Assembly: GCA_904846145.1 (NCBI GenBank)
Contig: CAJGZL010000001.1
Location: 2,108,001 to 2,172,000, forward strand
Direction: 5' to 3'
DNA length: 64,000 bases
From: Psychrobacter immobilis
Lineage (GTDB): Bacteria > Pseudomonadota > Gammaproteobacteria > Pseudomonadales > Moraxellaceae
The notes below the pieces were generated by a model, which saw nothing but the letters and a program-made list of their open reading frames with translations, ran no database searches and was not told the DNA's origin. Positions 1 through 64,000 of the stretch are shown in pieces; position 1 is the stretch's first letter; every line of letters begins with the position of its first letter. The translations under genes were made by a program, and so were the position numbers.

Positions 1-2
1 TG

Positions 3-476
3 CCAAAAGTATCAAAAAGCCGTCCTGCTAATAAAGAGCCAGATCCACAGCCCGTTCGCGGTGATGATTTGGCTATCTGGCCATTTACGCCTATGCCTAT
101 TATGACTGATACTGAGGTTATATTTTTTCATAAGCTGCAAAATGCACTACCTGAGTATCACATTTTTGTGCAAGTACAGCTATCGCGTATTATAGAAGCC
201 AGTAGTGGCGAGGCAAGCGAGCGCAGCTTTTGGTTTAATCGTATCTGTCGCCAAAGCGTCGATTATGTCATTACTGATATCGATGGGCAGACCACTTTAG
301 TCGCGATCGAGCTGGATGACTGGACGCACAGTAGTAAATCAAGACAAAAATCCGATGACAAAAAGGATAAAGCACTCGCCAGCGCAGGTATTGCTATCGT
401 ACGCTTTCATGCTGAGCGAATGCCCAGCGCTGATATGCTCAGATATGAGATTATGCAAGTTATAGAAACATACTGA
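3..476 (+). CDS. DUF2726 domain protein, 5' end outside the window
   Basis: The reading frame is open to the left edge of the window, so the true start lies upstream; the first in-frame start-like codon (TTG at 69) is probably not the real one. The visible 158 codons carry a DUF2726-like core: the segment DYVITDIDG followed by VAIELDDWTH, then KDKALASAGIAIVRF. This D...E.D...K arrangement is that of a restriction-endonuclease-like (PD-(D/E)xK-type) fold. The biological role of the family is not settled; many members have an N-terminal membrane segment, which would lie outside this window. The family call is by pattern recognition, moderately sure. Confidence 0.72.
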   Translation, partial: PKVSKSRPANKEPDPQPVRGDDLAIWPFTPMPIMTDTEVIFFHKLQNALPEYHIFVQVQLSRIIEASSGEASERSFWFNRICRQSVDYVITDIDGQTTLVAIELDDWTHSSKSRQKSDDKKDKALASAGIAIVRFHAERMPSADMLRYEIMQVIETY

Positions 477-544
477 AAAGTATCGAGCCGTACTAAAAAA
501 TATTGAGAGTTATTGATTTAGAATTAAGTTTTTGTATGAAGCTT

Positions 545-1525
545 CTAGAGCCCATTGTCGCTATGTCCAGATACATGCGGATAAATAACAATAGCTCTGT
601 CGCCATAAAAGTATAACCCTGTTACTAGCAACTGCTCATCTACCCAGTTCACTGAAGGCAGGCGCTCATCATAAAAGCCGCGCTTGGTAAACCATTCTAC
701 ATAAGTCGCTTTACGCAACCTGCTGCTATCAAGGGTTGCTAGAGTGGCGTTATCTTGCTTATCACACCACCTGTGCAGTGGAAAATCTTTCGCTAACCAG
801 TCAGGATAAATAAAGTCAGTATTATGAATCGGCAAGAAAAACCGTCCTTTAATCACTGCATAACGCTTATCAATTTTGACCCGTCCATCCTCATCGGTAC
901 CAGTACCAGTATCGACCCAAATTGATCGAAACTGCTTAGTCTGCATATGCGTCATCTTACGCTCTAGATTATCATTGGAGTTGATGCCGACCCAATTTGA
1001 TGGGACAAACGGCGCTGATCCCATAAAGAACTTAATCGCTAACTCCCAATGCTCAGTGAGCTTGTCTTTATGGTTGTATAAAATCAAATCCAGCTCACCA
1101 ATGGTTTGTTTGCCCTGATACAACTGTACGTTACTCGCCAGCATCTCATGAGCATGTAGCCCATGGGTATAGCCATCAGTTAGCCAAAATGATAACAAGC
1201 CCTCAAAGTGAAAGCCCAAGCGTTTCGGACTTGGTCGCCTTATCAAATAGCGGGTTAGCTGTTGGTAGGCGATAGTATTATCCAGCTCATGCAAGCGCTG
1301 TTGATAGGCCTCAAACTGAGTCAACCAAAACTCGCTACTGTGAACTTCAATGGTATGAGTGTTTTGTTGAGGGGAGAAGTCAATCCAGCGCGTCAAGACG
1401 TTAGGGCAGGCGAGTACATAAGCCAAATCACGAACGTACGGACGCTTAAATTGCTCCCAAGGGGCGTCGTTAGTGAGAGTAGAAGAAGAGAATGGAAGGG
1501 CAGGCTCGGACATAACGTATATCAT
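545..1525 (-). CDS. DUF1853 family protein
   Basis: A 326-aa protein recognised as DUF1853 from the block GELDLILYNH followed by HWELAIKFF, which resembles the D...ExK spacing of PD-(D/E)xK nuclease-like folds. Its cellular function is unknown. Two starts are possible, ATG at 1525 and ATG four codons later (MSEPALP); no strong ribosome-binding site separates them. No signal peptide or membrane segment is evident. It is convergent with the DUF2726 gene and divergent from bioA, so it is probably a single transcription unit. Conserved housekeeping-type coding style; not part of the accessory region. Confidence 0.75.
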   Translation of the reverse strand: MIYVMSEPALPFSSSTLTNDAPWEQFKRPYVRDLAYVLACPNVLTRWIDFSPQQNTHTIEVHSSEFWLTQFEAYQQRLHELDNTIAYQQLTRYLIRRPSPKRLGFHFEGLLSFWLTDGYTHGLHAHEMLASNVQLYQGKQTIGELDLILYNHKDKLTEHWELAIKFFMGSAPFVPSNWVGINSNDNLERKMTHMQTKQFRSIWVDTGTGTDEDGRVKIDKRYAVIKGRFFLPIHNTDFIYPDWLAKDFPLHRWCDKQDNATLATLDSSRLRKATYVEWFTKRGFYDERLPSVNWVDEQLLVTGLYFYGDRAIVIYPHVSGHSDNGL

Positions 1526-1670
1526 ATAAGGTTATAGAACATTAACCCTAACCGCTGGCCCGGTAAAAGTCTATAGACAGTTACACCCTTTTTAACAAAG
1601 CTTGTAGCTAGCTTTTATATATTATTAGCGCTATATTATATTAAATTTTTGGTTAGCGATTAATGGGTTT

Positions 1671-3014
1671 ATGATAGATAATTTACACTCTATAGATGAA
1701 AAATCTAATGCTCATACTGGCTCTGAGGTTGTAGATCCATTTGACCACAACCATCTTTGGCATCCCTATTCAACCCTGCCGCCAGCTTATCCGAATGTCA
1801 TTATCGACCGCTGCAATGGCGTTTATCTTTATACAAAATCTGGCGAGCAGCTCATAGATGGCATGTCGTCGTGGTGGGCTTGTGTTCATGGATATAATCA
1901 TCCCAAATTAAATCATGCTATTCATGAGCAATTAGCTAAGATGTCTCATGTTATGTTTGGCGGTCTTACGCATCAACCCGCCATAGATTTAGGTAAAAAA
2001 TTGCTCTCCATTGTACCTCAAGGTCTTGACGCTATTTTTTATGCAGACAGCGGTAGTATCTCCGTTGAGGTCGCATTAAAGATGGCAATGCAATACCAAT
2101 TAGCTAAAAACAAACCTGAAAAAAACAAAATTGCCACGACCTACTCTGGATATTATGGGGACACTTGGCATGCTATGAGCATCTGCGATCCTGTCGGTGG
2201 TATGCACAGCATCTATGGTAGTCAATTACCCGTACAGTTATTCACAGACAAGCCTGTTGAAGGGTTTAAGAGTGAGATGACAGAGAGTGAGAGCGATAAA
2301 CTGGCTCAATTCTTCGAAGAAAACCATAATGATATGGCCGCATTTATCATCGAGCCTATCGTACAAGGTGCTGGCGGTATGCGTTTTTATAGTCCTCAGT
2401 ATCTACAGTTGCTACGTCAGCTGTGTAGTCAGTATGATGTGCTTATGATCGCCGATGAAATTGCAACGGGCTTTGGACGTACGGGCAAAATGTTTGCCTG
2501 TGAGCATGCCTCTATATCACCAGATATTATGACCGTTGGAAAAGCACTAACAGGCGGTTATATGACGTTTGCAGCGACGCTGTGCCAACGTTATGTAGCG
2601 GATATTATTGCCAATAGTCGTTATGCTGCCCTGATGCATGGTCCGACTTTTATGGGTAACCCGTTAGCTTGCTCAGTAGCTATTGCTTCACTAGATTTAC
2701 TCATTGAGCATGACTATCCTGCGCGCGCTAGACAAATAAAGCACTATCTACAGTCGCATCTATCTGAAGTAGCAGACTGCTCTGAAGTAGCAGATGTTCG
2801 TACACTAGGTGCTATCGGTGTGATTGAACTAAAAGAAACCATTGATATGCCTAAGTTTCAAAAACTTTTGCTCATCAATAAAATTTGGGTAAGACCTTTT
2901 GGTAAACTGATTTATATCATGCCACCGATCATTATGACTGAACCAGAGATAGCCAAACTATGTTGTCGATTAAAATTAGTAATTAAGCAGTACTTAGCTT
3001 TGGGTGCTGATTAA
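1671..3014 (+). CDS. bioA: Adenosylmethionine-8-amino-7-oxononanoate aminotransferase
   Basis: Converts 7-keto-8-aminopelargonate to 7,8-diaminopelargonate with S-adenosylmethionine as amino donor, the penultimate route to biotin; PLP-dependent and cytoplasmic. Family marks visible in the 447-aa product are LWHPYS and SSWWACVHGYNHP near the N-terminus, the SGYYGDTWHAMS region, IADEIATGFGRTG with the PLP-binding aspartate, and the Schiff-base lysine in TVGKALTGGY. The C-terminal block has a short internal duplication (SEVADCSEVADV), unusual but in frame. It is convergent with bioF, the stops being only 7 bp apart, and clustered with bioD, so three biotin genes sit together without bioB, bioC or bioH in view. 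Confidence 0.95.
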   Translation: MIDNLHSIDEKSNAHTGSEVVDPFDHNHLWHPYSTLPPAYPNVIIDRCNGVYLYTKSGEQLIDGMSSWWACVHGYNHPKLNHAIHEQLAKMSHVMFGGLTHQPAIDLGKKLLSIVPQGLDAIFYADSGSISVEVALKMAMQYQLAKNKPEKNKIATTYSGYYGDTWHAMSICDPVGGMHSIYGSQLPVQLFTDKPVEGFKSEMTESESDKLAQFFEENHNDMAAFIIEPIVQGAGGMRFYSPQYLQLLRQLCSQYDVLMIADEIATGFGRTGKMFACEHASISPDIMTVGKALTGGYMTFAATLCQRYVADIIANSRYAALMHGPTFMGNPLACSVAIASLDLLIEHDYPARARQIKHYLQSHLSEVADCSEVADVRTLGAIGVIELKETIDMPKFQKLLLINKIWVRPFGKLIYIMPPIIMTEPEIAKLCCRLKLVIKQYLALGAD

Positions 3015-3021
3015 TTTTACT

Positions 3022-4236
3022 TTATAAATGTGATATAAGACGGGTGCAGTCTTCTACGGTCAGCTTAGCGTTCATCACCATCCGAATGCGTGCGGTGCCT
3101 ACAGGTACGGTAGGTGGGCGGATTGGCAGCACATAAAATCCAGCATCTCGCAGCTCTTGCGCCTTATTTACAGCACTTGCATTATCCCCTGTTATAAAGG
3201 GAATGATAGGAGACTGATAGCACGCAGTTGAACCATCCTCTATAGCCCCTACCAATTGCAACGATAGCTGGGCAAGATGAGTACGTAAATGGTGCAGCGA
3301 AGGCATTTTTGCGAGTATAAACCTTGTCCAGCTATGGGTAATAGGAGGTAGTGCGGTGCTAAATATGAAGGAGCGCATTTGATTGATCAACCAGTGCCTA
3401 ACCTTTTCATCACAAATGATATAAGCGCCCATCGAAGCAAACGCTTTGCCAAAGGTACCTACTAGATAGTCTATGGCTTCTAATGTTTGGGTCTCCTCGC
3501 TCAAACCTAGTCCGTTTCGACCTAAAACGCCAACCGCATGTGCCTCATCGACATACAATTCAATGCGAGGATCACACGCTTTTAGCTCGACTAATGCCTT
3601 TAAATCCGCACGATCGCCGTCCATGCTAAAGATGCTCTCGGTGACAATGATAATGCGTTCAATAGAAGTATCCGCGCTCTCAATGATAGACGCTAAATGC
3701 TCTAAGTCATTATGGCGATATCTCTGTTTAGCACACTGCTTATTACTGATCAGACGTATCCCGTCAATGATACTGGCATGAATGAGCTCGTCAGATAAAA
3801 TGAGAGTGTGAAGGGGCAGCTTAGCGAGGGCAGGTAAAATTCCAATATTGGCATGATAGCCGCTATTCATTACTAATACAGATTTTGTCGAGGTTTGTCG
3901 TTGCTGTGGCGATAAGGCAAGTTGGTACCACTGTAGTAATTCTTCTTCAAGCAGTTGCAACTGTTCATGATTACCGGTTAGCAAACGAGAGGAGGTAGAT
4001 CCCATGCTCGGTAACAGTGAGTCAGGTAGCGCTTGCAGTTGATCTAAAAACTGTGTTTGCAGACGGGTGTCACTACCTAAACCTAAGTAATCATTACTCG
4101 AGATATTCAGTAATGAGTTATCATTAGATATGATCCACTGGTCTCTATGCTTAATAATAGGAAGCTTTCGATATTGATCCTTAGCATTTAGCTCATCTAA
4201 GTGATCACTGACGCTTGTAAGCGTTGGTCCTGTCAT
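3022..4236 (-). CDS. bioF: 8-amino-7-oxononanoate synthase
   Basis: Condenses pimeloyl-thioester with alanine to give 8-amino-7-oxononanoate, the step before BioA; PLP enzyme of the alpha-oxoamine synthase family. The 404-aa sequence shows NDYLGLGSD, GSTSSRLLTGNH, the cofactor-contacting VDEAHAVGVLGRNGLG, and the catalytic lysine in GTFGKAFASMGAY. Length is normal for the family, with a short N-terminal extension. Transcribed away from bioD across a 246-bp gap that should hold both promoters; I see no convincing BirA- or BioR-type operator there. Confidence 0.95.
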   Translation of the reverse strand: MTGPTLTSVSDHLDELNAKDQYRKLPIIKHRDQWIISNDNSLLNISSNDYLGLGSDTRLQTQFLDQLQALPDSLLPSMGSTSSRLLTGNHEQLQLLEEELLQWYQLALSPQQRQTSTKSVLVMNSGYHANIGILPALAKLPLHTLILSDELIHASIIDGIRLISNKQCAKQRYRHNDLEHLASIIESADTSIERIIIVTESIFSMDGDRADLKALVELKACDPRIELYVDEAHAVGVLGRNGLGLSEETQTLEAIDYLVGTFGKAFASMGAYIICDEKVRHWLINQMRSFIFSTALPPITHSWTRFILAKMPSLHHLRTHLAQLSLQLVGAIEDGSTACYQSPIIPFITGDNASAVNKAQELRDAGFYVLPIRPPTVPVGTARIRMVMNAKLTVEDCTRLISHL

Positions 4237-4482
4237 AAAGCCGTCCTAAATTGATAAAATACTAAAGTAAATTGAAAAACAGCTCTAAAGTCTGTTTGCT
4301 ATTTGATCACAGCACTGACAACGACTATCTTTGAGACGTTTTAGAGATTGAGCTTTGAGTATTCTAAAGATAAGAATAATAAGAGTAGTTATTCTAACTC
4401 GATATCCTTCTCAATGAAACGATATTAAAGAATTAACGTCTATCCTATCAAAACTAAAGTCTTAAATTGAGGAACAGTAAGT

Positions 4483-5235
4483 ATGACAGTACTATTTATA
4501 AGTGGTATTGATACAGACATAGGTAAAACAATAGCGACAGGACAGTTAGCAAAAGCTCTGTATCAAAAGGGATATAAAGTAATTACGCAAAAATTGGTAC
4601 AGACAGGATGTCACGATATTGCAGAAGATCTGATTGTTCATAGAAAGATGATGGGAATGCCGTTGCAAAGGGCGGATAAGGATGGGACAACTTGCCCTTA
4701 TGTCTTTAGCAAGCCTGCTTCGCCGCATTTATCATCAGCTTTAGAGCACACTGTAATTGACCCTGAGCTTATTACTACTGCAACGAATAAGCTCTTGAAC
4801 GATTATGATATTGTGCTTTTAGAAGGTGCTGGCGGGCTTATGGTGCCGATTACTCCTTCATTATTGAGCTTAGATTATATTGCCAAGCTAGGCTATCCTA
4901 TTGTTTTAGTCACCTCGGGTAGACTCGGCAGTATCAATCATACCCTGCTGAGCATTGAGGCGATTAAGAGCCGCTCATTGACCTTACATGCGCTCATATA
5001 CAATCAGTGGCAACCTAACCGTTCTGACTCAAGCTATCCAAAAGACGAGGAGATTGTCGATAGTACCAGACACTATCTATATGAGTATCTGCAAGACAAT
5101 CATCCGCAAACTTACTGGGTCGATTTACCTGATAGCTCACCCGATCCGCAAGCTGTTGATAAAGATACCAATGTGAATACGGACTTTGTGAATACAGACT
5201 TTTCACTGGCAAACTACGCTCAAGTATTTGAGTAG
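4483..5235 (+). CDS. bioD: Dethiobiotin synthetase
   Basis: ATP-dependent carboxylation of 7,8-diaminopelargonate to dethiobiotin. The 250-aa protein opens with the family P-loop GIDTDIGKTIATGQLAK, followed by KLVQTG, KPASPHLS and the LEGAGGLMVPIT block that binds nucleotide and substrate. The start ATG at 4483 is preceded by GAGGAACAG, a good ribosome-binding site. The C-terminal 20 residues contain a small N-T-D-F repeat (VNTDFVNTDF) with no known function. Divergent from bioF and upstream of ydhR, from which it is separated by about 100 bp. Confidence 0.94.
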   Translation: MTVLFISGIDTDIGKTIATGQLAKALYQKGYKVITQKLVQTGCHDIAEDLIVHRKMMGMPLQRADKDGTTCPYVFSKPASPHLSSALEHTVIDPELITTATNKLLNDYDIVLLEGAGGLMVPITPSLLSLDYIAKLGYPIVLVTSGRLGSINHTLLSIEAIKSRSLTLHALIYNQWQPNRSDSSYPKDEEIVDSTRHYLYEYLQDNHPQTYWVDLPDSSPDPQAVDKDTNVNTDFVNTDFSLANYAQVFE

Positions 5236-5336
5236 AGTGTCATAAAGCCACTGCACTTTTACATGAATGGTTAAGCTTTATGATGGAGTGTTACGTATAG
5301 TAGTAAGCTTAAGTATCAAAAATAATGGAGCAAAAT

Positions 5337-5639
5337 ATGCAATACCTTTTACAAATGGATTTTCCCTATACAGGGCCTTTCGGTAATGAGTTTTATGAGC
5401 AAATGAAAGAGCTTGCTCAAGATATCGCTATCGAGAAAGGTTTAGTCTATAAGCTATGGACAGAGAATGAAGAGACCCAAGAGGCTGGCGGTATTTATGT
5501 GTTTGATAACTTAGAAGATGCCAATAGATACCAAGCTAAGCATACTGAGCGCTTAGAGTCATTTGGCTTTAGTGGTATTCGGGCTAAGACTTTTATCATT
5601 AATGAGGAATTGAGTGCTATTACTAAAGCTTCTTTTTGA
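5337..5639 (+). CDS. ydhR: YdhR-family putative monooxygenase
   Basis: A 100-aa protein closely matching the E. coli YdhR pattern: GPFGNEFYEQMKELAQ, KLWTENEETQEAGGIY and FDNLEDANRYQAKHTERL. YdhR proteins are small ferredoxin-like dimeric alpha/beta-barrel proteins presumed to be monooxygenases of unknown substrate. I place the start at 5337 rather than the ATG four codons upstream, because a GGAG lies 8 nt before 5337 and the resulting length matches the family. A strong terminator follows. It marks the left limit of conserved chromosome before the accessory region. Confidence 0.88.
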   Translation: MQYLLQMDFPYTGPFGNEFYEQMKELAQDIAIEKGLVYKLWTENEETQEAGGIYVFDNLEDANRYQAKHTERLESFGFSGIRAKTFIINEELSAITKASF

Positions 5640-5658
5640 TAATTGATTTATATAAGTA

Positions 5659-5696
5659 AAGCCAGCTCTTCGGTTTAAGGGCTGGCTCTTTTATTG
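5659..5696 (+). terminator. Rho-independent terminator after ydhR
   Basis: A GC-rich stem (GCCAGC..CTT paired with AAG.GCTGGC, 9 or more pairs) with a 6-nt loop is followed by CTTTTATT. It ends ydhR transcription and lies just before the end of the convergent toxin-antitoxin genes. Confidence 0.85.
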
Positions 5697-5705
5697 TTGG
5701 AAATA

Positions 5706-6038
5706 TTATCTTAAACTTAATAAGGTTTTTGGGGATTGAGTCGCGACTTTTAATAAAGTTACGGCTGAGCCCGAGGGTTGACGTTTACCTTGCTCCCATG
5801 CTTGTAGAGTACGTACAGAGACGCCCATAATATCGGCAAACTCTCGTTGTGATAAGCCAACTTTATGGCGTGCCTCAATCGCTTCGTTGACAGTGACTTC
5901 ATGAGTTCTACTAATGTCACCTGCTTTCATTTGTCGCACACTGTCTAGCAGTAAGTCACCCAGCTCATCGCCAGTAAATTCATGAGTAGCGATATCGATA
6001 TCGTCTAGATTGATAGTACCTTGGTTATTAGTGTTCAT
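5706..6038 (-). CDS. HigA-like antitoxin with XRE helix-turn-helix
   Basis: A 110-aa DNA-binding protein, second gene of a toxin-first pair. The helix-turn-helix is plain at residues about 58-85 (GLSQREFADIMGVSVRTLQAWEQGKRQP). HigA-type antitoxins bind both their toxin and their own operator to repress the operon; autoregulation is inferred from the family. Its start overlaps the toxin stop by 4 nt (ATGA), so translation is coupled. The toxin-before-antitoxin order is characteristic of higBA-like loci. It sits immediately beside the conserved ydhR terminator, at the edge of the accessory region. Confidence 0.85.
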   Translation of the reverse strand: MNTNNQGTINLDDIDIATHEFTGDELGDLLLDSVRQMKAGDISRTHEVTVNEAIEARHKVGLSQREFADIMGVSVRTLQAWEQGKRQPSGSAVTLLKVATQSPKTLLSLR

Positions 6039-6346
6039 TTGATTAGCTCCTGTTTGATTTGACGGAGTTTGTGACTAGGTATACTGTCTAAATTAGATTT
6101 TGCATAAATAATCAATAAAGTGATCAGACCATCTTCTAATTGATTGAAATAGATGACTCTAACGCTACCACTTTTACCTTTGCCTGCTTGTTTCCAACGA
6201 ATCTTACGACAACCGCCGCTACCTTGCATGACGTCTCCAAAATCAGCATAGCTAGCAATAAAAGCGTTAAGCTCTCCTTGTTCATCTAGAGATAACAAAG
6301 TGTTAACCATTTTAGTATAAATGGGCGTTTCTCTTAACGTATACAT
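6035..6346 (-). CDS. RelE/HigB-like toxin
   Basis: A 103-aa RelE/ParE-superfamily protein, the probable ribosome-dependent mRNA interferase of the pair with the downstream HigA-like antitoxin. Visible family marks are FIASYADFGDVMQGSGGCRKIRWK, then GKSGSVRVIYF (the core beta strand with the conserved arginine) and LLIIYAKSNLDSIP. Toxin activity itself is inferred from the family. Full-length, no disruption seen. Promoter is expected just upstream, where a short palindrome (CTACATTGTAG) at about 6370-6380 could serve as the operator. Confidence 0.85.
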   Translation of the reverse strand: MYTLRETPIYTKMVNTLLSLDEQGELNAFIASYADFGDVMQGSGGCRKIRWKQAGKGKSGSVRVIYFNQLEDGLITLLIIYAKSNLDSIPSHKLRQIKQELIK

Positions 6347-6437
6347 CTTATAATCTCGAACTAGCTATACTACATTGTAGCATAAAAGAAGCCAACTATG
6401 GATATTTATAGCCAGCTCTTCATTACGCTCTCTATGC

Positions 6438-6581
6438 TTAGAACATAATATTAATCACGTAAAAGTTAAGTTGAATATCAGGCGAATTTGATAGCAACGG
6501 TACTAGAATCACTAGCAAAAACTTTAAAACAGTAAACGACCACGTTGATAGTTCGTTGAGTGATGGGGTAGGTTTAGTCAT
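6438..6581 (-). CDS. 47-aa hydrophobic peptide downstream of an AlpA-type leader
   Basis: A short frame beginning MTKPTPSLNELS and containing one hydrophobic stretch (FTVLKFLLVILVPLL, residues 16-30). Its ATG follows GGAGC at good spacing. The upstream 60 bp match the leader of the alpA gene at 21722-21742 (shared AAGCCGTAGCACA, hairpin, GGAGCT), and the first residues MTKPTP resemble MTHPTQ of that AlpA. It therefore occupies the position where element 1 should carry alpA, and may be a small replacement gene or a product of deletion. Function unknown; possibly a single-pass membrane peptide. Confidence 0.45.
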   Translation of the reverse strand: MTKPTPSLNELSTWSFTVLKFLLVILVPLLSNSPDIQLNFYVINIMF

Positions 6582-6608
6582 GTGTTTAGCTCCACGTAGT
6601 CTATTGAA

Positions 6609-6626
6609 CCGTAACTTGTGCTACGG
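6609..6626 (-). promoter_or_regulatory. AlpA-leader hairpin, element 1 copy
   Basis: An inverted repeat CCGTA / TACGG lies 28-45 nt before the 6581 start codon. The equivalent site before alpA in element 2 (21722-21742) keeps the hairpin and position while part of the stem sequence changes, suggesting a conserved operator or RNA structure. Confidence 0.4.
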
Positions 6627-6654
6627 CTTACATGAAACATAATACGACGCGAAA

Positions 6655-6713
6655 GTAGGTGTCAGGGAAGGGTGTCACCTACAAGAAATGGTGTCAGTAC
6701 AGGGTGTCACCCT
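6655..6713. repeat. GTGTCAC repeat cluster
   Basis: Four copies of GGTGTCA(C/G) in 60 bp, including a 7-bp inverted repeat (GTAGGTG at 6655-6661, CACCTAC at 6676-6682) and a 13-bp palindrome AGGGTGTCACCCT at 6701-6713. It lies directly after the stop of the 337-aa gene on the minus strand. It could be a transcription stop structure, protein-binding repeats, or a remnant of an origin-like repeat region. Confidence 0.5.
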
Positions 6714-6724
6714 AATAAAATCAA

Positions 6725-7738
6725 CTACTTAGCGTTTAAATCCATAAAAAATTTACCCCAATCTTTATGATTTTTAATTTCCTTCGGAGCTGTTATTGAT
6801 GCAATTCTATTGACGAATCTCATGTCATTAGGTAAAGGAAGTGCAGGGCTTGAAATGACTTTTAGTGCGCTTTTGACTTTCGAGGTGTGAGATAAGTTAG
6901 GATTAATTGTGTTGTCAGAGTTATAAACATAGTCCCATACGTACCTAGCTACGATTAATTCAGGCGCACATTGAGGGTGTTTGGGGTTTAAAAAAGCCGT
7001 TTTGCGTTGAAGATGCTCATTTTCAAGTCTCATATCATGTATATATCTAGCTAAGTCTGGATACAATTCAGATAGAAAAGATATTTTTTCTAAGGTACTA
7101 AATACGAACTGCCTTAATTCAATGAATTCATTCAACTTATCGCTGTCATTCAAATTCTTGAATAATATTTTTTCCCATGCTTTGACTTCGTCTATACTAT
7201 AAAACGTCTTATCTAAGTCTATATACCGAGAAAAAGCTCTGAAGGGCAAATACGATAAGTGAGATGCAACAACTGCGTATAATTCGAATTTTTTTTGCAG
7301 ATGATCAAAGGGATATTGCCTATTAAATGAATAACTACCTAAGTAAAAGTCTTTAAATAAAATAAGAGGATTCGATACCCTATAAAAAATACGTTCTAAA
7401 GCAAAATCAACAAAGTTGTTACTGTATTCAGTATCATTCTGATAACCTAGTAAATCGTTAACAGTATATTCAATAATTTCTCGGCTATGGATTTTCTCTA
7501 ATAGGATAGCTTTAACATATTCAGATAACATGAAATGAGCATCTACATTAGAAATATTACTTTCATAAAGTTGATGAGCATAATCATCTATATCCCTGTA
7601 TAGATATTCATAGTAAGTAAAAGGAGATGATAGTTCGATATCATCATCAAATACACAATAGTGGTTTTTTGATAACGGATAGATATTATCTATATGAATA
7701 AAGTGTTCAAATAGATGAATTTTAATATTAAAGTCCAA
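6725..7738 (-). CDS. 337-aa accessory protein with C-terminal APEL/W domain, unknown function
   Basis: I do not recognise the N-terminal two thirds, which are acidic and aromatic-rich with no obvious catalytic motif. The C-terminal part contains NPKHPQCAPELIVARYVW, a pattern (HPxxxPELxxAxxxW) I associate with a domain found in many accessory proteins of gammaproteobacteria; the 343-aa protein of element 2 has the matching NQYPPELHLAIEIWKEYY. The start is TTG at 7738, encoding MDF in place of MDY in the other protein. It is preceded by a structured leader shared with that gene. AT-rich relative to the core genes, consistent with acquired DNA. Its role may be regulation or defence, but nothing visible decides this. 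Confidence 0.7.
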   Translation of the reverse strand: MDFNIKIHLFEHFIHIDNIYPLSKNHYCVFDDDIELSSPFTYYEYLYRDIDDYAHQLYESNISNVDAHFMLSEYVKAILLEKIHSREIIEYTVNDLLGYQNDTEYSNNFVDFALERIFYRVSNPLILFKDFYLGSYSFNRQYPFDHLQKKFELYAVVASHLSYLPFRAFSRYIDLDKTFYSIDEVKAWEKILFKNLNDSDKLNEFIELRQFVFSTLEKISFLSELYPDLARYIHDMRLENEHLQRKTAFLNPKHPQCAPELIVARYVWDYVYNSDNTINPNLSHTSKVKSALKVISSPALPLPNDMRFVNRIASITAPKEIKNHKDWGKFFMDLNAK

Positions 7739-7845
7739 AGTTACACCTCTACACCCTTAAACCAAGATAGGTGCAAGGCGGTGACAGCATAAGGATGTAA
7801 ACAGCTGTCGTTCGAAGGATCAGTCTTAGCCTTGCATAATTATTA
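7739..7845 (-). promoter_or_regulatory. Structured 5' leader, element 1 copy
   Basis: About 105 bp upstream of the TTG start match the leader at 22867-22976 at roughly 85 per cent. In transcript sense it has an outer stem GCAAGGC/GCCTTGC and an inner stem GACAGC/GCTGTC. The inner loop (UUACAUCCUUA) can form 11 pairs, two of them G-U, with UAAGGGUGUAG just before the ribosome-binding site. Likely a cis-acting translation control element or an antisense-controlled leader. Confidence 0.55.
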
Positions 7846-7881
7846 CACTGTACTTCCAGTTTTGACAACGTTGGCGAGCAT

Positions 7882-8097
7882 TCAGCAACCCACTGATTTA
7901 GGCTCTATGCTGTACTCTTGGCACACGTCTAAAAAGGTTTGTAGTGACGCTCTACCTTCGTTTTCTAGTGCTGTGATACTGTCACCATAGAAGTCTGCAC
8001 CGCCATTAAGTCCGACAAATTCACCTCGAAACAAACCCAGCTCAGGGTCATACTGAATAATAGCTTTATGGTCATTAATTATCATAATATTTTGCAT
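7882..8097 (-). CDS. HicB-like antitoxin N-terminal domain, short form
   Basis: A 71-aa protein with the HicB partial-RNase-H fold pattern: KAIIQYDPELGLFRGEFVGL, GADFYGDSITALENEGRASLQTFLDVCQE. Full HicB antitoxins continue for 40 or more residues with a DNA-binding segment, which is absent here; the frame stops shortly after EPKS. No HicA toxin lies next to it. It follows the antidote-like fragment by 9 nt with TAAGGA as ribosome-binding site, so the two are co-transcribed. Probably an orphan or truncated antitoxin in the decayed part of element 1. Confidence 0.65.
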   Translation of the reverse strand: MQNIMIINDHKAIIQYDPELGLFRGEFVGLNGGADFYGDSITALENEGRASLQTFLDVCQEYSIEPKSVGC

Positions 8098-8106
8098 GAT
8101 TATTCC

Positions 8107-8283
8107 TTATGCTTGTTTTTCTGTTAAATTATTAATTCTTTTAGTGCGTACCATATCGTTTAGCGCATTAATAAAGTCAGTGGAGGAGCCGTCAACTAAT
8201 ACTTCGTTTAGATAAGCATTGATCAGGGTTTCATCTGTCAAATATTCTGCCACATCAAAACGGCTGGTTTTAATATCAGTCAT
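8107..8283 (-). CDS. 58-aa addiction-module antidote, truncated
   Basis: A 58-aa frame starting MTDIKTSRFDVAEYLTDE and containing INAYLNEVLVDGSSTDF. This matches the N-terminal half of addiction-module antidote proteins of the HigA-like COG3636 type (TTRFDVAEYLxxxExxxxYLxxALxDGD). Those proteins are normally near 95-100 aa with a helix-turn-helix in the second half; here the frame ends at NLTEKQA before that region. There is no partner toxin. It is co-directional with and 9 nt upstream of the HicB-like gene. Likely a remnant. Confidence 0.55.
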   Translation of the reverse strand: MTDIKTSRFDVAEYLTDETLINAYLNEVLVDGSSTDFINALNDMVRTKRINNLTEKQA

Positions 8284-8399
8284 GAGGGTACTCCATTGTA
8301 TTATTCTTGACTTGTTGTTATAGGATAAAAGCTTATTGACGTCGCCTGCTTAGCTTTTATTACCATAATTAACACATCAGTCGTCACAGTAGTATTGCT

Positions 8400-8423
8400 C
8401 AATACCAACCATAATACCAACAT
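8400..8423. repeat. Integrase arm-type site, element 1
   Basis: Carries TACCAACCATAATACCAACA, one mismatch from the sites at 9671-9690 and 25846-25865. Position relative to the att core matches the integrase-proximal site of element 2 once the insertion sequence is discounted (about 120 bp against 112 bp). No integrase gene remains beside it. Confidence 0.55.
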
Positions 8424-8455
8424 ACTATATAGAACATCATATAATTAAAGATCTA

Positions 8456-9518
8456 GGTGTAATGGACATTATTCATGCTAGAAAGTAGAACGTAGTCGCT
8501 AATGGACATAATTCATGCTATTTGAGTGACTTTGACCCTAGAAAGTCTTTAATAAACCGTAACTTACGATGCTCATTTAGACCATGATGACTGTGTAATT
8601 GTCGCTTTAATTCACTAAATAACCCTTCAAGAGAATTTGTGGTGTTGGGCACGTCCAAATGCTCATATTCTCGATAAGTGAATAGCCAATCGCTATTGGT
8701 TCTGAGGCTTCGATAAGCACTTCTAAGACGCTTATGTGTGTACCACGTTTTACCCGTATCTTCATTAGTACTACGTTCATCAAGATAGTCTTCATGAGTT
8801 AAACACCACTGATCTAAGCGCTCTACGAAGTCGGATTTATCGAGCTGTGTTAAGTTTGAAGTGAGGTATCTAAGCTCAATACTAGCGATGTTCTTAGGAC
8901 GACGAGTTAAATAACGAGTCACTATTTGTACTTGATGGAACTGGCACATCTGACAAGGGATGCTGCTAAACAGGGCTCTCAGTCCTCGTCTTCCATCACA
9001 GGTGATGCTTTGTATATCAACGCCTGACGATGCTAAGAGATCAATCCCTTGCTTGTAGGCACTGTTGGTTTCATGACTCACTATCGCGTAATAAAGTACG
9101 GTTCTAGTCGTGTTATCCATAAAGACCATCAAACCAAACTTGCGACCAAAGTAAGTGGTGTCCATGATGACATTAGCAGTCTCAGGACGTTTAATCTGAT
9201 ACTCAATACTGACTTTATCTAACCGCCTTTGTATGGTTTTAACACTACAGTGGTACTTATCAGCCAGTTGTTTGTAGGTCTGTTTACCTTGAGTATATTG
9301 AGTCCAAAGCGTTTGATTATTTAGTCTGATACCACCTAAAAACTGCCGCCTGCAAGCTAGACATTGATACTGCTGTTTGCCAAGCTTACGTCCATTCTTC
9401 TTGGTATGTTTATCACTACAAAAAGGGCAGTTTTTTGATTCATGGTGTTGATTCCTTGCAAATCCAGACAGTATATAGCTTTAGACCCTATTACAGCATG
9501 AAAAATGTCCATTACACC
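8456..9518. mobile_element. IS256-type insertion sequence with 8-bp target duplication
   Basis: Both ends carry a 24-bp terminal inverted repeat beginning GGTGTAATGGACATT (8456-8479 and 9495-9518, one mismatch). The flanking 8 bp, AAGATCTA, occur on both sides (8448-8455 and 9519-9526), a clean target-site duplication of the size made by IS256-family elements. A second partial copy of the terminal repeat (AATGGACATAATTCATGCTA) lies at 8501-8520 inside the left end. The element holds one minus-strand transposase. It sits between the arm site and att core of element 1. Confidence 0.9.
8518..9443 (-). CDS. IS256-family variant zinc-binding transposase, needs a -1 shift near the N-terminus
   Basis: The main frame (about 320 codons open from 9480) encodes a zinc ribbon (CPFC and CLAC), a helix-turn-helix-like KQLADKYHCSVKTIQRRL, then a DDE-type core with MDTTYFGRKFGLMVF, SITCDGRRGL and CQFHQVQIV. 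I know this pattern as the zinc-binding variant of IS256 transposases. This frame has no ATG ahead of the zinc ribbon. The only suitable ATG (9443, after AAGGA) is one frame away and would join it by a -1 slip on the A6 run at 9431-9436, giving MNQKNCPFC. Either slippage-regulated expression or a recent 1-nt deletion. A domain fragment from ATG 9165 alone would lack the DNA-binding part. Confidence 0.75.
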
Positions 9519-9541
9519 AAGATCTAAAAAAAACCCATAAA

Positions 9542-9575
9542 AAAAGCCAACCATTGAAAACAATGATTGGCTTTT
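9542..9575. terminator. Bidirectional terminator-like hairpin near the element 1/element 2 junction
   Basis: AAAAGCCAAcCATTG, loop AAAA, CAATGaTTGGCTTTT: a 14-bp stem with one mismatch, flanked by A and T runs so that it can act on either strand. It insulates element 1 from the att junction. Confidence 0.7.
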
Positions 9576-9589
9576 CTGTCTAACTACTA

Positions 9590-9610
9590 TGTTTGGTCGG
9601 AACGGCAGGA
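9590..9610. repeat. attL of element 2 / junction with element 1 (21-bp core)
   Basis: A 21-bp sequence containing TTTGGTCGGAACGGCAGGA, identical to 25962-25982 at the tRNA-Pro 3' end. It is the left boundary of element 2 and at the same time the right boundary of the decayed element 1, as expected when two islands integrate in tandem at one tRNA site. Confidence 0.88.
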
Positions 9611-9670
9611 AGTAAATTAAAGCGTGTATGCCTTGTATTATATAGGTTTGATTGTTTTATATATTGAAGA

Positions 9671-9690
9671 TACCAACAATAATACCAACA
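9671..9690. repeat. Integrase arm-type site, element 2 left end
   Basis: TACCAACAATAATACCAACA, identical to 25846-25865 on the integrase side. Matching repeats flanking both att cores are typical of arm-type binding sites for tyrosine integrases with an N-terminal arm-binding domain. Confidence 0.6.
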
Positions 9691-10108
9691 ATCGTTTTTG
9701 ATAATGCCCTTTTTTGGCTGTTTGCTGCTTCATTGGATATTATTTTGTAATTATTTACCGTCGTTACTTGTCGTAAAAGTCCCTTTATGTGCGGTTGAAT
9801 TGCTGACGACTGCACGCGCTTAAATAATGGCGCTTAAAGTTAAGCGTTTTTCGCGCGTTTTTTGTGCGTTTACTCATATCTAAATAGAACCACTTCACGG
9901 GGTATCGATCCAGATTGGCGGTGAATAGATGCATCCATAAATGGATTTATCTCATCACACGCGCAAACAACGTGCATTGTGATTGCTCAAATATAGCCAA
10001 TTTATACGTGCGTTTTTAATGCATTCTCTTGCATCATACCTAGTAAGTCTTATCCGACTTGCCAGCTTATCGCGTGTTTGTGGCTGATCCTGTAATGCCA
10101 TGACTTCA

Positions 10109-10560
10109 TCTGTTTCTTGGTTTCTTGGTTCCTTGGTTCCCTCTTGGTTCCGCTATAACCTTGTACCTATATAGATTTGCTACTTTGGCACCAAAAGCAA
10201 AAACGCCTTTTTTGGTTCCCGATTTTTGTGCTTGGTTCCTCGCTTGGTGCGTGCTTGGGTCGCTTTCTCCGCGCTGGAATTATTCCCATAATTGGCGTTA
10301 TTTTTCTTCCTAATGCTTTTAATAATTCCAGCGCTAACACTCTACTTTATTGGCTCATAGCGATTTCTTCCATTGGAATAATTATAAAATTATGGTGAAA
10401 ATTATTCCTAATGTTGCTGTTTCTTGGTGCGTTGGTGCGTGCTTGGTTCCTCTATAACGGTGTGCTGATATCAGTTTGCGACTTTTGCATCAATGACAGA
10501 AACGCCTTTTTTGGTGCTTAACTTTTCGTTTCTTGGTGCGTAATGTTCCTACTTTTTACT
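10109..10560. repeat. CTTGGTTCC / CTTGGTGCG repeat cluster
   Basis: Around a dozen same-orientation copies of a 9-bp motif, CTTGGTTCC or CTTGGTGCG, four of them packed into 10112-10151 and others at about 10212, 10233, 10243, 10430 to 10448, 10508 and 10531. The arrangement is iteron-like rather than simple low complexity. Function not known. Confidence 0.6.
10271..10334. repeat. 14-bp perfect inverted repeat
   Basis: GCGCTGGAATTATT at 10271-10284 and its exact reverse complement at 10321-10334, 36 nt apart. A second related pair (GGAATAATT ... AATTATTCC) follows at about 10374-10407. Either a large cruciform or paired binding sites for a protein recognising GGAATWATTCC. Confidence 0.65.
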
Positions 10561-10737
10561 TCCCTAGTTTCCCTAAATAAGTTTCCTAACGCTGTTAGGT
10601 TTCCGTCCTCACGCCTTTGTGTGTATAGCTGTTTCCACTTTATCGGTTTTTGAAACTGACAAGAAATGTTTCCTGATTATCGTCAGTTTCCTGTATTTTT
10701 CCTCACCGTTAACTGTGCCAGTGCTGAGACTTGCCAG

Positions 10738-10776
10738 CACAAAAAAAGGCAGACGCGAACGCCTACCTTTGATTAT
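10738..10776 (-). terminator. UUCG-loop terminator after the restriction operon
   Basis: On the minus strand AAAGGTAGGCG, loop TTCG, CGTCTGCCTTT forms an 11-bp stem (two G-U pairs) followed by a run of seven T. A near-identical copy stands at 16665-16702. Confidence 0.85.
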
Positions 10777-10822
10777 GATGGATTATCTACTGTTGGCTAG
10801 CCTGCTTGTACGGATCAAGCCG

Positions 10823-11854
10823 CTAATCCATTGACTTAACTTCGGTTTCGATAAAGTCTATCTCAGCCTGACTTAAACCATATTTCTTATACAGCTGTTG
10901 ATCTATTTCAGGAATGGATTTTGTCCAATCAATATCGGACTCTGAGGTGAAATCTTGAAGTGGCACTTTAGACCATGTATTTTTTGACTGATTGTTTTGA
11001 GTTGTTTTCATAATACCTAGCATAGCTCTGCCGAACTTAGATTTAAGATACTTTAATAAAGCTTCTGCTTCAAATCTATTATCAAAATTTCCTAAGCTTA
11101 CAAATGTTTGATTATGACCAACTAAGGGTTCCCCTATTACTGGAGTTGAAAGAATCTCACCAAGAGCACCTGTACCGTTAGCTCCTGCTACAAAAACTTT
11201 CCATCGACTTAGATTAGGATGGGGTGCAATGTATTTATCTTTTAACCAAAAATATTTTCTCTGTCCAGAAACTCGACCATAGACTTGAATATAGTTATGA
11301 GTGCTTTTTGGCTTTCGTTCATAGAAAACCTCTGGATAACGTGTAAAAACACTCGATGCTACCGCTTTAGCGTGAGAACTATCCGTTCTACCTACCAGTT
11401 CTGGGTAATCATCAAATAATTCGTCTGTCAGTCTGTAGCTGTCAGGACTATAAACATAACTACTAATACTTTGTGTTGTGATGTTCTTTACTTTATGAAA
11501 TATACTTCTTAGTTCTTCAAATGGAATAAATATATCAATAACCCCAAAGTCTTTATTCTCATCATAGTATAAAGCTACCACCCCTCCTTTGAATCCTACA
11601 TTAGGAAAAACTTGAGATGCCTTTGGATTGTAATACGTAACTTTTACATGCTTATTATTAAGCATTTTCTTATTCCACGTTTTAGGCGTTGCACCTTGAT
11701 TTGATAAAAACCTAGCTGGTGAAATTAAGCAATATTTAAGACTAATATTTTCAGCTAGGTCGTAGAAGTGATTATAAATAGGTGTCGCTTGATTGTTACT
11801 TCCTACACCATCTTCTTGATAAGGCGGATTGCCCACCACAACATCAAATTTCAT
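10823..11854 (-). CDS. C-terminal half of an Eco57I-type N6-adenine methylase
   Basis: A 343-aa protein starting MKFDVVVGNPPYQEDG: the catalytic N6-adenine methylase motif NPPY is at residues 9-12, right at the N-terminus, so the SAM-binding motif I must be supplied by another chain. The rest resembles the target-recognition and C-terminal part of Eco57I/TaqI-type enzymes (LISPARFLSNQG, FKGGVVALYY, KYLKSKFGRAMLGIMK, WSKVPLQDF). The start codon overlaps the stop of the upstream helicase gene by one base (TAATG), and a GGAG lies 10 nt ahead. An in-frame stop just upstream excludes a longer N-terminus in this frame. Probably works as a complex with the helicase-methylase-N protein. Confidence 0.85.
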   Translation of the reverse strand: MKFDVVVGNPPYQEDGVGSNNQATPIYNHFYDLAENISLKYCLISPARFLSNQGATPKTWNKKMLNNKHVKVTYYNPKASQVFPNVGFKGGVVALYYDENKDFGVIDIFIPFEELRSIFHKVKNITTQSISSYVYSPDSYRLTDELFDDYPELVGRTDSSHAKAVASSVFTRYPEVFYERKPKSTHNYIQVYGRVSGQRKYFWLKDKYIAPHPNLSRWKVFVAGANGTGALGEILSTPVIGEPLVGHNQTFVSLGNFDNRFEAEALLKYLKSKFGRAMLGIMKTTQNNQSKNTWSKVPLQDFTSESDIDWTKSIPEIDQQLYKKYGLSQAEIDFIETEVKSMD

Positions 11855-14800
11855 TATTTCTTATCTCCAAATAGTTCATTGCATTTTATTTCAAAGTTGC
11901 TTTCACCTTTTGCATAAGGCGTGGTGTCTAAGTAAACAATATGCGATTGATTGATGTTTTCAGCTCTTTCATCAAACCCAAAAATAAAATGACGCGCAAT
12001 ATTATAAATAATCTCAGTGGGTGCAAAGCCATACACCTGATTCTCTAAAATATGCTTTAGCCTTGCATCAGGATCAGGTATGTTACCCTCCAATCCAACA
12101 TACAAGCGTTTGACAATCTCAGTCAGATATAAGCCAGACTTCAGATATAAGTCTGCAAACGTCTTATTAGGGTCAGAAAACAGGTCGGGATCTTCTTCCT
12201 CAAGCTTATCTAGCATCATTTTGACCACTTTTTTGGGCGTAAATATCTGATTGGTTTGCTGTGGTGGAATATAGTCAAAGATATCCTCTTGCTGACTCTC
12301 ATCAAAATAATTGGCAAGTTGGGTGCGTTTTTTTAGGAACTCAAAGATGGATTCGTCAAATACGATTTCATTAAAGAACTGGTGATCATCACGCAACGTT
12401 CTGAACTGATGTAACTCAATACCCGTGACCTCTTTAAAAACACTATCGCTGATATGCTTATCGAAGTTTTGTAAGGAGGTATCACACTCACCATACGCCA
12501 TTAAAAATGACGGTATGGTACGAGTAAAACCACGCAAACGGGAGCGGACATCATCTTCAACTGTATTTTTCTTTTTATCCTCAGCTTTGGTTAACATCGT
12601 TTCGGTTGATTGCTGAACCAGCTCTTTTGTTTTGGTTTCAATTTTGGTGGCCAATTCCCGTTGATAATCGCTTTGTATTTGGGCTTGTGCCGCCTTGTAA
12701 TTGACAGTCGCTTCCGCCACTTTATCAGCATCAGAATAGGCTTCTGCCACCACCTTTTTGTACACAATTTCTGCTTCGTTTTGTTTGATTTTCGCCTGTG
12801 TTTGCGTAAATTCAACTTCACGAGCCAGCACTTGTGCGGATGCTTGCGCCACTTGTTCTGCAACCTTAGCAGACAGCCCTTTGTCTTGAGCCAACGCCTT
12901 TAAGACCTGTTCCGTGTTTTTCTTAAAGTCAGCCTCAATATTTTTTGCCAGATGGCTATCATCGACGGTAGCATCAGCGGCGAGATTAGATTGAAAATTG
13001 CCATAAAATTTATCCCCAAAACGGGCATTGGTTTCGGCAATCACAATATCTTCTGAAACGATGACATCACCCTTATCATCAACCGCAATATTGTTTGTGT
13101 TGATTGATTCAGACTGTTGACGAGGAGTCGACTTTCCTTGATCCACAGGATTGAGCTGATTCAATATCTCTTGAACCTCAGCCGAGGCAAAGATACCCGA
13201 AACATTTTGGAATAGCAGGTTAGACATAAACCCACGTCGCACGACTTCTTGCGCCTTAATGGTTTTGGGAATGGTTAACACTTGCGTGGCATCAAGTGCC
13301 ACCATTTTCCCCTCATTATCTTCTGCAATCACAGGAAAAAAGTTTAGCAACTGTTTGATATTATCAGTACGATCATCGCTAGTACCACTGCCATTTACTG
13401 TTTTTCTAGACAGGTTATTGGCAAATTCTTCATAAATGGTTAGCGTGCGTTCTGGCGCAAAATCAAACACATAGGCATTTTGTTTTTGATGAATGTCGCC
13501 ATCAATCTCATACTCCCACGGGTTTTGAGCACGAAAAGCCGCTTGCATATAAAGGCTGGGTGATTTGGCGTTCGATAACATTAATACCGCTGTCCACTCA
13601 GGAATAGTGATACCAGTGGTGAGTTGACCCACAGATAACGTGATGGTTTTATCATGAGCCTTAATAGCCTCTTTAACTCGATTGATGGACTTATCGGTAG
13701 TCACTTGCTCCGCATCTTGATCATGACCACGACCATCACCTGCTGCCAATATAATGTCGTAGTTTTCAAAGACTGGATGGTTTTGGAGTAGTTTTTGCAA
13801 CGCTTTGGCACTTGCGACACGGTTTAATAGCCAAAACGTGTGTTTAAGCTCATTACGCCATACTTGGGTTGAGAAGGGATACTTTTCATTACGAGATAGT
13901 GCATCTAGCCACTTGCTAACATCTGCTTCATGTACAAATTTTCCACTATTATTGGTTTCAAAAAATTCATTCAAATCGAAAGCATAATCCATATTCTCCC
14001 CTTCAATTTGAGCGCCTTTGTTCACTTTATCAGTAATCATTTGGCTCATTTGATAGGAAAATAAGTTTAACTGGGGCATCTTTTCATAAGGGTTGTTTTC
14101 GTCTGGATGATTCCAATTGGCTTTGGCGTTTTGCTCATCCTCATAAGTCCAGTTGTAAATGCTATCGTCATTGAACGTTCCAGCAGCAACGGCTTTAAAT
14201 GGTGTGCCAGATAAGTGTAAGGTAAACTTCTTAGTAATGTTCTCAAAAGCAACATCAGTCTTAAAGGTATCTACCCCCTCATGGGCTTCATCGATGACCA
14301 GTAAATCCCACGTCCGTTCTTTCACCCAGCAGAGTTTCTTATGATTTCCACCAAAAGCTATCGCCCCCTTCAAGTCTTGTAGAGAGATAAAAGCGATCAT
14401 GTTTTTTTTGCCCGTAGCTCTTTGCGCTAAAAACTCATCTCTTGTCATGACAGGGCGTTCACTTAATGAATCGCTGGTAGAAACAAATGCAAAGTCTGTC
14501 TGCCATGCAATAAACGTCTCAAAGTCATCAAACCATGAATTGGCAATAGCAGGACGGTTAGTCACAATCAAGACTTTAGTGGCATTGAGTTTACGTGCTA
14601 AGTCATAGGTGGTGAGTGTTTTGCCAAATCGTGGTTTAGCATTCCATAAGAACTTACCTTCAGGGTTGCTCTTAATAGCCTCTAACGTCTTCTCTACCGC
14701 CTCATTTTGTTCAGAACGCAGTTGATACTCTAAAGTATCTTTGGTCTGCTCATAACGACTGTTTATAAAGTCCTCAAAATCAAAACGAGCCTTCTCTGGC

Positions 14801-15117
14801 GTGCCATGATAATAAAACCACTCTGATGGAAAATCTTGTTGGACGCCCTTGTTCTGACGCAAATAAGTGTGGAACTGCTTATCTGTAAACCAAGTATCGC
14901 TTGTGTTAAATTTTGCAGGCGCTGCCCATAACTTGACATACTTATGATGTACGGCAGCTGTTTTTGTCTGCTCTTTAATCCTGACATCAACATCTTTACG
15001 TCGTGTATAGCCTATTTTGACCCAATCTTTTCTATCTGAATAATCCAGCAAGGTATAAGCATAAATTTGCGGATAGACTATTTTTGTCGTTTGTATGGTT
15101 ATATGATTACTGTCCAT
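11854..15117 (-). CDS. GIY-YIG (T5orf172-like) / SF2 helicase / methylase-N fusion protein
   Basis: A 1087-aa protein. Residues about 18-48 (AYTLLDYSDRKDWVKIGYTR) look like a T5orf172/GIY-YIG nuclease strand pair. The SF2 helicase motor follows with Walker A KPRFGKT (about 161), DEAH (about 276), SGTPF (about 303), and an arginine-finger region QAAFRAQNPW. A long alanine/glutamine-rich coiled coil spans about 690-860. The C-terminus has FTPKKVVKMMLDKL and DLYLKSGLYLTEIVKRL, an atypical methylase motif I with KSG, then stops just where the NPPY motif would come; that motif opens the next gene. I place the start at ATG 15117, which overlaps the preceding stop (TGATG). Likely a restriction-modification or related defence ATPase. 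Confidence 0.85.
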   Translation of the reverse strand: MDSNHITIQTTKIVYPQIYAYTLLDYSDRKDWVKIGYTRRKDVDVRIKEQTKTAAVHHKYVKLWAAPAKFNTSDTWFTDKQFHTYLRQNKGVQQDFPSEWFYYHGTPEKARFDFEDFINSRYEQTKDTLEYQLRSEQNEAVEKTLEAIKSNPEGKFLWNAKPRFGKTLTTYDLARKLNATKVLIVTNRPAIANSWFDDFETFIAWQTDFAFVSTSDSLSERPVMTRDEFLAQRATGKKNMIAFISLQDLKGAIAFGGNHKKLCWVKERTWDLLVIDEAHEGVDTFKTDVAFENITKKFTLHLSGTPFKAVAAGTFNDDSIYNWTYEDEQNAKANWNHPDENNPYEKMPQLNLFSYQMSQMITDKVNKGAQIEGENMDYAFDLNEFFETNNSGKFVHEADVSKWLDALSRNEKYPFSTQVWRNELKHTFWLLNRVASAKALQKLLQNHPVFENYDIILAAGDGRGHDQDAEQVTTDKSINRVKEAIKAHDKTITLSVGQLTTGITIPEWTAVLMLSNAKSPSLYMQAAFRAQNPWEYEIDGDIHQKQNAYVFDFAPERTLTIYEEFANNLSRKTVNGSGTSDDRTDNIKQLLNFFPVIAEDNEGKMVALDATQVLTIPKTIKAQEVVRRGFMSNLLFQNVSGIFASAEVQEILNQLNPVDQGKSTPRQQSESINTNNIAVDDKGDVIVSEDIVIAETNARFGDKFYGNFQSNLAADATVDDSHLAKNIEADFKKNTEQVLKALAQDKGLSAKVAEQVAQASAQVLAREVEFTQTQAKIKQNEAEIVYKKVVAEAYSDADKVAEATVNYKAAQAQIQSDYQRELATKIETKTKELVQQSTETMLTKAEDKKKNTVEDDVRSRLRGFTRTIPSFLMAYGECDTSLQNFDKHISDSVFKEVTGIELHQFRTLRDDHQFFNEIVFDESIFEFLKKRTQLANYFDESQQEDIFDYIPPQQTNQIFTPKKVVKMMLDKLEEEDPDLFSDPNKTFADLYLKSGLYLTEIVKRLYVGLEGNIPDPDARLKHILENQVYGFAPTEIIYNIARHFIFGFDERAENINQSHIVYLDTTPYAKGESNFEIKCNELFGDKK

Positions 15118-16130
15118 CAATTGATTCCTTTGTTAAAATATTCCATCTTTTTTGTATCCCAATTCATAATTCGAACCCGTTTGCCTGATTTTATGATCCA
15201 TTCATCTGTTGTGCTGTCATCATCAAACAAAGATAACTGCTGCTTAACGACTTTTTTTCGACTACTTGATAATGGAATGATGTATTTCAAACCATCCATT
15301 TGAAAAATATTGTAGCTAATGATTTCTGCTATATCTTTAAATAAGCTATAGATAGGTTCCTCAAGCCACTTCGCAAGATAATAATCTCGATACGTGTAGA
15401 GTAGGTTTTCTCGTGCCAATAACAGTGAATCTCCGCTCCATTCAAAGCCGTAGCTGGATTGATAAGCCTTTTTGACCATCAACTGCCATTCAGCCTTATC
15501 ATGAATCTCAGCGTTAATTCTCTGTAGTTTGCGATCAACAAAGCCCACTCGTTGCTCAAGGCTAATAATTTTTCCCGTTTCCATATCGTAGCGACTTGCC
15601 ATGTAAGGTGCTTCACCACAGGTTATTTCCAACCATTTGCGTTTAACATAGGTCTCTAAGTCGTCATTAATATAATTAGAGTCTAAGATATCGTTTTGTT
15701 TTTTGACTATCCAAGTAGGTGTAAACACCTCAGCTTTTGACTTAGTACGCTGTTTTTGTATGTGCTGTGCCTTTAGTGCTCTAGGCATAATGATTTGTCC
15801 TAGAGCGCCCGTGATTAACGCTGGCTTAATTTGGGATTTGGCAACATAGTATCTTCCACCATATTGAATATAGTTTTCGGTAGCCCAAATAATGTTTTTT
15901 TTACGTTTAGGCATAGAGGTTGTCCTATCAATCAGTAAAAGATCAAGAATGTCGGGCATTTGCTCACGGATTGTATTTTCAGAGATATCAGCGGAGCTAA
16001 GCTCAATGATTGCCTCCTTATCCTGACGTGCATATTTATCTCTAGTAGCGTAAGAGTCGAGACCAAAAAGATAAGCGTCTTCTGAATGTGTCATATATCT
16101 TCTATATTTATTATTAATACTTAGATTCAT
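15117..16130 (-). CDS. Restriction endonuclease subunit M-like protein
   Basis: A 337-aa protein of a family usually annotated as restriction endonuclease subunit M. Recognisable blocks are KAEVFTPTWIVKKQND, WLEITCGEAPYMASRYD, RVGFVDRKLQRIN, YGFEWSGDSLLLARENLLY and IISYNIFQMDGLKYIIP. Family members accompany a DEAD/DEAH helicase and an Eco57I-type methylase, as here. The role is probably methylation support or target recognition, but the catalytic NPPY motif is not visible in this chain. The start may be ATG 16130 or ATG 16094 (MTHSEDAYLFG, after AGAAG). First gene of the three-gene operon; translation is coupled to the helicase by TGATG. Confidence 0.8.
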   Translation of the reverse strand: MNLSINNKYRRYMTHSEDAYLFGLDSYATRDKYARQDKEAIIELSSADISENTIREQMPDILDLLLIDRTTSMPKRKKNIIWATENYIQYGGRYYVAKSQIKPALITGALGQIIMPRALKAQHIQKQRTKSKAEVFTPTWIVKKQNDILDSNYINDDLETYVKRKWLEITCGEAPYMASRYDMETGKIISLEQRVGFVDRKLQRINAEIHDKAEWQLMVKKAYQSSYGFEWSGDSLLLARENLLYTYRDYYLAKWLEEPIYSLFKDIAEIISYNIFQMDGLKYIIPLSSSRKKVVKQQLSLFDDDSTTDEWIIKSGKRVRIMNWDTKKMEYFNKGIN

Positions 16131-16254
16131 AAAATGATTAACTCAGCGAAATACAGCATGATTAAACTTGAAGTGCTTGCATCTAGCAAAAAATTAGGCG
16201 ATACAAGCCTGCCTTTGAGAATAATGATAACGGTTCGCCTATAGGGTGAAGGTG

Positions 16255-16554
16255 CTATATCAAGATAACGTCACTGTTTGGCATCTTCGCGATAACGCTT
16301 ACCTCACCGCCTAACGCTCTGACATAGTTTTGTAAGGTCGATAGCTGAATATCTTTGCCGCTCTCAACCTTTGAGATATTCGCTTGCGATACGCCCATTA
16401 TGGCGGCAAGATCGATCTGCTTTAGCTGTTTGGTTTTGCGTAGCTTGGCAAGCTCAATAGACTGGCTTAAGCGTTTGGCTTTGTTATTGATGACTTGCTG
16501 TCTATCGGCTGGCAAGTCTGCCACGTAGTCCTCTAAGGTGCTGAAGTCTGTCAT
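16255..16554 (-). CDS. XRE-family transcriptional regulator
   Basis: A 99-aa protein with a helix-turn-helix at residues about 42-70 (KQLKQIDLAAIMGVSQANISKVESG) and the C-terminal LQNYVRALGGEVSVIAK that typifies small XRE regulators of the HigA/antitoxin sort. No toxin gene lies beside it. It precedes the restriction-like operon by 124 bp on the same strand, so it is a good candidate for its controller, in the manner of C proteins of restriction-modification systems; that role is inferred from position. Confidence 0.8.
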   Translation of the reverse strand: MTDFSTLEDYVADLPADRQQVINNKAKRLSQSIELAKLRKTKQLKQIDLAAIMGVSQANISKVESGKDIQLSTLQNYVRALGGEVSVIAKMPNSDVILI

Positions 16555-16664
16555 AGATTAAATCTCTATTTTTTATATCCCCTCATCATACAACAATTCA
16601 GTTATATTTTGTCGAGTTTTAGGCTATTAGCTTTAGCCTCCTAGGGTAAAAAGAAAGTATCAGC

Positions 16665-16702
16665 CACAAAAAAGGCAGACGCGAACGCCCACCTTTGATT
16701 AT
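16665..16702 (-). terminator. UUCG-loop terminator after the DUF927 operon
   Basis: Near-identical to the terminator at 10738-10776: minus-strand AAAGGTGGGCG, loop TTCG, CGTCTGCCTTT (11 pairs, three G-U) then six T. It closes the alpA-to-DUF927 operon. Confidence 0.85.
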
Positions 16703-16727
16703 TTTTGTTGTAACCTAGTTTTTTGCA

Positions 16728-16935
16728 TGGGACAGACGGGACAGACGGGACAGCCCTTACGGGGTATAGCTTACAGCTGTCCCGTTTAGGTTTTTAGCAA
16801 TGGGACAGACGGGACAGAAAAGTTAAAATGTAAAATCCTGTCCCGTTCGTCCCGTTTAGGTTTTTAACAATGGGACAGCGCAATCCCTTGCTGCATATAG
16901 CCTGTCCCGTCCGTCCCGTTTGTCCCGTCCTTTTT
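16728..16935. repeat. GGGACAG two-orientation repeat cluster, candidate replication region
   Basis: About a dozen copies of GGGACAG(ACG) or its complement CTGTCCC(GTC) in about 200 bp, arranged as alternating direct and inverted groups: three forward at 16730-16752, one reverse at 16777, two forward at 16801-16817, reverse pair at 16841-16857, one forward at 16871, reverse group at 16901-16930. The cluster lies around the stop codon of the DUF927 replication gene. In phage P4 the origin-type repeats recognised by the alpha protein are likewise close to the alpha gene, which is why I suggest a replication role; this is inference. Confidence 0.6.
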
Positions 16936-19395
16936 CATAGGGTCACGCTTTTTCATAGGGTCACAAGAAAGTATGTTAGCCGTCACCGCATAAACAGAAG
17001 GACGTTGCTTGCCACTAAATAAAGTATCAGGCGCTTTGTAGATTTTGCGGTCACCTTGATTAAGTAGTAATAAGTCGGCTTCCTCTAATACTTGCAATAC
17101 TTTGCTTTTACTAAAAGGCTCACATACCTTGTTAAAAGTTTCCTTAGAAAAGTAATAGTCCCCCGTGTCCATATTGCGATAACCTACACGGTTGGGGGTT
17201 CTCTCCTCAAAGTCTGAGCGTATGTTTCTATAGCAAGCCTGAAAGCGACTTGATCCGTGCTGTTCAATAAACGCCTTGATATGCTCTATGATTTGGCGCT
17301 GCTCATGCTCACCATCACGCCCATAGTTATCAAGCCAATTATCTAAGCAAGTCATAACGGCTTTGGTTGCTTGTCCTGCTTGCCAACCTGTGATATTGGC
17401 ACTCGTTGCCATTTCACCAGCGGCTGCCACAATAGCAAAGCGATAAGCCACTCTATGCGCTTGTGGGGACAGGTCGCTATACTGGCTCATAAAATCATTA
17501 ACCAGTTGCTTAGCGGTGGCGGTGGTGGCTGCCTTGTCAGTGGTGATATGTTCTAGCCACGCTATGCCAGCCACGCCATAGTAAGCATGTGATAACTCTT
17601 TGATCCTGTCGGCTTGTGCTGCGCCTGTGGCTGCCAGTACCAAACTATCAAAGGTCTTTAAGCCTTTACCAGCATCAGCATCTATATGCGCCACGCGAAC
17701 CTCCACCCCTGCATTGGTCTTTTTCCCTGCTTGAGCCATTTCTTGCTGAATGGTTTTTTCACCATTCGACAAAAAGATAATGCGCCACGTTTTGGCAGTG
17801 CGATTATGTCCCGTGGTGGTGCTACGTCCTTTACCTTGACCATTACCCAGCATATAAATAATATTGCCTAGTATTGTGGGATTGCCCTCACTGACTTCAT
17901 CGAGTGGTAAAAAGCTGTCGTTGTGCTCGCTTGCTGTTCCCTCTAGGGCGTTGTCTGTGCTGCGCCATGTCTTAACGTACCTGTCAGGGTTGCCCCATAC
18001 ACTAGCAGCCACTTTAAGCGATAACGACTTACCCATGCTTGATGAACCTAAAAAATGAAAACCACCGCTATCACTGCCTAACGGCTCGAGTAATTGACCT
18101 GCAAAAGCGCAAGCAATAGAGAAAACAAAACGGCTTTGTTCTGCTAGTGGTTTGCATAGCTCGTTACGCCATTGGGGTAATGTGCCTTGCTGGGCTAGTG
18201 TGCTGTTGATTGCATTAGCAGATTGATAGACAGTGATCTGCTTATCATCGCCACCTATTGAGCCATTAGCTAGTATGTACTGCTTATCATGCCAGCCTAG
18301 TCTATCCACGCATAACGCCCGTTCATAAACAGGGTAGTTTTGAATATAAGCGTCTAAGTAATTGCGCTGCTTGCTATTGGTGGTAATACTCAAGCCTTGA
18401 CTGGCTAATTCTCTACGGTATTCCTTAGCGTCACCTTGTAGTAGTGATAACGGCATTGCCCATTTATGCAGCTCGTCATCATCATCACACCACTGTAATA
18501 ACCGCCCCCATGTACCGCTGCTTGTGTCCCGTGTCTTAGCGATAACCTCTATCGGTGAACAAACAAACGCCTTAAACTTGAAAGTTATGTTTGCTGGGTC
18601 ATCATCGTTATACTTCACGAAAAATAGCCCGTCATGGTATAGCTCAAAACGCCCACCTTCATAAACCATAGGCTCATTCAGCTGGGGATCATCACGCCAT
18701 TGGGGATAATAAGCAGTATCTTGTAAATTGATAAGCTGGGTGTCACTGTCTGCTAGTATGGCTTTATAGCTGTCATTTTGTAGCATAGTGACGATATGAG
18801 CCACGGTCACCAATCCACGCGCCCTTACCCCTGCCAATAGGTTGATTAAGCCCTTATCATCAAGCGTCATCGGTACAGTTACCAGTGATCCGCTGCTCCA
18901 GTGCTGTACCATCTTTTTTAAGGACTGCCTTGTTCTGTGAGGGCTAATGATAAAAGTTATCTTGTCATCTGCCATACATTGATAAGCATCAATACCATGA
19001 TCCGCATTATCAAACGCTATCACTTCATTGGCTTTGTTCGTGTCACCAATGACGATAGCGCCATACCCTGTAGGATCAATAACAATGGGCTTGGTTTTGC
19101 TGTTTGGTGTGTAGAATACCGCGCCTACTATGTTGCCTTGTTTGTCGGTCAATGCTAGGGCTATGGTGTTGGCTGTCGCTTCGGTTTTGCCAATATCATC
19201 ACCATGATATATAGTAGTATCACCTGTAACAAATAGCAGTCGTTCAGGTTCTACCATGCTGTAAATCTTGATTAAAAACGGATCGTTTGCCAGTTGTTCC
19301 TCTGTGGCTGGCTTGCAATCTTGTAAGAGAGTATGAGCGCCCATGTTGTCCGCATGGGCTTTTTCATGGCTGTCTGTTGGTGTGGTGGTCATCAT
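16864..19395 (-). CDS. DUF927-type replication helicase/primase-like protein
   Basis: An 843-aa protein. The N-terminal 300 residues resemble the primase/toprim-like region of island replication proteins (GIDAYQCMADDKITFII). The DUF927 ATPase follows with Walker A GSSSMGKS at residues 450-457 and a Walker B-like FLPLDEVSEG near 495. This is the counterpart of P4 alpha-type and other satellite replication proteins, expected to start or unwind DNA at the island origin. The last residues (DGTNGTDGTGYMQQG) are encoded by the GGGACAG repeat cluster itself, and MKKRDPMKKDG by a 17-bp tandem repeat. The start overlaps the stop of the 36-aa gene (ATGA). Last gene of the alpA operon. Confidence 0.85.
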   Translation of the reverse strand: MMTTTPTDSHEKAHADNMGAHTLLQDCKPATEEQLANDPFLIKIYSMVEPERLLFVTGDTTIYHGDDIGKTEATANTIALALTDKQGNIVGAVFYTPNSKTKPIVIDPTGYGAIVIGDTNKANEVIAFDNADHGIDAYQCMADDKITFIISPHRTRQSLKKMVQHWSSGSLVTVPMTLDDKGLINLLAGVRARGLVTVAHIVTMLQNDSYKAILADSDTQLINLQDTAYYPQWRDDPQLNEPMVYEGGRFELYHDGLFFVKYNDDDPANITFKFKAFVCSPIEVIAKTRDTSSGTWGRLLQWCDDDDELHKWAMPLSLLQGDAKEYRRELASQGLSITTNSKQRNYLDAYIQNYPVYERALCVDRLGWHDKQYILANGSIGGDDKQITVYQSANAINSTLAQQGTLPQWRNELCKPLAEQSRFVFSIACAFAGQLLEPLGSDSGGFHFLGSSSMGKSLSLKVAASVWGNPDRYVKTWRSTDNALEGTASEHNDSFLPLDEVSEGNPTILGNIIYMLGNGQGKGRSTTTGHNRTAKTWRIIFLSNGEKTIQQEMAQAGKKTNAGVEVRVAHIDADAGKGLKTFDSLVLAATGAAQADRIKELSHAYYGVAGIAWLEHITTDKAATTATAKQLVNDFMSQYSDLSPQAHRVAYRFAIVAAAGEMATSANITGWQAGQATKAVMTCLDNWLDNYGRDGEHEQRQIIEHIKAFIEQHGSSRFQACYRNIRSDFEERTPNRVGYRNMDTGDYYFSKETFNKVCEPFSKSKVLQVLEEADLLLLNQGDRKIYKAPDTLFSGKQRPSVYAVTANILSCDPMKKRDPMKKDGTNGTDGTGYMQQGIALSHC

Positions 19396-19502
19396 TTACC
19401 CCTTGCTTGTGACTGGTTCGGCTGGCGTGTGGCTCTATACTTCTTGTAGTAGCTCTTACGCTTGGCGTGTTTACGGCTCTGCTTTGGTGGGTAGCTTCTC
19501 AC
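19392..19502 (-). CDS. 36-aa strongly basic peptide
   Basis: GTG start at 19502 preceded by AAGGAGG at 7 nt, an excellent ribosome-binding site. The product begins MRSYPPKQSRKHAKRKSYYK and is about one third lysine plus arginine. Both ends overlap neighbours by 4 nt (GTGA with the 196-aa gene, ATGA with the DUF927 gene), so it is part of the coupled operon and fills the only apparent gap there. The charge suggests binding to nucleic acid, possibly as a partner of the replication protein. No known family recognised. Confidence 0.65.
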   Translation of the reverse strand: MRSYPPKQSRKHAKRKSYYKKYRATRQPNQSQARGK

Positions 19503-20089
19503 TCTGCTACCTCCTTGCCGTAACCTGTCATCGCTAACGGTTCATTGATGATATTTAATTGACTGCATAGCAAATTAGCCCATGTGTCGGCTGCATCATG
19601 CGATAGACGCGCCATAGACCTAGCTTGCTGGGGTGTTATTTCTTGCTTATAGATTAGGTGTAACAGTGCGCCTATATCGTTTAATACAGTGATAGCGCCT
19701 GTCAGGTCACAAGCAATATCCGATAGCATAATAGACGGGATCAAGATAACTTCGTTGTCGGCTGCTTCGGTTATGTCTATTACTGTGCGCTGGCTAGTTT
19801 GGCTGCCACTGTATAACGTGGCTATTGCTTGGCGGTTGGCTTGTGTATCGTGGAATAGTGACGGCAAGGCATCAGTAGGGAAGATGCGCCCATCACGACA
19901 AAAGCTGTGATAGTCATCACCAATGGGGATAACAAGGCGTTTGCTGCCCTTATCGCTGCCATTAGGGTGCAAGGTATAAACATCATGACCGATAGACGGG
20001 CATAAGCCGGCATCACCAGCTTTAAAAGTGGCTGGTGTGCTATTGGTAGGGGTTTGAGTGTTTGAGGTCGTACGGATTGAATTACCCAT
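19499..20089 (-). CDS. 196-aa island protein of unknown function
   Basis: Starts with ATG after GGAG at 8 nt. The N-terminal region has FKAGDAGLCPSIGHDVYTL and GSKRLVIPIGDDYHSFCRDG; the C-terminal half is helical (ITPQQARSMARLSHDAADTW). I recognise no family with confidence. Position immediately before the DUF927 replication gene, as in P4-like islands where small replication or regulatory accessory genes stand, suggests a role in replication control. It overlaps the following small basic gene by 4 nt. Confidence 0.7.
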   Translation of the reverse strand: MGNSIRTTSNTQTPTNSTPATFKAGDAGLCPSIGHDVYTLHPNGSDKGSKRLVIPIGDDYHSFCRDGRIFPTDALPSLFHDTQANRQAIATLYSGSQTSQRTVIDITEAADNEVILIPSIMLSDIACDLTGAITVLNDIGALLHLIYKQEITPQQARSMARLSHDAADTWANLLCSQLNIINEPLAMTGYGKEVAE

Positions 20090-20369
20090 GATGAATAGCT
20101 CCTAGTGATTTATGAGTGAGTGCCACGCTATACGGTAAAAGTATAGGGTGACGGGTCTTACTCTCGGCATCACTAGAAGCCGCCCTGCATATTCGCCTTT
20201 CGGCTATTTTATTTTGCAGCGTCAACCCGTCATAGTCGGTTAGCAAGTGATCTGCTATAGATATGATGGTTTGCCCCCTTGTGGCGCTTGAGTACGCTTG
20301 AGGGGCGGTGCTTGATTGAATAGTGACAGCTTGAGAGGCTGCGCTAGTATCAGGCACAAAAAAAGCCAA
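20082..20369 (-). CDS. Doubtful 95-aa frame with TTG start
   Basis: The frame covers the space between the 76-aa and 196-aa genes and overlaps the latter by 8 nt, like other gene pairs here. However its TTG start lies inside a T-rich hairpin, it lacks a clear ribosome-binding site, and the composition (serine/alanine-rich, ending CRAASSDAESKTRHP) matches no family I know. It could be translated by coupling, start further inside, or be spurious. Confidence 0.35.
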   Translation of the reverse strand: MAFFVPDTSAASQAVTIQSSTAPQAYSSATRGQTIISIADHLLTDYDGLTLQNKIAERRICRAASSDAESKTRHPILLPYSVALTHKSLGAIHHG

Positions 20370-20384
20370 TAAGTAACGGCTGAC

Positions 20385-20615
20385 TTATCCGCTAGTGATT
20401 TTCGAGAGGTCTATATAGTAACCATTGTTGGTATTGGTTGCAATCTGTTTTGGTTGTACTGGCTGGCAAGCAACCAATGACAGTAGCAAGCCGATAGCTG
20501 CCACCCATGCCATGAATATGATAAAGCTAAGTAGTAAGCCGCGTTTATCTATCTGCTTGCGATTGTGTGCCCCGTGGTCGGCTTTTAGATTGGGCTTGGT
20601 ATGATTATCAGTCAT
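20385..20615 (-). CDS. 76-aa single-pass membrane protein
   Basis: Polar N-terminus (about 25 residues), one clear membrane segment LLLSFIIFMAWVAAIGLLLSL (first 20: residues about 27-46), then a cysteine (VACQP) and a short polar tail. The segment followed by C could be read as a lipobox, but it is too far from the N-terminus. Start overlaps the previous gene by 8 nt; GAGG lies 12 nt ahead. Function unknown; small membrane proteins are common in the early operons of satellite islands. Confidence 0.6.
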   Translation of the reverse strand: MTDNHTKPNLKADHGAHNRKQIDKRGLLLSFIIFMAWVAAIGLLLSLVACQPVQPKQIATNTNNGYYIDLSKITSG

Positions 20616-20844
20616 GGCTTGCTACCTCTGTCACGCTCAATGCAATATCAGTCACTCTCATTGATATTTCAATTATTTCACTAGCCAGCCTATCGTCTGT
20701 TAGGGCTGCAACATTAGATAATGCTGTCAGTGCCTTAGCATTCGCCATGATAGTGAGTAGTAACTGCTCAATGTAAGCATCAGGCAACCATACGCCCTTA
20801 CTACCTTCCTGCATTTCATCATCAATATATCTATTATCACTCAT
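20608..20844 (-). CDS. 78-aa island protein, unknown
   Basis: ATG preceded by GGAGG at 10 nt. Acidic N-terminus (MSDNRYIDDEMQEGSKG) followed by an amphipathic helical region (QLLLTIMANAKALTALSNVAAL, shown only in part here by family: repeated leucine/alanine spacing). It overlaps both neighbours by 8 nt. No family recognised. Its helical pattern resembles that of the next upstream 95-aa protein, so the two may be related or interact. Confidence 0.55.
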   Translation of the reverse strand: MSDNRYIDDEMQEGSKGVWLPDAYIEQLLLTIMANAKALTALSNVAALTDDRLASEIIEISMRVTDIALSVTEVASHD

Positions 20845-21124
20845 GGCTGATTACCTCCACTTGGTACGGTAATGCGTGTTCACAAAACATCTCGCTAACA
20901 ATACCTGCCAGCTCGCTATTGGCATAAAGTGCGGCTTTGACTGCCACAAGCACGCCTTGGCTAACATCGTCTTTTGTATTGATAGCATCTAGCGCGGTGG
21001 CTAAGTGATCAGTATCGCGGTAAATGTCCTGTATGCGGTCATACATAAGACGTAAGTAAAGGCTATCCACGGTCACTAGGCGGCTGGCTGGGGTGTCGAT
21101 TGATATGCTAGGGTGGTTATTCAT
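20837..21124 (-). CDS. 95-aa island protein, unknown
   Basis: ATG with GAGGTG upstream. Helical composition (LYLRLMYDRIQDIYRD, QGVLVAVKAALYANSELAGI) with no catalytic motif. It abuts the HTH gene with no spacer and overlaps the 78-aa gene by 8 nt. Unknown family; probably a small regulatory or accessory protein of the alpA operon. Confidence 0.6.
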   Translation of the reverse strand: MNNHPSISIDTPASRLVTVDSLYLRLMYDRIQDIYRDTDHLATALDAINTKDDVSQGVLVAVKAALYANSELAGIVSEMFCEHALPYQVEVISHE

Positions 21125-21406
21125 TTAGTTCACCTCACTGTTAGATAGTTCGCTTTCAAGTAATGTTGCTTCATCGAGCCAATAGACCGCGAACCATTTA
21201 TTGTTATGCTTGACCATTTCACTTTGAATGAGCAGTCCTTCCTCTCGTAAGTCATATATGCGAGGGGCTAGACTTGTAATTCTATAAAGGCGGATAGAGT
21301 CCCATATGGTGATAGTTGCGCCTGTCATTAGATGCGCTCTGATTATCTCTATTTGGGTCTTGGGGGCTGGTTGGTTGGTAACGGGTGCGGTTGCTGTAGT
21401 AGTCAT
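21125..21406 (-). CDS. Helix-turn-helix (winged) island protein
   Basis: A 93-aa protein with the pattern IEIIRAHLMTGATITIWDSIRLYR followed in sequence by PRIYDLREEGLLIQSE and WFAVYWLDE (longest quoted run split here). It matches the small winged-helix proteins of prophages and islands, in which a (K/R)xxIxxHLxxGxxIT stretch precedes a recognition helix. Likely a DNA-binding regulator of the island. Three base pairs separate it from alpA, same operon. Confidence 0.7.
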   Translation of the reverse strand: MTTTATAPVTNQPAPKTQIEIIRAHLMTGATITIWDSIRLYRITSLAPRIYDLREEGLLIQSEMVKHNNKWFAVYWLDEATLLESELSNSEVN

Positions 21407-21409
21407 GGT

Positions 21410-21703
21410 TTACACCTCGTCGCTAGTGATTGAGGTGTGTTTGTTGATCCATTCGTGAATGTCTGCATAGCTCCATGCGGTCATCGTAGGACTTAGCTTC
21501 TTGCCAGCTGGAAAGCGTCCGTCTTTTGACCATTCAAACAAGGTGGTTTTGCTAAAAGGTAGGAACGGCAAAATGTCCTTTGCTCTGCCTAAGCCGTGTG
21601 TAGGCAGTTGCATAGCTGGACTGTTTGCGGTGGTTGGGTTGGTGTCGTTCGCGGTGTTACCAGTAAAAGGAATTACTGGGGTGTCTTGGGTGGGGTGTGT
21701 CAT
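21410..21703 (-). CDS. AlpA-family regulator
   Basis: A 97-aa MerR-like DNA-binding protein of the AlpA family, which activates island or prophage genes including excision. Core block: GRAKDILPFLPFSKTTLFEW then SKDGRFPAGKKLSPTMTAW and SYADIHEWI (DNA-binding wing and helix). A proline/threonine-rich N-terminus precedes it. I set the start at 21703, not at the ATG two codons earlier, because GGAGCT then stands 7 nt ahead. Leads the operon that runs through DUF927; a hairpin in its leader is shared with element 1. Confidence 0.8.
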   Translation of the reverse strand: MTHPTQDTPVIPFTGNTANDTNPTTANSPAMQLPTHGLGRAKDILPFLPFSKTTLFEWSKDGRFPAGKKLSPTMTAWSYADIHEWINKHTSITSDEV

Positions 21704-21721
21704 GCTCATAGCTCCATGTCA

Positions 21722-21742
21722 GCTGTAGCGGTGTGCTACGGC
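21722..21742 (-). promoter_or_regulatory. AlpA-leader hairpin, element 2 copy
   Basis: Inverted repeat GCcGTAGC / GCTACaGC before the alpA ribosome-binding site. The element 1 counterpart at 6609-6626 keeps the pairing with a different loop and flanks, which points to selection on structure or on an operator. Confidence 0.45.
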
Positions 21743-21834
21743 TTTCAACATGGTTCTATGGTATGTGGTGGGGTATGGTGGTAGGCAATGGTGTTTAGTT
21801 AAGGCGGTGGCATCTGGTAAAGGTGCTACCTTGT

Positions 21835-22866
21835 TTAATCTTGCTCCAATTTATCATTATGAATAATATTAATGACTTCTAAAGAAGATAAGAGTTCAGG
21901 TGATTTTGTTTTTGAATTTAAAGGTGTCAATAGACGTCTAATCCTGATTTTTAAATTCCCTTTCCTAAGATTAAAGTCGTTAGCAATCCTGTTAAACCTG
22001 CCAGCGTCAAAATGTGAAATATGTTTTATAACATCGACTTGATAATATTCTTTCCATATCTCAATAGCTAAATGTAGTTCAGGGGGGTATTGGTTTTTAT
22101 CCATCGCTTGCCAATTGTATAGGTGGTCTTGTTCAATATTGTCGTTAGCTGGCTTGTCTACCTGTTGTTTTAATCGCTTTTGAAGATCGTTATTATCAGC
22201 GGTCAACTGAATAATATTTGCTTTTAATAAATCTATTTCTTGCTTTTGTGATTCAATTTTAGCGTTGTTATCTGAATTATTAAAAATTAGCGGGTCAATA
22301 TAACTCTCCTCATTCTCACAAATGAATGAGTCGATATAATCTTCTATTTGAGTCTTTGAGAATAGCAAATCATCTTGACTTATCTCTATACCGCCAAGAT
22401 TTCTTATCCTTTCCGCATCTTTTTCATTAGACGAGCTATAAAGCTTAGTCTGACCTGTAAGATTTGTATCAAATGTTACGCTCTTGGCGTTACCAAAAGG
22501 ACGTAAATGATTAAATGTTGTTCTAGCAAGTACAATTGATTTTCCTTTATATAAAAACTGCTCCTGTTGAGCTAATTCGTAAATTTGAGCTTCTGTAATC
22601 TCAATCTTTTTCTTTCTCTGGCTTGTCCAATTAAAAACATTGGTTATATTTTTGTTGGTCAAGCAACCTTTTACTGGAATAATAATATACTCAGTATCTT
22701 CTCCAGTGCCGCATGCATACTCTAAAGCATACGCATCATAACTAAAAACAGGAGTAATTTTGTCTTCCATACACGCATGTGCAAGCTGAGCTATGCTCTG
22801 TGGTTGACACGGTTTAGGTATGTTTTTAAGTTTCTCTAAAACTTGAGATAAAGATAAATAGTCCAC
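21835..22866 (-). CDS. 343-aa coiled-coil protein with C-terminal PPEL/W domain, unknown function
   Basis: GTG start (MDYLSLSQVLEKL). The N-terminal 200 residues are not recognised. A coiled coil lies at about 205-240 (SQKQEIDLLKANIIQLTADN onward), followed by KNQYPPELHLAIEIWKEYY and a basic C-terminus (GRFNRIANDFNLRKGNLKIR) that looks nucleic-acid-binding. The PPEL..W block matches that of the 337-aa protein in element 1, and both genes have the same structured leader and a non-ATG start. It sits between fic and alpA, a common place for accessory or anti-phage cargo and for regulators; role unknown. Confidence 0.7.
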   Translation of the reverse strand: MDYLSLSQVLEKLKNIPKPCQPQSIAQLAHACMEDKITPVFSYDAYALEYACGTGEDTEYIIIPVKGCLTNKNITNVFNWTSQRKKKIEITEAQIYELAQQEQFLYKGKSIVLARTTFNHLRPFGNAKSVTFDTNLTGQTKLYSSSNEKDAERIRNLGGIEISQDDLLFSKTQIEDYIDSFICENEESYIDPLIFNNSDNNAKIESQKQEIDLLKANIIQLTADNNDLQKRLKQQVDKPANDNIEQDHLYNWQAMDKNQYPPELHLAIEIWKEYYQVDVIKHISHFDAGRFNRIANDFNLRKGNLKIRIRRLLTPLNSKTKSPELLSSLEVINIIHNDKLEQD

Positions 22867-22976
22867 AATTCACACCCTTACACCCTTAAATCAAAGTAGG
22901 TGCAAGGCAGTGACAGCATAAGGGTGTGAATAGCTGTCGTTCGGGGGATCAACCCTAGCCTTGCATAGTCGTTATT
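22867..22976 (-). promoter_or_regulatory. Structured 5' leader, element 2 copy
   Basis: In transcript sense: outer stem GCAAGGC/GCCTTGC, inner stem GACAGC/GCTGTC, with loop AUUCACACCCUUA able to form 13 perfect pairs with UAAGGGUGUGAAU that contains the ribosome-binding site of the GTG start. The pairing is maintained in the element 1 copy although the sequences differ. A tandem AAGGGTGT lies just before the start. Confidence 0.58.
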
Positions 22977-23059
22977 ACATGGCGTTACCATGCTTTTGTG
23001 TTTGTCCTTTAAAGTCTGCACGGATCATATTGTCTACCTTGCTTCTCTTTATATTATTA

Positions 23060-24172
23060 TCAACAGCTATTATCATCGCTACGCAATAAATTCATTAACT
23101 TCATATTGATAAACAGCTTTTCATTACCTACTTGTATTTCTTTTAAAATACCAACTTCCACTAAAGTTTTTAGATAGTTGCTTGCGGTTTGACGTTTAGC
23201 AATCCCTTTATCTATAAGATTAACAATTCTACAATAAGGCATCTCAAAAATAATATTTACCAATTCATGGCTGTAGATATTTTTTGCTTCTTCTTTAATT
23301 AGTTGCGCCGTATTTTCATGTAGCTCTTTAATAGCTAATATTTTATTGGTTGTCCATTCGCTTGTCTCTTGAATAGCACTCAACATATAAATCAGCCATG
23401 TCTGCCAGTCTTGTTGTTCTGTTACACCTCTTAGTCCATTATAATATCCTGATTTATTTTGAATAATGTAACGGCTTAAATAAAGAATAGGTAAATCCAG
23501 TAAATCCTGTTCGATCAAATACAGAATATTGATTACTCTTCCTGTACGCCCATTACCATCAAAGAATGGATGTATTGCTTCAAATTGATAATGAGCAACT
23601 GCCATCTTGACTAAAGGATCTAGTTCGTCACCGTCGTCACTATCAGCATGTAAAAACTTTTCCCAATTGCTTAATAAGTTATTAATACTCTCTTGATTAT
23701 CAGGTGGTGTATAAATCAATTCACCCATACTATTTTGTAGTATCGTACCTTCACCATGGCGTATGCCAAGTTGTGTACCTTTAATAGTTCGGCAAACTTC
23801 TAAAGCAGTCTGAGCAGTTAATGGACGATTTTTTATATCATTTATACCCTCATAAAGTGCAGTGCGATAACGCAATGCTTCTTTAGTAGCATGGTCTGCA
23901 ACATGATCATCGTAAGCGTATTGAAAAAGATTATCAGCAGTTGTGACGATGTTTTCAATTTCGCTACTACCTTTTGCTTCAAGCATAGGAATAATATTAA
24001 TGAGCATCGCTTGGTTGGGAATAAGCTTTGCAGCTTGTTTTAAGCCAGCTAGAGCAGTTCTCGCTTTAATACACAGCTTTAAAATGACTTTAGTTTCTAA
24101 GTCTTGATTAGGTGGTAAATAAGGCAAATCATTGTAAGGCTTATCAGCCTTGAAGTCGGGATCTAATTGCAT
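23060..24172 (-). CDS. Fic family protein (AMPylation-type)
   Basis: A 370-aa protein with the complete Fic active-site motif HPFFDGNGRTGR at residues 201-212, including catalytic His201. It transfers AMP (or another phosphate-linked group) to protein targets. The N-terminal helix carries the self-inhibitory motif SSEIEN (residues 69-74, pattern S/T-x-x-x-E-N), so activity is normally restrained. The C-terminus has a winged-helix-like region (RIVNLIDKGIAKRQTASNYL). I choose the ATG at 24172 over 24223: the product then starts MQLDPDFKADKPYND like typical Fic proteins, and the longer version would read into the tandem repeats. Possible host-interaction or defence cargo. Confidence 0.88.
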   Translation of the reverse strand: MQLDPDFKADKPYNDLPYLPPNQDLETKVILKLCIKARTALAGLKQAAKLIPNQAMLINIIPMLEAKGSSEIENIVTTADNLFQYAYDDHVADHATKEALRYRTALYEGINDIKNRPLTAQTALEVCRTIKGTQLGIRHGEGTILQNSMGELIYTPPDNQESINNLLSNWEKFLHADSDDGDELDPLVKMAVAHYQFEAIHPFFDGNGRTGRVINILYLIEQDLLDLPILYLSRYIIQNKSGYYNGLRGVTEQQDWQTWLIYMLSAIQETSEWTTNKILAIKELHENTAQLIKEEAKNIYSHELVNIIFEMPYCRIVNLIDKGIAKRQTASNYLKTLVEVGILKEIQVGNEKLFINMKLMNLLRSDDNSC

Positions 24173-24185
24173 GATTTCTGTCTCA

Positions 24186-24560
24186 TATTTAAAAAACAGG
24201 AAGATATAAACATAGCTATACATCTATGTCGATAGCTTAAACATAGGTACTATACTATATTTAAAAAACAGGAAGATATAAACATAGCTATACATCTATG
24301 TCGATAGCTTAAACATAGGTACTATACTATATTTAAAAAACAGGAAAATATAAACATAGCTATACATCTATGTCGATAGCTTAAACATAGGTACTATACT
24401 ATATTTAAAAAACAGGAAAATATAAACATAGCTATACATCTATGTCGATAGCTTAAACATAGGTGCTATGCTATGTTTAAAAAATAGGAAAATATAAACA
24501 TAGCTATACATCTGTGTCGATAGCTTAAACATAGGTGCTATGCTATGTTTAAAAAACAGG
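24186..24560. repeat. 72-bp tandem repeat, about five copies
   Basis: The unit (starting TATTTAAAAAACAGGAAGAT) recurs with exact 72-bp spacing; the landmark ACAGG or ATAGG ends at 24200, 24272, 24344, 24416, 24488 and 24560. Copies near fic are almost identical; those near the integrase differ (GGTACTATACTATA becomes GGTGCTATGCTATG). Each unit contains inverted ACATAG/CTATGT and GCTAT/ATAGC. It fills the region between int and fic and probably includes the fic promoter, so copy number could tune expression. Confidence 0.9.
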
Positions 24561-24572
24561 AAAACATAAACA

Positions 24573-25802
24573 TTACTCACTTACTGATAGGATTAAACTG
24601 ATATCGTTATCCAGCTTGCCAGCATAAGCATCATCAATGAAGTTTGCCCATTGGTGCATCATGTCCGTTCTATAGGGTAAATGCTGCGCCCCGTTGTATG
24701 CTTTGCTGATCTTGTTATCTTTTTCATGGGCTAGTTGCAGCTCTATAGCTTCGTGCATGTATTCTTGTTCGTGTAGGGTAGTGCTGGCAAGCCCCCTAAA
24801 GCCGTGACCTGTCATCTTACCCTTGTAACCCATGCGCCATAGGGCAGTTATAAAGCCGTTGGTACTGTAGGGCTTACGGGTTGATGGATTAAAGAAAACG
24901 TACTTGTTTGAGAACCCTAGCGCCTTGATCTGCTCTAAGATTGCCATTGTTTGCGGTGCAAGTGGTACGTTATGCGGTCTATCCATTTTCATTTTGTCGG
25001 CTGGTATGCGCCATATTTTGGCTTTGTAGTCTATCTCTGACCACTCCATAAAGCGTAGTTCTTGAGTTCTCACAAACGTGTAGCACATAAACCATAAGCC
25101 TAGCTTTATCAGCACATCACCATCATAGGCGTTAATGTCTTGTAGTAGCTTAGGTAATTGCTGGCTAGTGATACGGCTATGATGCTTTACCTTATGCGGT
25201 TTTAGGGCTTCGGTTAAGTCATTGGCTGGGTTGGTATTGGTTAAGCCCTCACGTATGGCTTGTTTGAATATCTGCCCTACTTGACGCATTGAACGCCTAG
25301 CCATGTCACTAGCGCCCCTTGCTTCTACCGCTTTACCAATAGCCAAAATGTCAGGCGCGGTTATGTCCTCTATATTCATGTTACCAATGACAGGCTTAAT
25401 ATCGCGCTGGTACTGTGAGTAATCACGGCTATAGGTAGTAGGGGCTATATGTGCCTTGCGGTCATCATGCCAGCGTTGGGCTAGGGTATCGAACGCCCTT
25501 GATCCGTCATTGTCGGCTTGGGTCTTTTTCTTATCCTCTTTAGGGTTCACACCATCAGCTATGAGCCGTTTAATCTCAATATTGCGCTGCCTAGCGTTCT
25601 GCAAGCTCATGACTGGATAAGTGCCAATAGTTAAAGTTTGCTGTTTACCTTGCCAGCGGTAGGCGCTGATCCATGACTTAATGCCCGTATATCTAACCCA
25701 CAGTTGCAGCCCGTTACCATCGCTATGTTTGTCAGGTCGTTTTGTGGCTATAGAGGTGCTAGTAGGGGCTAGCTTGTTGATACTGGTATGGGTGAGGGGC
25801 AT
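24573..25802 (-). CDS. int: P4-type tyrosine integrase
   Basis: A 409-aa site-specific recombinase. An N-terminal arm-binding domain (DGNGLQLWVRYTGIKSW, LTIGTYPVMSLQNAR) is followed by a core-binding region and the catalytic domain with Arg245 (TFVRTQELRFMEW), HGFR (His333, Arg336), His359 (LAHE) and nucleophile Tyr369 (ISKAYNG). All catalytic residues are present, so it should be active. It lies 160 bp from the tRNA-Pro att site with arm-type repeats in between. The stop is directly followed by the 72-bp repeats. Confidence 0.95.
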   Translation of the reverse strand: MPLTHTSINKLAPTSTSIATKRPDKHSDGNGLQLWVRYTGIKSWISAYRWQGKQQTLTIGTYPVMSLQNARQRNIEIKRLIADGVNPKEDKKKTQADNDGSRAFDTLAQRWHDDRKAHIAPTTYSRDYSQYQRDIKPVIGNMNIEDITAPDILAIGKAVEARGASDMARRSMRQVGQIFKQAIREGLTNTNPANDLTEALKPHKVKHHSRITSQQLPKLLQDINAYDGDVLIKLGLWFMCYTFVRTQELRFMEWSEIDYKAKIWRIPADKMKMDRPHNVPLAPQTMAILEQIKALGFSNKYVFFNPSTRKPYSTNGFITALWRMGYKGKMTGHGFRGLASTTLHEQEYMHEAIELQLAHEKDNKISKAYNGAQHLPYRTDMMHQWANFIDDAYAGKLDNDISLILSVSE

Positions 25803-25815
25803 TAGACTATCCTTT

Positions 25816-25865
25816 GTTGGTATTGTCCATGTTGGTACTGCTCAATACCAACAATAATACCAACA
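25816..25865. repeat. Integrase arm-type sites, element 2 right end
   Basis: An inverted pair: TTGGTATTGTCCATGTTGGT at 25816-25835 and TACCAACAATAATACCAACA at 25846-25865, the latter identical to 9671-9690. Located between the integrase start and the att core, where the arm-binding domain is expected to act. Confidence 0.6.
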
Positions 25866-25961
25866 TTCTATATGGAACGCCATAGACCTATATAGGGGTC
25901 AATACCTGAAAAACGCCCAAAATAAAGGGCATACGGTCTATGACGGTATGCCCTAATATAG

Positions 25962-25982
25962 TGTTTGGTCGGAACGGCAGGA
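25962..25982. repeat. attR of element 2 (21-bp core)
   Basis: Second copy of the 21-bp repeat at 9590-9610. It covers the 3' 17 nt of tRNA-Pro (acceptor and T-stem side) plus 4 bp beyond, so integration restores the tRNA gene. Confidence 0.88.
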
Positions 25983-26042
25983 TTTGAACCTGCGACCCCT
26001 ACACCCCCAGTGTAGTGCGCTACCAGACTGCGCTACGCCCCG
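25966..26042 (-). tRNA. tRNA-Pro (anticodon GGG)
   Basis: A 77-nt gene with encoded CCA end. The acceptor pairs CGGGGCG with CGUUCCG (two G-U), the anticodon stem is CUACA/UGUAG with loop CUGGGGG, giving anticodon GGG at 26006-26008, and the T-arm is GCAGG-UUCAAAU-CCUGC. The 5' C1 paired with G72 is the proline tRNA identity feature. Its 3' end is the integration site of the island. Confidence 0.95.
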
Positions 26043-26154
26043 AATGACTGACTATTTTACGCAAGTTTATTTAGATTGCAAGGGTTAATTGCTTTGTTAA
26101 TTGACAATCAAATTTTGTACATCGTAATCAGTCAATAGTGTTGATTGTAGACAT

Positions 26155-27660
26155 CTAATCCAACAACACTTTTAAGATCTCATTCACTTGCTGAGGATTG
26201 GCGCTACCACGGCTTGCTTTCATCACTTGACCAACTAGACCGTTAAAAGCTTTTTGCTTGCCACCGCGATACTCATCAACCATCGCTTGGTTACTAGCAA
26301 TAACTTCCTCAACGATAGCTTTGATCGCGCCTGTATCAGTTTCTTGCTTTAGACCTTTAGACTCAATGATTTGATCAGCGGCATCATCGCTATCGCCACC
26401 CTCGCGCGCATACAGCGCACTGAAGACAGTCTTAGCCATTTTGCCAGAGAGCGTATCATCAAAGAGTCGCTTGAGCATATGAGACAATTGCTTAGCGCTA
26501 ATAGGTGAGTCAGTAATTTCTTTACCGTCCTTATTGAGTGCGCCAAGTAGCTCGCCCATCACCCAGTTCGCCGCGATCTTGGCATGCGACTGTCCGGTTT
26601 CCTCAACCACTGCTTCATAATAATCGGCAAGCTGACGACTCCCTGTTAAGATACGCGCATCATATTCAGACAGATCAAGATCATGCTCTAAGCGTGCTCG
26701 ACGAGCCACAGGTAGCTCCGGCATAGCGGCTTTGATCTCATCGACCGTATGCTGTTCAATACGTACTGGTAGCAGGTCAGGGTCAGGGAAGTAGCGATAA
26801 TCGTTAGCGTCTTCTTTAGTGCGCATAACCCGAGTTTGATCTTTTTCAGGATCATAAAGCATGGTTGCTTGAACGACTTCGCCACCGTCCTCGATGATAT
26901 CAATTTGACGCTCGATTTCGCGATGGATAGCGCGTTCGATATTCCTAAATGAGTTTAGGTTTTTCAGCTCAGTACGCGTGCCAAGATCGCCGCTAGGCCT
27001 ACGTATCGACACGTTACAGTCACAGCGGAACGAGCCTTCAGCCATAATAGCATCAGAGATACCGAGCCAAGTGACCAGCTGATGAATGGCTTTGATATAA
27101 GCGAGTGCCTCGGCTGCGGAGCGCATATCAGGCTCAGAGACGATTTCGATCAGTGGCGTACCTGCACGGTTCAGATCGACCCCCGTCATACCATCGACCG
27201 CATCATGTACTGATTTGCCTGCATCTTCTTCTAAATGCGCCCGCGTGATACCCATACGTTTAGGGTATTCATTTTTATCCCCTTCATTGACCACGACATC
27301 GATATGCCCACGACCAACAATAGGATTGGCCATTTGGGTGATTTGATAGCCTTTTGGCAGATCAGGATAAAAGTAATTTTTACGGTCAAAAGTATTAAAT
27401 AGTCCCAACTCCGCATCGATACCGATACCGAATTTTAGTGCACGATCGACGACGCCTGCATTTAATACTGGAAGTACGCCAGGTAAACCCAAATCGACAA
27501 TACTAGCTTGACTATTGGCTTCATGACCAAAATCAGTTGGGGCACTTGAGAATATCTTACTGTCAGTATTTAGCTGGCAGTGAATTTCAATACCGATAAC
27601 TACTTCATAGCCATCGACGAGCAATTCTTCGCGAACGGCAAACTCTGTCATTTCCATCAT
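26155..27660 (-). CDS. gatB: Asp/Glu-tRNA amidotransferase subunit B
   Basis: Tethers misacylated Asp-tRNA(Asn) or Glu-tRNA(Gln) and transfers ammonia delivered from GatA, making Asn-tRNA and Gln-tRNA. The 501-aa protein has [10 protein letters not shown], the zinc/tRNA region [30 protein letters not shown] and the C-terminal GatB/YqeY domain ending [12 protein letters not shown]. Two ATG codons start the frame (MMEM). It is third of the gat genes here (gatC-gatA-orf-gatB) and the last chromosomal gene before tRNA-Pro. Confidence 0.96.
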
Positions 27661-27804
27661 AAAATCCCATCAAAAAATGTAAATAGATCTTAAAACTGCA
27701 TTTATTACTTATTATTAACTTATCTAAAGTGTTCTAACTAATACGGCTAGCGAAGTAGGCTTAGTATCAATCCGTTTGTTAAGGATTAATTCATTAAGCA
27801 CCCT

Positions 27805-28137
27805 TTAATGATGATTCAACATCTGCGTATAAGTGTCCGCAAAAATCTCACTATTTCCGCCACTTTGATAAAAGGCAGGAATAACATAACTTACTAAGAT
27901 TCTAAATTTACCTTGGCGATACAAGCTGCTTATTAAAGGTTCCGCTTGCTTAGCATCTTCAAATCCATAGGGTGCAATCGTTTTTTCAAACCTTTCGTAA
28001 AACGCTGCAAAAAAACTTGGACTATCTTCGAAGTTTTTATCAAAGTATGCTTCTAGCTTTTGAAGCTCTATTTTTAGAGCGTTGGCTTGATTATCATCTA
28101 AGTCATAGTCTTGCTTCATCATGTCAATAAAACTCAT
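27805..28137 (-). CDS. 110-aa conserved hypothetical inside the gat cluster
   Basis: A soluble, mostly helical protein starting MSFIDMMKQDYDLDDNQANA with FAAFYERFEKTIAPYGFED and SSLYRQGKFRILVSYVIPAF. I recognise no family. It lies between gatA and gatB in the same direction with about 107 and 144 bp of spacing, so it may be transcribed with them. No visible motif links it to tRNA amidation. Confidence 0.65.
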   Translation of the reverse strand: MSFIDMMKQDYDLDDNQANALKIELQKLEAYFDKNFEDSPSFFAAFYERFEKTIAPYGFEDAKQAEPLISSLYRQGKFRILVSYVIPAFYQSGGNSEIFADTYTQMLNHH

Positions 28138-28243
28138 TTTATATCTCCAGTGAAGTAAAAGGTAAAGTTAAAAGCTAAGTCAGAATTTTGTACACTTGAA
28201 AGTTTTAGTTCGATACAGTAAGTTATTTAACTATAGCAATATC

Positions 28244-29740
28244 TTAAACGCTCTGTTTTGCGATAAGCGAATGCTGCAAGTGGTGATCGGTGTGTTGCTG
28301 GAATAGATGCGCTGTGGTCAGCAGCTTGCTTTCTTCCCAATGTTTACCGATAAGCTGTAAGCCTACTGGTAAGCCCTCAGACGTCAAGCCGACGGGCTGA
28401 CTGATAGAGGGTAGACCTGCAAGATTAACCCCAATAGTATAAACATCACCTAAGTACATCGTCGCTGAATCCAAGTCATCGCTAAGCTTGTAAGCTGCGG
28501 TTGGCGCAGTAGGACTAGCAATGACATCACAACTCTCAAAGGCATCTTCAAAGTCTTTGATGATGATACGGCGTATCTTTTGTGCCTTAGTATAATAAGC
28601 ATCAAAGTAGCCTGCCGATAGGGCATAAGTGCCCATCAAAATACGGCGCTGCACCTCAGGGCCAAAACCTTCCGAGCGTGAACGAGTATACAGATCAATT
28701 AAGTCTTTTGGATCCTCGCAACGATAGCCAAAACGTACCCCATCAAAACGCGATAAGTTTGATGACGCCTCGGCTGGGGCGAGCATATAGTAAGTGGCAA
28801 GGGTAATCTCAGGATCAGTAATAGTGACTTCAACGATAGTAGCGCCAAGCTCCTCATATTTACTCAATGCCGCGCGTACTGATTTTTCGACCTCACTATC
28901 AAGACCTGCACCGAAGTACTCTTTGGCGACACCGATGCGTAGACCCGCGAAAGGCTTATCGCCTGCATTGGCTACTGCTTCATCAAGATCGCTCACGTAG
29001 TCAGGCATATCATGTTTGATAGACGTCGCATCACGTGGATCATGTCCGATCATTGGTTGCAGCAGATACGCACAGTCGCGAGCGCTACGACCTAAGCTAC
29101 CAGCTTGATCTAGGCTTGACGCATAGGCAATCATGCCAAAGCGTGATACTCGGCCATAAGTCGGTTTGATACCGGTTAACCCACAGAATGAGGCAGGTTG
29201 ACGAATCGAGCCACCCGTATCGCTGGCAGTAGCTAGCGGGACGAAGCCTGCAGCAACCGCAGCGGCACTGCCGCCTGATGAGCCACCAGGTACACGCTCC
29301 AAATCCCATGGGTTTTGTACCGTGCCATAATAAGAGCTGCTATTATCAGAGCCCATAGCAAACTCATCCATATTGAGCTTGCCGAGGCTAATCATGCCAG
29401 ATTTTTCGATATTCGATACGATAGTGGCATTATAAGGCGAGACAAAGTTATGCAGCATTTTTGAGCCACAAGTGGTCAGTACGCCTTGAGTACAAAAGAT
29501 ATCTTTATGCGCCATAGGGATACCCAGTAGCATGCGATTATCACCTTGTGCACGCATCTCATCAGCGGCTTTTGCTTGCGCAAGCGCTGTCTGGGAAGTA
29601 TGAGTAATAAAGCTATTAATCTTGCTATCTAAGGCGTCAATGCGCTTGATATAATGCTCGGTTAATTCCAAGCTGCTAAATTGTTTATTCTGCAGACCCG
29701 CAATCAATTGCTGGGTGGATAAATGATGAATCTCAGACAT
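28244..29740 (-). CDS. gatA: Asp/Glu-tRNA amidotransferase subunit A
   Basis: Glutaminase subunit that releases ammonia from glutamine for GatB. The 498-aa amidase-signature protein has the catalytic Lys in [10 protein letters not shown], the glycine/serine loop [15 protein letters not shown] and the cis-Ser/nucleophile Ser in [14 protein letters not shown]. Typical length. Second gene of gatCA, 136 bp after gatC. Confidence 0.96.
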
Positions 29741-29876
29741 AAGGGGTCGTCCGTCATAATGTTAATAGTGCTAAGTGCACTAAATAAGAAAATAGTAGTG
29801 ATGCCATTTAATATAACTAAGCTAATCGTATAACTGAGCTAGTTTATGTACTAGGCTGAGCCATTATTCGATGCTG

Positions 29877-30191
29877 TTATTCAATAACTTGCGGCACTAA
29901 ATATAAACCTGCCTCTGTTGCTGGCGCGACAGATTGATTGCGCGCGCGGTCGATATCATGATGGGCAACATCAGCGCGTAGTTCTTGGCAAGCCTCATGG
30001 ATATTGGCGAGGGGCGTCAGCTCGTCAGTGTCGACAGCGGCTAGCGTATCCATCAAAGTCAATACTTTACTGATCTCATTAGCATAACTGTCAGCAGTAT
30101 CGGCATCGACACCTAAGCGAGCTAAGCTGGCAACTTCTAATATTTCTTGACGACTGACGCTACTATCACTAGTTGACGTTTGCGGTGACAT
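29877..30191 (-). CDS. gatC: Asp/Glu-tRNA amidotransferase subunit C
   Basis: Small subunit that wraps around GatA and stabilises the complex. The 104-aa protein shows the family core ILEVASLARLGVDADTADSY, followed by LTLMDTLAAVDTDELTPLAN and a short hydrophilic N-terminal extension (about 15 residues). ATG follows GGAGAAATT. First gene of the gat transcription unit, divergent from mreB. Confidence 0.93.
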   Translation of the reverse strand: MSPQTSTSDSSVSRQEILEVASLARLGVDADTADSYANEISKVLTLMDTLAAVDTDELTPLANIHEACQELRADVAHHDIDRARNQSVAPATEAGLYLVPQVIE

Positions 30192-30773
30192 AATTTCTCC
30201 AATTAAAGCAGTGTTAAAAAAGGATAAGAAACGACTACGTAAATAGTTAGAGTCGGGCTAAATAATGTGAAACATAAACTATCATAAGTCATTTATTATA
30301 AAGCATCTGAGATGATTTTACAGAATATGAGCGCTTATTCGCTCGCAATTATAAAGAGTGAGTAACATGAGCTGGTGATTATTTATTATCAATTGTTTGC
30401 CTATTTGTATAGCAAATAAGATACAGTGGATGCTTAACGATCAGCGGATTTAGGATAGCAACTGAGCACTTTATCTACGCTTAACGGCAATAATAACTTT
30501 GCTATTTATGAATGTTTAACAGACCCTAGTAACAAATTCTAGCATTTTAAATGAATATCATGGCACTACTATTAAAAATAGTTGTGTTTTTTCTGATCTA
30601 AATCGGTATAATTTGTCCCACCTTAATAGTGTTGTTTAGGCTTTACTTGTTGTGTCGGTAAGCTTTCGTTACCATAGGCGGCTAATGCTAGCCTATTTAT
30701 TGCCAATAAGTACGTCTTAGCTCTCTCATTCGCCTCATTTGCCTTATTTTGTAAAGCGCTGGATATACTAGTC
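30192..30773. promoter_or_regulatory. 582-bp divergent gatC-mreB intergenic region
   Basis: Non-coding. A consensus -10 (TATAAT, 30607-30612) preceded by TTGTGT at 30582-30587 (19-bp spacing) is a candidate mreB promoter. An inverted GAGCG/CGCTC pair (about 30329-30343) is the only other structure noticed. No gene seen. Confidence 0.4.
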
Positions 30774-31802
30774 ATGAACCCTTTTGGATTTTTATCAAAT
30801 AACATTGCCATCGATCTTGGCACTGCAAACACGTTAATTTTTATTCCTGGTAAAGGGGTGGTGCTCGATGAGCCTACCGTTGTTGCTCTGCGTAGTAACC
30901 GTACCCAAAACCCAACCGTAGCCGCAGTCGGCATTGATGCTAAGCAGATGCTGGGTCGTACGCCCTCTAACATCACTGCTATCCGCCCTTTAAAGGATGG
31001 TGTTATTGCTGACTTTGAAGTGACGCAAAAGATGCTTAAGCATTTTATTGCTAAAGTAAAAGCCAAGCGTTTTATGGCGCAACCAAATGTCGTGGTTTGC
31101 GTGCCTTGCAAATCGACCTTGGTTGAGCGAAAAGCCATTCGTGAGGCAGTATCGTCAGCAGGTGCTAGCAAAGTATTATTGTTAGAAGAGCCGATGGCAG
31201 CTGCGATTGGTGCCGGCATGCCAGTGCACGAAGCGAGTGGCTCAATGGTGGTTGATATCGGTGGTGGTACGACTGAGATTGCGGTTATTGCTCTATCAGG
31301 TTGCGTGTATGCCGAGTCGATTCGTATCGGTGGCGACATATTTGATGAAGCCATTATCACTCACGTACGCCGTACGCATGGTTGCGTCATTGGTGAAACG
31401 ACGGCTGAACGTATCAAGCAAGAAGTAGGCTCAGCGCTGAACGAAGACAGCCAGCTAGAAGTTGAAGTACGCGGACGTAGCATGGCAGAGGGCGTTCCTA
31501 AGACTTTTATTGTCAATTCAGAAGAAGTGCAAAAAGCCCTGAGCGATCCACTAAGCGGTATCGTTAGCGCGGTAAAAGCAGCACTTGAGCAAACACCACC
31601 TGAGCTATCATCAGATATTGCTGAGCGTGGTATCGTGCTAACAGGTGGCGGAGCCTTGCTACGTGATTTGGATAAGTTAATCTCAAGAGAAACAGGCCTG
31701 CCTGTCTCTGTGGCAGAAGACCCATTAACGTGTGTCAGTCGTGGTGGTGGTATGGCGCTCGATTTTATTAATAATAAAAGTCTGAATATGATTTTTGTAT
31801 AA
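30774..31802 (+). CDS. mreB: Rod shape-determining actin homologue MreB
   Basis: Bacterial actin that directs lateral cell-wall synthesis, forming membrane-associated filaments. The 342-aa protein opens [20 protein letters not shown] (phosphate 1 region), has [15 protein letters not shown] (phosphate 2), the adenosine motif [11 protein letters not shown] and an amphipathic N-terminus. Followed by a terminator before mreC, so mreB may be expressed in excess over mreCD, as known in other bacteria. Confidence 0.96.
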
Positions 31803-31836
31803 GTTTTAGATATTTAAATCAAGATGATAAAATTTA

Positions 31837-31862
31837 AGGCAGTCGTCAAGACTGCTTTTTTT
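31837..31862 (+). terminator. Terminator between mreB and mreC
   Basis: Stem GCAGTC/GACTGC with a 5-nt loop (31839-31855) followed by seven T. Confidence 0.8.
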
Positions 31863-31901
31863 ATAGCAGTATCTTCAAGCATGGATAAAGTTAGATAATT
31901 T

Positions 31902-32906
31902 ATGATCCCAAGTATTTTTGCACGCCAGCCTTTATCATTACGTATCACTGCTATTGTATTAATAGCAGCGCTCATACTTATGTGGTTTGATAGCAAAAAT
32001 CCTGAATGGTTTAAGCCTATGCGCAATCTTAGTCATTCTGCGATGCAGCCTATCTACGAGTTGTCACTATTACCAAGTTATGCAGGGCACTGGGTAAGTG
32101 GTAGCGCTCAGTCAAAAGAGTCACTACGCCGCGAAAACGTCCAGCTCAAATCCCAATTAATTCATGCCCAAGCCAAACTGCAACAGCAGGACTATATCTT
32201 AGCGCAAAATGCGCGGCTGCAAGGTGTATTGTCAACGACTAGGCCTGAACAGTTCGACTTAAATTTAGCGCAAGTGATCGGTACTGACACTAATCCGCTC
32301 AAACAAATCGTCGTGCTCAATAAGGGCAAGCAAGACGGGGTACAGGTCGGGCAAACCGTCATTGATGAAGATGGTGTATTAGGTCAGATTATCAATGTTT
32401 ATCCGAATACCAGCCGGTTACTGTTAATCACCGATAAGCAGCAGTCGGTCGCCGTGACCATCAAGCGTACTGGTCAGCGCGGTATTGTAACGGGTGAGGG
32501 TATTCCGTCCTCATTGCGACTAAACTATGTTTTTAAAACCTCAGATGTGCGCGTTGGTGATGAGCTAGTATCATCAGGCCTAGGTGGTCGGATTCCTGCA
32601 GGCTTTAGAGTAGGGCGCGTTGCACTCATTAAGGATACCCAAGCGGATAATTTTAGAAGTATTAACGTTACCCCAGCGGCTAATTTTGTTGACAATGCTT
32701 ATGTACTTATTTTGCAAGATAAAGCGACTGTTGCTGCTGATGTCGACCAGCCAAAATTTGCTACTGCACCAAATACGCCTACAGCAAATACTTCTATAGA
32801 TAGTAGTGCTATAAGTTCGATGACAACACAGCCAAATCATCAGTCAACATCTCAGCTAAACGCTCAAAACCTTGTAGCAGCTACTCATGATTCAGTGTTG
32901 AGGTAG
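31902..32906 (+). CDS. mreC: Rod shape-determining protein MreC
   Basis: Inner-membrane protein linking MreB filaments to periplasmic wall synthases. The 334-aa protein has an N-terminal membrane segment (ITAIVLIAALILMWF), a coiled coil (ESLRRENVQLKSQLIHAQAK), and the periplasmic beta domain (VLNKGKQDGVQVGQTVIDED, LLITDKQQSVAVTIKRTGQ, VGDELVSSGLGGRIPAG). A 60-residue threonine/serine/asparagine-rich tail follows, longer than in E. coli. mreD follows after 6 bp. Confidence 0.94.
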   Translation: MIPSIFARQPLSLRITAIVLIAALILMWFDSKNPEWFKPMRNLSHSAMQPIYELSLLPSYAGHWVSGSAQSKESLRRENVQLKSQLIHAQAKLQQQDYILAQNARLQGVLSTTRPEQFDLNLAQVIGTDTNPLKQIVVLNKGKQDGVQVGQTVIDEDGVLGQIINVYPNTSRLLLITDKQQSVAVTIKRTGQRGIVTGEGIPSSLRLNYVFKTSDVRVGDELVSSGLGGRIPAGFRVGRVALIKDTQADNFRSINVTPAANFVDNAYVLILQDKATVAADVDQPKFATAPNTPTANTSIDSSAISSMTTQPNHQSTSQLNAQNLVAATHDSVLR

Positions 32907-32912
32907 GCTGTC

Positions 32913-33398
32913 ATGATATACCCAGAATCTGAGCACCCCACAGGTTTTTTACTATTAGCCATTATACTAAGTTTCGTGGTTGCCTCATCGCTTAATGTTT
33001 ATCCTTTGAGTCCGACTATGGCGACTTTGCGACCGATGGTGATGATCATGGTGTTGATTTTTTGGTTGATGTTTCAGCCGCGCTATGTCGGGTTTTTCAT
33101 TGCCTTTACTATTGGCCTTATCGCTGATTTATTGCTGGATACACGTTTAGGACAGCAAGCCTTTGCGGCGGTAGTCGTAGCGCTAGTGGTCAAGACCAGT
33201 AGTATTTATATCAAGCAGCTTAACACTGCTAGCGCTTGGTTTATAGCGACATTAGGGCTAATCGCTTTTCAGCTGAGTCTTTGGGTCTTGCAGCTCATTA
33301 CACAAAATGCTTTTGTTATTCAGTCAGGCTTATCTATAGTGATGAGTATCTTAAGCTGGCCATTAATTTTATTAGCGCTACGCAAATTTACTCGCTAA
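32913..33398 (+). CDS. mreD: Rod shape-determining protein MreD
   Basis: A 161-aa polytopic inner-membrane protein of about five segments (FLLLAIILSFVVASSL, LRPMVMIMVLIFWLMF, FFIAFTIGLIADLLLD, FAAVVVALVV, and a C-terminal one). FTIGLIADLLLDTRLGQQAF is the family signature. It partners MreC in the elongation complex. Six base pairs after mreC and 35 bp before maf. Confidence 0.92.
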   Translation: MIYPESEHPTGFLLLAIILSFVVASSLNVYPLSPTMATLRPMVMIMVLIFWLMFQPRYVGFFIAFTIGLIADLLLDTRLGQQAFAAVVVALVVKTSSIYIKQLNTASAWFIATLGLIAFQLSLWVLQLITQNAFVIQSGLSIVMSILSWPLILLALRKFTR

Positions 33399-33432
33399 AT
33401 CAACAGATCTCAATAGACTTAAGAGAGCCATC

Positions 33433-34125
33433 ATGGATATTATCCTAGCTTCAGGGTCACCGCGTCGCCGTGAGCTATTGACGAGCGCACAGCTTGACTT
33501 CCAAGTAATCAGTGTAGATGTCGACGAGAGTATCTTAACGAATGAGTCGCCGCAAGACTATATCCAACGTATGGTCGCAACCAAAGCCGATGCCACGATT
33601 AAGCAATTAGAGCTTAACGATCAACACCATCAGTCTGAATTATATATGTTATCCGATAGCTTTATTATGTTGACCGCTGACACTATAGGCGTCTTGCCCG
33701 ATGGCAAGACCATATTGGTCAAACCAATAGATCGCGAGCATGCGTATAGAATGTGGCAGCAAATGTCTGATAATACCCACCAGGTATGGACAGCAGTACA
33801 AGCGACGTTAGTCATGAGGAATCATGAGACGTTAGTAGCGATATGGCAACAACAAATTATAGAACGTACGGCGGTGAGTTTTGTCGCGCTCACACCTGCA
33901 ATGATGAGTGATTATTGGGACAGTGGCGAGCCTGCGGATAAGGCAGGTGCTTACGGTATTCAGGGCTTAGCCGCAGCTTGGGTCACTCATATCAATGGCA
34001 GCTATACCAATGTCGTCGGCCTGCCATTAGCACAAACTTTGGCGCTTATAAACAAAGCCTCTGCAAAGTATAGTCGTTTAAGTATCAGTCATTTAAATAC
34101 TATTGATATGAGTGACAGTCACTAG
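33433..34125 (+). CDS. maf: Maf-family nucleotide pyrophosphatase
   Basis: House-cleaning pyrophosphatase acting on dTTP, UTP or modified pyrimidine nucleotides. The 230-aa protein has the N-terminal ILASGSPRRRELL, the TADTIGVLPDGKTILVKP metal/substrate region and the C-terminal DSGEPADKAGAYGIQGLAA, all as in Maf. The ...DTIG... variant and added loop residues (about 200 in relatives, 230 here) leave substrate choice open. mreBCD-maf-rng is a common gammaproteobacterial order. Confidence 0.93.
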   Translation: MDIILASGSPRRRELLTSAQLDFQVISVDVDESILTNESPQDYIQRMVATKADATIKQLELNDQHHQSELYMLSDSFIMLTADTIGVLPDGKTILVKPIDREHAYRMWQQMSDNTHQVWTAVQATLVMRNHETLVAIWQQQIIERTAVSFVALTPAMMSDYWDSGEPADKAGAYGIQGLAAAWVTHINGSYTNVVGLPLAQTLALINKASAKYSRLSISHLNTIDMSDSH

Positions 34126-34279
34126 CTTTCGCCGCATCCTTTTTGTTTTATAATCTTTGCCACTCTTAAAACCGTATTGAGACACATAATGATACCGCTA
34201 TACGGTGGGCGAGCCTGAGCGCGTTTGTTACACTATCAGCTACAAAATCATCTATGAGCATAATAAAAGAAGAGGCCCT

Positions 34280-35965
34280 ATGTCTGAAGAGCTACTAATT
34301 AATGTCAGTCCTATGGAATCCCGAGTAGCTGTGCTGGATAACGGAGTCTTAGGTGAGATCTATATCGAGCGCCATCATAAGCTTGGCTTAGTAGGCAATA
34401 TTTATCTAGGGACAGTGGTACGAGTGCTACCAGGTATGCAAGCTGCGTTTGTCGATATTGGACAATCACGCACGGCTTTTTTACATGTGAATGACATGCA
34501 GCGAGAGCCACGCCCACAAGCTAGTATCGGGCCCTCAATAGTTCAGATGGATGATAAGACTGCTGATACTATTAATACTATCGAGGACACTATCGATAGC
34601 GTCAATAGTATCGGCAAAATAAACAATAATACTAATGGTGCGCCAAGCACTAATGAGAAAAGTGCCACTGTTATATCCGCTGATAATATCAATGCAACAC
34701 CACCTGTTGTACTGCCAAAAAGTACAGTTACCATAGCTAGCAAAAGCCTTATTCAAAATCGCTTGCATGAGTCTCAGCGCGTGTTAGTACAAGTCACCAA
34801 AGATCAGCTGGGGAGTAAAGGCGCGCGTTTAACCACTAACATCTCTTTGCCCTCGCGGTATCTTGTTTACTTGCCATCGAGTGATCATATTGGTATCTCA
34901 CAGCGTATCGATAGTATTGATGAGCGCACTCGTCTCAAGACTGAGCTGACTAGTTTGATGCAAACCGTCAACCTAAAAGGCGGATTGATTGCGCGTACGG
35001 CAGCTGAGCGCGTCCCTGTTGATAAGCTTGAAGAAGATATCTACTATCTTTTGCAACTATGGCGCACTATCTGTGCGCGTCGCCAAGAGATTACTCATCA
35101 TCAAAGCTCTGAGCTTATTTATCAAGAGCTATCGCTACCACTGCGCTCTATTCGTGATTTAGTGCATAGTGACACCGAAAAAGTTATTATCGACAATGCA
35201 CAAATCTATGAGCAAGTACTCCGTTTTGCCAAAGAGTTTGTGCCTTTTATCGAAGAGCGTATTGTTCATTATACCGCTGAACCTGCACTCTTTGATGTGC
35301 ACCGCGTTGAGGAAGATCTGCGTGATGCTCTCAAACGCCGTGTTGATCTAAAGTCTGGCGGTTATCTGATTATTGATCAAACTGAGGCAATGACCACTAT
35401 TGATGTTAATACAGGCTCTTATGTTGGTGGTCGTTCGTTAGAAGACACCGTATATAAGACCAATCTTGAGGCCACCCATGCGATAGCCAGTCAGCTGCGC
35501 CTGCGCAATTTAGGGGGTATTATCATTCTTGATTTTATTGATATGCTTGAGCAAGAGCATAAAGATGATGTACTTACTAGCTTGCGAGAGCAACTGGTTC
35601 GTGATTATGCTAAGACCAATATCACCCAAGTCAGTGAGCTAGGTCTAGTTGAAATGACTCGTAAGCGCACGCGTGAGTCACTAGGCCAACAGTTATGTGA
35701 GCCATGCGTGACTTGTCAAGGTCGCGGTTTTATAAAAACCGCTGAAACGGTCTGCTTTGAAATATTTCGTGAGATGATGCGCTGCGCTCGTACTTATAAC
35801 TCACCGAAGAAGTTTACCGTTGTCGCTCACGCTGCAGTTATTGATTTATTACTGACCTCAGAGGCGGACACGGTTGCTGACTTAGAGTATCTACTTGGGC
35901 GAGTGATCACTTTTGAAGTCGAGAATCTATATACTCAGGAACAATATGATATTGTTTTGGATTAG
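34280..35965 (+). CDS. rng: Ribonuclease G
   Basis: Endoribonuclease of the RNase E/G family, maturing 16S rRNA and degrading some mRNAs. The 561-aa protein starts MSEELLINVSPMESRVAVLD; I choose ATG 34280, with AAGAAGAGG upstream, over the GTG at 34205. It has the S1 domain (VGNIYLGTVVRVLPGMQAAF), the DNase I-like part with SGGYLIIDQTEAMTTIDVNTG, the zinc-link CEPCVTCQGRG, and a normal C-terminus. Odd: about 70 extra residues rich in D, N, T and S interrupt the S1 domain between FLHVND and LIQNRLHES (about residues 82-150), absent from E. coli RNase G. Confidence 0.95.
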   Translation: MSEELLINVSPMESRVAVLDNGVLGEIYIERHHKLGLVGNIYLGTVVRVLPGMQAAFVDIGQSRTAFLHVNDMQREPRPQASIGPSIVQMDDKTADTINTIEDTIDSVNSIGKINNNTNGAPSTNEKSATVISADNINATPPVVLPKSTVTIASKSLIQNRLHESQRVLVQVTKDQLGSKGARLTTNISLPSRYLVYLPSSDHIGISQRIDSIDERTRLKTELTSLMQTVNLKGGLIARTAAERVPVDKLEEDIYYLLQLWRTICARRQEITHHQSSELIYQELSLPLRSIRDLVHSDTEKVIIDNAQIYEQVLRFAKEFVPFIEERIVHYTAEPALFDVHRVEEDLRDALKRRVDLKSGGYLIIDQTEAMTTIDVNTGSYVGGRSLEDTVYKTNLEATHAIASQLRLRNLGGIIILDFIDMLEQEHKDDVLTSLREQLVRDYAKTNITQVSELGLVEMTRKRTRESLGQQLCEPCVTCQGRGFIKTAETVCFEIFREMMRCARTYNSPKKFTVVAHAAVIDLLLTSEADTVADLEYLLGRVITFEVENLYTQEQYDIVLD

Positions 35966-35974
35966 AGATTGTCC

Positions 35975-36002
35975 TTGCAATGAGCTACAAGGTGTGTATA
36001 AT
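35975..36002 (+). promoter_or_regulatory. Promoter for the S10 ribosomal operon
   Basis: TTGCAA (35975-35980), 16-bp spacer, TATAAT (35997-36002). The -10 lies inside a near-palindrome GGTGTGTATAATATACACC. The 315-bp region to rpsJ also holds a hairpin (AGCGCC/GGCGCT, 36021-36048) and no gene, fitting a regulated S10 leader like that controlled by L4 in E. coli. Confidence 0.65.
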
Positions 36003-36280
36003 ATACACCACTGAATTATATAAGCGCCGCCAAGTAAACCGCTGGCGCTATAACAGCTAGAGCATCGTTTCTAGCACTATTTTCATTATGCCTTTGCTGA
36101 TTTCCATATTAATAGGAGATTCGGCGGGGCTTTAAACTATTTTACTTTTGATGGCAGCGGGTTTTGATAAAAGACAAGCGATCATTGCAAGTGAATATTT
36201 AATTAAACGGCTTTTTATCATTACCTTGTATTGCGTCGCATTGCAAGAATGACAAAAACACATATTAGGAGCTTGCTGGC

Positions 36281-36592
36281 ATGGCTAACCAGAGAATCCG
36301 TATCCGTCTTAAGTCTTTTGATCATCGTTTGATTGATCAATCAGCACAAGAGATTGTTGATACTGCAAAACGTACCGGTGCGCAAGTTTGTGGTCCTGTA
36401 CCGTTGCCGACTCGTATTGAGCGCTTCGACGTTCTAACCTCGCCACACGTCAACAAAGATGCTCGTGATCAGTACGAAATCCGTACTCACAAGCGTATGG
36501 TTGATATCGTTCAGCCTACTGACAAAACTGTGGACGCGCTAATGAAGTTAGATTTAGCAGCAGGCGTTGACGTTCAAATTGCTTTGGGTTAA
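36281..36592 (+). CDS. rpsJ: 30S ribosomal protein S10
   Basis: 103 aa, first gene of the S10 operon; assembles in the 30S head and also acts in NusB antitermination. Starts [20 protein letters not shown] with the GPVPLPT loop and [29 protein letters not shown] precedes the ATG. Usual length and full conservation. Confidence 0.98.
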
Positions 36593-36637
36593 TGCAACAT
36601 ATCCAAACCATTAATAGAAGATATAAAGAGGTTTAAA

Positions 36638-37276
36638 ATGGCGATTGGTTTAGTCGGTAAAAAATGCGGCATGACCCGTGTCTTCACTGAGGCAGGCGCA
36701 TCTATCCCTGTTACAGTGGTAGAAGTTGACGCAAACCGCATTACTCAAGTAAAAAACACGGATACAGATGGTTATCAAGCCATCCAAATTACTACTGGTA
36801 CTCGTCGTGACAGCCGCGTAACTGCTGCTCAAAAAGGTCACTTTGCTAAAGCTGGCGTAAAAGCTGGTCGTGGTGTTTGGGAATTTCGTGCTAATGAGAG
36901 TGATCTTGAAGGCCGCGAGATTGGTGGCGAGATACTAGCTGACTTGTTTGAACAAGGTCAGATGGTTGATGTAACAGGAACTAGTAAAGGTAAAGGTTTC
37001 CAAGGTCCTGTAAAACGTCACAACTTTAGTATGCAAGATGCGACTCATGGTAACTCAGTATCTCATCGTGCACATGGTTCAACTGGTCAAAACCAGTCAC
37101 CAGGTAAAGTATTCAAAGGCAAAAAGATGGCGGGCCAGATGGGTAACAAGCGTGTTACTGTTCAAGGCCTAGAAGTGATTTCAGTTGATGCTGAAAAAGG
37201 GTTACTTGTCATCAAAGGTGCTATCCCAGGTGCCACCGGTGGCGATGTTATCGTACGTCCGTCAGTCAAAGCCTAA
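36638..37276 (+). CDS. rplC: 50S ribosomal protein L3
   Basis: 212 aa; one of the first proteins to bind 23S rRNA, near the peptidyl-transferase centre. Typical [16 protein letters not shown] start, and the central loop [37 protein letters not shown]. Contains the GQ (Gln) site methylated by PrmB in relatives. Co-transcribed with rpsJ. Confidence 0.98.
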
Positions 37277-37290
37277 GCAAGGGGATTAAC

Positions 37291-37893
37291 GTGGATTTAA
37301 AAACAGTTACAGGTGCGGCGGTTGAGCTTTCTGATACGGCTTTTGGTCGTGAATTCAACGAAGCATTAGTGCATCAAGTCGTCACCGCTTATTTAGCTGG
37401 TGGTCGTCAAGGTACACGCGCACAAAAAACCCGTGCCGAAGTTTCTGGCGGTGGTATTAAGCCATGGCGTCAAAAAGGTACTGGTCGTGCTCGTGCAGGC
37501 TCTATTCGTAGCCCAATCTGGCGTGGGGGCGGTCGTGCATTCGCGGCAAAACCACAAGATTGGTCACAAAAAGTTAACCGTAAAATGTACCGTGGTGCTA
37601 TGCAGTGCATCTTAGCCGAATTGATTCGCCAAGAGCGTTTGATTTTGGTTGAAGATATGACTATGTCTGCACCTAAGACCAAAGATCTTATCGCTAAATT
37701 GAATGATTTAAACGCACCACGTGCTTTGATCATTACTAAAGAAGTCGATGAGAACTTGTACTTAGCGGCTCGCAATATTCCACATGTCAATGTACTTGGT
37801 ACAAGTGAAGTGGATCCAGTGAGCTTGATTGCTTTTGATAAAGTAATCATGTCAGTTGAAGCGGCGAAACAATTTGAGGAAGCACTAGCATGA
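37291..37893 (+). CDS. rplD: 50S ribosomal protein L4
   Basis: 200 aa with a GTG start after AAGGGG. Shows [17 protein letters not shown] and [19 protein letters not shown], the loop that reaches the exit tunnel. In E. coli L4 also represses its own operon through the S10 leader, and the 315-bp leader here could allow the same. Overlaps rplW by 4 nt. Confidence 0.98.
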
Positions 37894-38234
37894 ATAACGC
37901 AAGACTTTATCAGATCCTAAGAGGACCTGTCTTCTCAGAGAAATCTCAAATGCTTGGCGATTCACTTGGTGTACAAGTATTCAAAATTGATTCTAAAGCG
38001 ACTAAGCTTGAAGTCAAAAAAGCAGTTGAGTTGATGTTTGAAGGTGTTGAAGTTACTAAAGTAAACACATTGAATGTTAAAGGTAAGACAAAGCGTTTTG
38101 GTAAAACTATTGGCCGTCGTAATGACTATAAAAAAGCCTATGTTACCTTAAAAGCTGGTCAAGATGTACAAATGGCTGATGCTGGTGAGGAAGTAGCTAC
38201 TACTCCTGCTAGTGAAACAGCGAACAACGAATAA
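37890..38234 (+). CDS. rplW: 50S ribosomal protein L23
   Basis: 114 aa; sits at the tunnel exit and docks trigger factor and SRP. Start [19 protein letters not shown], then [20 protein letters not shown] and [20 protein letters not shown]. The C-terminal 20 residues are acidic/threonine-rich, a short extension beyond E. coli L23. Start overlaps the rplD stop (ATGA). Confidence 0.98.
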
Positions 38235-38245
38235 GGATTACACTC

Positions 38246-39073
38246 ATGCCTATCGTAAAAGCAAAGCCAACATCACCAGGCCGTCGTTTTGTTGAAAAAG
38301 TGGTGCATCCACACCTTTACAAAGGTCGTCCGTTTGCAGCACTTCTAGAATCAAAAAGTAAGTCAGGTGGTCGTAACAATAATGGTCGCATCACGTCGCG
38401 TCATATTGGTGGCGGTCATAAACAGCATTATCGTATTATTGACTTTAAACGTACTAAAGATAATATTCCAGCGATCGTAGAACGTATCGAATATGATCCT
38501 AACCGTACTGCACATATTGCTCTACTTAAGTATGCTGATGGCGAACGTCGTTATATCATTGCTGCTAAGAAGCAAGCCGTTGGTGATACAGTACTATCAG
38601 GTGAAATGTCACCTATTCGTCCAGGTAACTGTTTACCGCTTAAAAACATCCCATTGGGTACTGTAATCCATAATATCGAACTTAAAATCGGTAAAGGTGC
38701 ACAGATGGCTCGAGCAGCGGGTGCAAGCGTACAGCTACTAGGCCGTGATGGTATCTATGCAATCCTACGTATGCGTTCAGGCGAAACTCGCCGTGTGCAT
38801 ATCAATTGCCGCGCCGTTATTGGTGAAGTCTCTAATACTGAAAACAACTTGAAATCACTTGGTAAAGCTGGTGCGTCACGTTGGAGAGGTATTCGTCCTT
38901 CTGTTCGTGGTGTCGCAATGAACCCAGTTGATCACCCACATGGTGGTGGTGAAGGTCGTAACAAAGGTCGCCATCCTACTAGCCCTTGGGGTCAGAAGTC
39001 TAAAGGACTTAAAACGCGTCATAATAAGCGTACTGACAATATGATCATCCGTCGCGCCAAGAAGAAGAAATAA
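38246..39073 (+). CDS. rplB: 50S ribosomal protein L2
   Basis: 275 aa; needed for subunit joining and peptidyl-transferase function. Full conservation: [13 protein letters not shown], the RNA-binding body, and near the C-terminus [20 protein letters not shown], which includes the essential histidine. Twelve bases after rplW. Confidence 0.98.
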
Positions 39074-39084
39074 GGAAGAATTTC

Positions 39085-39360
39085 ATGCCTCGTTCATTGA
39101 AAAAAGGTCCATTCATTGATGCGCATTTGTTTGCCAAAGTTGAAACTGCTATTGAAGCCAACTCACGCAAACCGATCAAAACTTGGTCGCGCCGCTCGAT
39201 GATTCTGCCACAAATGGTTGGCCTAACTTTATCTGTTCATAATGGCCGTACTCACGTACCGGTTATCATTAGTGAGCAGATGGTTGGTCATAAACTAGGT
39301 GAATTTGCTCCGACCCGTACCTATCGCGGTCACGGCATTGACAAGAAAGCTAAGAGATAA
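39085..39360 (+). CDS. rpsS: 30S ribosomal protein S19
   Basis: 91 aa; in the 30S head, contacting S13 and t[23 protein letters not shown] and [16 protein letters not shown] are typical. GGAAGAATTTC precedes the start. Confidence 0.98.
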
Positions 39361-39370
39361 GGTGCTTACC

Positions 39371-39700
39371 ATGGAAGTAACTGCAAAATTACGCGGTGCC
39401 GCCATCTCGGCACAAAAAGTTAGACTCGTTGCTGATGAAGTTCGTGGCAAATCTATTGAGCGTGCTTTGGATATCTTAACGTATAGCAATAAAAAAGGCG
39501 CTGTGTTTGTTAAGAAATGCCTTAACTCAGCTATCGCCAATGCCGAACATAACAACGGTTTAGATATTGATACGCTAAAAGTATCGACTATCTACGTTGA
39601 TGAAGGTATTACGCTAAAACGTATCCTACCACGTGCCAAAGGTCGCGCTGATCGTATCAGCAAACGTACCTGTCACATCACTATAAAGGTAGGAGAATAA
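39371..39700 (+). CDS. rplV: 50S ribosomal protein L22
   Basis: 109 aa starting [23 protein letters not shown] 39371 is chosen because it gives the family length and lies 10 bp after rpsS. The tunnel hairpin has [20 protein letters not shown], where macrolide-resistance changes are known in other bacteria; no such change is evident. Confidence 0.97.
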
Positions 39701-39703
39701 GTT

Positions 39704-40432
39704 ATGGGTCAAAAAGTACATCCAATCGGAATTCGTCTTGGTGTTGTCAAAAAGCATAACGCAAACTGGTATGCTAGCCCTAAACAATACTCAGAATACC
39801 TCATTAACGATATCCAAGTTCGTGAGTATCTGCGCAAAAAACTAGACAACGCTATGGTCAGTGGTATTATGATCGAGCGTCCTACTGGTGCTGCTAAGAT
39901 TACCATTTCTACTGCGCGTCCTGGTATCGTTATTGGCAAAAAAGGCGAAGATATTGAAAGACTTCAAAAAGAATTGACCAAAATTATGGGCGTACCTGCT
40001 CAGGTCAACATTGAAGAAATCACTTCACCTGATCTTGATGCTCGTTTAGTAGCAGAAGGTATCGCAAGCCAGCTTGAGCGTCGTGTTATGTTCCGCCGTG
40101 CTATGAAACGCGCCGTGCAAAACAGCATGCGTTCTGGTGCTAAAGGTATTAAAGTTGAGCTGTCTGGCCGTCTTGGCGGTGCTGAAATTGCTCGTACTGA
40201 ATGGTATCGTGAAGGTCGTGTACCTTTACATACGCTCCGCGCTGATATTGACTATGCGTCAATTCGTGCAGAGACTACTTACGGCACTATCGGTGTAAAA
40301 GTTTGGATCTTCCGTGGCGAAATCCTTGACGGTATGAACAGTGTTTATAATCCCGTTAAAGAAGAGCCTCGCGCGCCAAAACGCCGTGGTCGTGGTGGAA
40401 ACGGAAATCGTCGAAACTCAGACAGAGGGTAA
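39704..40432 (+). CDS. rpsC: 30S ribosomal protein S3
   Basis: 242 aa; at the mRNA entry channel with helicase function. [20 protein letters not shown] start, KH motif [20 protein letters not shown] and the C-terminal [20 protein letters not shown]. Ends in a basic glycine/arginine-rich tail ([15 protein letters not shown]). Confidence 0.98.
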
Positions 40433-40435
40433 ACT

Positions 40436-40849
40436 ATGTTACAGCCAAAACGTACCAAGTTTCGTAAAATGCATAAAGGTCGTAACACTGGGCTTGCTCA
40501 TCGTGGAAGCACCGTTGCATTCGGACAAATTGGTCTAAAATCTTTGACTCGTGGTCGTATGACTGCCCGTCAAATCGAAGCAGCACGTCGTACCATTACT
40601 CGTAAGATCAAACGTGGTGGTAAAATTTGGATTCGTGTATTCCCAGACAAACCTATTACCAATAAGCCTCTAGAAGTACGTATGGGTAAAGGTAAAGGCC
40701 CTGTAGAATACTGGGTATGCGAAGTCAAACCTGGTAAAGTGCTATATGAAATCGAAGGGGTTTCAGAAGAGCTTGCTCGCGATGCCTTAACGCTTGCAGC
40801 AGCAAAACTGCCCTTTAAAACTACCATTGTTAAGCGGACGATAATGTAA
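40436..40849 (+). CDS. rplP: 50S ribosomal protein L16
   Basis: 137 aa; helps position A-site t[20 protein letters not shown] start, [19 protein letters not shown] and [17 protein letters not shown] are conserved. Its stop shares a base with the rpmC start (TAATG). Confidence 0.98.
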
Positions 40850-41046
40850 TGAAGATCAGTGAATTACGTGATAAATCATTAGAAGAACTGACTCAGTTAC
40901 TTGATGAAAAGCAACTTGATGCTTTCCGTATTCGTATGGCTAAAGCAACGGGTCAGTTGGGGAATACCCATGAAGTTCGTGGTAATCGTCGTACGATCGC
41001 CCAGCTTCAGACTTTGATTAACGAGAAACAACGAGGCGACTCATGA
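40849..41046 (+). CDS. rpmC: 50S ribosomal protein L29
   Basis: 65 aa, all helical; near the tunnel exit beside L23. [20 protein letters not shown] and the closing [13 protein letters not shown] are typical. Overlaps rplP by 1 nt and rpsQ by 4 nt. Confidence 0.97.
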
Positions 41047-41315
41047 GCGATAACAATCAAACAGCTAACGCAAGCTTATTGACCGGTCGAGTTGTGAGCG
41101 ACAAGATGGATAAGTCCATCACCGTTTTGATTGAGCGTCTGGTTCGCCATCCTTTGTATGGCAAGCAGCTTCGTCGTTCAACCAAAATCAAAGCTCATGA
41201 TGAGAACAATGTTTGCCAACAAGGCGACCTTGTCCGTATCAAAGAGACGCGTCCAATCTCAAAAACTAAAGCTTGGACTTTAGTGGAAGTGATTGAGAAA
41301 GTAGAAAAAATCTAA
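41043..41315 (+). CDS. rpsQ: 30S ribosomal protein S17
   Basis: 90 aa, primary 16S rRNA binder. [20 protein letters not shown] and [20 protein letters not shown]. Last gene of the S10 operon; followed by a 178-bp gap containing a promoter. Confidence 0.97.
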
Positions 41316-41320
41316 GTAAA

Positions 41321-41349
41321 TTGCAATAAAGACTAGAAGCTGTTAAAAT
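41321..41349 (+). promoter_or_regulatory. Promoter for the spc operon
   Basis: TTGCAA (41321-41326), 17-bp spacer, TAAAAT (41344-41349), in the rpsQ-rplN gap. A hairpin ATGTGC/GCACAT follows at 41373-41389. This matches the place of the E. coli spc promoter. Confidence 0.65.
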
Positions 41350-41493
41350 AGCCGCCTTTTTAGGGATGCCGAATGTGCTTCACGCACATCACTAGCATTA
41401 GAGAAGTTGGTTGTTTCTATTAAAATGCCGACGACTCATACTGAGCTTGCGGCAGCACCTAGTTTTTATTGCTCATACCTGTGGAGTAACGCT

Positions 41494-41862
41494 ATGATTC
41501 AGGTTGAATCTATGCTGGAAGTTGCAGATAATAGCGGTGCAAGACGAGTTCAGTGCATTAAAGTACTGGGTGGTTCTCATCGTCGTTATGCATCAGTCGG
41601 CGATATCATCAAAGTAACGGTAAAAGAAGCCATTCCTCGCGGTCGTGTCAAAAAGGGCGATGTGATGAATGCGGTAGTTGTACGTACCAAAAAAGGCGTT
41701 CGCCGCCCTGATGGTTCGGTTATTCGTTTTGACGACAATGCTGCGGTATTGCTGAACCAAAACAAAGCACCGATTGCAACTCGTATTTTTGGACCGGTAA
41801 CTCGTGAACTACGTGGTGATCAGTTTATGAAAATTGTATCCCTAGCACCAGAAGTATTGTGA
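41494..41862 (+). CDS. rplN: 50S ribosomal protein L14
   Basis: 122 aa; at the subunit interface, contacts L19. The start is ATG 41494 after GTGGAGTAA, giving [20 protein letters not shown] as in other bacteria; the longer upstream frame is ignored. First gene of the spc operon. Confidence 0.97.
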
Positions 41863-41870
41863 GGTAACCC

Positions 41871-42188
41871 ATGGCTAAATTACGTAAAGGCGATACAGTT
41901 ATCGTGATTGCTGGTAAAGACAAAGGCAAGCAAGGTACTGTTCAAGCTGTTAAAAATGACCGTATCAAAGTTGAAGGCATTAATATTGTTACCAAACATC
42001 AGAAGCCAAATCAGGCAACTGGCGTTGAAGGCGGCATCTTAAAGCAAGAAGCTTTTTTACATATCTCAAATGTCGCAATTTTAAATGCGCAAACCCAAAA
42101 AGCAGACCGTATTACTTACCAAACGAATGATGATGGCGTTAAACAACGCGTCTATCGTTCAAATGGTGAAGTTGTGGCGACTGCGTAA
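41871..42188 (+). CDS. rplX: 50S ribosomal protein L24
   Basis: 105 aa; one of two assembly initiators of the 50S subunit. KOW motif in KGDTVIVIAGKDKGKQGTVQ, then NIVTKHQKPNQATGVEGGI. Eight bases after rplN with GAGGTAACCC as ribosome-binding site. Confidence 0.98.
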   Translation: MAKLRKGDTVIVIAGKDKGKQGTVQAVKNDRIKVEGINIVTKHQKPNQATGVEGGILKQEAFLHISNVAILNAQTQKADRITYQTNDDGVKQRVYRSNGEVVATA

Positions 42189-42209
42189 GACACTAAGGGT
42201 GTAATGGTA

Positions 42210-42746
42210 ATGGCAAGATTAAAAGCTTTATATAACGATGAACTAAAGCAAAAGATTAAAGAAGAACTTGCTTTAGATAATGTGATGCAAGTGCCGAAAA
42301 TCACTAAGATCACTTTAAACATGGGTGTAGGCGGCGCGTCTCAAGACAAGAAATTGCTTGAAGGTGCAGTAGCCGATATGACCGCGATTGCTGGTCAAAA
42401 ACCTGTAGTCACCAAAGCGCGTAAATCAATCGCAGGCTTTAAGATTCGTGAAGAATGGCCAATCGGTTGTAAAGTAACGCTACGCGGTGAGCAAATGTAC
42501 GAATTTTTAGATCGTCTCATTGCCGTTGCTATTCCTCGTATTCGTGACTTCCGTGGTTTTTCACCTAAAGCCTTTGATGGACGTGGTAACTATTCACTGG
42601 GTATCAAAGAGCAAATCGTATTCCCAGAAGTAGATTTTGACAAGATTGATCGTATCCGTGGTATGGATGTGACTATCACAACGTCAGCTACTACTGATGA
42701 CGAAGGTCGTGCGCTGCTTAAAGCATTCGGCTTCCCATTTAAATAA
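42210..42746 (+). CDS. rplE: 50S ribosomal protein L5
   Basis: 178 aa; binds 5S rRNA and contacts P-site tRNA. Starts [23 protein letters not shown] 42204 two codons earlier is an alternative and lies closer to the [37 protein letters not shown] and [17 protein letters not shown] are conserved. Confidence 0.96.
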
Positions 42747-42758
42747 GGTAAAGACGTT

Positions 42759-43064
42759 ATGGCAAAGAAGAGCATGATTAACCGCGAATTAAAGCGCGAA
42801 AAAATGGTAGCTAAGTTCGCTGATAAGCGCCTTAAGCTAAAAACAACGATCAATGATATCAATGCAACTGATGAAGAGCGTATGGACGCGATGTTAGAGC
42901 TACAGTCTCTACCACGCAACTCATCGCCAGTACGTCTGCGCAATCGTTGTGCCATCACAGGTCGTCCTCATGGTTACTTCCGTAAGTTTGGCTTGTCACG
43001 CAATATGTTGCGTGAGCGTGTCATGCAAGGTGATGTACCTGGTGTTCGTAAAGCAAGCTGGTAA
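42759..43064 (+). CDS. rpsN: 30S ribosomal protein S14, zinc-free type
   Basis: 101 aa, in the 30S head. The long form lacking the CxxC zinc motifs (C- type): [19 protein letters not shown], and [20 protein letters not shown] near the end. Twelve bases after rplE. Confidence 0.97.
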
Positions 43065-43074
43065 GGAGTAGTAC

Positions 43075-43473
43075 ATGAGTATGCAAGATACTGTTGGGGA
43101 TATGCTAACCCGTATTCGTAACGCCCAAATGGCTAATAAAGTTTCAGTAGCTATGCCAAGCTCTAAGCTACGTAAATCTATCGCTGACCTATTGGTTAGT
43201 GAAGGTTATGTTGCTAGTGCTGAAGTCAAAGCTGAAGATAACAACAAAGCAACGCTAACTATCGAATTAAAGTACTTCGAAGGTAAAGCGGTTATCGAAA
43301 CTATCCAACGTTACAGCCGTCCTGGTTTACGCCAGCATCGCGGTAAAGACGCTATCCCTACTGTAAAAAAAGGTATGGGTGTTGCTATCGTGTCAACTAG
43401 CCAAGGTATCATGAGTGATCGTGCTGCACGCGCTGCTGGTATCGGTGGTGAAATCGTCGCATTTGTAGCGTAA
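43075..43473 (+). CDS. rpsH: 30S ribosomal protein S8
   Basis: 132 aa; 16S rRNA central-domain binder and, in E. coli, translational repressor of the spc operon. [20 protein letters not shown] start and [20 protein letters not shown] at the end. Followed by an unusual 323-bp gap before rplF. Confidence 0.97.
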
Positions 43474-43796
43474 GCTGCAATTCATTATTAGTTAGTATTT
43501 ATTATTAATTACTATAATGGCACGATAAAGTCTATTTGATTTCTATATATCAGGTTTATAAGTTCTAAGTTAATTTTTTAAATTAAACGTTATGAGCCTG
43601 ATACCTATCAATATTATAAAAACTTCATCTAATGGATGGTTTTATAATATTGATAGGTGCTTAATAGAGTCGTTTATGCTAAACTAGCACGCTTTTTAGC
43701 CTGTTAGTTTTTTCGCTATTATTCTGACCATAGTTTTATTAGGTTATTAATAATAGTTTGCTAACAGAAGATTTTAATTTTTTAAGGAATACTCCT
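43474..43796 (+). other. 323-bp non-coding gap inside the spc operon with a 19-bp inverted repeat
   Basis: AT-rich, no gene. The stem ACCTATCAATATTATAAAA at 43603-43621 pairs perfectly with 43640-43658 across 18 nt, which themselves contain CATC/GATG. In most bacteria rpsH and rplF are only a few bases apart, so this is an inserted or expanded segment. It could be a miniature mobile element, an RNA-processing site or an attenuator. Confidence 0.7.
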
Positions 43797-44330
43797 ATGT
43801 CTCGTGTGGCTAAAGCCCCGGTAACACTGCCTAACGGCGTAAGTGTTACTTTGAACGATCGGCAGGTCGAAGTGAAAGGCAAGAACGGTACTTTGTCTTT
43901 ACACCTGCACGAATTGGTCGAGCTGAAACAGGAAGATGATGCTATTATTCTCTCACCTACAGTCGATTCAAAAGAAGCCATGATGCACACTGGCACCGTC
44001 CGCGCTTTGCTTAACAACCATGTTAAGGGCGTAACTGAAGGCTTTGAGAAACGTCTTCAGTTGATCGGTGTTGGTTATCGTGCACAAGCTGCTGGCGATA
44101 AAGTAACCTTGAACGTTGGTTACTCACATCCAGTAGAATACACGTTACCTGAAAGTGTGTCAGCTGAAACCCCAACGCAAACTGAAATCGTTTTAAAATC
44201 AAACGATAAGCAGCAGCTTGGACAAGCTGCGGCTAATATCCGTGGTTTCCGCCCACCAGAGCCTTATAAAGGCAAAGGTATTCGTTATAGTGACGAGCAT
44301 GTGATTCGCAAAGAAGCCAAGAAAAAATAA
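43797..44330 (+). CDS. rplF: 50S ribosomal protein L6
   Basis: 177 aa; near the sarcin-ricin loop and factor-binding centre. Start at ATG 43797 (TAAGGAATACTCCT before it) giving [40 protein letters not shown] and [20 protein letters not shown] follow. Confidence 0.97.
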
Positions 44331-44341
44331 GGTGAGTTGAA

Positions 44342-44692
44342 ATGTTTGATAAAAAAGCAGCTCGTCTACGTCGAGCAAAGAAAACCCGCGCGCATATCCG
44401 TGTTTTAGGTGCACATCGCCTTACGGTTAATCGCACGCCAAAGCATATCTATGCCCAGATTATCTCTCCGAACGGTGGTGAAGTGATTGCACAGGCATCT
44501 ACCTTAGACGGCAGTCTGCGTTCAGGCGCAACTGGTAACACTGATGCAGCGACGTCTGTAGGCCAATTAATCGCAGAGCGCGCAAAGGCAGCTGGCATTA
44601 CTAAAGTTGCTTTTGACCGTAGTGGTTTTAAATATCATGGTCGAGTAAAAGCTTTAGCTGAAGCTGCTCGCGAAAACGGATTGGAGTTTTAA
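44342..44692 (+). CDS. rplR: 50S ribosomal protein L18
   Basis: 116 aa; binds 5S rRNA with L5. [19 protein letters not shown] start and [20 protein letters not shown] at the end. Eleven bases after rplF with AAGGTGAG as ribosome-binding site. Confidence 0.97.
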
Positions 44693-44694
44693 TC

Positions 44695-45213
44695 ATGGCT
44701 AGAAATGACAATAGAAATGATAAAAATGAACAAAGTGATGGTCTGGTAGAGCGTTTGGTTACTGTTGATCGCGTTGCTAAAGTCGTTAAAGGTGGTCGTA
44801 TTTTCTCGTTCACTGCATTGACTGTCGTTGGCGATGGCAATGGCCGTGTTGGTTTCGGTCGCGGTAAAGCCCGTGAAGTGCCAGCTGCTATTCAAAAAGC
44901 ACTAGAAGCTGCTAAGCGCAATATGATTACTGTTGAGCTAAATGATGCAACTTTATATCATCCGATCAAATCACGTCATGGCGCAAGTAAAGTCTATATG
45001 CAGCCTGCATCTGAAGGTACTGGCGTAATTGCCGGTGGCGCAATGCGTGCCGTATTAGAAGTTGCTGGTGTTAAAGACGTTTTGACTAAATGTTATGGTT
45101 CTACCAACACTGCTAACGTGGTTCGCGCTACGTTCAATGGTTTACGTGATATGTCAACTCCAGAAAAGATGGCAGCAAAACGTGGTAAATCTGTAGACGA
45201 AATTTTGGGCTAA
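44695..45213 (+). CDS. rpsE: 30S ribosomal protein S5
   Basis: 172 aa; decoding accuracy and mRNA entry. A hydrophilic N-terminus ([16 protein letters not shown]) precedes [20 protein letters not shown], with [20 protein letters not shown] later. Two bases after rplR. Confidence 0.97.
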
Positions 45214-45243
45214 CCTTTTATAGATAGGAATAGGTGAGTTACT

Positions 45244-45423
45244 ATGAAAACAATGAAAGTTACTCAGTTTAAATCGGGTGCCCATCGCCTCAAGAGCCAC
45301 AAAGCTAGCTTGAAAGGATTGGGTTTACGTCGTATTAATCACACTGTAGAAGTTGAAGATACTCCTTCAACTCGTGGTATGGTCAATCGCGTTAACTACA
45401 TGGTAAGAGTGGAGGAAGCGTAA
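45244..45423 (+). CDS. rpmD: 50S ribosomal protein L30
   Basis: 59 aa. Start [22 protein letters not shown] 45244 gives the family length, though ATG three codons later is possible. [20 protein letters not shown] is the L30 signature. Stop overlaps the rplO start by one base (TAATG). Confidence 0.96.
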
Positions 45424-45863
45424 TGGGACTTAGATTAAATGAATTATCACCAGGTGTTGGCGCCAAGAAAACTGCCCAACGTCGTGGTCGTGGTATCGGT
45501 TCAGGCCTTGGTAAAACAGGCGGCCGTGGTGTAAAAGGTCAGAAGTCACGTTCAGGTTCTAGCATACGCTCAGGATTTGAAGGTGGTCAAATGCCATTAT
45601 ACCGTCGTCTACCAAAATTTGGTTTTACCAGTAAGATGGCAATGACGACTGCTGAAGTACGTCTGTCTGAACTTAATAAAGTTGAAGGCGATGTAATCAG
45701 TGTTGCTACCCTAAAAACAGCTAACATTATCCGTCATGATATGAAGCGTGCGCGCATCATCTTGTCAGGTGAAGTCACTAAAGCTTATACCTTCCAAGGT
45801 GTAAAAGTGACTAAAGGCGCCAAGCAGGCAATCGAAGCTGCTGGTGGTAGCATCGAGGAGTAG
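45423..45863 (+). CDS. rplO: 50S ribosomal protein L15
   Basis: 146 aa. [20 protein letters not shown], the glycine-rich [20 protein letters not shown] and [18 protein letters not shown] are typical; late 50S assembly protein. Immediately before secY. Confidence 0.98.
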
Positions 45864-45867
45864 TAAC

Positions 45868-47214
45868 GTGTCAAAACAATCAGTGTCATCGTCAGGCATT
45901 CCGCTCAACCCATTCGCTTTTATACGTAAGTATGATGAGCTATGGTCGCGTCTGCTATTTTTGATCGGCGCATTGATTGTTTATCGTTTAGGGTCACATA
46001 TTCCTGTACCTGGCATTAATCCTGTCAATTTAGCCGATCTGTTCTCACGTAATGAGAATACCATCTTGAGCATGTTTAACATGTTCTCAGGTGGGGCATT
46101 AGAGCGGATGTCCATTATGGCACTCGGTATTATGCCGTATATTTCAGCGTCTATTATTGTACAGATGATGTCAGCAGTACTACCTTCGCTTGAAGCGCTT
46201 AAAAAAGAAGGCGAGGCGGGACGACGTAAGCTAAATAAGTATACTCGTCAGGGGACACTTGGATTGGCTTTGGTACAATCTTTGGGGATGTGTGCAGGTC
46301 TTATCAGTCAGAATTTGACGTTATCAAGTGGTCTTACCTTCTATATACCTGCAGTGACCTCACTGGTCGCAGGTGCTATGTTCTTAATGTGGCTTGGTGA
46401 GCAGATTACAGAGCGTGGGGTAGGTAACGGCATTTCAATGCTTATTTTTGCCAGCATTGTGGCGGGTACGCCAGGTATGATTTCGCAATCTATCGAACAG
46501 GTCAATCAAGGTCAAATGAACTTGATTGTACTCTTTATCTTTGTGGTATTAGGTGTCGCGGTAACTGCGGGTATCGTTTATATAGAACGTGCTCAGCGCC
46601 AAGTGCCTGTTAACTACGCACAAAAGCAGCAGCAAGGTCGCAAAATTTATGCTCAGCAGCAGTCACATTTGCCGCTGAAAATTAACATGGCTGGGGTTAT
46701 TCCTGCTATTTTTGCTAGCTCTTTGTTATTGTTTCCAGCGAGTTTAGGACAGTGGGTTGGTCATTCAACAGATCCTACCTTTGTACAAAAGATATTGCAG
46801 AATATGGCGTTAGTATTGTCACCAGGACAGCCGCTATATTTAGTCTTGTTTGGTGCGATGATTATTTTCTTTTGCTATTTTTATACGGCATTGGTCTTTA
46901 GTCCGCGTGAAGTTGCTGAGAACCTTAAACGTAGCGGGGCTTATATCCCTGGTATTCGCCCTGGACAACAAACTCAACGTTATCTCGATCATGTATTGAA
47001 CCGCTTGACCTTTATTGGCGCGATGTACATGACGGTGATATGTTTAATGCCTATGCTCATCCAGTCAGGTTTTGGTGTGCCGTTTAACCTCGGTGGTACG
47101 TCGTTACTGATTATGGTGGTTGTGGTAATGGACTTCATCTCGCAAATCCAAGCGCATTTGATGACCCATCAATATCATGATCAGACGTTAATTCAGTCGC
47201 CCAATCAGCCTTAA
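45868..47214 (+). CDS. secY: Protein translocase channel SecY
   Basis: Central pore of the SecYEG translocon in the inner membrane, ten membrane segments. I place the start at GTG 45868 (GAGGAG upstream), giving 448 aa beginning [20 protein letters not shown]. Landmarks: [32 protein letters not shown] (plug/TM2), [19 protein letters not shown] and the cytosolic loop [12 protein letters not shown]. Last-but-one gene of the spc operon. Confidence 0.97.
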
Positions 47215-47268
47215 TGGTTCTTAATATTTAAGAGTAAATGAACAAGGCGATACTTCAAGGAAAATACG

Positions 47269-47385
47269 ATGAAAGTTCAAGCATCAGTAAAAAAGATTTG
47301 TGGTAGCTGTAAGATTGTCCGCCGCAAAGGTCGTGTACATGTTATCTGTACAGCAGAGCCACGCCATAAGCAACGTCAAGGTTAA
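47269..47385 (+). CDS. rpmJ: 50S ribosomal protein L36, zinc-binding type
   Basis: 38 aa: [19 protein letters not shown] start and a CxxC...C....H zinc-ribbon set (Cys11, Cys14, Cys27, His32). Ribosome-binding AAGGAAAATACG. Fifty-four bases after secY; ends the spc operon. Confidence 0.96.
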
Positions 47386-47446
47386 TAGATCAATCAGCTT
47401 TGCGACTCGCTGAGCTGATTAATTCAATTAATGCTTGAAAAATACT

Positions 47447-47468
47447 GGCGGATGAGATATCATCCGCC
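47447..47468 (+). terminator. Hairpins in the rpmJ-rpsM gap
   Basis: A perfect 9-bp stem GGCGGATGA/TCATCCGCC with tetraloop GATA, preceded by AATCAGCT/AGCTGATT (47391-47421). No U run follows, so it may be an attenuator or S4-responsive leader of the alpha operon rather than a full terminator. The 247-bp gap has no gene. Confidence 0.5.
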
Positions 47469-47632
47469 ACTTGCCGTAGTTGCTACCTATAACTTTTATA
47501 CTTTATCTCCTTTAGCTTAAATGTTTTGGAGCGATTTATAAAGTTTAAGGTATTAACCGCAATAACTCTGAAAAACAATACTTATCATTTTTATAATAGA
47601 TAATTTTGTTTTTCTTTAATGGAGAGAAATCA

Positions 47633-47989
47633 ATGGCTCGTATTGCCGGTGTTAACATTCCGGATAATAAGCATGCTGTTATTTCACTAACTTACATCTT
47701 TGGTGTAGGCCGTACCACTGCTCAGAAAATCTTAGAAGCTGTTGGCATTGCCCCTACTACTAAAGTTAGTCAGTTAGATGATACGCAGTTAGATGCTATC
47801 CGTGCACAAGTTGCAAACTATATGACTGAAGGTGATCTTCGTCGTGAAGTTTCAATGAATATTAAGCGTTTAGTTGATCTTGGTTGTTACCGTGGCATCC
47901 GTCATCGCCGTAACCTGCCAGTTCGTGGTCAGAATACTAAGAACAACGCTCGTACGCGTAAGGGTCCTACACGCCCTCTCAAAAGATAA
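47633..47989 (+). CDS. rpsM: 30S ribosomal protein S13
   Basis: 118 aa; intersubunit bridge and P-site tRNA contact. Start at ATG 47633 (GGAGAGAAATCA before it): [20 protein letters not shown]. Ends [20 protein letters not shown]. First gene of the alpha operon. Confidence 0.97.
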
Positions 47990-48009
47990 TTAACTTAGGA
48001 AGCTAAAAG

Positions 48010-48399
48010 ATGGCAAAAGACACTCGCAGTCGCAAAAAGGTGGCTCGTCGTTCAGTATCGGAGGGCATTGCCCATATCCATGCGTCTTTTAATAACACCA
48101 TTGTTACGATTACCGATCGTCAAGGTAATGCATTGGCTTGGGCCACTTCAGGTGGACAAGGCTTCCGTGGTTCACGTAAATCTACACCATTTGCAGCGCA
48201 GGTTGCAGCTGAGGTCGCTGGTAAAGCGGCTCAAGAGTATGGTGTTAAGAATGTCGATGTTTTGGTCAAAGGACCAGGACCGGGTCGTGAGTCTGCGGTA
48301 AGAGCACTAGGTGCATTGGGTTATAAAATTAACAGCATCTCTGATGTAACCCCAATCCCACACAATGGTTGCCGTGCGCCGAAAAAGCGCCGCGTCTAA
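48010..48399 (+). CDS. rpsK: 30S ribosomal protein S11
   Basis: 129 aa; platform protein near the mRNA exit. [20 protein letters not shown] and [20 protein letters not shown] are conserved. 20 bp after rpsM. Confidence 0.98.
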
Positions 48400-48447
48400 T
48401 ATTAAAGACGAAGCTTTTTATTATAAAAGCTTATAGGAGACATAACA

Positions 48448-49089
48448 ATGGCCCGTTATATTGGACCAAAACTGAAATTATCACGTCGCGAAGGTACGGA
48501 CTTAGGTCTAAAATCTGGCGTGAAGCCGTATGATGTAAAAACCAAAAAAGCTGGTCGTCCACCAGGTCAACACGGTGTAAGCCGTAATAAGACTTCGGAA
48601 TATGCACTACAGTTACGTGAAAAACAGAAAGTTAAGCGTATCTACGGTGTACTTGAGCGTCAGTTTGCTAACTACTATAAAGAAGCTGCTCGTAAGCGCG
48701 GCGCTACTGGTGAGAACTTGCTAGCTATGCTAGAGAGTCGCTTAGATAATGTGGTCTATCGCATGGGCTTTGGCTCAACTCGCGCAGAAGCCCGTCAGCT
48801 CGTTAGCCATCGTTCTATTATGGTAAAAAAAGCTGGCCGTGATGAGTTTGTTCGTGTGAACATTCCATCAATCCAGTTGCAAGATGGTGATGTCATCGCC
48901 GTTCAAGAGAAGTCTCGCGAACAACTACGTATTCAAAACGCATTAGAGCTTGCGTCACAACGTGGTATTCCAGAATGGCTAGATGTTGATAACAGCAAAT
49001 TACAAGGCACATTTAAGCATGCGCCTGATCGTATCGATCTACCTGCTGAAATCAACGAAAGCTTGATCGTTGAGCTATACTCTAAGTAA
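48448..49089 (+). CDS. rpsD: 30S ribosomal protein S4
   Basis: 213 aa, a little longer than the 206 of E. coli; early 16S rRNA binder and, in E. coli, translational repressor of the alpha operon. [20 protein letters not shown], then the S4 fold [32 protein letters not shown] is its ribosome-binding site. Confidence 0.98.
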
Positions 49090-49169
49090 GTAACGTCTGC
49101 TCAATGTTATGAGAATAGCATTGAGCGATCAACGTTAATTAAACCAGTTAAATAAATCGAGGTGACATC

Positions 49170-50177
49170 ATGATGCTAAATGCAACTGAGTTTCTAACGC
49201 CGAATGCCATTAATGTGGATACGGTCAATGAAACGATTGCCAAAGTCACACTCGAACCGTTAGAGCGCGGCTTTGGGCATACCTTAGGGAATGCTTTACG
49301 TCGTATCTTGTTATCTTCATTACCTGGTGCTGCAGTCATCGAAGCTGAGATTGATGGTGTTGACCATGAATACTCTACTTTAGAAGGTCTGCAAGAAGAC
49401 GTGCTTGATCTGCTTTTAAACCTTAAAGGCTTAGCAATCACCCTTCATGATCAAAATGAAGTATTTTTGACCTTAGACAAACAAGGTCCAGGCATTATCA
49501 CTGCTGCAGACATCACTTTGCCGCATAACGTCGATATTATCAATCCAGAATTGGTACTAGGAACGCTAAGCGAGCGCGGTCATCTTAAGATGCGTCTGCG
49601 TGTAGTTATGGGTCGTGGATATGAGCCAGCAAACCAGCGCCGTGAAGATGGTGATACCAAAGCGATTGGCCGCTTAAAGCTTGATGCAAGCTTTAGCCCA
49701 GTGCTACGTGTTGCTTATCAAGTTGAGAACGCTCGTGTTGAACAGCGTACTGATCTTGATCGTCTTATCATTGAGCTTGAAACCAATGGCACTATCGATC
49801 CAGAAGAAGCAATTCGTAAAGCTGCTACTATTTTACAACAACAGATTTCTATCTTTGTTGACCTAGAAGCTGAAGAAGCGCCTGAGCCTGTGAAAGAAAA
49901 AGAAGAGGTTGACCCAGTGCTACTACGCCCTGTGGATGATCTTGAACTAACGGTTCGCTCAGCCAACTGCTTAAAAGCTGAAAACATTTACTATATCGGT
50001 GATTTGGTACAGCGTTCAGAGACTGAACTACTAAAAACCCCAAATCTTGGTAAGAAATCATTAACCGAAATCAAGGACGTACTAGCGTCTAAAGATTTAG
50101 AGCTCGGTATGCGCCTAGATAACTGGCCACCCGCTGACTTACGTGTTGATGATCGCTTCTCTTATCGTAGCCGTTAA
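49170..50177 (+). CDS. rpoA: RNA polymerase alpha subunit
   Basis: 335 aa; dimerises to nucleate RNA polymerase, and its C-terminal domain binds UP elements and activators. N-terminal [20 protein letters not shown] and the C-terminal [20 protein letters not shown] then [20 protein letters not shown] are present. ATG 49170 or 49173 may be the start. Confidence 0.98.
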
Positions 50178-50196
50178 ACTTTAAGGATTTTTGACT

Positions 50197-50556
50197 ATGC
50201 GCCATCGTAAGAGTGGAGTGAAGCTGGGTCGTACCGGCAGTCATCGTAAAGCTATGTTCCAGAACATGACCAACTCATTATTTGAGCATGAACTGATCAA
50301 AACGACTTTACCAAAAGCTAAAGAATTGCGCCGTGTTGCTGAGCCATTGATCACTATGGCTAAAGAAGACAGCGTTGCTAATCGTCGTTTGGCATTTAGC
50401 CGTATGCGCGATAAAGCTATGGTAGGTAAACTATTTGGTACTTTGGGTCCACGTTATCAAACGCGTCCAGGTGGCTATTTACGTATTATCAAATGTGGCA
50501 ATCGCGATGGCGATAACGCACCTATGGCCTATGTAGAATTAGTTGATCGCGACTAA
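50197..50556 (+). CDS. rplQ: 50S ribosomal protein L17
   Basis: 119 aa; [20 protein letters not shown] start (ATG 50197, AAGGATTTT upstream), [20 protein letters not shown]. Last gene of the alpha operon; strong terminator follows. Confidence 0.97.
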
Positions 50557-50600
50557 TTTTATAGACTTTATTGTCTAGTACGTTCTACTGTATAAATAGC

Positions 50601-50630
50601 AAAAAGCGCCAATTGATTGGCGCTTTTTTT
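50601..50630. terminator. Bidirectional terminator between rplQ and yciO
   Basis: AAAAAGCGCCAAT/ATTGGCGCTTTTT: a 13-bp stem with T run on one side and A run on the other, serving the convergent rplQ and yciO genes. Confidence 0.9.
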
Positions 50631-50670
50631 TGTCTAAAATAATTTGTAGAAGGCTTAAGTCAAGGTAACT

Positions 50671-51288
50671 CTAAATCAAGCTACTAACGTCAGCAGCCCC
50701 TTGTCTAATGATTTCTACCTGAGAGCTTGTCATATCGACAATGGTGGTCAGCTTAGTAGTCTGAACACCTGCATTAATAAGACCATCTATCTGGTTACCT
50801 AACGCTTCTTCGATATCGAAAGGATCATCCATCACTTCATCACTATTTGGTAATATCAATGAGCTGGTCAAAATAGGCTCATCCATCGCTGCTAATAATG
50901 CCTGTGCAATAGGGTTGCTTGGCACTCGAATACCAATGGTTTTTTTCTTGGCATGGGCAAGCTTTTTCGGCACATCTTTAGTGGCGTTTAGAATAAAAGT
51001 TATGGGTGCAGGAGTGTGCGCTTTTAGTTGTTTGAACTGAATATTATCTACTGCTGCATAGTTGGCAATTTCACTTAAGTCGCGGCACAGTAGAGTAAAC
51101 TGGTGCTTATCGCTAAGCTCACGAATTTGCTTCAGCTTCTCCAGCGCATCTTTTGATCCTAGACGGCAGCCAAAGGCGTAGCTGGTATCTGTTGGGTATA
51201 CTATTAACTTATCTTGGCGTAAAAGTTCGACGGCCTGTTCAATAAGGCGAGGTTGTGGGTTCTCAGGATGTATGTAAAAGGTTTCCAT
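50671..51288 (-). CDS. yciO: YciO/Sua5-family threonylcarbamoyl-AMP synthase-like protein
   Basis: A 205-aa YrdC-fold protein. VYPTDTSYAFGCRLGSKDAL, KHQFTLLCRDLSEIANYA and the KKTIGIRVPSNPIAQALL block match the YciO branch rather than TsaC. Threonylcarbamoyl-adenylate synthesis for tRNA t6A is the activity of the superfamily; YciO's own physiological role is less certain. Single gene convergent with rplQ. Confidence 0.88.
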   Translation of the reverse strand: METFYIHPENPQPRLIEQAVELLRQDKLIVYPTDTSYAFGCRLGSKDALEKLKQIRELSDKHQFTLLCRDLSEIANYAAVDNIQFKQLKAHTPAPITFILNATKDVPKKLAHAKKKTIGIRVPSNPIAQALLAAMDEPILTSSLILPNSDEVMDDPFDIEEALGNQIDGLINAGVQTTKLTTIVDMTSSQVEIIRQGAADVSSLI

Positions 51289-51411
51289 AATAGCTCCAAA
51301 TTATTTTTTCTTACTGCAATAAGTATATCTTCAAACTAAAGTCAGATAATAGTGCTTAGCCGTTATTATTAGTAGGAAAACGTTAAAGAGATAAGCGAAG
51401 GCTAAGTTTCT

Positions 51412-52107
51412 CTATTGAATATATTTGATATGCAAAAATAGTAGTGCCCACAACAAAGTTTTAGCATCGCTAGGTAAGCTTTGTGGATAATCAATGTAAT
51501 ATTGTGCTTGGTTGTAAACATCAGTAGCAAAGGTGCTATCGGTAGTATCAAAAGAGGCAAATAGATTGTCTTGTGATACTCGAAAGTTTCTCTGACAGGC
51601 GAAGGTAAATAAACACTCTAACGCTTGCGGTTTAATTTCTACGCGCTCAAAGGCTTGTTGTTGTGCTTTATTGCGACCATCAGCAGCATACCAGTAGCCG
51701 AAGTCGCTAAGCTTGCGCCGCTGCTGACCTGCGACACACCAATGGCTGATCTCATGCAAGGCGCTAGAAAAGAAACCATGAGCAAACTCGATATGAGCCG
51801 GACTAGAGCTTGTAGCAGGGAAATACTCAGGCTCGCCTGTGCCACGTACTAGTACTACCTTTTGCTCAGCAAATAGAGTGTCAAATAGTTTAATAAGCCA
51901 GTCGGTTGCAAGCTGCTCAATATCCTTTATAGAAGATAGTTTTGTATTCAAAGAATCTGCGTTGTTAGCTATCGCTTGCTTGATTATAGTCTGCTGCCAG
52001 TTTTTATTTTCATCACTAATGTGCCTATCAAGCCGGCTTAATAGATCTATAGCCGTTTTATAGGGCAATAAAGTAGTAAAATCTAGGGCGGTAGAGTCAG
52101 ATATCAT
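51412..52107 (-). CDS. epmC: Elongation factor P hydroxylase
   Basis: A 231-aa EpmC (YfcM) protein: iron-dependent hydroxylation of the lysylated lysine of EF-P. The metal site HEISHW (two histidines) is within ALHEISHWCVAGQQRRKLSD, followed by DFGYWYAADGRNKAQQQAF and the ERVEIKPQALE helix with the third ligand. Slightly longer N-terminus than E. coli. Divergent from yceD. Confidence 0.9.
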   Translation of the reverse strand: MISDSTALDFTTLLPYKTAIDLLSRLDRHISDENKNWQQTIIKQAIANNADSLNTKLSSIKDIEQLATDWLIKLFDTLFAEQKVVLVRGTGEPEYFPATSSSPAHIEFAHGFFSSALHEISHWCVAGQQRRKLSDFGYWYAADGRNKAQQQAFERVEIKPQALECLFTFACQRNFRVSQDNLFASFDTTDSTFATDVYNQAQYYIDYPQSLPSDAKTLLWALLFLHIKYIQ

Positions 52108-52259
52108 AAAGGATTATAACGATTTTATAGAGCTGATAAAGATCAAAGGGATATCAGAAATAGGTCAGTATTGGTAACATACTAGCGCTAGCGTCATAAC
52201 GGACTTTGGGTTAGTATGGCAGGCAATATTATACACCTTTTTGATCGTTGAGAGCGCTT

Positions 52260-52847
52260 ATGTCAAACTCTAATAGTAACCAAGCTGATGCTCAATCTAG
52301 CAGTAATTTAGCAGCCAACCCAGCAACCATGCCTCAAACTATCTCCTTAGACAAATGGGCAGATACAGGTTTTGAGTGGGCAGGAGGCGTTGCTCCAGCA
52401 TCATTTGAGCGTTTGGCTAGTACCTTGACGGATGAGCATGAGCAAACCAACTTACAGCTCAGTACGACTTTATACCGCCGTAGCAATGTGCTGCATTTGG
52501 CCTTTACCTTAACGGGTGATGTTTGGTTGACTTGTCAGCGTTGTCTACAACCGATAGCTATAGACTTAAGCGATGACTATGATATTGCCCTGCTAGAGGA
52601 TGAGAGTCAGGTCAACTTGATTAATGAAGAGCAAGATTATCTGATACTAGATGAAATCATTACCGAGCCTGCTCCTGAGCGCCTGCTGCCTGTCAAAAAG
52701 TTAGTAGAAGATGAGATACTGCTAAAAACCCCGCTTGCGCCAAAGCATGAAGACTGTGAAATGACTGTCGACCAAGTTGGTGATATCCCTGAGGAAGAAG
52801 TTGAAAATCCTTTCGCAGCACTGTCTTCTTTGAAAGGTAAACTATAA
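52260..52847 (+). CDS. yceD: YceD/DUF177 family protein
   Basis: 195 aa from ATG 52260. Family pattern DVWLTCQRCLQPIAIDLSDD (CxxC) and YLILDEIITEPAPERLLPVK, ENPFAALSSLKG at the end. Bacterial DUF177 proteins are linked to 23S rRNA and ribosome assembly; the standard neighbour is rpmF, found 302 bp downstream. Confidence 0.92.
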   Translation: MSNSNSNQADAQSSSNLAANPATMPQTISLDKWADTGFEWAGGVAPASFERLASTLTDEHEQTNLQLSTTLYRRSNVLHLAFTLTGDVWLTCQRCLQPIAIDLSDDYDIALLEDESQVNLINEEQDYLILDEIITEPAPERLLPVKKLVEDEILLKTPLAPKHEDCEMTVDQVGDIPEEEVENPFAALSSLKGKL

Positions 52848-53149
52848 GCGTTTTAGCTAAATAACGCCTTTTATAAAAGTCTCATCTATAGGGCTTTATT
52901 AATTGGCTAAATATGCGTATAATGTCCCGTTTATTGCATTCTGACAATACACTGTTTACTAGGCACTACTGATCAAACCGATTTATCCATAGAATTTTGG
53001 TTCGATCAACTGCTTGAGCAAATAGTCACCTTTTAATTCGATGATAAGTCAACTTATGGCAGTGGTTAACTCAACTATCTTGTAAGCCTAAGTCCTTATT
53101 CATCCAAGCTGAATTTAAGCTTATCCATTTTAAGTATAGGAGCTATATC
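52848..53149 (+). promoter_or_regulatory. yceD-rpmF gap with a promoter candidate
   Basis: 302 bp, no gene. TATAAT at 52918-52923 with a weak TTTATT 17 bp earlier is a candidate rpmF promoter. Nothing else seen. Confidence 0.4.
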
Positions 53150-53332
53150 ATGGCTGTTCAAAAAAGTCGTAAAAGCCGTTCGCGTCGTGACATGCGCCGC
53201 TCGCACCATCGTATGGAAGTGGCTGAGCTAAGTGTAGATGCCACAACTGGTGAAAAACATCGTCGTCATCACATGACTAAAGATGGTTTTTATCGTGGTC
53301 GTCAGTTATTTAAAGTCAGTCAAGACGCTTAA
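53150..53332 (+). CDS. rpmF: 50S ribosomal protein L32
   Basis: 60 aa, [20 protein letters not shown]; zinc-free variant (no CxxC). TAGGAGCTATATC upstream. After it, plsX and fabH, common in E. coli, are absent and fabD follows after 473 bp. Confidence 0.97.
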
Positions 53333-53805
53333 ATTATTAGCTAGTGATAGTTGATCGATAGTGAGCTAGTTACGATTATAGTTATGAGTATTTAGCTTAG
53401 TATTTTTCATCTAACATTTAGGTATGATAATTAAGTCAAAAAAGCCAAGTTACTTTGTTGTCCTAAATTAGGCCAACGGATAGCTTGGTTTTTTGTTGTC
53501 TAGAATATTGCTACTGATGCACAGTCTAACGGCTATTTAATGACCACTTTATAGCTATTCAGTAGAAAGCCATATTGTCTACTTTTTATATAATAGCGTT
53601 TTAATGGCTTATTTTGATATTGTATCCTTCAATCCTTGACTAGGATAATAGTGCCTAGCAGTGTATAGTTTGCTATTAAGCATAGTATTATCTAAAACTA
53701 GCATCAATTAAGCGTAGTATTAATTGGTCACAGTATTAACCACCTATAATGAAGAATTCTTATCCATTAAAGAGATCTCTGCAATTTACTTAAGGAATAT
53801 TGGCT
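53333..53805 (+). terminator. rpmF-fabD gap with a terminator-like stem
   Basis: 473 bp without a gene. AAAAAGCCAAG (53439-53449) pairs with CTTGGTTTTTT (53484-53494) across a loop that holds its own CCTAA/TTAGG hairpin; a rho-independent terminator of rpmF is likely. The remainder is AT-rich and featureless apart from repeated TAGTATTA-like words. Confidence 0.55.
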
Positions 53806-54771
53806 ATGGCATCAGCATCTGATACCGCATCACCTACCGCACGCATTGCAATAATTTTCCCAGGACAAGGCTCACAAGTACTAGGTATGACGACTGAGCT
53901 TGCCGAGCTATATCCGCAAATTAAAGAAACTTTTGCTGAGGCAAGTACAGCGCTTGGCGAAGATCTATGGGAGATCTGTCAAGATGAAGAGCGACTCAAT
54001 CAAACTCAATATACTCAGCCCGCTCTGCTAGCAGCCAGTATCGCTATTTGGCGAGTACTACAGCAAAAAATCACTACAAAGCCTTGTTATTTAGCAGGCC
54101 ACTCATTAGGTGAGTATAGTGCTCTTTGTGCCGCTGGCGTATTGTCTTTGACAGATGCAATCCAATTGGTACATAAGCGTGGTCAATTGATGCAACAGGC
54201 AGTAGAAGGTATCGATACCGCGATGGCTGCGGTATTAGGCTTAGAGGATCAGAGAGTTGAGACATTATGTGAGCAAGCGACTGAACATGTCGACGGCGCT
54301 ATCGTTGGTGCGGCGAACTTTAATAGTCCAGGGCAAGTAGTAGTCTCAGGTAATGCTGTAGGGGTAAATGCGGTCATCGACAAAGTACAAAACACGGGTA
54401 AGAAGGCTATCTTACTTAAGGTGAGCGTGCCCTCGCATTGTGCTTTGATGAATCCTGCTAGCCAAGCGCTTGCAGAAGCTCTAGCGGCTATTGATTTTGA
54501 TCAAGCCACTATTCCAGTGATTCAAAACCGTCATGCTCGCGTCGAAACTAGCGCTTTAGGTATCAAGCAGTCCTTGACCGAACAGCTCAGTGAGCCAGTA
54601 TTGTGGTCAAAAACCATGCAAGAATTGGTAGATAAACAAATTAATGTTTTAATTGAATGCGGTAGCGGTAATGTGCTGAGCAATCTTGCCAAGCGTCAGG
54701 CTCATCCTATAGCCAGCTATCCTACTGACAAGCCAGCTCGCTTAGATAAATTAATGGAGGTATTATCATGA
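53806..54771 (+). CDS. fabD: Malonyl-CoA:ACP transacylase
   Basis: Charges acyl carrier protein with malonyl for fatty-acid synthesis. 321 aa from ATG 53806 (TAAGGAATATTGGCT before it). IIFPGQGSQVLGMTTELAEL, nucleophile Ser in AGHSLGEYSALCAAG, and the His/Gln region NFNSPGQVVVSG, SVPSHCALM. Overlaps fabG by 4 nt (ATGA). Confidence 0.95.
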   Translation: MASASDTASPTARIAIIFPGQGSQVLGMTTELAELYPQIKETFAEASTALGEDLWEICQDEERLNQTQYTQPALLAASIAIWRVLQQKITTKPCYLAGHSLGEYSALCAAGVLSLTDAIQLVHKRGQLMQQAVEGIDTAMAAVLGLEDQRVETLCEQATEHVDGAIVGAANFNSPGQVVVSGNAVGVNAVIDKVQNTGKKAILLKVSVPSHCALMNPASQALAEALAAIDFDQATIPVIQNRHARVETSALGIKQSLTEQLSEPVLWSKTMQELVDKQINVLIECGSGNVLSNLAKRQAHPIASYPTDKPARLDKLMEVLS

Positions 54772-55496
54772 GCCGTACGATTACATTAGTCACGGGTGCC
54801 AGCCGCGGCATCGGTAAAGCCGTCGCCAAACGCTTTGCAAAAGAGGGTCACTTTGTTATTGGTACTGCTACCACTGAAAAAGGTGCAGCACTGATAAATG
54901 ACTATTTGCATGATTCTGGTGGTATTGGTCGAGTATTAGATGTACGCGATGGTGCTCAAATTGATAAGCTATTTGAAGAAATTGAAAGCGTTTATGGCGC
55001 AGTACAAGTACTCGTGAATAATGCTGGTATTACCCAAGATGGGCTACTGATGCGTATGAAAGATGAAGATTGGAGTAACGTTATTGATACCAATTTATCA
55101 TCTGTATATCGCATGAGTAAACGGGCTATACGTGGCATGATGAAAGCGCGTCGCGGCCGTATTATTAATGTCAGCTCTGTTGTGGCGCAGATGGGTAATG
55201 CTGGACAGTCTAACTATGCTGCGACTAAAGCGGGCGTCGAAGGTTTTAGCCGTACGTTAGCTCGTGAGATTGGCTCGCGTCAAATTACAGTTAATAGCGT
55301 AGCACCAGGTCTTATCGAGACTGACATGACCGATGAGATGGACGAGCGTCTGCTTAACTCTATGCTGGATGCTGTGCCTATTGGGCGTTTGGGTCAGCCA
55401 GAAGATATCGCTGCAGCAGTGTTATTCTTAGCCAGTGATGAAGCCAGTTATATTACAGGCGCTGTCATTCCCGTCAATGGTGGCATGTATATGTAA
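54768..55496 (+). CDS. fabG: 3-oxoacyl-ACP reductase
   Basis: NADPH-dependent reduction step of fatty-acid elongation; short-chain dehydrogenase fold. 242 aa with TGASRGIGKAVAKRF, NNAGITQDGLL, catalytic Ser and Tyr-x-x-x-Lys in SNYAATKAGVEGFSRTLARE, and AAAVLFLASDEASYITGAVI. Coupled to fabD. Confidence 0.95.
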   Translation: MSRTITLVTGASRGIGKAVAKRFAKEGHFVIGTATTEKGAALINDYLHDSGGIGRVLDVRDGAQIDKLFEEIESVYGAVQVLVNNAGITQDGLLMRMKDEDWSNVIDTNLSSVYRMSKRAIRGMMKARRGRIINVSSVVAQMGNAGQSNYAATKAGVEGFSRTLAREIGSRQITVNSVAPGLIETDMTDEMDERLLNSMLDAVPIGRLGQPEDIAAAVLFLASDEASYITGAVIPVNGGMYM

Positions 55497-55790
55497 CCTT
55501 AATAAATGACCTTTGATAAATAAATAACATTTGCCACATAAAATTCTTTGTGAACGAGTGTAAACTATTATTAATGATGATATAATAACGGCTACTTTTA
55601 TGGCAAAGCCTTTTATTACAATCTAGTCTCAGCTAATATTGAATTATAATGATATTAGCTGTAGGATGTTTAGAGTATAGGTTTTGACATAACGTACCTT
55701 ATTTTATATAAGTTCTATATAAGCCATTAGCTGTATAATAAAGTTAAATGGTCATTTTTTTAAATTCTAATCTATAACGGAGTATATTTT

Positions 55791-56027
55791 ATGAGTAACG
55801 ATACTGAGCTAAGAGTAAAATCAGCAGTAGCAGAGCAGCTAGGTATGAATGTTGAAGATATCAGCAACGAAGCTTCTTTTATGGAAGATCTTGGTGCTGA
55901 TTCTTTAGATTTAGTTGAATTAGTAATGTCATTTGAAAGTGATTTTGGTATTACTATTCCTGATGAAGATTCAGCTGAGCTTACTACTGTGCAAAAAGCA
56001 ATTGATTATGTAAACGCTCAATTGTAA
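55791..56027 (+). CDS. acpP: Acyl carrier protein
   Basis: 78 aa, acidic helical carrier of fatty-acid intermediates. Phosphopantetheine serine in [17 protein letters not shown]. The 294-bp gap after fabG and a terminator right after suggest its own strong promoter, normal for this abundant protein. Confidence 0.97.
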
Positions 56028-56054
56028 TACGCTGTTTTATAGTAGATTTTGCTA

Positions 56055-56088
56055 GACCGTTTATCTTCGCAGATAAGCGGTTTTTTTG
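56055..56088 (+). terminator. Terminator after acpP
   Basis: ACCGtTTATCT, loop TCGC, AGATAAgCGGT, then seven T. The rest of the 331-bp gap to the next gene is AT-rich with no feature recognised. Confidence 0.88.
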
Positions 56089-56358
56089 TGGCTAAATATT
56101 TTATGGATTATTAGTCACTATTGAACATTGCTGATTACCCTTAACATAAGCTGATTTTTCTTAACATTATTCAACATACTCAACCTATGCAAAGTAACAA
56201 GGTTTGTTATACTAATTTTCAGTGATAATAATTGAAAGTGATACTCTGAGCTTATTTAATAGTTCTAAGACCGTTTTAATAATTTTGTTAGGTCATATTA
56301 TTTATTATCATTAGAACAATTTATACCCCTCAATAACAACAATTTAAGGAATAATTAA

Positions 56359-56868
56359 ATGGGAATGTTCAGTTTTGCAAAAGATATTGGTGATAAAATT
56401 TTTAATCGTGACGATGCTAAGCATGATGCGAAGGCAGAGACCAAAGCTGCTGCTAATACGCAAGTAAAAGCTGATGAGCCATCTGCGCAGTCTGTAGCTA
56501 GCTTATTATTACGTCGTATTCAGCAGCAGAATCTAAATATCAGCGACCTAAAAGTAAAATATAATGGCGCAACTGACACCGCCGAGATCAGTGGTACCGC
56601 AAAGACACAAGCAGACCGCGAAAAAGCCATTATCGCTATTGGTAACGTACAGAATGTCGCAAAAGTTATTGACAATATCGACATCGAAGAAGATGCTCCT
56701 GAATCGACTATGTACACAGTAAAATCTGGTGATAGCTTATCTAAAATCGCCAAAGAGGTTTATGGTTCAGCAGGTGATTATATGAAAATATTTGAAGCCA
56801 ACAAGCCAATGTTATCTGATCCTGATAAAATTTATCCAGGTCAAGTACTACGTATTCCTAAGCCATAA
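56359..56868 (+). CDS. lysM: BON-LysM domain protein (Kbp/YgaU-like)
   Basis: 169 aa. BON domain at about 45-110 (VKYNGATDTAEISGTAKTQA) and C-terminal LysM at about 118-167 (MYTVKSGDSLSKIAKEVYGS, KIYPGQVLRIPKP). No signal peptide, like E. coli Kbp, a cytoplasmic potassium-binding protein; potassium binding here is by homology only. MGMF start could also be the second Met. Confidence 0.88.
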   Translation: MGMFSFAKDIGDKIFNRDDAKHDAKAETKAAANTQVKADEPSAQSVASLLLRRIQQQNLNISDLKVKYNGATDTAEISGTAKTQADREKAIIAIGNVQNVAKVIDNIDIEEDAPESTMYTVKSGDSLSKIAKEVYGSAGDYMKIFEANKPMLSDPDKIYPGQVLRIPKP

Positions 56869-56914
56869 GCTAATAGCTCTTAGCTAAGCACTTAAAGTTT
56901 TAATATATATTTAA

Positions 56915-56946
56915 AAACGCCTGTTAATAATTAATAGGCGTTTTTT
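56915..56946 (+). terminator. Terminator after the LysM gene
   Basis: AACGCCT/AGGCGTT extended by TTAAT/ATTAA, then T6; acts between convergent lysM and queG. Confidence 0.8.
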
Positions 56947-56982
56947 ATGTCTGTCTAGTTATGTGCTTGTCTATTTTAATCG

Positions 56983-58158
56983 CTATTTAACATGATTAAG
57001 TTTGCGTTTTTGCTCTTCAATTGCCCAATCAATATGCTCATCTAATATCTCGTTATGCAGATTCAATTTAGATTGTAAGTGTTCGATGTTCATCAAGCTA
57101 GCATTAGCATTGCCTAAACCAATTGAGATGTTGCGCAAAAAATTAACATAGCCTGTACGCCTTAATGGGCTGCCTTCAGTAAATTTTAAAAATTCGGTCT
57201 CAGTCCAACGCCATAGCTCAATCAAACTACTTTCATCGAGCTTATGCCTAGGGGCAAAGTCATCGACTGCGGTCAGCTGCGCGTAGCGATTCCACGGGCA
57301 TATTAGTTGACAATCATCACAGCCAAACACGCGATTACCAATAGCACGTCGATACTTAAGATCAATGACGCCTTCATGCTCTATAGTTAAATAAGAGATG
57401 CAAGCGGCTGCATTAAGCTCGTGTGGCGCAACAATAGCCTGAGTTGGGCAAATATCAATACAAGCGCTACAGCTACCACAGTGCGCCTCGACAGGCTTAT
57501 CATCAGGCAACTCAAGGCTGATAAATAGCTCACCTAATACAAAGAACGAGCCTGCTTGTTTATTAAGCAGCAAGGTATGTTTGCCCGTCCAGCCGAGTCC
57601 TGCTGCGTCCGCTATGGGCCGCTCAAAAATCGGCGCGGAGTCACTGAAGGGTCGAAAGACAAAATCAGTTTCAGCGCCAATATTCAAGTTTTGCCACTCA
57701 GGTAGCTTAGATTCTATCAATAAAGCCAATTGTTTGAGCCGACCACGCATGGTTTTGTGATAGTCGCGACCACGGGCATAACGGGCGATAATGCCATGGT
57801 TGTGTCTACTGTCATCTTCAACCGTGCGCGGCTTTGGTGCTTGGGTTAAGTAATCCATGCGTACGCTAATGATAGTTTTGGCACCAGCTACTAATTTGTC
57901 AGGATTGGCACGTAGCTCATGATTGTTATGCATAAACTGCAATTGACCTGCGTAACCTTTAGCAAGCCACTTTTGCAATTGGACTATTTGCTGCTGAAAT
58001 AAAGGATGATGCACGGTTAAAAATCCGCAGTCAGCGAAACCCAAAGCTTGTGCTTGCGCTTTGATCCACAGCTTGACGTCTTGAGCGCTTGCAAAAGAGC
58101 TTGGATTTAGTACGGTTATGTTGCCGGCCGTAGTCGCTGTTGATAATATTTTAGTCAT
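56983..58158 (-). CDS. queG: Epoxyqueuosine reductase
   Basis: Last step of queuosine biosynthesis in tRNA, using cobalamin and two 4Fe-4S clusters. 391 aa. The clusters are seen in CGSCSACIDICPTQAI and GCDDCQLICPWNR. Upstream, FVFRPFSDSAPIFERPIADA with GWTGKHTLLLNKQAGSFFVL are typical. Convergent with lysM, divergent from nnrD. Confidence 0.95.
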   Translation of the reverse strand: MTKILSTATTAGNITVLNPSSFASAQDVKLWIKAQAQALGFADCGFLTVHHPLFQQQIVQLQKWLAKGYAGQLQFMHNNHELRANPDKLVAGAKTIISVRMDYLTQAPKPRTVEDDSRHNHGIIARYARGRDYHKTMRGRLKQLALLIESKLPEWQNLNIGAETDFVFRPFSDSAPIFERPIADAAGLGWTGKHTLLLNKQAGSFFVLGELFISLELPDDKPVEAHCGSCSACIDICPTQAIVAPHELNAAACISYLTIEHEGVIDLKYRRAIGNRVFGCDDCQLICPWNRYAQLTAVDDFAPRHKLDESSLIELWRWTETEFLKFTEGSPLRRTGYVNFLRNISIGLGNANASLMNIEHLQSKLNLHNEILDEHIDWAIEEQKRKLNHVK

Positions 58159-58337
58159 AAAGGTCGGTTAGCTAATAACGTGATTGTTAGAATAGTTGTA
58201 TAAATAGGACGATACCAGTCATTATAACAGCTAATAAATAGCTATTGACCCTCTATGGTAATCCGTCTATCTATAGCAAGCCGTCTAAGCTTTTGTTAGG
58301 ATGATGACAAGAATGATAAAAATATAAAGGACGAGTT

Positions 58338-60128
58338 ATGCGCAGTAAAAAATATCTATCGGCGGCTATGTCGAGCATGCTACCTGTTGAGTTATACACC
58401 AGTGAGCAAGTCTACTCGATAGAACAAGCATGGTTTGCACAGGGCTATGATAGTTTTGCTCTTATGCAGCAAGCCGCTTGGCAGATGACTCAGCACATTG
58501 TGCAATTAGCAGCACAAAACCATAGTCATCTAAAAGCGACGTTAGCGCAAAGTAGTACTTTATTGACGCGCAACGATAAGCAACCGACTGCTAGTATTTG
58601 GGTCGGTTGCGGTAATAATGGCGGTGATGGCTGGTTGATTGCTTATTACCTACAGCAGGCAGGCTGGCGAGTGGAAGTGATAACGGTCGGTATTAATAAT
58701 AATATTGGGTTTGATAAAGATAAAGACTTAACCGATGCAGCAAAAGCTAAACAAATAGCCATAGATGCTAACGTACCTCATCAAAGCTTCGAAGACCAAT
58801 ACGATGAGAGCTCTAAGAGTATGGATCACTTGCAATCGGATATTTATATCGACGCGCTATTCGGTATTGGTCTTGATCGCGCGCCCACGGGTATTTATCA
58901 ACAAGCTATTGAGACTTTTAATAAAGCTGCTAGTACCAATGAGAGTTATAGCCAAAAGTTAATAGTTGCAGTCGATATTCCCAGTGGCCTAGTAGCTTCA
59001 ACGGGACAAGTATTCAAGCAATCAGCCGTCCAAGCGGACATAACACTGTGTTTGATTGCTCGAAAATTTGGCTTACATACTAAAGATGGTAGCGACTATG
59101 CAGGCATGGTCATTGATATTCCTTTGATACCTTTTGAACCAGTTGAGCCCGCTGCTACATTACTTAGCACTGCCCAAAGTTTGGCAGCGCGGCATAATAA
59201 CAGCTATAAAGGCAGCTACGGTCATGTGTTAATTATTGGTGGTAATCAAATAAATGGCTCACAAGGGATGGGCGGTGCGGCAATACTCGCCTCTGCTAGT
59301 GCAATGGCGACTGGTGCGGGCAAAATAACAGTCGCTTGTCACAAGGCTTTTCACGGAGCAGTGCTAAGCTCGCAACCAGACGCTATGACTATAGATTTGC
59401 ATGATCAAGATGGGGTCAACCATTTAATTAAAGAGGCTAGCGTTGTCGCCATTGGCATGGGACTGGGTCGTTATGATCAAGCCAAAGCACTGTTTGTTAG
59501 CTATGTACAAGCTGTGATACAACAAGGTTGCGCCCTAATTATCGATGCCGATGGTCTGTATCATCTAGCGTCCCTGCAAGCTGATGGTCACCAACTAGTC
59601 AGAGATCTAAAAGCATATAGCTCAACTCAGCGAGTCTGTTTGACCCCACACAGTGGTGAGGCAGCTAGATTATTAGATAAACAGATTTCAGTGGTAGAGA
59701 ATGATCGACTGACTGCTATCAAGCAATGCGCCACAACTTATGGCGGTGATTGGGTACTAAAAGGCGCAGGGTCGCTGGTACTGGAACAGTTGCCAAATAA
59801 ACCAACTCAAATCTACGTCTGCGCTGTTGGTAATGCAGGTATGGCAACGGCTGGGATGGGTGATGTACTATCTGGGGTAACCGCTGGACTATTAGCACAG
59901 CAAGATCTGACAGAGGCAATGCGTAGCTTGTCGCAAGCAGTGCTTATTCATGGGCTGGCAGGCGACTTATTAACAGACCAATTGACTTATCCTATTAGCA
60001 CCTTTTTATATTATGATGCGAATACTATTACAAGTAACAAGCCAAAAACCCTGATAGGGCAGCGCGGTTTGCAGGCACAACATATGCCTGCGGCTGTCCG
60101 TCAGGTGATAGATTTGGTTACAGAATGA
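58338..60128 (+). CDS. nnrD: Bifunctional NAD(P)H-hydrate epimerase / dehydratase
   Basis: Repairs hydrated NAD(P)H. 596 aa: N-terminal YjeF epimerase domain (WVGCGNNGGDGWLIAYYLQQ, IYIDALFGIGLDRAPTG, VAVDIPSGLVASTGQV) and C-terminal ADP-dependent dehydratase (GNQINGSQGMGGAAILASAS, GMGLGRYDQAKALF, GNAGMATAGMGDVLSGVTAG). A long N-terminal linker with about 40 residues between the first two motifs. Divergent from queG by 180 bp. Confidence 0.95.
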   Translation: MRSKKYLSAAMSSMLPVELYTSEQVYSIEQAWFAQGYDSFALMQQAAWQMTQHIVQLAAQNHSHLKATLAQSSTLLTRNDKQPTASIWVGCGNNGGDGWLIAYYLQQAGWRVEVITVGINNNIGFDKDKDLTDAAKAKQIAIDANVPHQSFEDQYDESSKSMDHLQSDIYIDALFGIGLDRAPTGIYQQAIETFNKAASTNESYSQKLIVAVDIPSGLVASTGQVFKQSAVQADITLCLIARKFGLHTKDGSDYAGMVIDIPLIPFEPVEPAATLLSTAQSLAARHNNSYKGSYGHVLIIGGNQINGSQGMGGAAILASASAMATGAGKITVACHKAFHGAVLSSQPDAMTIDLHDQDGVNHLIKEASVVAIGMGLGRYDQAKALFVSYVQAVIQQGCALIIDADGLYHLASLQADGHQLVRDLKAYSSTQRVCLTPHSGEAARLLDKQISVVENDRLTAIKQCATTYGGDWVLKGAGSLVLEQLPNKPTQIYVCAVGNAGMATAGMGDVLSGVTAGLLAQQDLTEAMRSLSQAVLIHGLAGDLLTDQLTYPISTFLYYDANTITSNKPKTLIGQRGLQAQHMPAAVRQVIDLVTE

Positions 60129-60184
60129 TTAGCACTAAGCATAACAGGAGCTAAATATAGCTATAAGATTATCTGAGCTGTCAA

Positions 60185-60688
60185 TTAGCTACAATATTGG
60201 CTGATTGCTTTTTGTACGCGCTCACTTTTTAGCTCAATTTCACGACTATCAAGATATTGGCGTTTGCCACTGGCATCCATCTCATAGATACGACCACCGA
60301 CATTGAGGTTGGTCAAGTTATTACGTAGAGATTGACAGCGCTGAGCATTAGCCTGTGCTTCTTGATCTTTAATACGAGCCTCCAGCTGGGCTACCCGCTG
60401 ATCTTCAGCGCTTTGAGTGGGCTCGTTTTGATTGGCTTGCGTTCTACCTGCCATTTGACCTGCATTATTTTGGCGACCATCACTACGAAACTCAATGAGA
60501 TCAAAGTTTTTATTATCTCTTGGTTGATGCTGGCTGTATTTTACTTCGCCGTGAGCACCAATAGATTTATAGACTTGCACAGCATAACTATCGCTGATTG
60601 ATAGCGCCCATAGACTCACTGCTACTAGACATAGCGCTATTAAGCCTACTGGTTTTGCCATGTCATTCGTTAAAGATACTTGTGCCAT
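60185..60688 (-). CDS. DUF4124 domain exported protein
   Basis: 167 aa with an N-terminal hydrophobic signal/anchor (VGLIALCLVAVSLWALSIS, after a 14-residue polar lead) ending before AVQVYKSIGAHGEVKYSQHQ, the DUF4124 motif. A Q/R/N-rich coiled coil (LEARIKDQEAQANAQRCQ) and a conserved tail with two cysteines follow. Probably periplasmic; function unknown. Confidence 0.85.
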   Translation of the reverse strand: MAQVSLTNDMAKPVGLIALCLVAVSLWALSISDSYAVQVYKSIGAHGEVKYSQHQPRDNKNFDLIEFRSDGRQNNAGQMAGRTQANQNEPTQSAEDQRVAQLEARIKDQEAQANAQRCQSLRNNLTNLNVGGRIYEMDASGKRQYLDSREIELKSERVQKAISQYCS

Positions 60689-61639
60689 AATAGCTATCCT
60701 GTCAACTGAAAGTAAAAGTGCTATAGGTTAGGGTGTGTCAAATGGTCAAACACGTCTCAATATAATAGCCATTTATCGGTCAAAATAATATAATTATAAA
60801 CGTAATAAGAAAAGCAGTATGGCTAATAGCAATACTAGAGCGCTTAATTTTAGCAAATAACGGTTAGCAATGCTTATTAAATAACTTTTAGTTGGCAGAC
60901 CCTATTATAAGTTTTTCTTGACAATAGTGGCTAAAACCTTGAAAATATTGGCAGTTGGTTGGTCAGTGAGCGGCATTTATATTTTGCCGTAACACTTGAA
61001 GACAATAATTATTAGATGACTTATCGGTGATTTAATAGATTTCGTTTTCTTTGTGACAGTACTCTAATACAACAGCAGTCATCACGATGGCTGACTATTA
61101 GTGCTATTTGTCAGCGGACTTATCGGTCTACAATGACTAAGATAAACTTATTATTGACATGTTTTATACCTTATTTTGAGATGTTTGCTGATGTCTATAT
61201 AGCGCAAGCACAAAAACATAATAGGGCTAACGATATATAATTTTGCATATACTTGTTTTAAGACTATAACCTTTTGGTTAAAGTTTTAAATTGGATCGCA
61301 ACTTTTATACTATTATTAGGTCATTAGTTTTTAGGGTATTAAAAGATATTAAGCTGATAATAAGACTCTATTATAGGTGCACTCGCATCTAGTCGCTGTA
61401 TCCGAAATCTTCCATTACAAAGCTGACCGTAAATTCGCTGTGGTTTATTAGCAGATAATGAGCTATTCATTTTTAATAGCCTTCTACTGGTGCCTAGCGA
61501 GAACCTATTCTTATATGGACAACGACGAGTAAGCTTTCTAGGTATTCATCTAGCAATTAATAATGACGGACTAGTGAAAGTACTGAAAAACCATGCCTGT
61601 CTATCTATGTCAACTATGCCGAAAAAAAAGGTGATGATA
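60689..61639 (+). other. 950-bp DUF4124-ilvI intergenic region
   Basis: No gene seen. I looked for an attenuator leader peptide rich in Ile, Val and Leu before ilvI and found none; nor a clear terminator-antiterminator pair. The region is AT-rich, about 70 per cent, and must hold both divergent promoters. The in-frame upstream extension of ilvI from 61490 lacks a family-like sequence. Confidence 0.5.
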
Positions 61640-63475
61640 ATGACACAAGCGACGCAAACGACCCAAAGTCCAAACATGACTGGACATAGACAAGCAGCTC
61701 ATGCCGCCAAGCACTTTCCTGAAAAGCAAGAGCAACTTGCCGAGGAAGGTCATGCTCCTGTAATGATGTCTGGTGCTGAGATGCTAGTACAGTCGCTAAC
61801 CGATGAAGGTGTCAAATACATCTTTGGTTATCCCGGCGGCGCGGTCCTTCATATCTATGATGCGCTATTTCAGCAAGACAACATCGAGCATATCTTAGTG
61901 CGCCATGAGCAAGCTGCAGGCCATATGGCTGATGCTTACTCGCGTGTCACTGGTAATACGGGTGTGGTACTTGCAACTTCTGGTCCTGGGGCAACTAATA
62001 CGGTTACGGCTATCGCAACTGCCTTTATGGACTCGGTGCCTATGGTTGTCCTAGCTGGGCAGGTACCTAGTAGTTTAATTGGCGAAGATGCGTTTCAAGA
62101 GACTGACATGATCGGTGTCTCACGTCCTATCGTCAAGCATAGCTTTCAGGTGCGTCATGCCAGCGAAATTCCAATGATCGTCAAAAAAGCTTTTCATATT
62201 GCCAAGTCTGGTCGTCCAGGTCCTGTCGTTATCGATATCCCTAAAGATATGACAGCGCCTAGCGAAAAGTACGTTTATGAGTATCCAAGCGAAGTGTTTG
62301 TCCGCTCGTATCAGCCTTCTATAAAAGGTCATAGTGGCCAGATCAAAAAGGCCGTCGAGACCTTATTAGCTGCTAAGCGGCCAGTAGTCTATTCAGGTGG
62401 TGGTGTCATATGGAGTAATGCTCATGAGGAGCTGCGAGATATCGCCCATCGTTTAAACTTGCCAGTGACCAATACTTTGATGGGTCTAGGCGCTTTTGAT
62501 GGTTTTGATGAGCAGTTCTTGGGTATGCTAGGTATGCATGGCACTTATGAGGCCAACATGAGTATGCATCACGCAGATGTTATTTTGGCTGTAGGGGCGC
62601 GTTTTGATGATCGCGTCACTAACAATGTCAAAAAATTCTGTCCCAATGCAACTATTATTCATATCGATATCGACCCCACTTCAATCTCAAAAACGATCTT
62701 TGCTCACGTGCCTATCGTTGGCGATGTCAAATCAGTATTGACTGATATGTTAGAGATCATTGGCACTGATAAAGAGCTTGATCAGCCCGCATTAACGGAT
62801 TGGTGGTCGCAGATTAATGAATGGCGCAAACGTCATGGCTTGCGTTATGACACTAGCACTGAGAACGGGATTAAACCGCAAAGCGTTGTAGAAGCGCTTT
62901 GTAGAGTGACCAATGGTAACGCTATTATTACTAGTGATGTCGGTCAGCACCAGATGTTTGCTGCACTTTATTATACCTACAGAGAGCCACGCCAGTGGCT
63001 AAACTCAGGTGGTCTTGGTACGATGGGCGTCGGTTTGCCCTATGCTATGGCGGCCAAACTAGCTTGTCCTGATCGTGATGTGGTCTGTATCACAGGCGAG
63101 GGCTCTATTCAGATGAATATTCAAGAGCTATCGACTTGTCTGCAATATAATCTGCCTGTTAAGATATTGAATATCAATAACGCGCAGCTCGGCATGGTAA
63201 AGCAGTGGCAGGATATGCTCTATGAGGCGCGTCATGCGCAGTCTTATATGAATTCACTACCAGATTTTGTCAAATTAGCTGAAAGCTACGGTCATGTCGG
63301 TATCAAAATTACTGATCCTCAGACTATGGAAGCTCAGATCGCCGAAGCTATGGCAATAAAGGACAAACTAGTATTTATTGATGTTTATGTCGATCGTAAT
63401 GAGCATGTTTATCCGATGCAAATTGCGGGACAAACTATGCGTGATATGTGGTTAACCAAAGGAGAGCGCACCTAA
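61640..63475 (+). CDS. ilvI: Acetolactate synthase large subunit
   Basis: Thiamine-diphosphate enzyme condensing pyruvate with pyruvate or 2-oxobutyrate for valine, leucine and isoleucine synthesis. 611 aa from ATG 61640 (AAAAGGTG 6 nt before); earlier in-frame starts exist. GADE-type marks: [20 protein letters not shown], catalytic Glu in [19 protein letters not shown], and the ThDP motif [20 protein letters not shown]-terminus is 25-30 residues longer than in E. coli IlvI. Overlaps ilvH by one base (TAATG). Confidence 0.95.
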
Positions 63476-63969
63476 TGCAACAACATCTGATTTCGGTATT
63501 GATGGAAAACGAAGCAGGCTCGTTGTCGCGAGTGGTAGGACTGTTCTCTCAACGCGGCTACAATATTGAGACTCTAAACGTCGCACCGACAGACGATCCC
63601 AGTATTTCTCGTTTGACTTTGACGACTATTACTTCGCCTGAAAAGATTGAGCAAATTACCAAACAGCTGCATAAGTTGATAGAAGTGGTCAAAGTGCTTA
63701 ATCTATCAGATACCGTACATGTTGAGCGCGAGCTGATGCTCATAAAAGTACGCGCCACTGGTAATGTTCGTGAAGAGATCAAGCGTAATGCCGATATTTT
63801 CCGGGCGCAAATCGTCGATGTTAATGCTAATATCTATACGATTCAAATCGCTGGTGATGCTGCTAAGCTTGACGGCTTTATTGATGTTCTAGGTCGTGAG
63901 CGTATTCTAGAAGTGGTACGCTCAGGCGTCATTGGTATCGCTCGCGGTGAAAAAACACTCAGCATTTGA
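63475..63969 (+). CDS. ilvH: Acetolactate synthase small (regulatory) subunit
   Basis: 164 aa with an N-terminal ACT domain (HLISVLMENEAGSLSRVVGL, RGYNIETLNVAPTDDPSISR) that binds valine for feedback inhibition and a C-terminal ACT-like region (MLIKVRATGNVREEIKRNAD). ATG 63475 is chosen since it overlaps the ilvI stop and gives family length. ilvC would be expected next, beyond the window. Confidence 0.95.
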   Translation: MQQHLISVLMENEAGSLSRVVGLFSQRGYNIETLNVAPTDDPSISRLTLTTITSPEKIEQITKQLHKLIEVVKVLNLSDTVHVERELMLIKVRATGNVREEIKRNADIFRAQIVDVNANIYTIQIAGDAAKLDGFIDVLGRERILEVVRSGVIGIARGEKTLSI

Positions 63970-64000
63970 TACTGAGCGTCTAACATATGCTAGACATTCA

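Follow-up and report, generated by a model that had tools for sequence, protein, structure and literature searches.

A candidate C4-like antisense RNA family preceding the variable first gene of satellite-type elements in Psychrobacter

Two leaders beside a tRNA-Pro gene

The window analysed here, a 64,000-nucleotide stretch of the genome of Psychrobacter immobilis, carries a satellite-type island (9590..25982, minus strand) bounded by 21-bp direct repeats of the 3' end of tRNA-Pro (9590-9610 and 25962-25982). The tRNA-Pro (GGG) gene (25966..26042, minus strand) is the attachment site, and upstream of it lie gatB (26155-27660), a gatA-type amidase gene (28244-29740) and gatC (29877-30191). Within the island are an integrase gene (24573-25802), a structured RNA core (22887..22965, minus strand), a SoFic-like Fic gene situated between these two (23060-24223; PADLOC SoFic, E 1.8e-117), an unannotated first gene of 343 aa with a GTG start (21835..22866, minus strand), an AlpA gene identified by Pfam (21410-21709), a DNA primase gene (16864-19395; DUF927 and PHROG) and, as cargo, three ORFs with type IIG-like genes for restriction and methyltransferase functions (10823-16130). 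A 72-bp tandem array (24185-24573; 5.4 copies, 97% match) occurs between the SoFic gene and the integrase gene; Fic genes also end just before the RNA at two loci in another genus (L167 and L184, genus g14). A second copy of the RNA (7758..7836, minus strand) stands in front of a resident-type first gene of 337 aa with a TTG start (6725..7738, minus strand), beside which we note a toxin-antitoxin-like pair (5706-6346), consisting of a RelE match below the Pfam cut-off and an HTH/MqsA-type antitoxin.

A preliminary description of this DNA had reported one leader shared by two different accessory genes; these are better described as the first gene of a satellite (22.9 kb) and a copy of resident type near the attachment site (7.7 kb). 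The similarity of the leaders, given there as roughly 85 per cent over about 105 bp, holds (82% over 108 nt, and 83% over query positions 2-121), as does the statement that the proteins behind them are unlike, since these are unrelated by BLASTP (best E = 0.18). Both copies contain the GCAAGGC/GCCTTGC and GACAGC/GCTGTC stems that had been proposed, with fold z scores, measured against dinucleotide shuffles, of -4.14 at 22.9 kb and -3.37 at 7.7 kb.

The satellite copy, delimited by covariation, fold z score and a cmsearch match of 95.9 bits to the covariance model R1 (described below; 77.1 bits for the resident-type copy), comprises three helices, for which all coordinates refer to the minus strand. 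Outer helix P1, placed by covariation, joins a 5' arm TGCAAGGC (22958..22965) to a 3' arm GCCTTGCA (22901..22908), and is followed by a T-rich stretch (seen in T-run counts) that is terminator-like in some family members and weak at the 22.9-kb copy. Enclosed by P1 are the mini-hairpin P2 (GGG..CCC; 22945..22955; covariation and folding) and the hairpin P3 (GACAGC/GCTGTC; 22912..22938; covariation), whose antisense loop TATTCACACCCTTAT (22918..22932) was identified by the loop-target test described below. The loop has two target sites, T1 TAAGGGTGT (22880..22888; loop-target test and pair count) and T2 TAAGGGTGTGAAT (22868..22880), the latter including a Shine-Dalgarno-like AAGGG. As the preliminary description had it, 13 consecutive Watson-Crick pairs connect loop and T2 just before the GTG, a number that rises to 15 when two G-U pairs are included. 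Pairing is also present at 7.7 kb, where the target TAAGGGTGTAGA (7748..7759, minus strand) forms 12 pairs with its own loop, two of them G-U, rather than the 11 originally counted. The accompanying argument that pairing survives sequence change is weak on the two window copies alone, since the loop at 7.7 kb pairs about as well with the target at 22.9 kb (14 pairs, four of them G-U), and it is in the wider set of copies that it finds support. In sequence, the P3 loop (CACACCCTTA) is similar to the anti-Shine-Dalgarno end of 16S rRNA (CACCTCCTTA), a likeness to be expected of an RNA that blocks a ribosome-binding site.

Directly 5' of the RNA lies a further hairpin, P0 (22977..22993, minus strand), detected by its folding z score, which averages -2.75 in 73 distinct satellite copies versus -0.43 in 21 orphan copies. 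P0 is near-palindromic, and may be a processing site, an operator or a terminator; by eye, its loop holds the integrase stop codon in many satellites, and in the window the SoFic gene intervenes. A consensus scan of 22800-23120 detected no minus-strand promoter, and a TATAAT-like hexamer was seen by eye before P1 in many copies. At gathering level, the only Rfam matches in the window were a tRNA and Alpha_RBS, with no family assigned to the leaders; the Alpha_RBS match (47574-47665, 45.2 bits) is an ordinary ribosomal-protein operon leader. As judged from sequence comparison, the leaders represent an RNA family without an Rfam match, its novelty being relative to Rfam release 15 and the protein libraries used.

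Spread, fold and loop-target pairing of the RNA family

BLAST searches recovered the leader from 67 of 105 genomes of the genus, with a maximum of three copies per genome (the number present in the window's own genome), and from three Psychrobacter plasmids, and did not find it in the phage records searched. We took 104 copies with their surroundings, of which 101 distinct leaders were aligned (alignment A2) after three identical leaders were dropped; a second match on L124 was discarded as a duplicate of L125. R1 was built from 73 of the 80 satellite copies, leaving out seven with identical cores together with the orphans. A covariance-model search of the family's genomes, a check proposed in the preliminary description, yielded homologues whose helices strongly co-vary: at E <= 0.001, and with filters that lose weak matches, R1 places the RNA in 93 of 348 genomes and 3 of 16 genera of the family Moraxellaceae (76 genomes in the window's genus, and 15 and 2 in two other genera). 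The two other genera are presumably Moraxella and the group of Moraxella boevrei; an exact pattern drawn from these RNAs had 55 matches in named genomes, every one of them under a Psychrobacter or Moraxella title. The RNA is also carried by sixteen viral contigs, 10 of which have an integrase upstream inside the retrieved stretch.

RNAalifold and a count on the named structure agree on the paired positions (seven in P1, two in P2, and five or six in P3). Among the 101 distinct copies, two-sided changes occur at 11 of 15 pairs and number 78 versus 15 in shuffles, 96.2% of paired cells are paired versus 89.9 ± 0.3%, and the covariation score is 0.223 versus 0.113 (attained in 0/500 shuffles). 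Pairing falls to 30-42% when partners are slid by one to three columns, a comparison that favours any structure derived from the same sequences. For 35 distinct newly found copies, in an alignment fitted to the model, the corresponding values are 97.1% paired versus 79.1% and a score of 0.544 versus 0.184 (0/500), and the outer stems of these copies include TAGCAGGC/GCCTGCTA and TGCATGGC/GCCATGCA. The helices contain more G-U pairs than A-C mismatches (57 to 17 and 42 to 13), as does the loop-target pairing (80 to 37), so that the sense strand acting as RNA fits better than duplex DNA. In only 29 of 80 satellites is P1 followed within 16 nt by a run of at least 5 T, and consequently a discrete 3' end is plausible only in those 29.

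In most copies, two tandem sites, T1 and T2, are found downstream of P1, with T2 bearing a Shine-Dalgarno-like run and the sites as a rule stopping a few bases short of the start codon. Matched changes in loop and target include CATGCC/GGCATG, CGCACCC/GGGTGCG and CCACACC/GGTGTGG. The mean energy of the duplex between each loop and its own target is -16.3 kcal/mol across 101 copies, compared to -7.6 with a shuffled target and -14.2 ± 0.21 when targets are permuted among the copies, a value from which none of 5000 permutations reached that observed. The same direction was found in 20 copies from the two other genera that played no part in forming the idea (-13.7 versus -11.4 ± 0.61, 0/5000; one duplicate among the 21 non-Psychrobacter copies was excluded), and in 17 further Psychrobacter copies (-11.8 versus -10.4, 26/5000), although such permutation counts are not true probabilities, because copies are related by descent. 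Our per-position pairing table is biased towards pairing, in that the register is chosen copy by copy as the best one, and it excludes three loci (L172, L173 and L177). Pairing with the own target is weak in a few satellites (L099, -5.7; L101, -8.7; L102, -9.3). No second target was found 5' of the RNA, as the 150 nt 5' of P1 gave -6.4 versus -7.3 kcal/mol for shuffled sequence (n=73). The earlier suggestion that the leader is a cis-regulatory RNA, or belongs to the system as a component in its own right, is supported by the strong covariation of the helices, the co-variation of loop with target and the recurrent position of the leader before satellite first genes.

Satellite elements, first genes and resident-type copies

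An integrase lies upstream, within 3 kb, of 81 of 104 copies (101 of 142 when later copies are included), and integrase, small HTH gene and primase-type gene are all found around the leader in 52 of the 104. The remaining contexts are integrase and HTH gene (16), integrase and primase (9), integrase only (4) and none of these (23); counting HTH classes apart, 47 of 104 copies combine an integrase, an AlpA/HTH_17-type gene and a primase-type gene. Elements with the usual order of integrase, RNA, variable gene, small HTH gene and primase are satellite-type. Among the HTH reference genes, only that of the window belongs to Pfam AlpA, those of L034 and L035 being of HTH_17 type; in L033, L034 and the window, the second gene encodes a winged helix HTH_39, and the 924-aa gene of L035 has only a sub-threshold match to DUF5906. 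All integrases checked are tyrosine recombinases, and in the window this enzyme, an AlpA-type regulator and a primase occur together at a tRNA site, as in P4-type satellites. The genes psu, sid and delta, which serve to hijack the capsid of a helper phage, are not named among the matches for that part of the satellite ORFs that was scanned. On each of three circular plasmids, the RNA is accompanied by RepM, integrase, a variable gene, an antiterminator Q gene and HTH genes, with a DUF3987 primase-type gene on two of them and a long gene without a clear profile match on the third. A few copies are found in prophage-like regions, where the gene behind the RNA differs from the satellite first gene: in L072 (leader near 5661-5790) the RNA is flanked by genes for an S24 repressor and an AAA_24 protein, and in L272 (2839-2914) it precedes a gene whose protein has a P-loop motif by eye.

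A first gene was located for 100 of 104 copies, with a median length of 311 aa (56-594) and with GTG (63), ATG (33) or TTG (4) as start. The 96 first genes of at least 150 aa (four copies lack a first gene and four have shorter ones) are mosaics, in which 30 N-terminal and 7 C-terminal clusters appear in 35 combinations, numbers that depend on single linkage at E 1e-4; the window's gene combines N cluster 7 with C cluster 2. The constant association with PPEL-domain genes that had been put forward for checking is not borne out, given that [PA]PEL is present in just 11 of the 96. Nor did these genes prove to encode a known defence or phage protein, as Pfam, PADLOC, NCBIfam and PHROGs give scattered weak matches only, those from Pfam and NCBIfam being largely to coiled-coil families. 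No convincing relative of solved structure was found by sequence (two weak Rad50 matches, E about 0.05). AlphaFold models the window protein poorly (mean pLDDT 50.9); the 257-aa protein of L116 is predicted, with moderate confidence (72.3), to be all-helical, and its model found no match in the PDB at E <= 0.001. The RNA is of interest as a marker of a fast-evolving gene family that the libraries used leave unannotated.

A different arrangement characterises 27 resident-type copies from 27 genomes, which have no integrase upstream and sit some 59-143 nt, mostly near 130 nt, behind the end of tRNA-Pro or a copy of the attachment site. In 18 of the 27, the end of a GatB reading frame is found 261-884 nt upstream, indicating that the tRNA itself adjoins those copies; in some others a satellite is lodged between tRNA and copy (e.g. 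L125 and L065). The 7.7-kb copy of the window, additional to these 27, is of resident type, yet lies 1774 nt from the attachment repeat, and between the two is a unit resembling an insertion sequence, with inverted ends of 31 bp (8449-9525), which contains a fragment of a Mutator-type transposase (8518-9165).

Constraint on the RNA differs between orphan and satellite copies. Leaving aside L072, L043 and L112, divergence of orphans in helix P1 is 0.22-0.23, compared to 0.03-0.04 in satellites; for T2, the values are 0.18 in orphans and 0.35 in satellites, the latter inflated by alignment gaps. Own loop-target pairing is also weaker in orphans (median -11.8 versus -16.9; 21 and 76 copies; rank test p = 3e-7). 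The dN/dS ratio of the resident-type gene, in the six pairs that were neither too close nor too distant to be informative, is 0.18, 0.17, 0.20, 0.10, 0.32 and 0.46, and that of satellite first genes, in three pairs, is 0.14-0.20. Given low dN/dS together with a looser RNA, it seems from these sequence comparisons that the resident protein is kept, as it is in satellites, and that its RNA has been relaxed, although part of the constraint on the resident gene may predate its capture, and relaxation of the RNA is a tendency, because some residents (L039, L103, L125 and L086) still pair well. With their fixed position by the attachment site, the residents allow a natural comparison between a retained gene and an RNA whose constraint is looser.

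A proposed off switch and its relation to known antisense RNAs

The fold, the co-variation of loop and target, the usual gene order and the less constrained RNA of resident-type copies are what the sequence comparisons show. We consider it likely that the leaders specify a C4-like antisense repressor RNA of a new family, in which the P3 loop blocks the ribosome-binding site of the first gene. Under this hypothesis, the leader would give rise to a folded RNA some 75-80 nt long, made up of the outer helix P1, the mini-hairpin P2 and the hairpin P3, and the P3 loop would act as antisense to the ribosome-binding site of the gene immediately behind. Pairing of the loop with the tandem sites T1 and T2 would hide the Shine-Dalgarno sequence and block translation of the first gene, and polarity would probably lower expression of the HTH and primase genes that follow, keeping the integrated satellite quiet in the manner of the C4 RNA of phage P1 and the CI RNA of phage P4. 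On this analysis, the RNA probably works as an off switch for the first gene, and we infer that it is made as a separate RNA, acts in trans and represses, with the downstream genes following. Weighing against this reading are the negative consensus scan for a minus-strand promoter, the lack of a T run after P1 in most satellites, the weak own-target pairing of L099, L101 and L102, and the failure to find a further target 5' of the RNA.

An alternative hypothesis, which we regard as unlikely but deserving of serious consideration, is that of a two-state leader that works only in cis. The loop would base-pair, within its own mRNA, with the ribosome-binding site and compete with P1 and P3, serving as an attenuator or as a sensor driven by temperature, a ligand or the ribosome, with no action in trans. 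The loop lies close to its target, and in unconstrained folds of the leader the loop-target helix is preferred in 36 of 80 satellites, and P1 in 19; at 22.9 kb, too, the long helix between loop and ribosome-binding site is preferred over P1 and P3. The preference in those 36 leaders keeps a purely cis-acting switch in contention. Moreover, co-resident elements do not avoid shared loops. Heteroimmunity, in which satellites in one genome would carry non-matching loops, was rejected on 23 pairs, whose cross energy was -15.3 versus -14.8 ± 0.66 when permuted, and two of which had the same loop (77 satellite copies with a genome, excluding identical duplicates and three plasmid copies). This result counts against strict incompatibility, and elements at different sites may tolerate a shared RNA. 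Against a switch confined to cis are the RNAs of L172 and L173 (genus g14), which lack a good downstream target (-5.3 and -7.1 kcal/mol) and better fit a free RNA; the best other site per locus, setting aside the RNA's own complement, reaches about -12 to -13 kcal/mol, and the two are possibly stand-alone RNAs. The layout of the leaders, furthermore, parallels that of C4 in phage P1, which is annotated as a separate antisense RNA.

It is improbable that the leader is a spent relic, without regulatory role, that persists as a conserved joint for first-gene swaps by homologous recombination. The mosaic of first genes behind a constant leader is what such a joint would produce, but homology for recombination requires no compensatory changes in helices or in loop-target pairing, nor would it account for a helix P1 that is tightly kept in satellites and looser in orphans. 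Least probable is a DNA-level site (a folded single-stranded recombination or nicking site, for which integron attC provides a precedent, or a protein-binding palindrome), since, despite hairpins beside an integrase gene, the near-palindromic P0 5' of the RNA and modular genes behind it, G-U is favoured over A-C on the sense strand, T1 and T2 lie at the ribosome-binding site, the integrases checked are tyrosine recombinases, and the attachment repeat of the window is at the tRNA, away from the leader.

Extending the antisense repressor reading, we tentatively propose a broader scenario that is rather less likely to hold as a whole. The RNAs would be trans-acting antisense immunity RNAs of a new family, found here in Psychrobacter and Moraxella only, which silence a rapidly shuffled mosaic effector in satellites. 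The chromosome would have captured effectors by tRNA-Pro, where the gene is selected and the RNA decays, such that the host would express the effector and the RNA of an incoming satellite could still silence it.

The known antisense RNAs closest in anatomy include C4 of phage P1 (RF01695), which is likewise short and structured, lies in the leader of an operon of a phage and is directly followed by target sites and the first gene. In the annotation of phage P1, C4 (48343-48419) precedes the sites a2 (48423-48429) and b2 (48452-48459), noted for 'repression of icd ant translation', with icd beginning at 48470. The Psychrobacter RNA shares with C4 an antisense segment whose complementary sites lie at the ribosome-binding site of the gene that follows. 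The Psychrobacter RNA, in contrast, has one antisense loop and two tandem copies of one target, whereas C4 has separate a and b targets, and the upstream targets a1 and b1 of P1 and P4 have no counterpart in the 150 nt 5' of it. Rfam C4 matched none of 18 Psychrobacter leaders, both window copies included, at E <= 1, and gave no match to either window copy at E <= 5; R1 did not match the P1 and P4 stretches, and the c4-a1b1 model did not match the Psychrobacter leaders. As a positive control, Rfam C4 matched the P4 RNA at 74.9 bits, and c4-a1b1 matched the P4 leader at 44.1 bits, just under its gathering score of 46.7. Having C4-like anatomy without a match to RF01695, the RNA is not a member of that family on the tests made.

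The CI RNA of P4, which pairs with its own leader and ends transcription, similarly belongs to the operon leader of an integrating satellite with an excisionase/regulator gene, one that also has a primase; here, however, an integrase gene of the same orientation usually sits immediately before the leader, and the protein of the first gene is large and variable. Type I antitoxins are antisense RNAs that block ribosome-binding sites, and share antisense pairing across such a site, yet in the present case the antisense element is upstream on the target's own strand rather than on the opposite one, and the target gene (median 311 aa as called) is not a short toxin peptide. Co-resident copies do not show the incompatible specificities to be expected of phage immunity RNAs, with no avoidance in the 23 pairs. 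What emerges is an RNA without an Rfam match that fronts a variable gene, either within satellite-type elements or next to the site at which they attach, and which, if the proposed mechanism is correct, would be a second, structurally distinct case of the way in which P1 C4 and P4 CI quiet an element.
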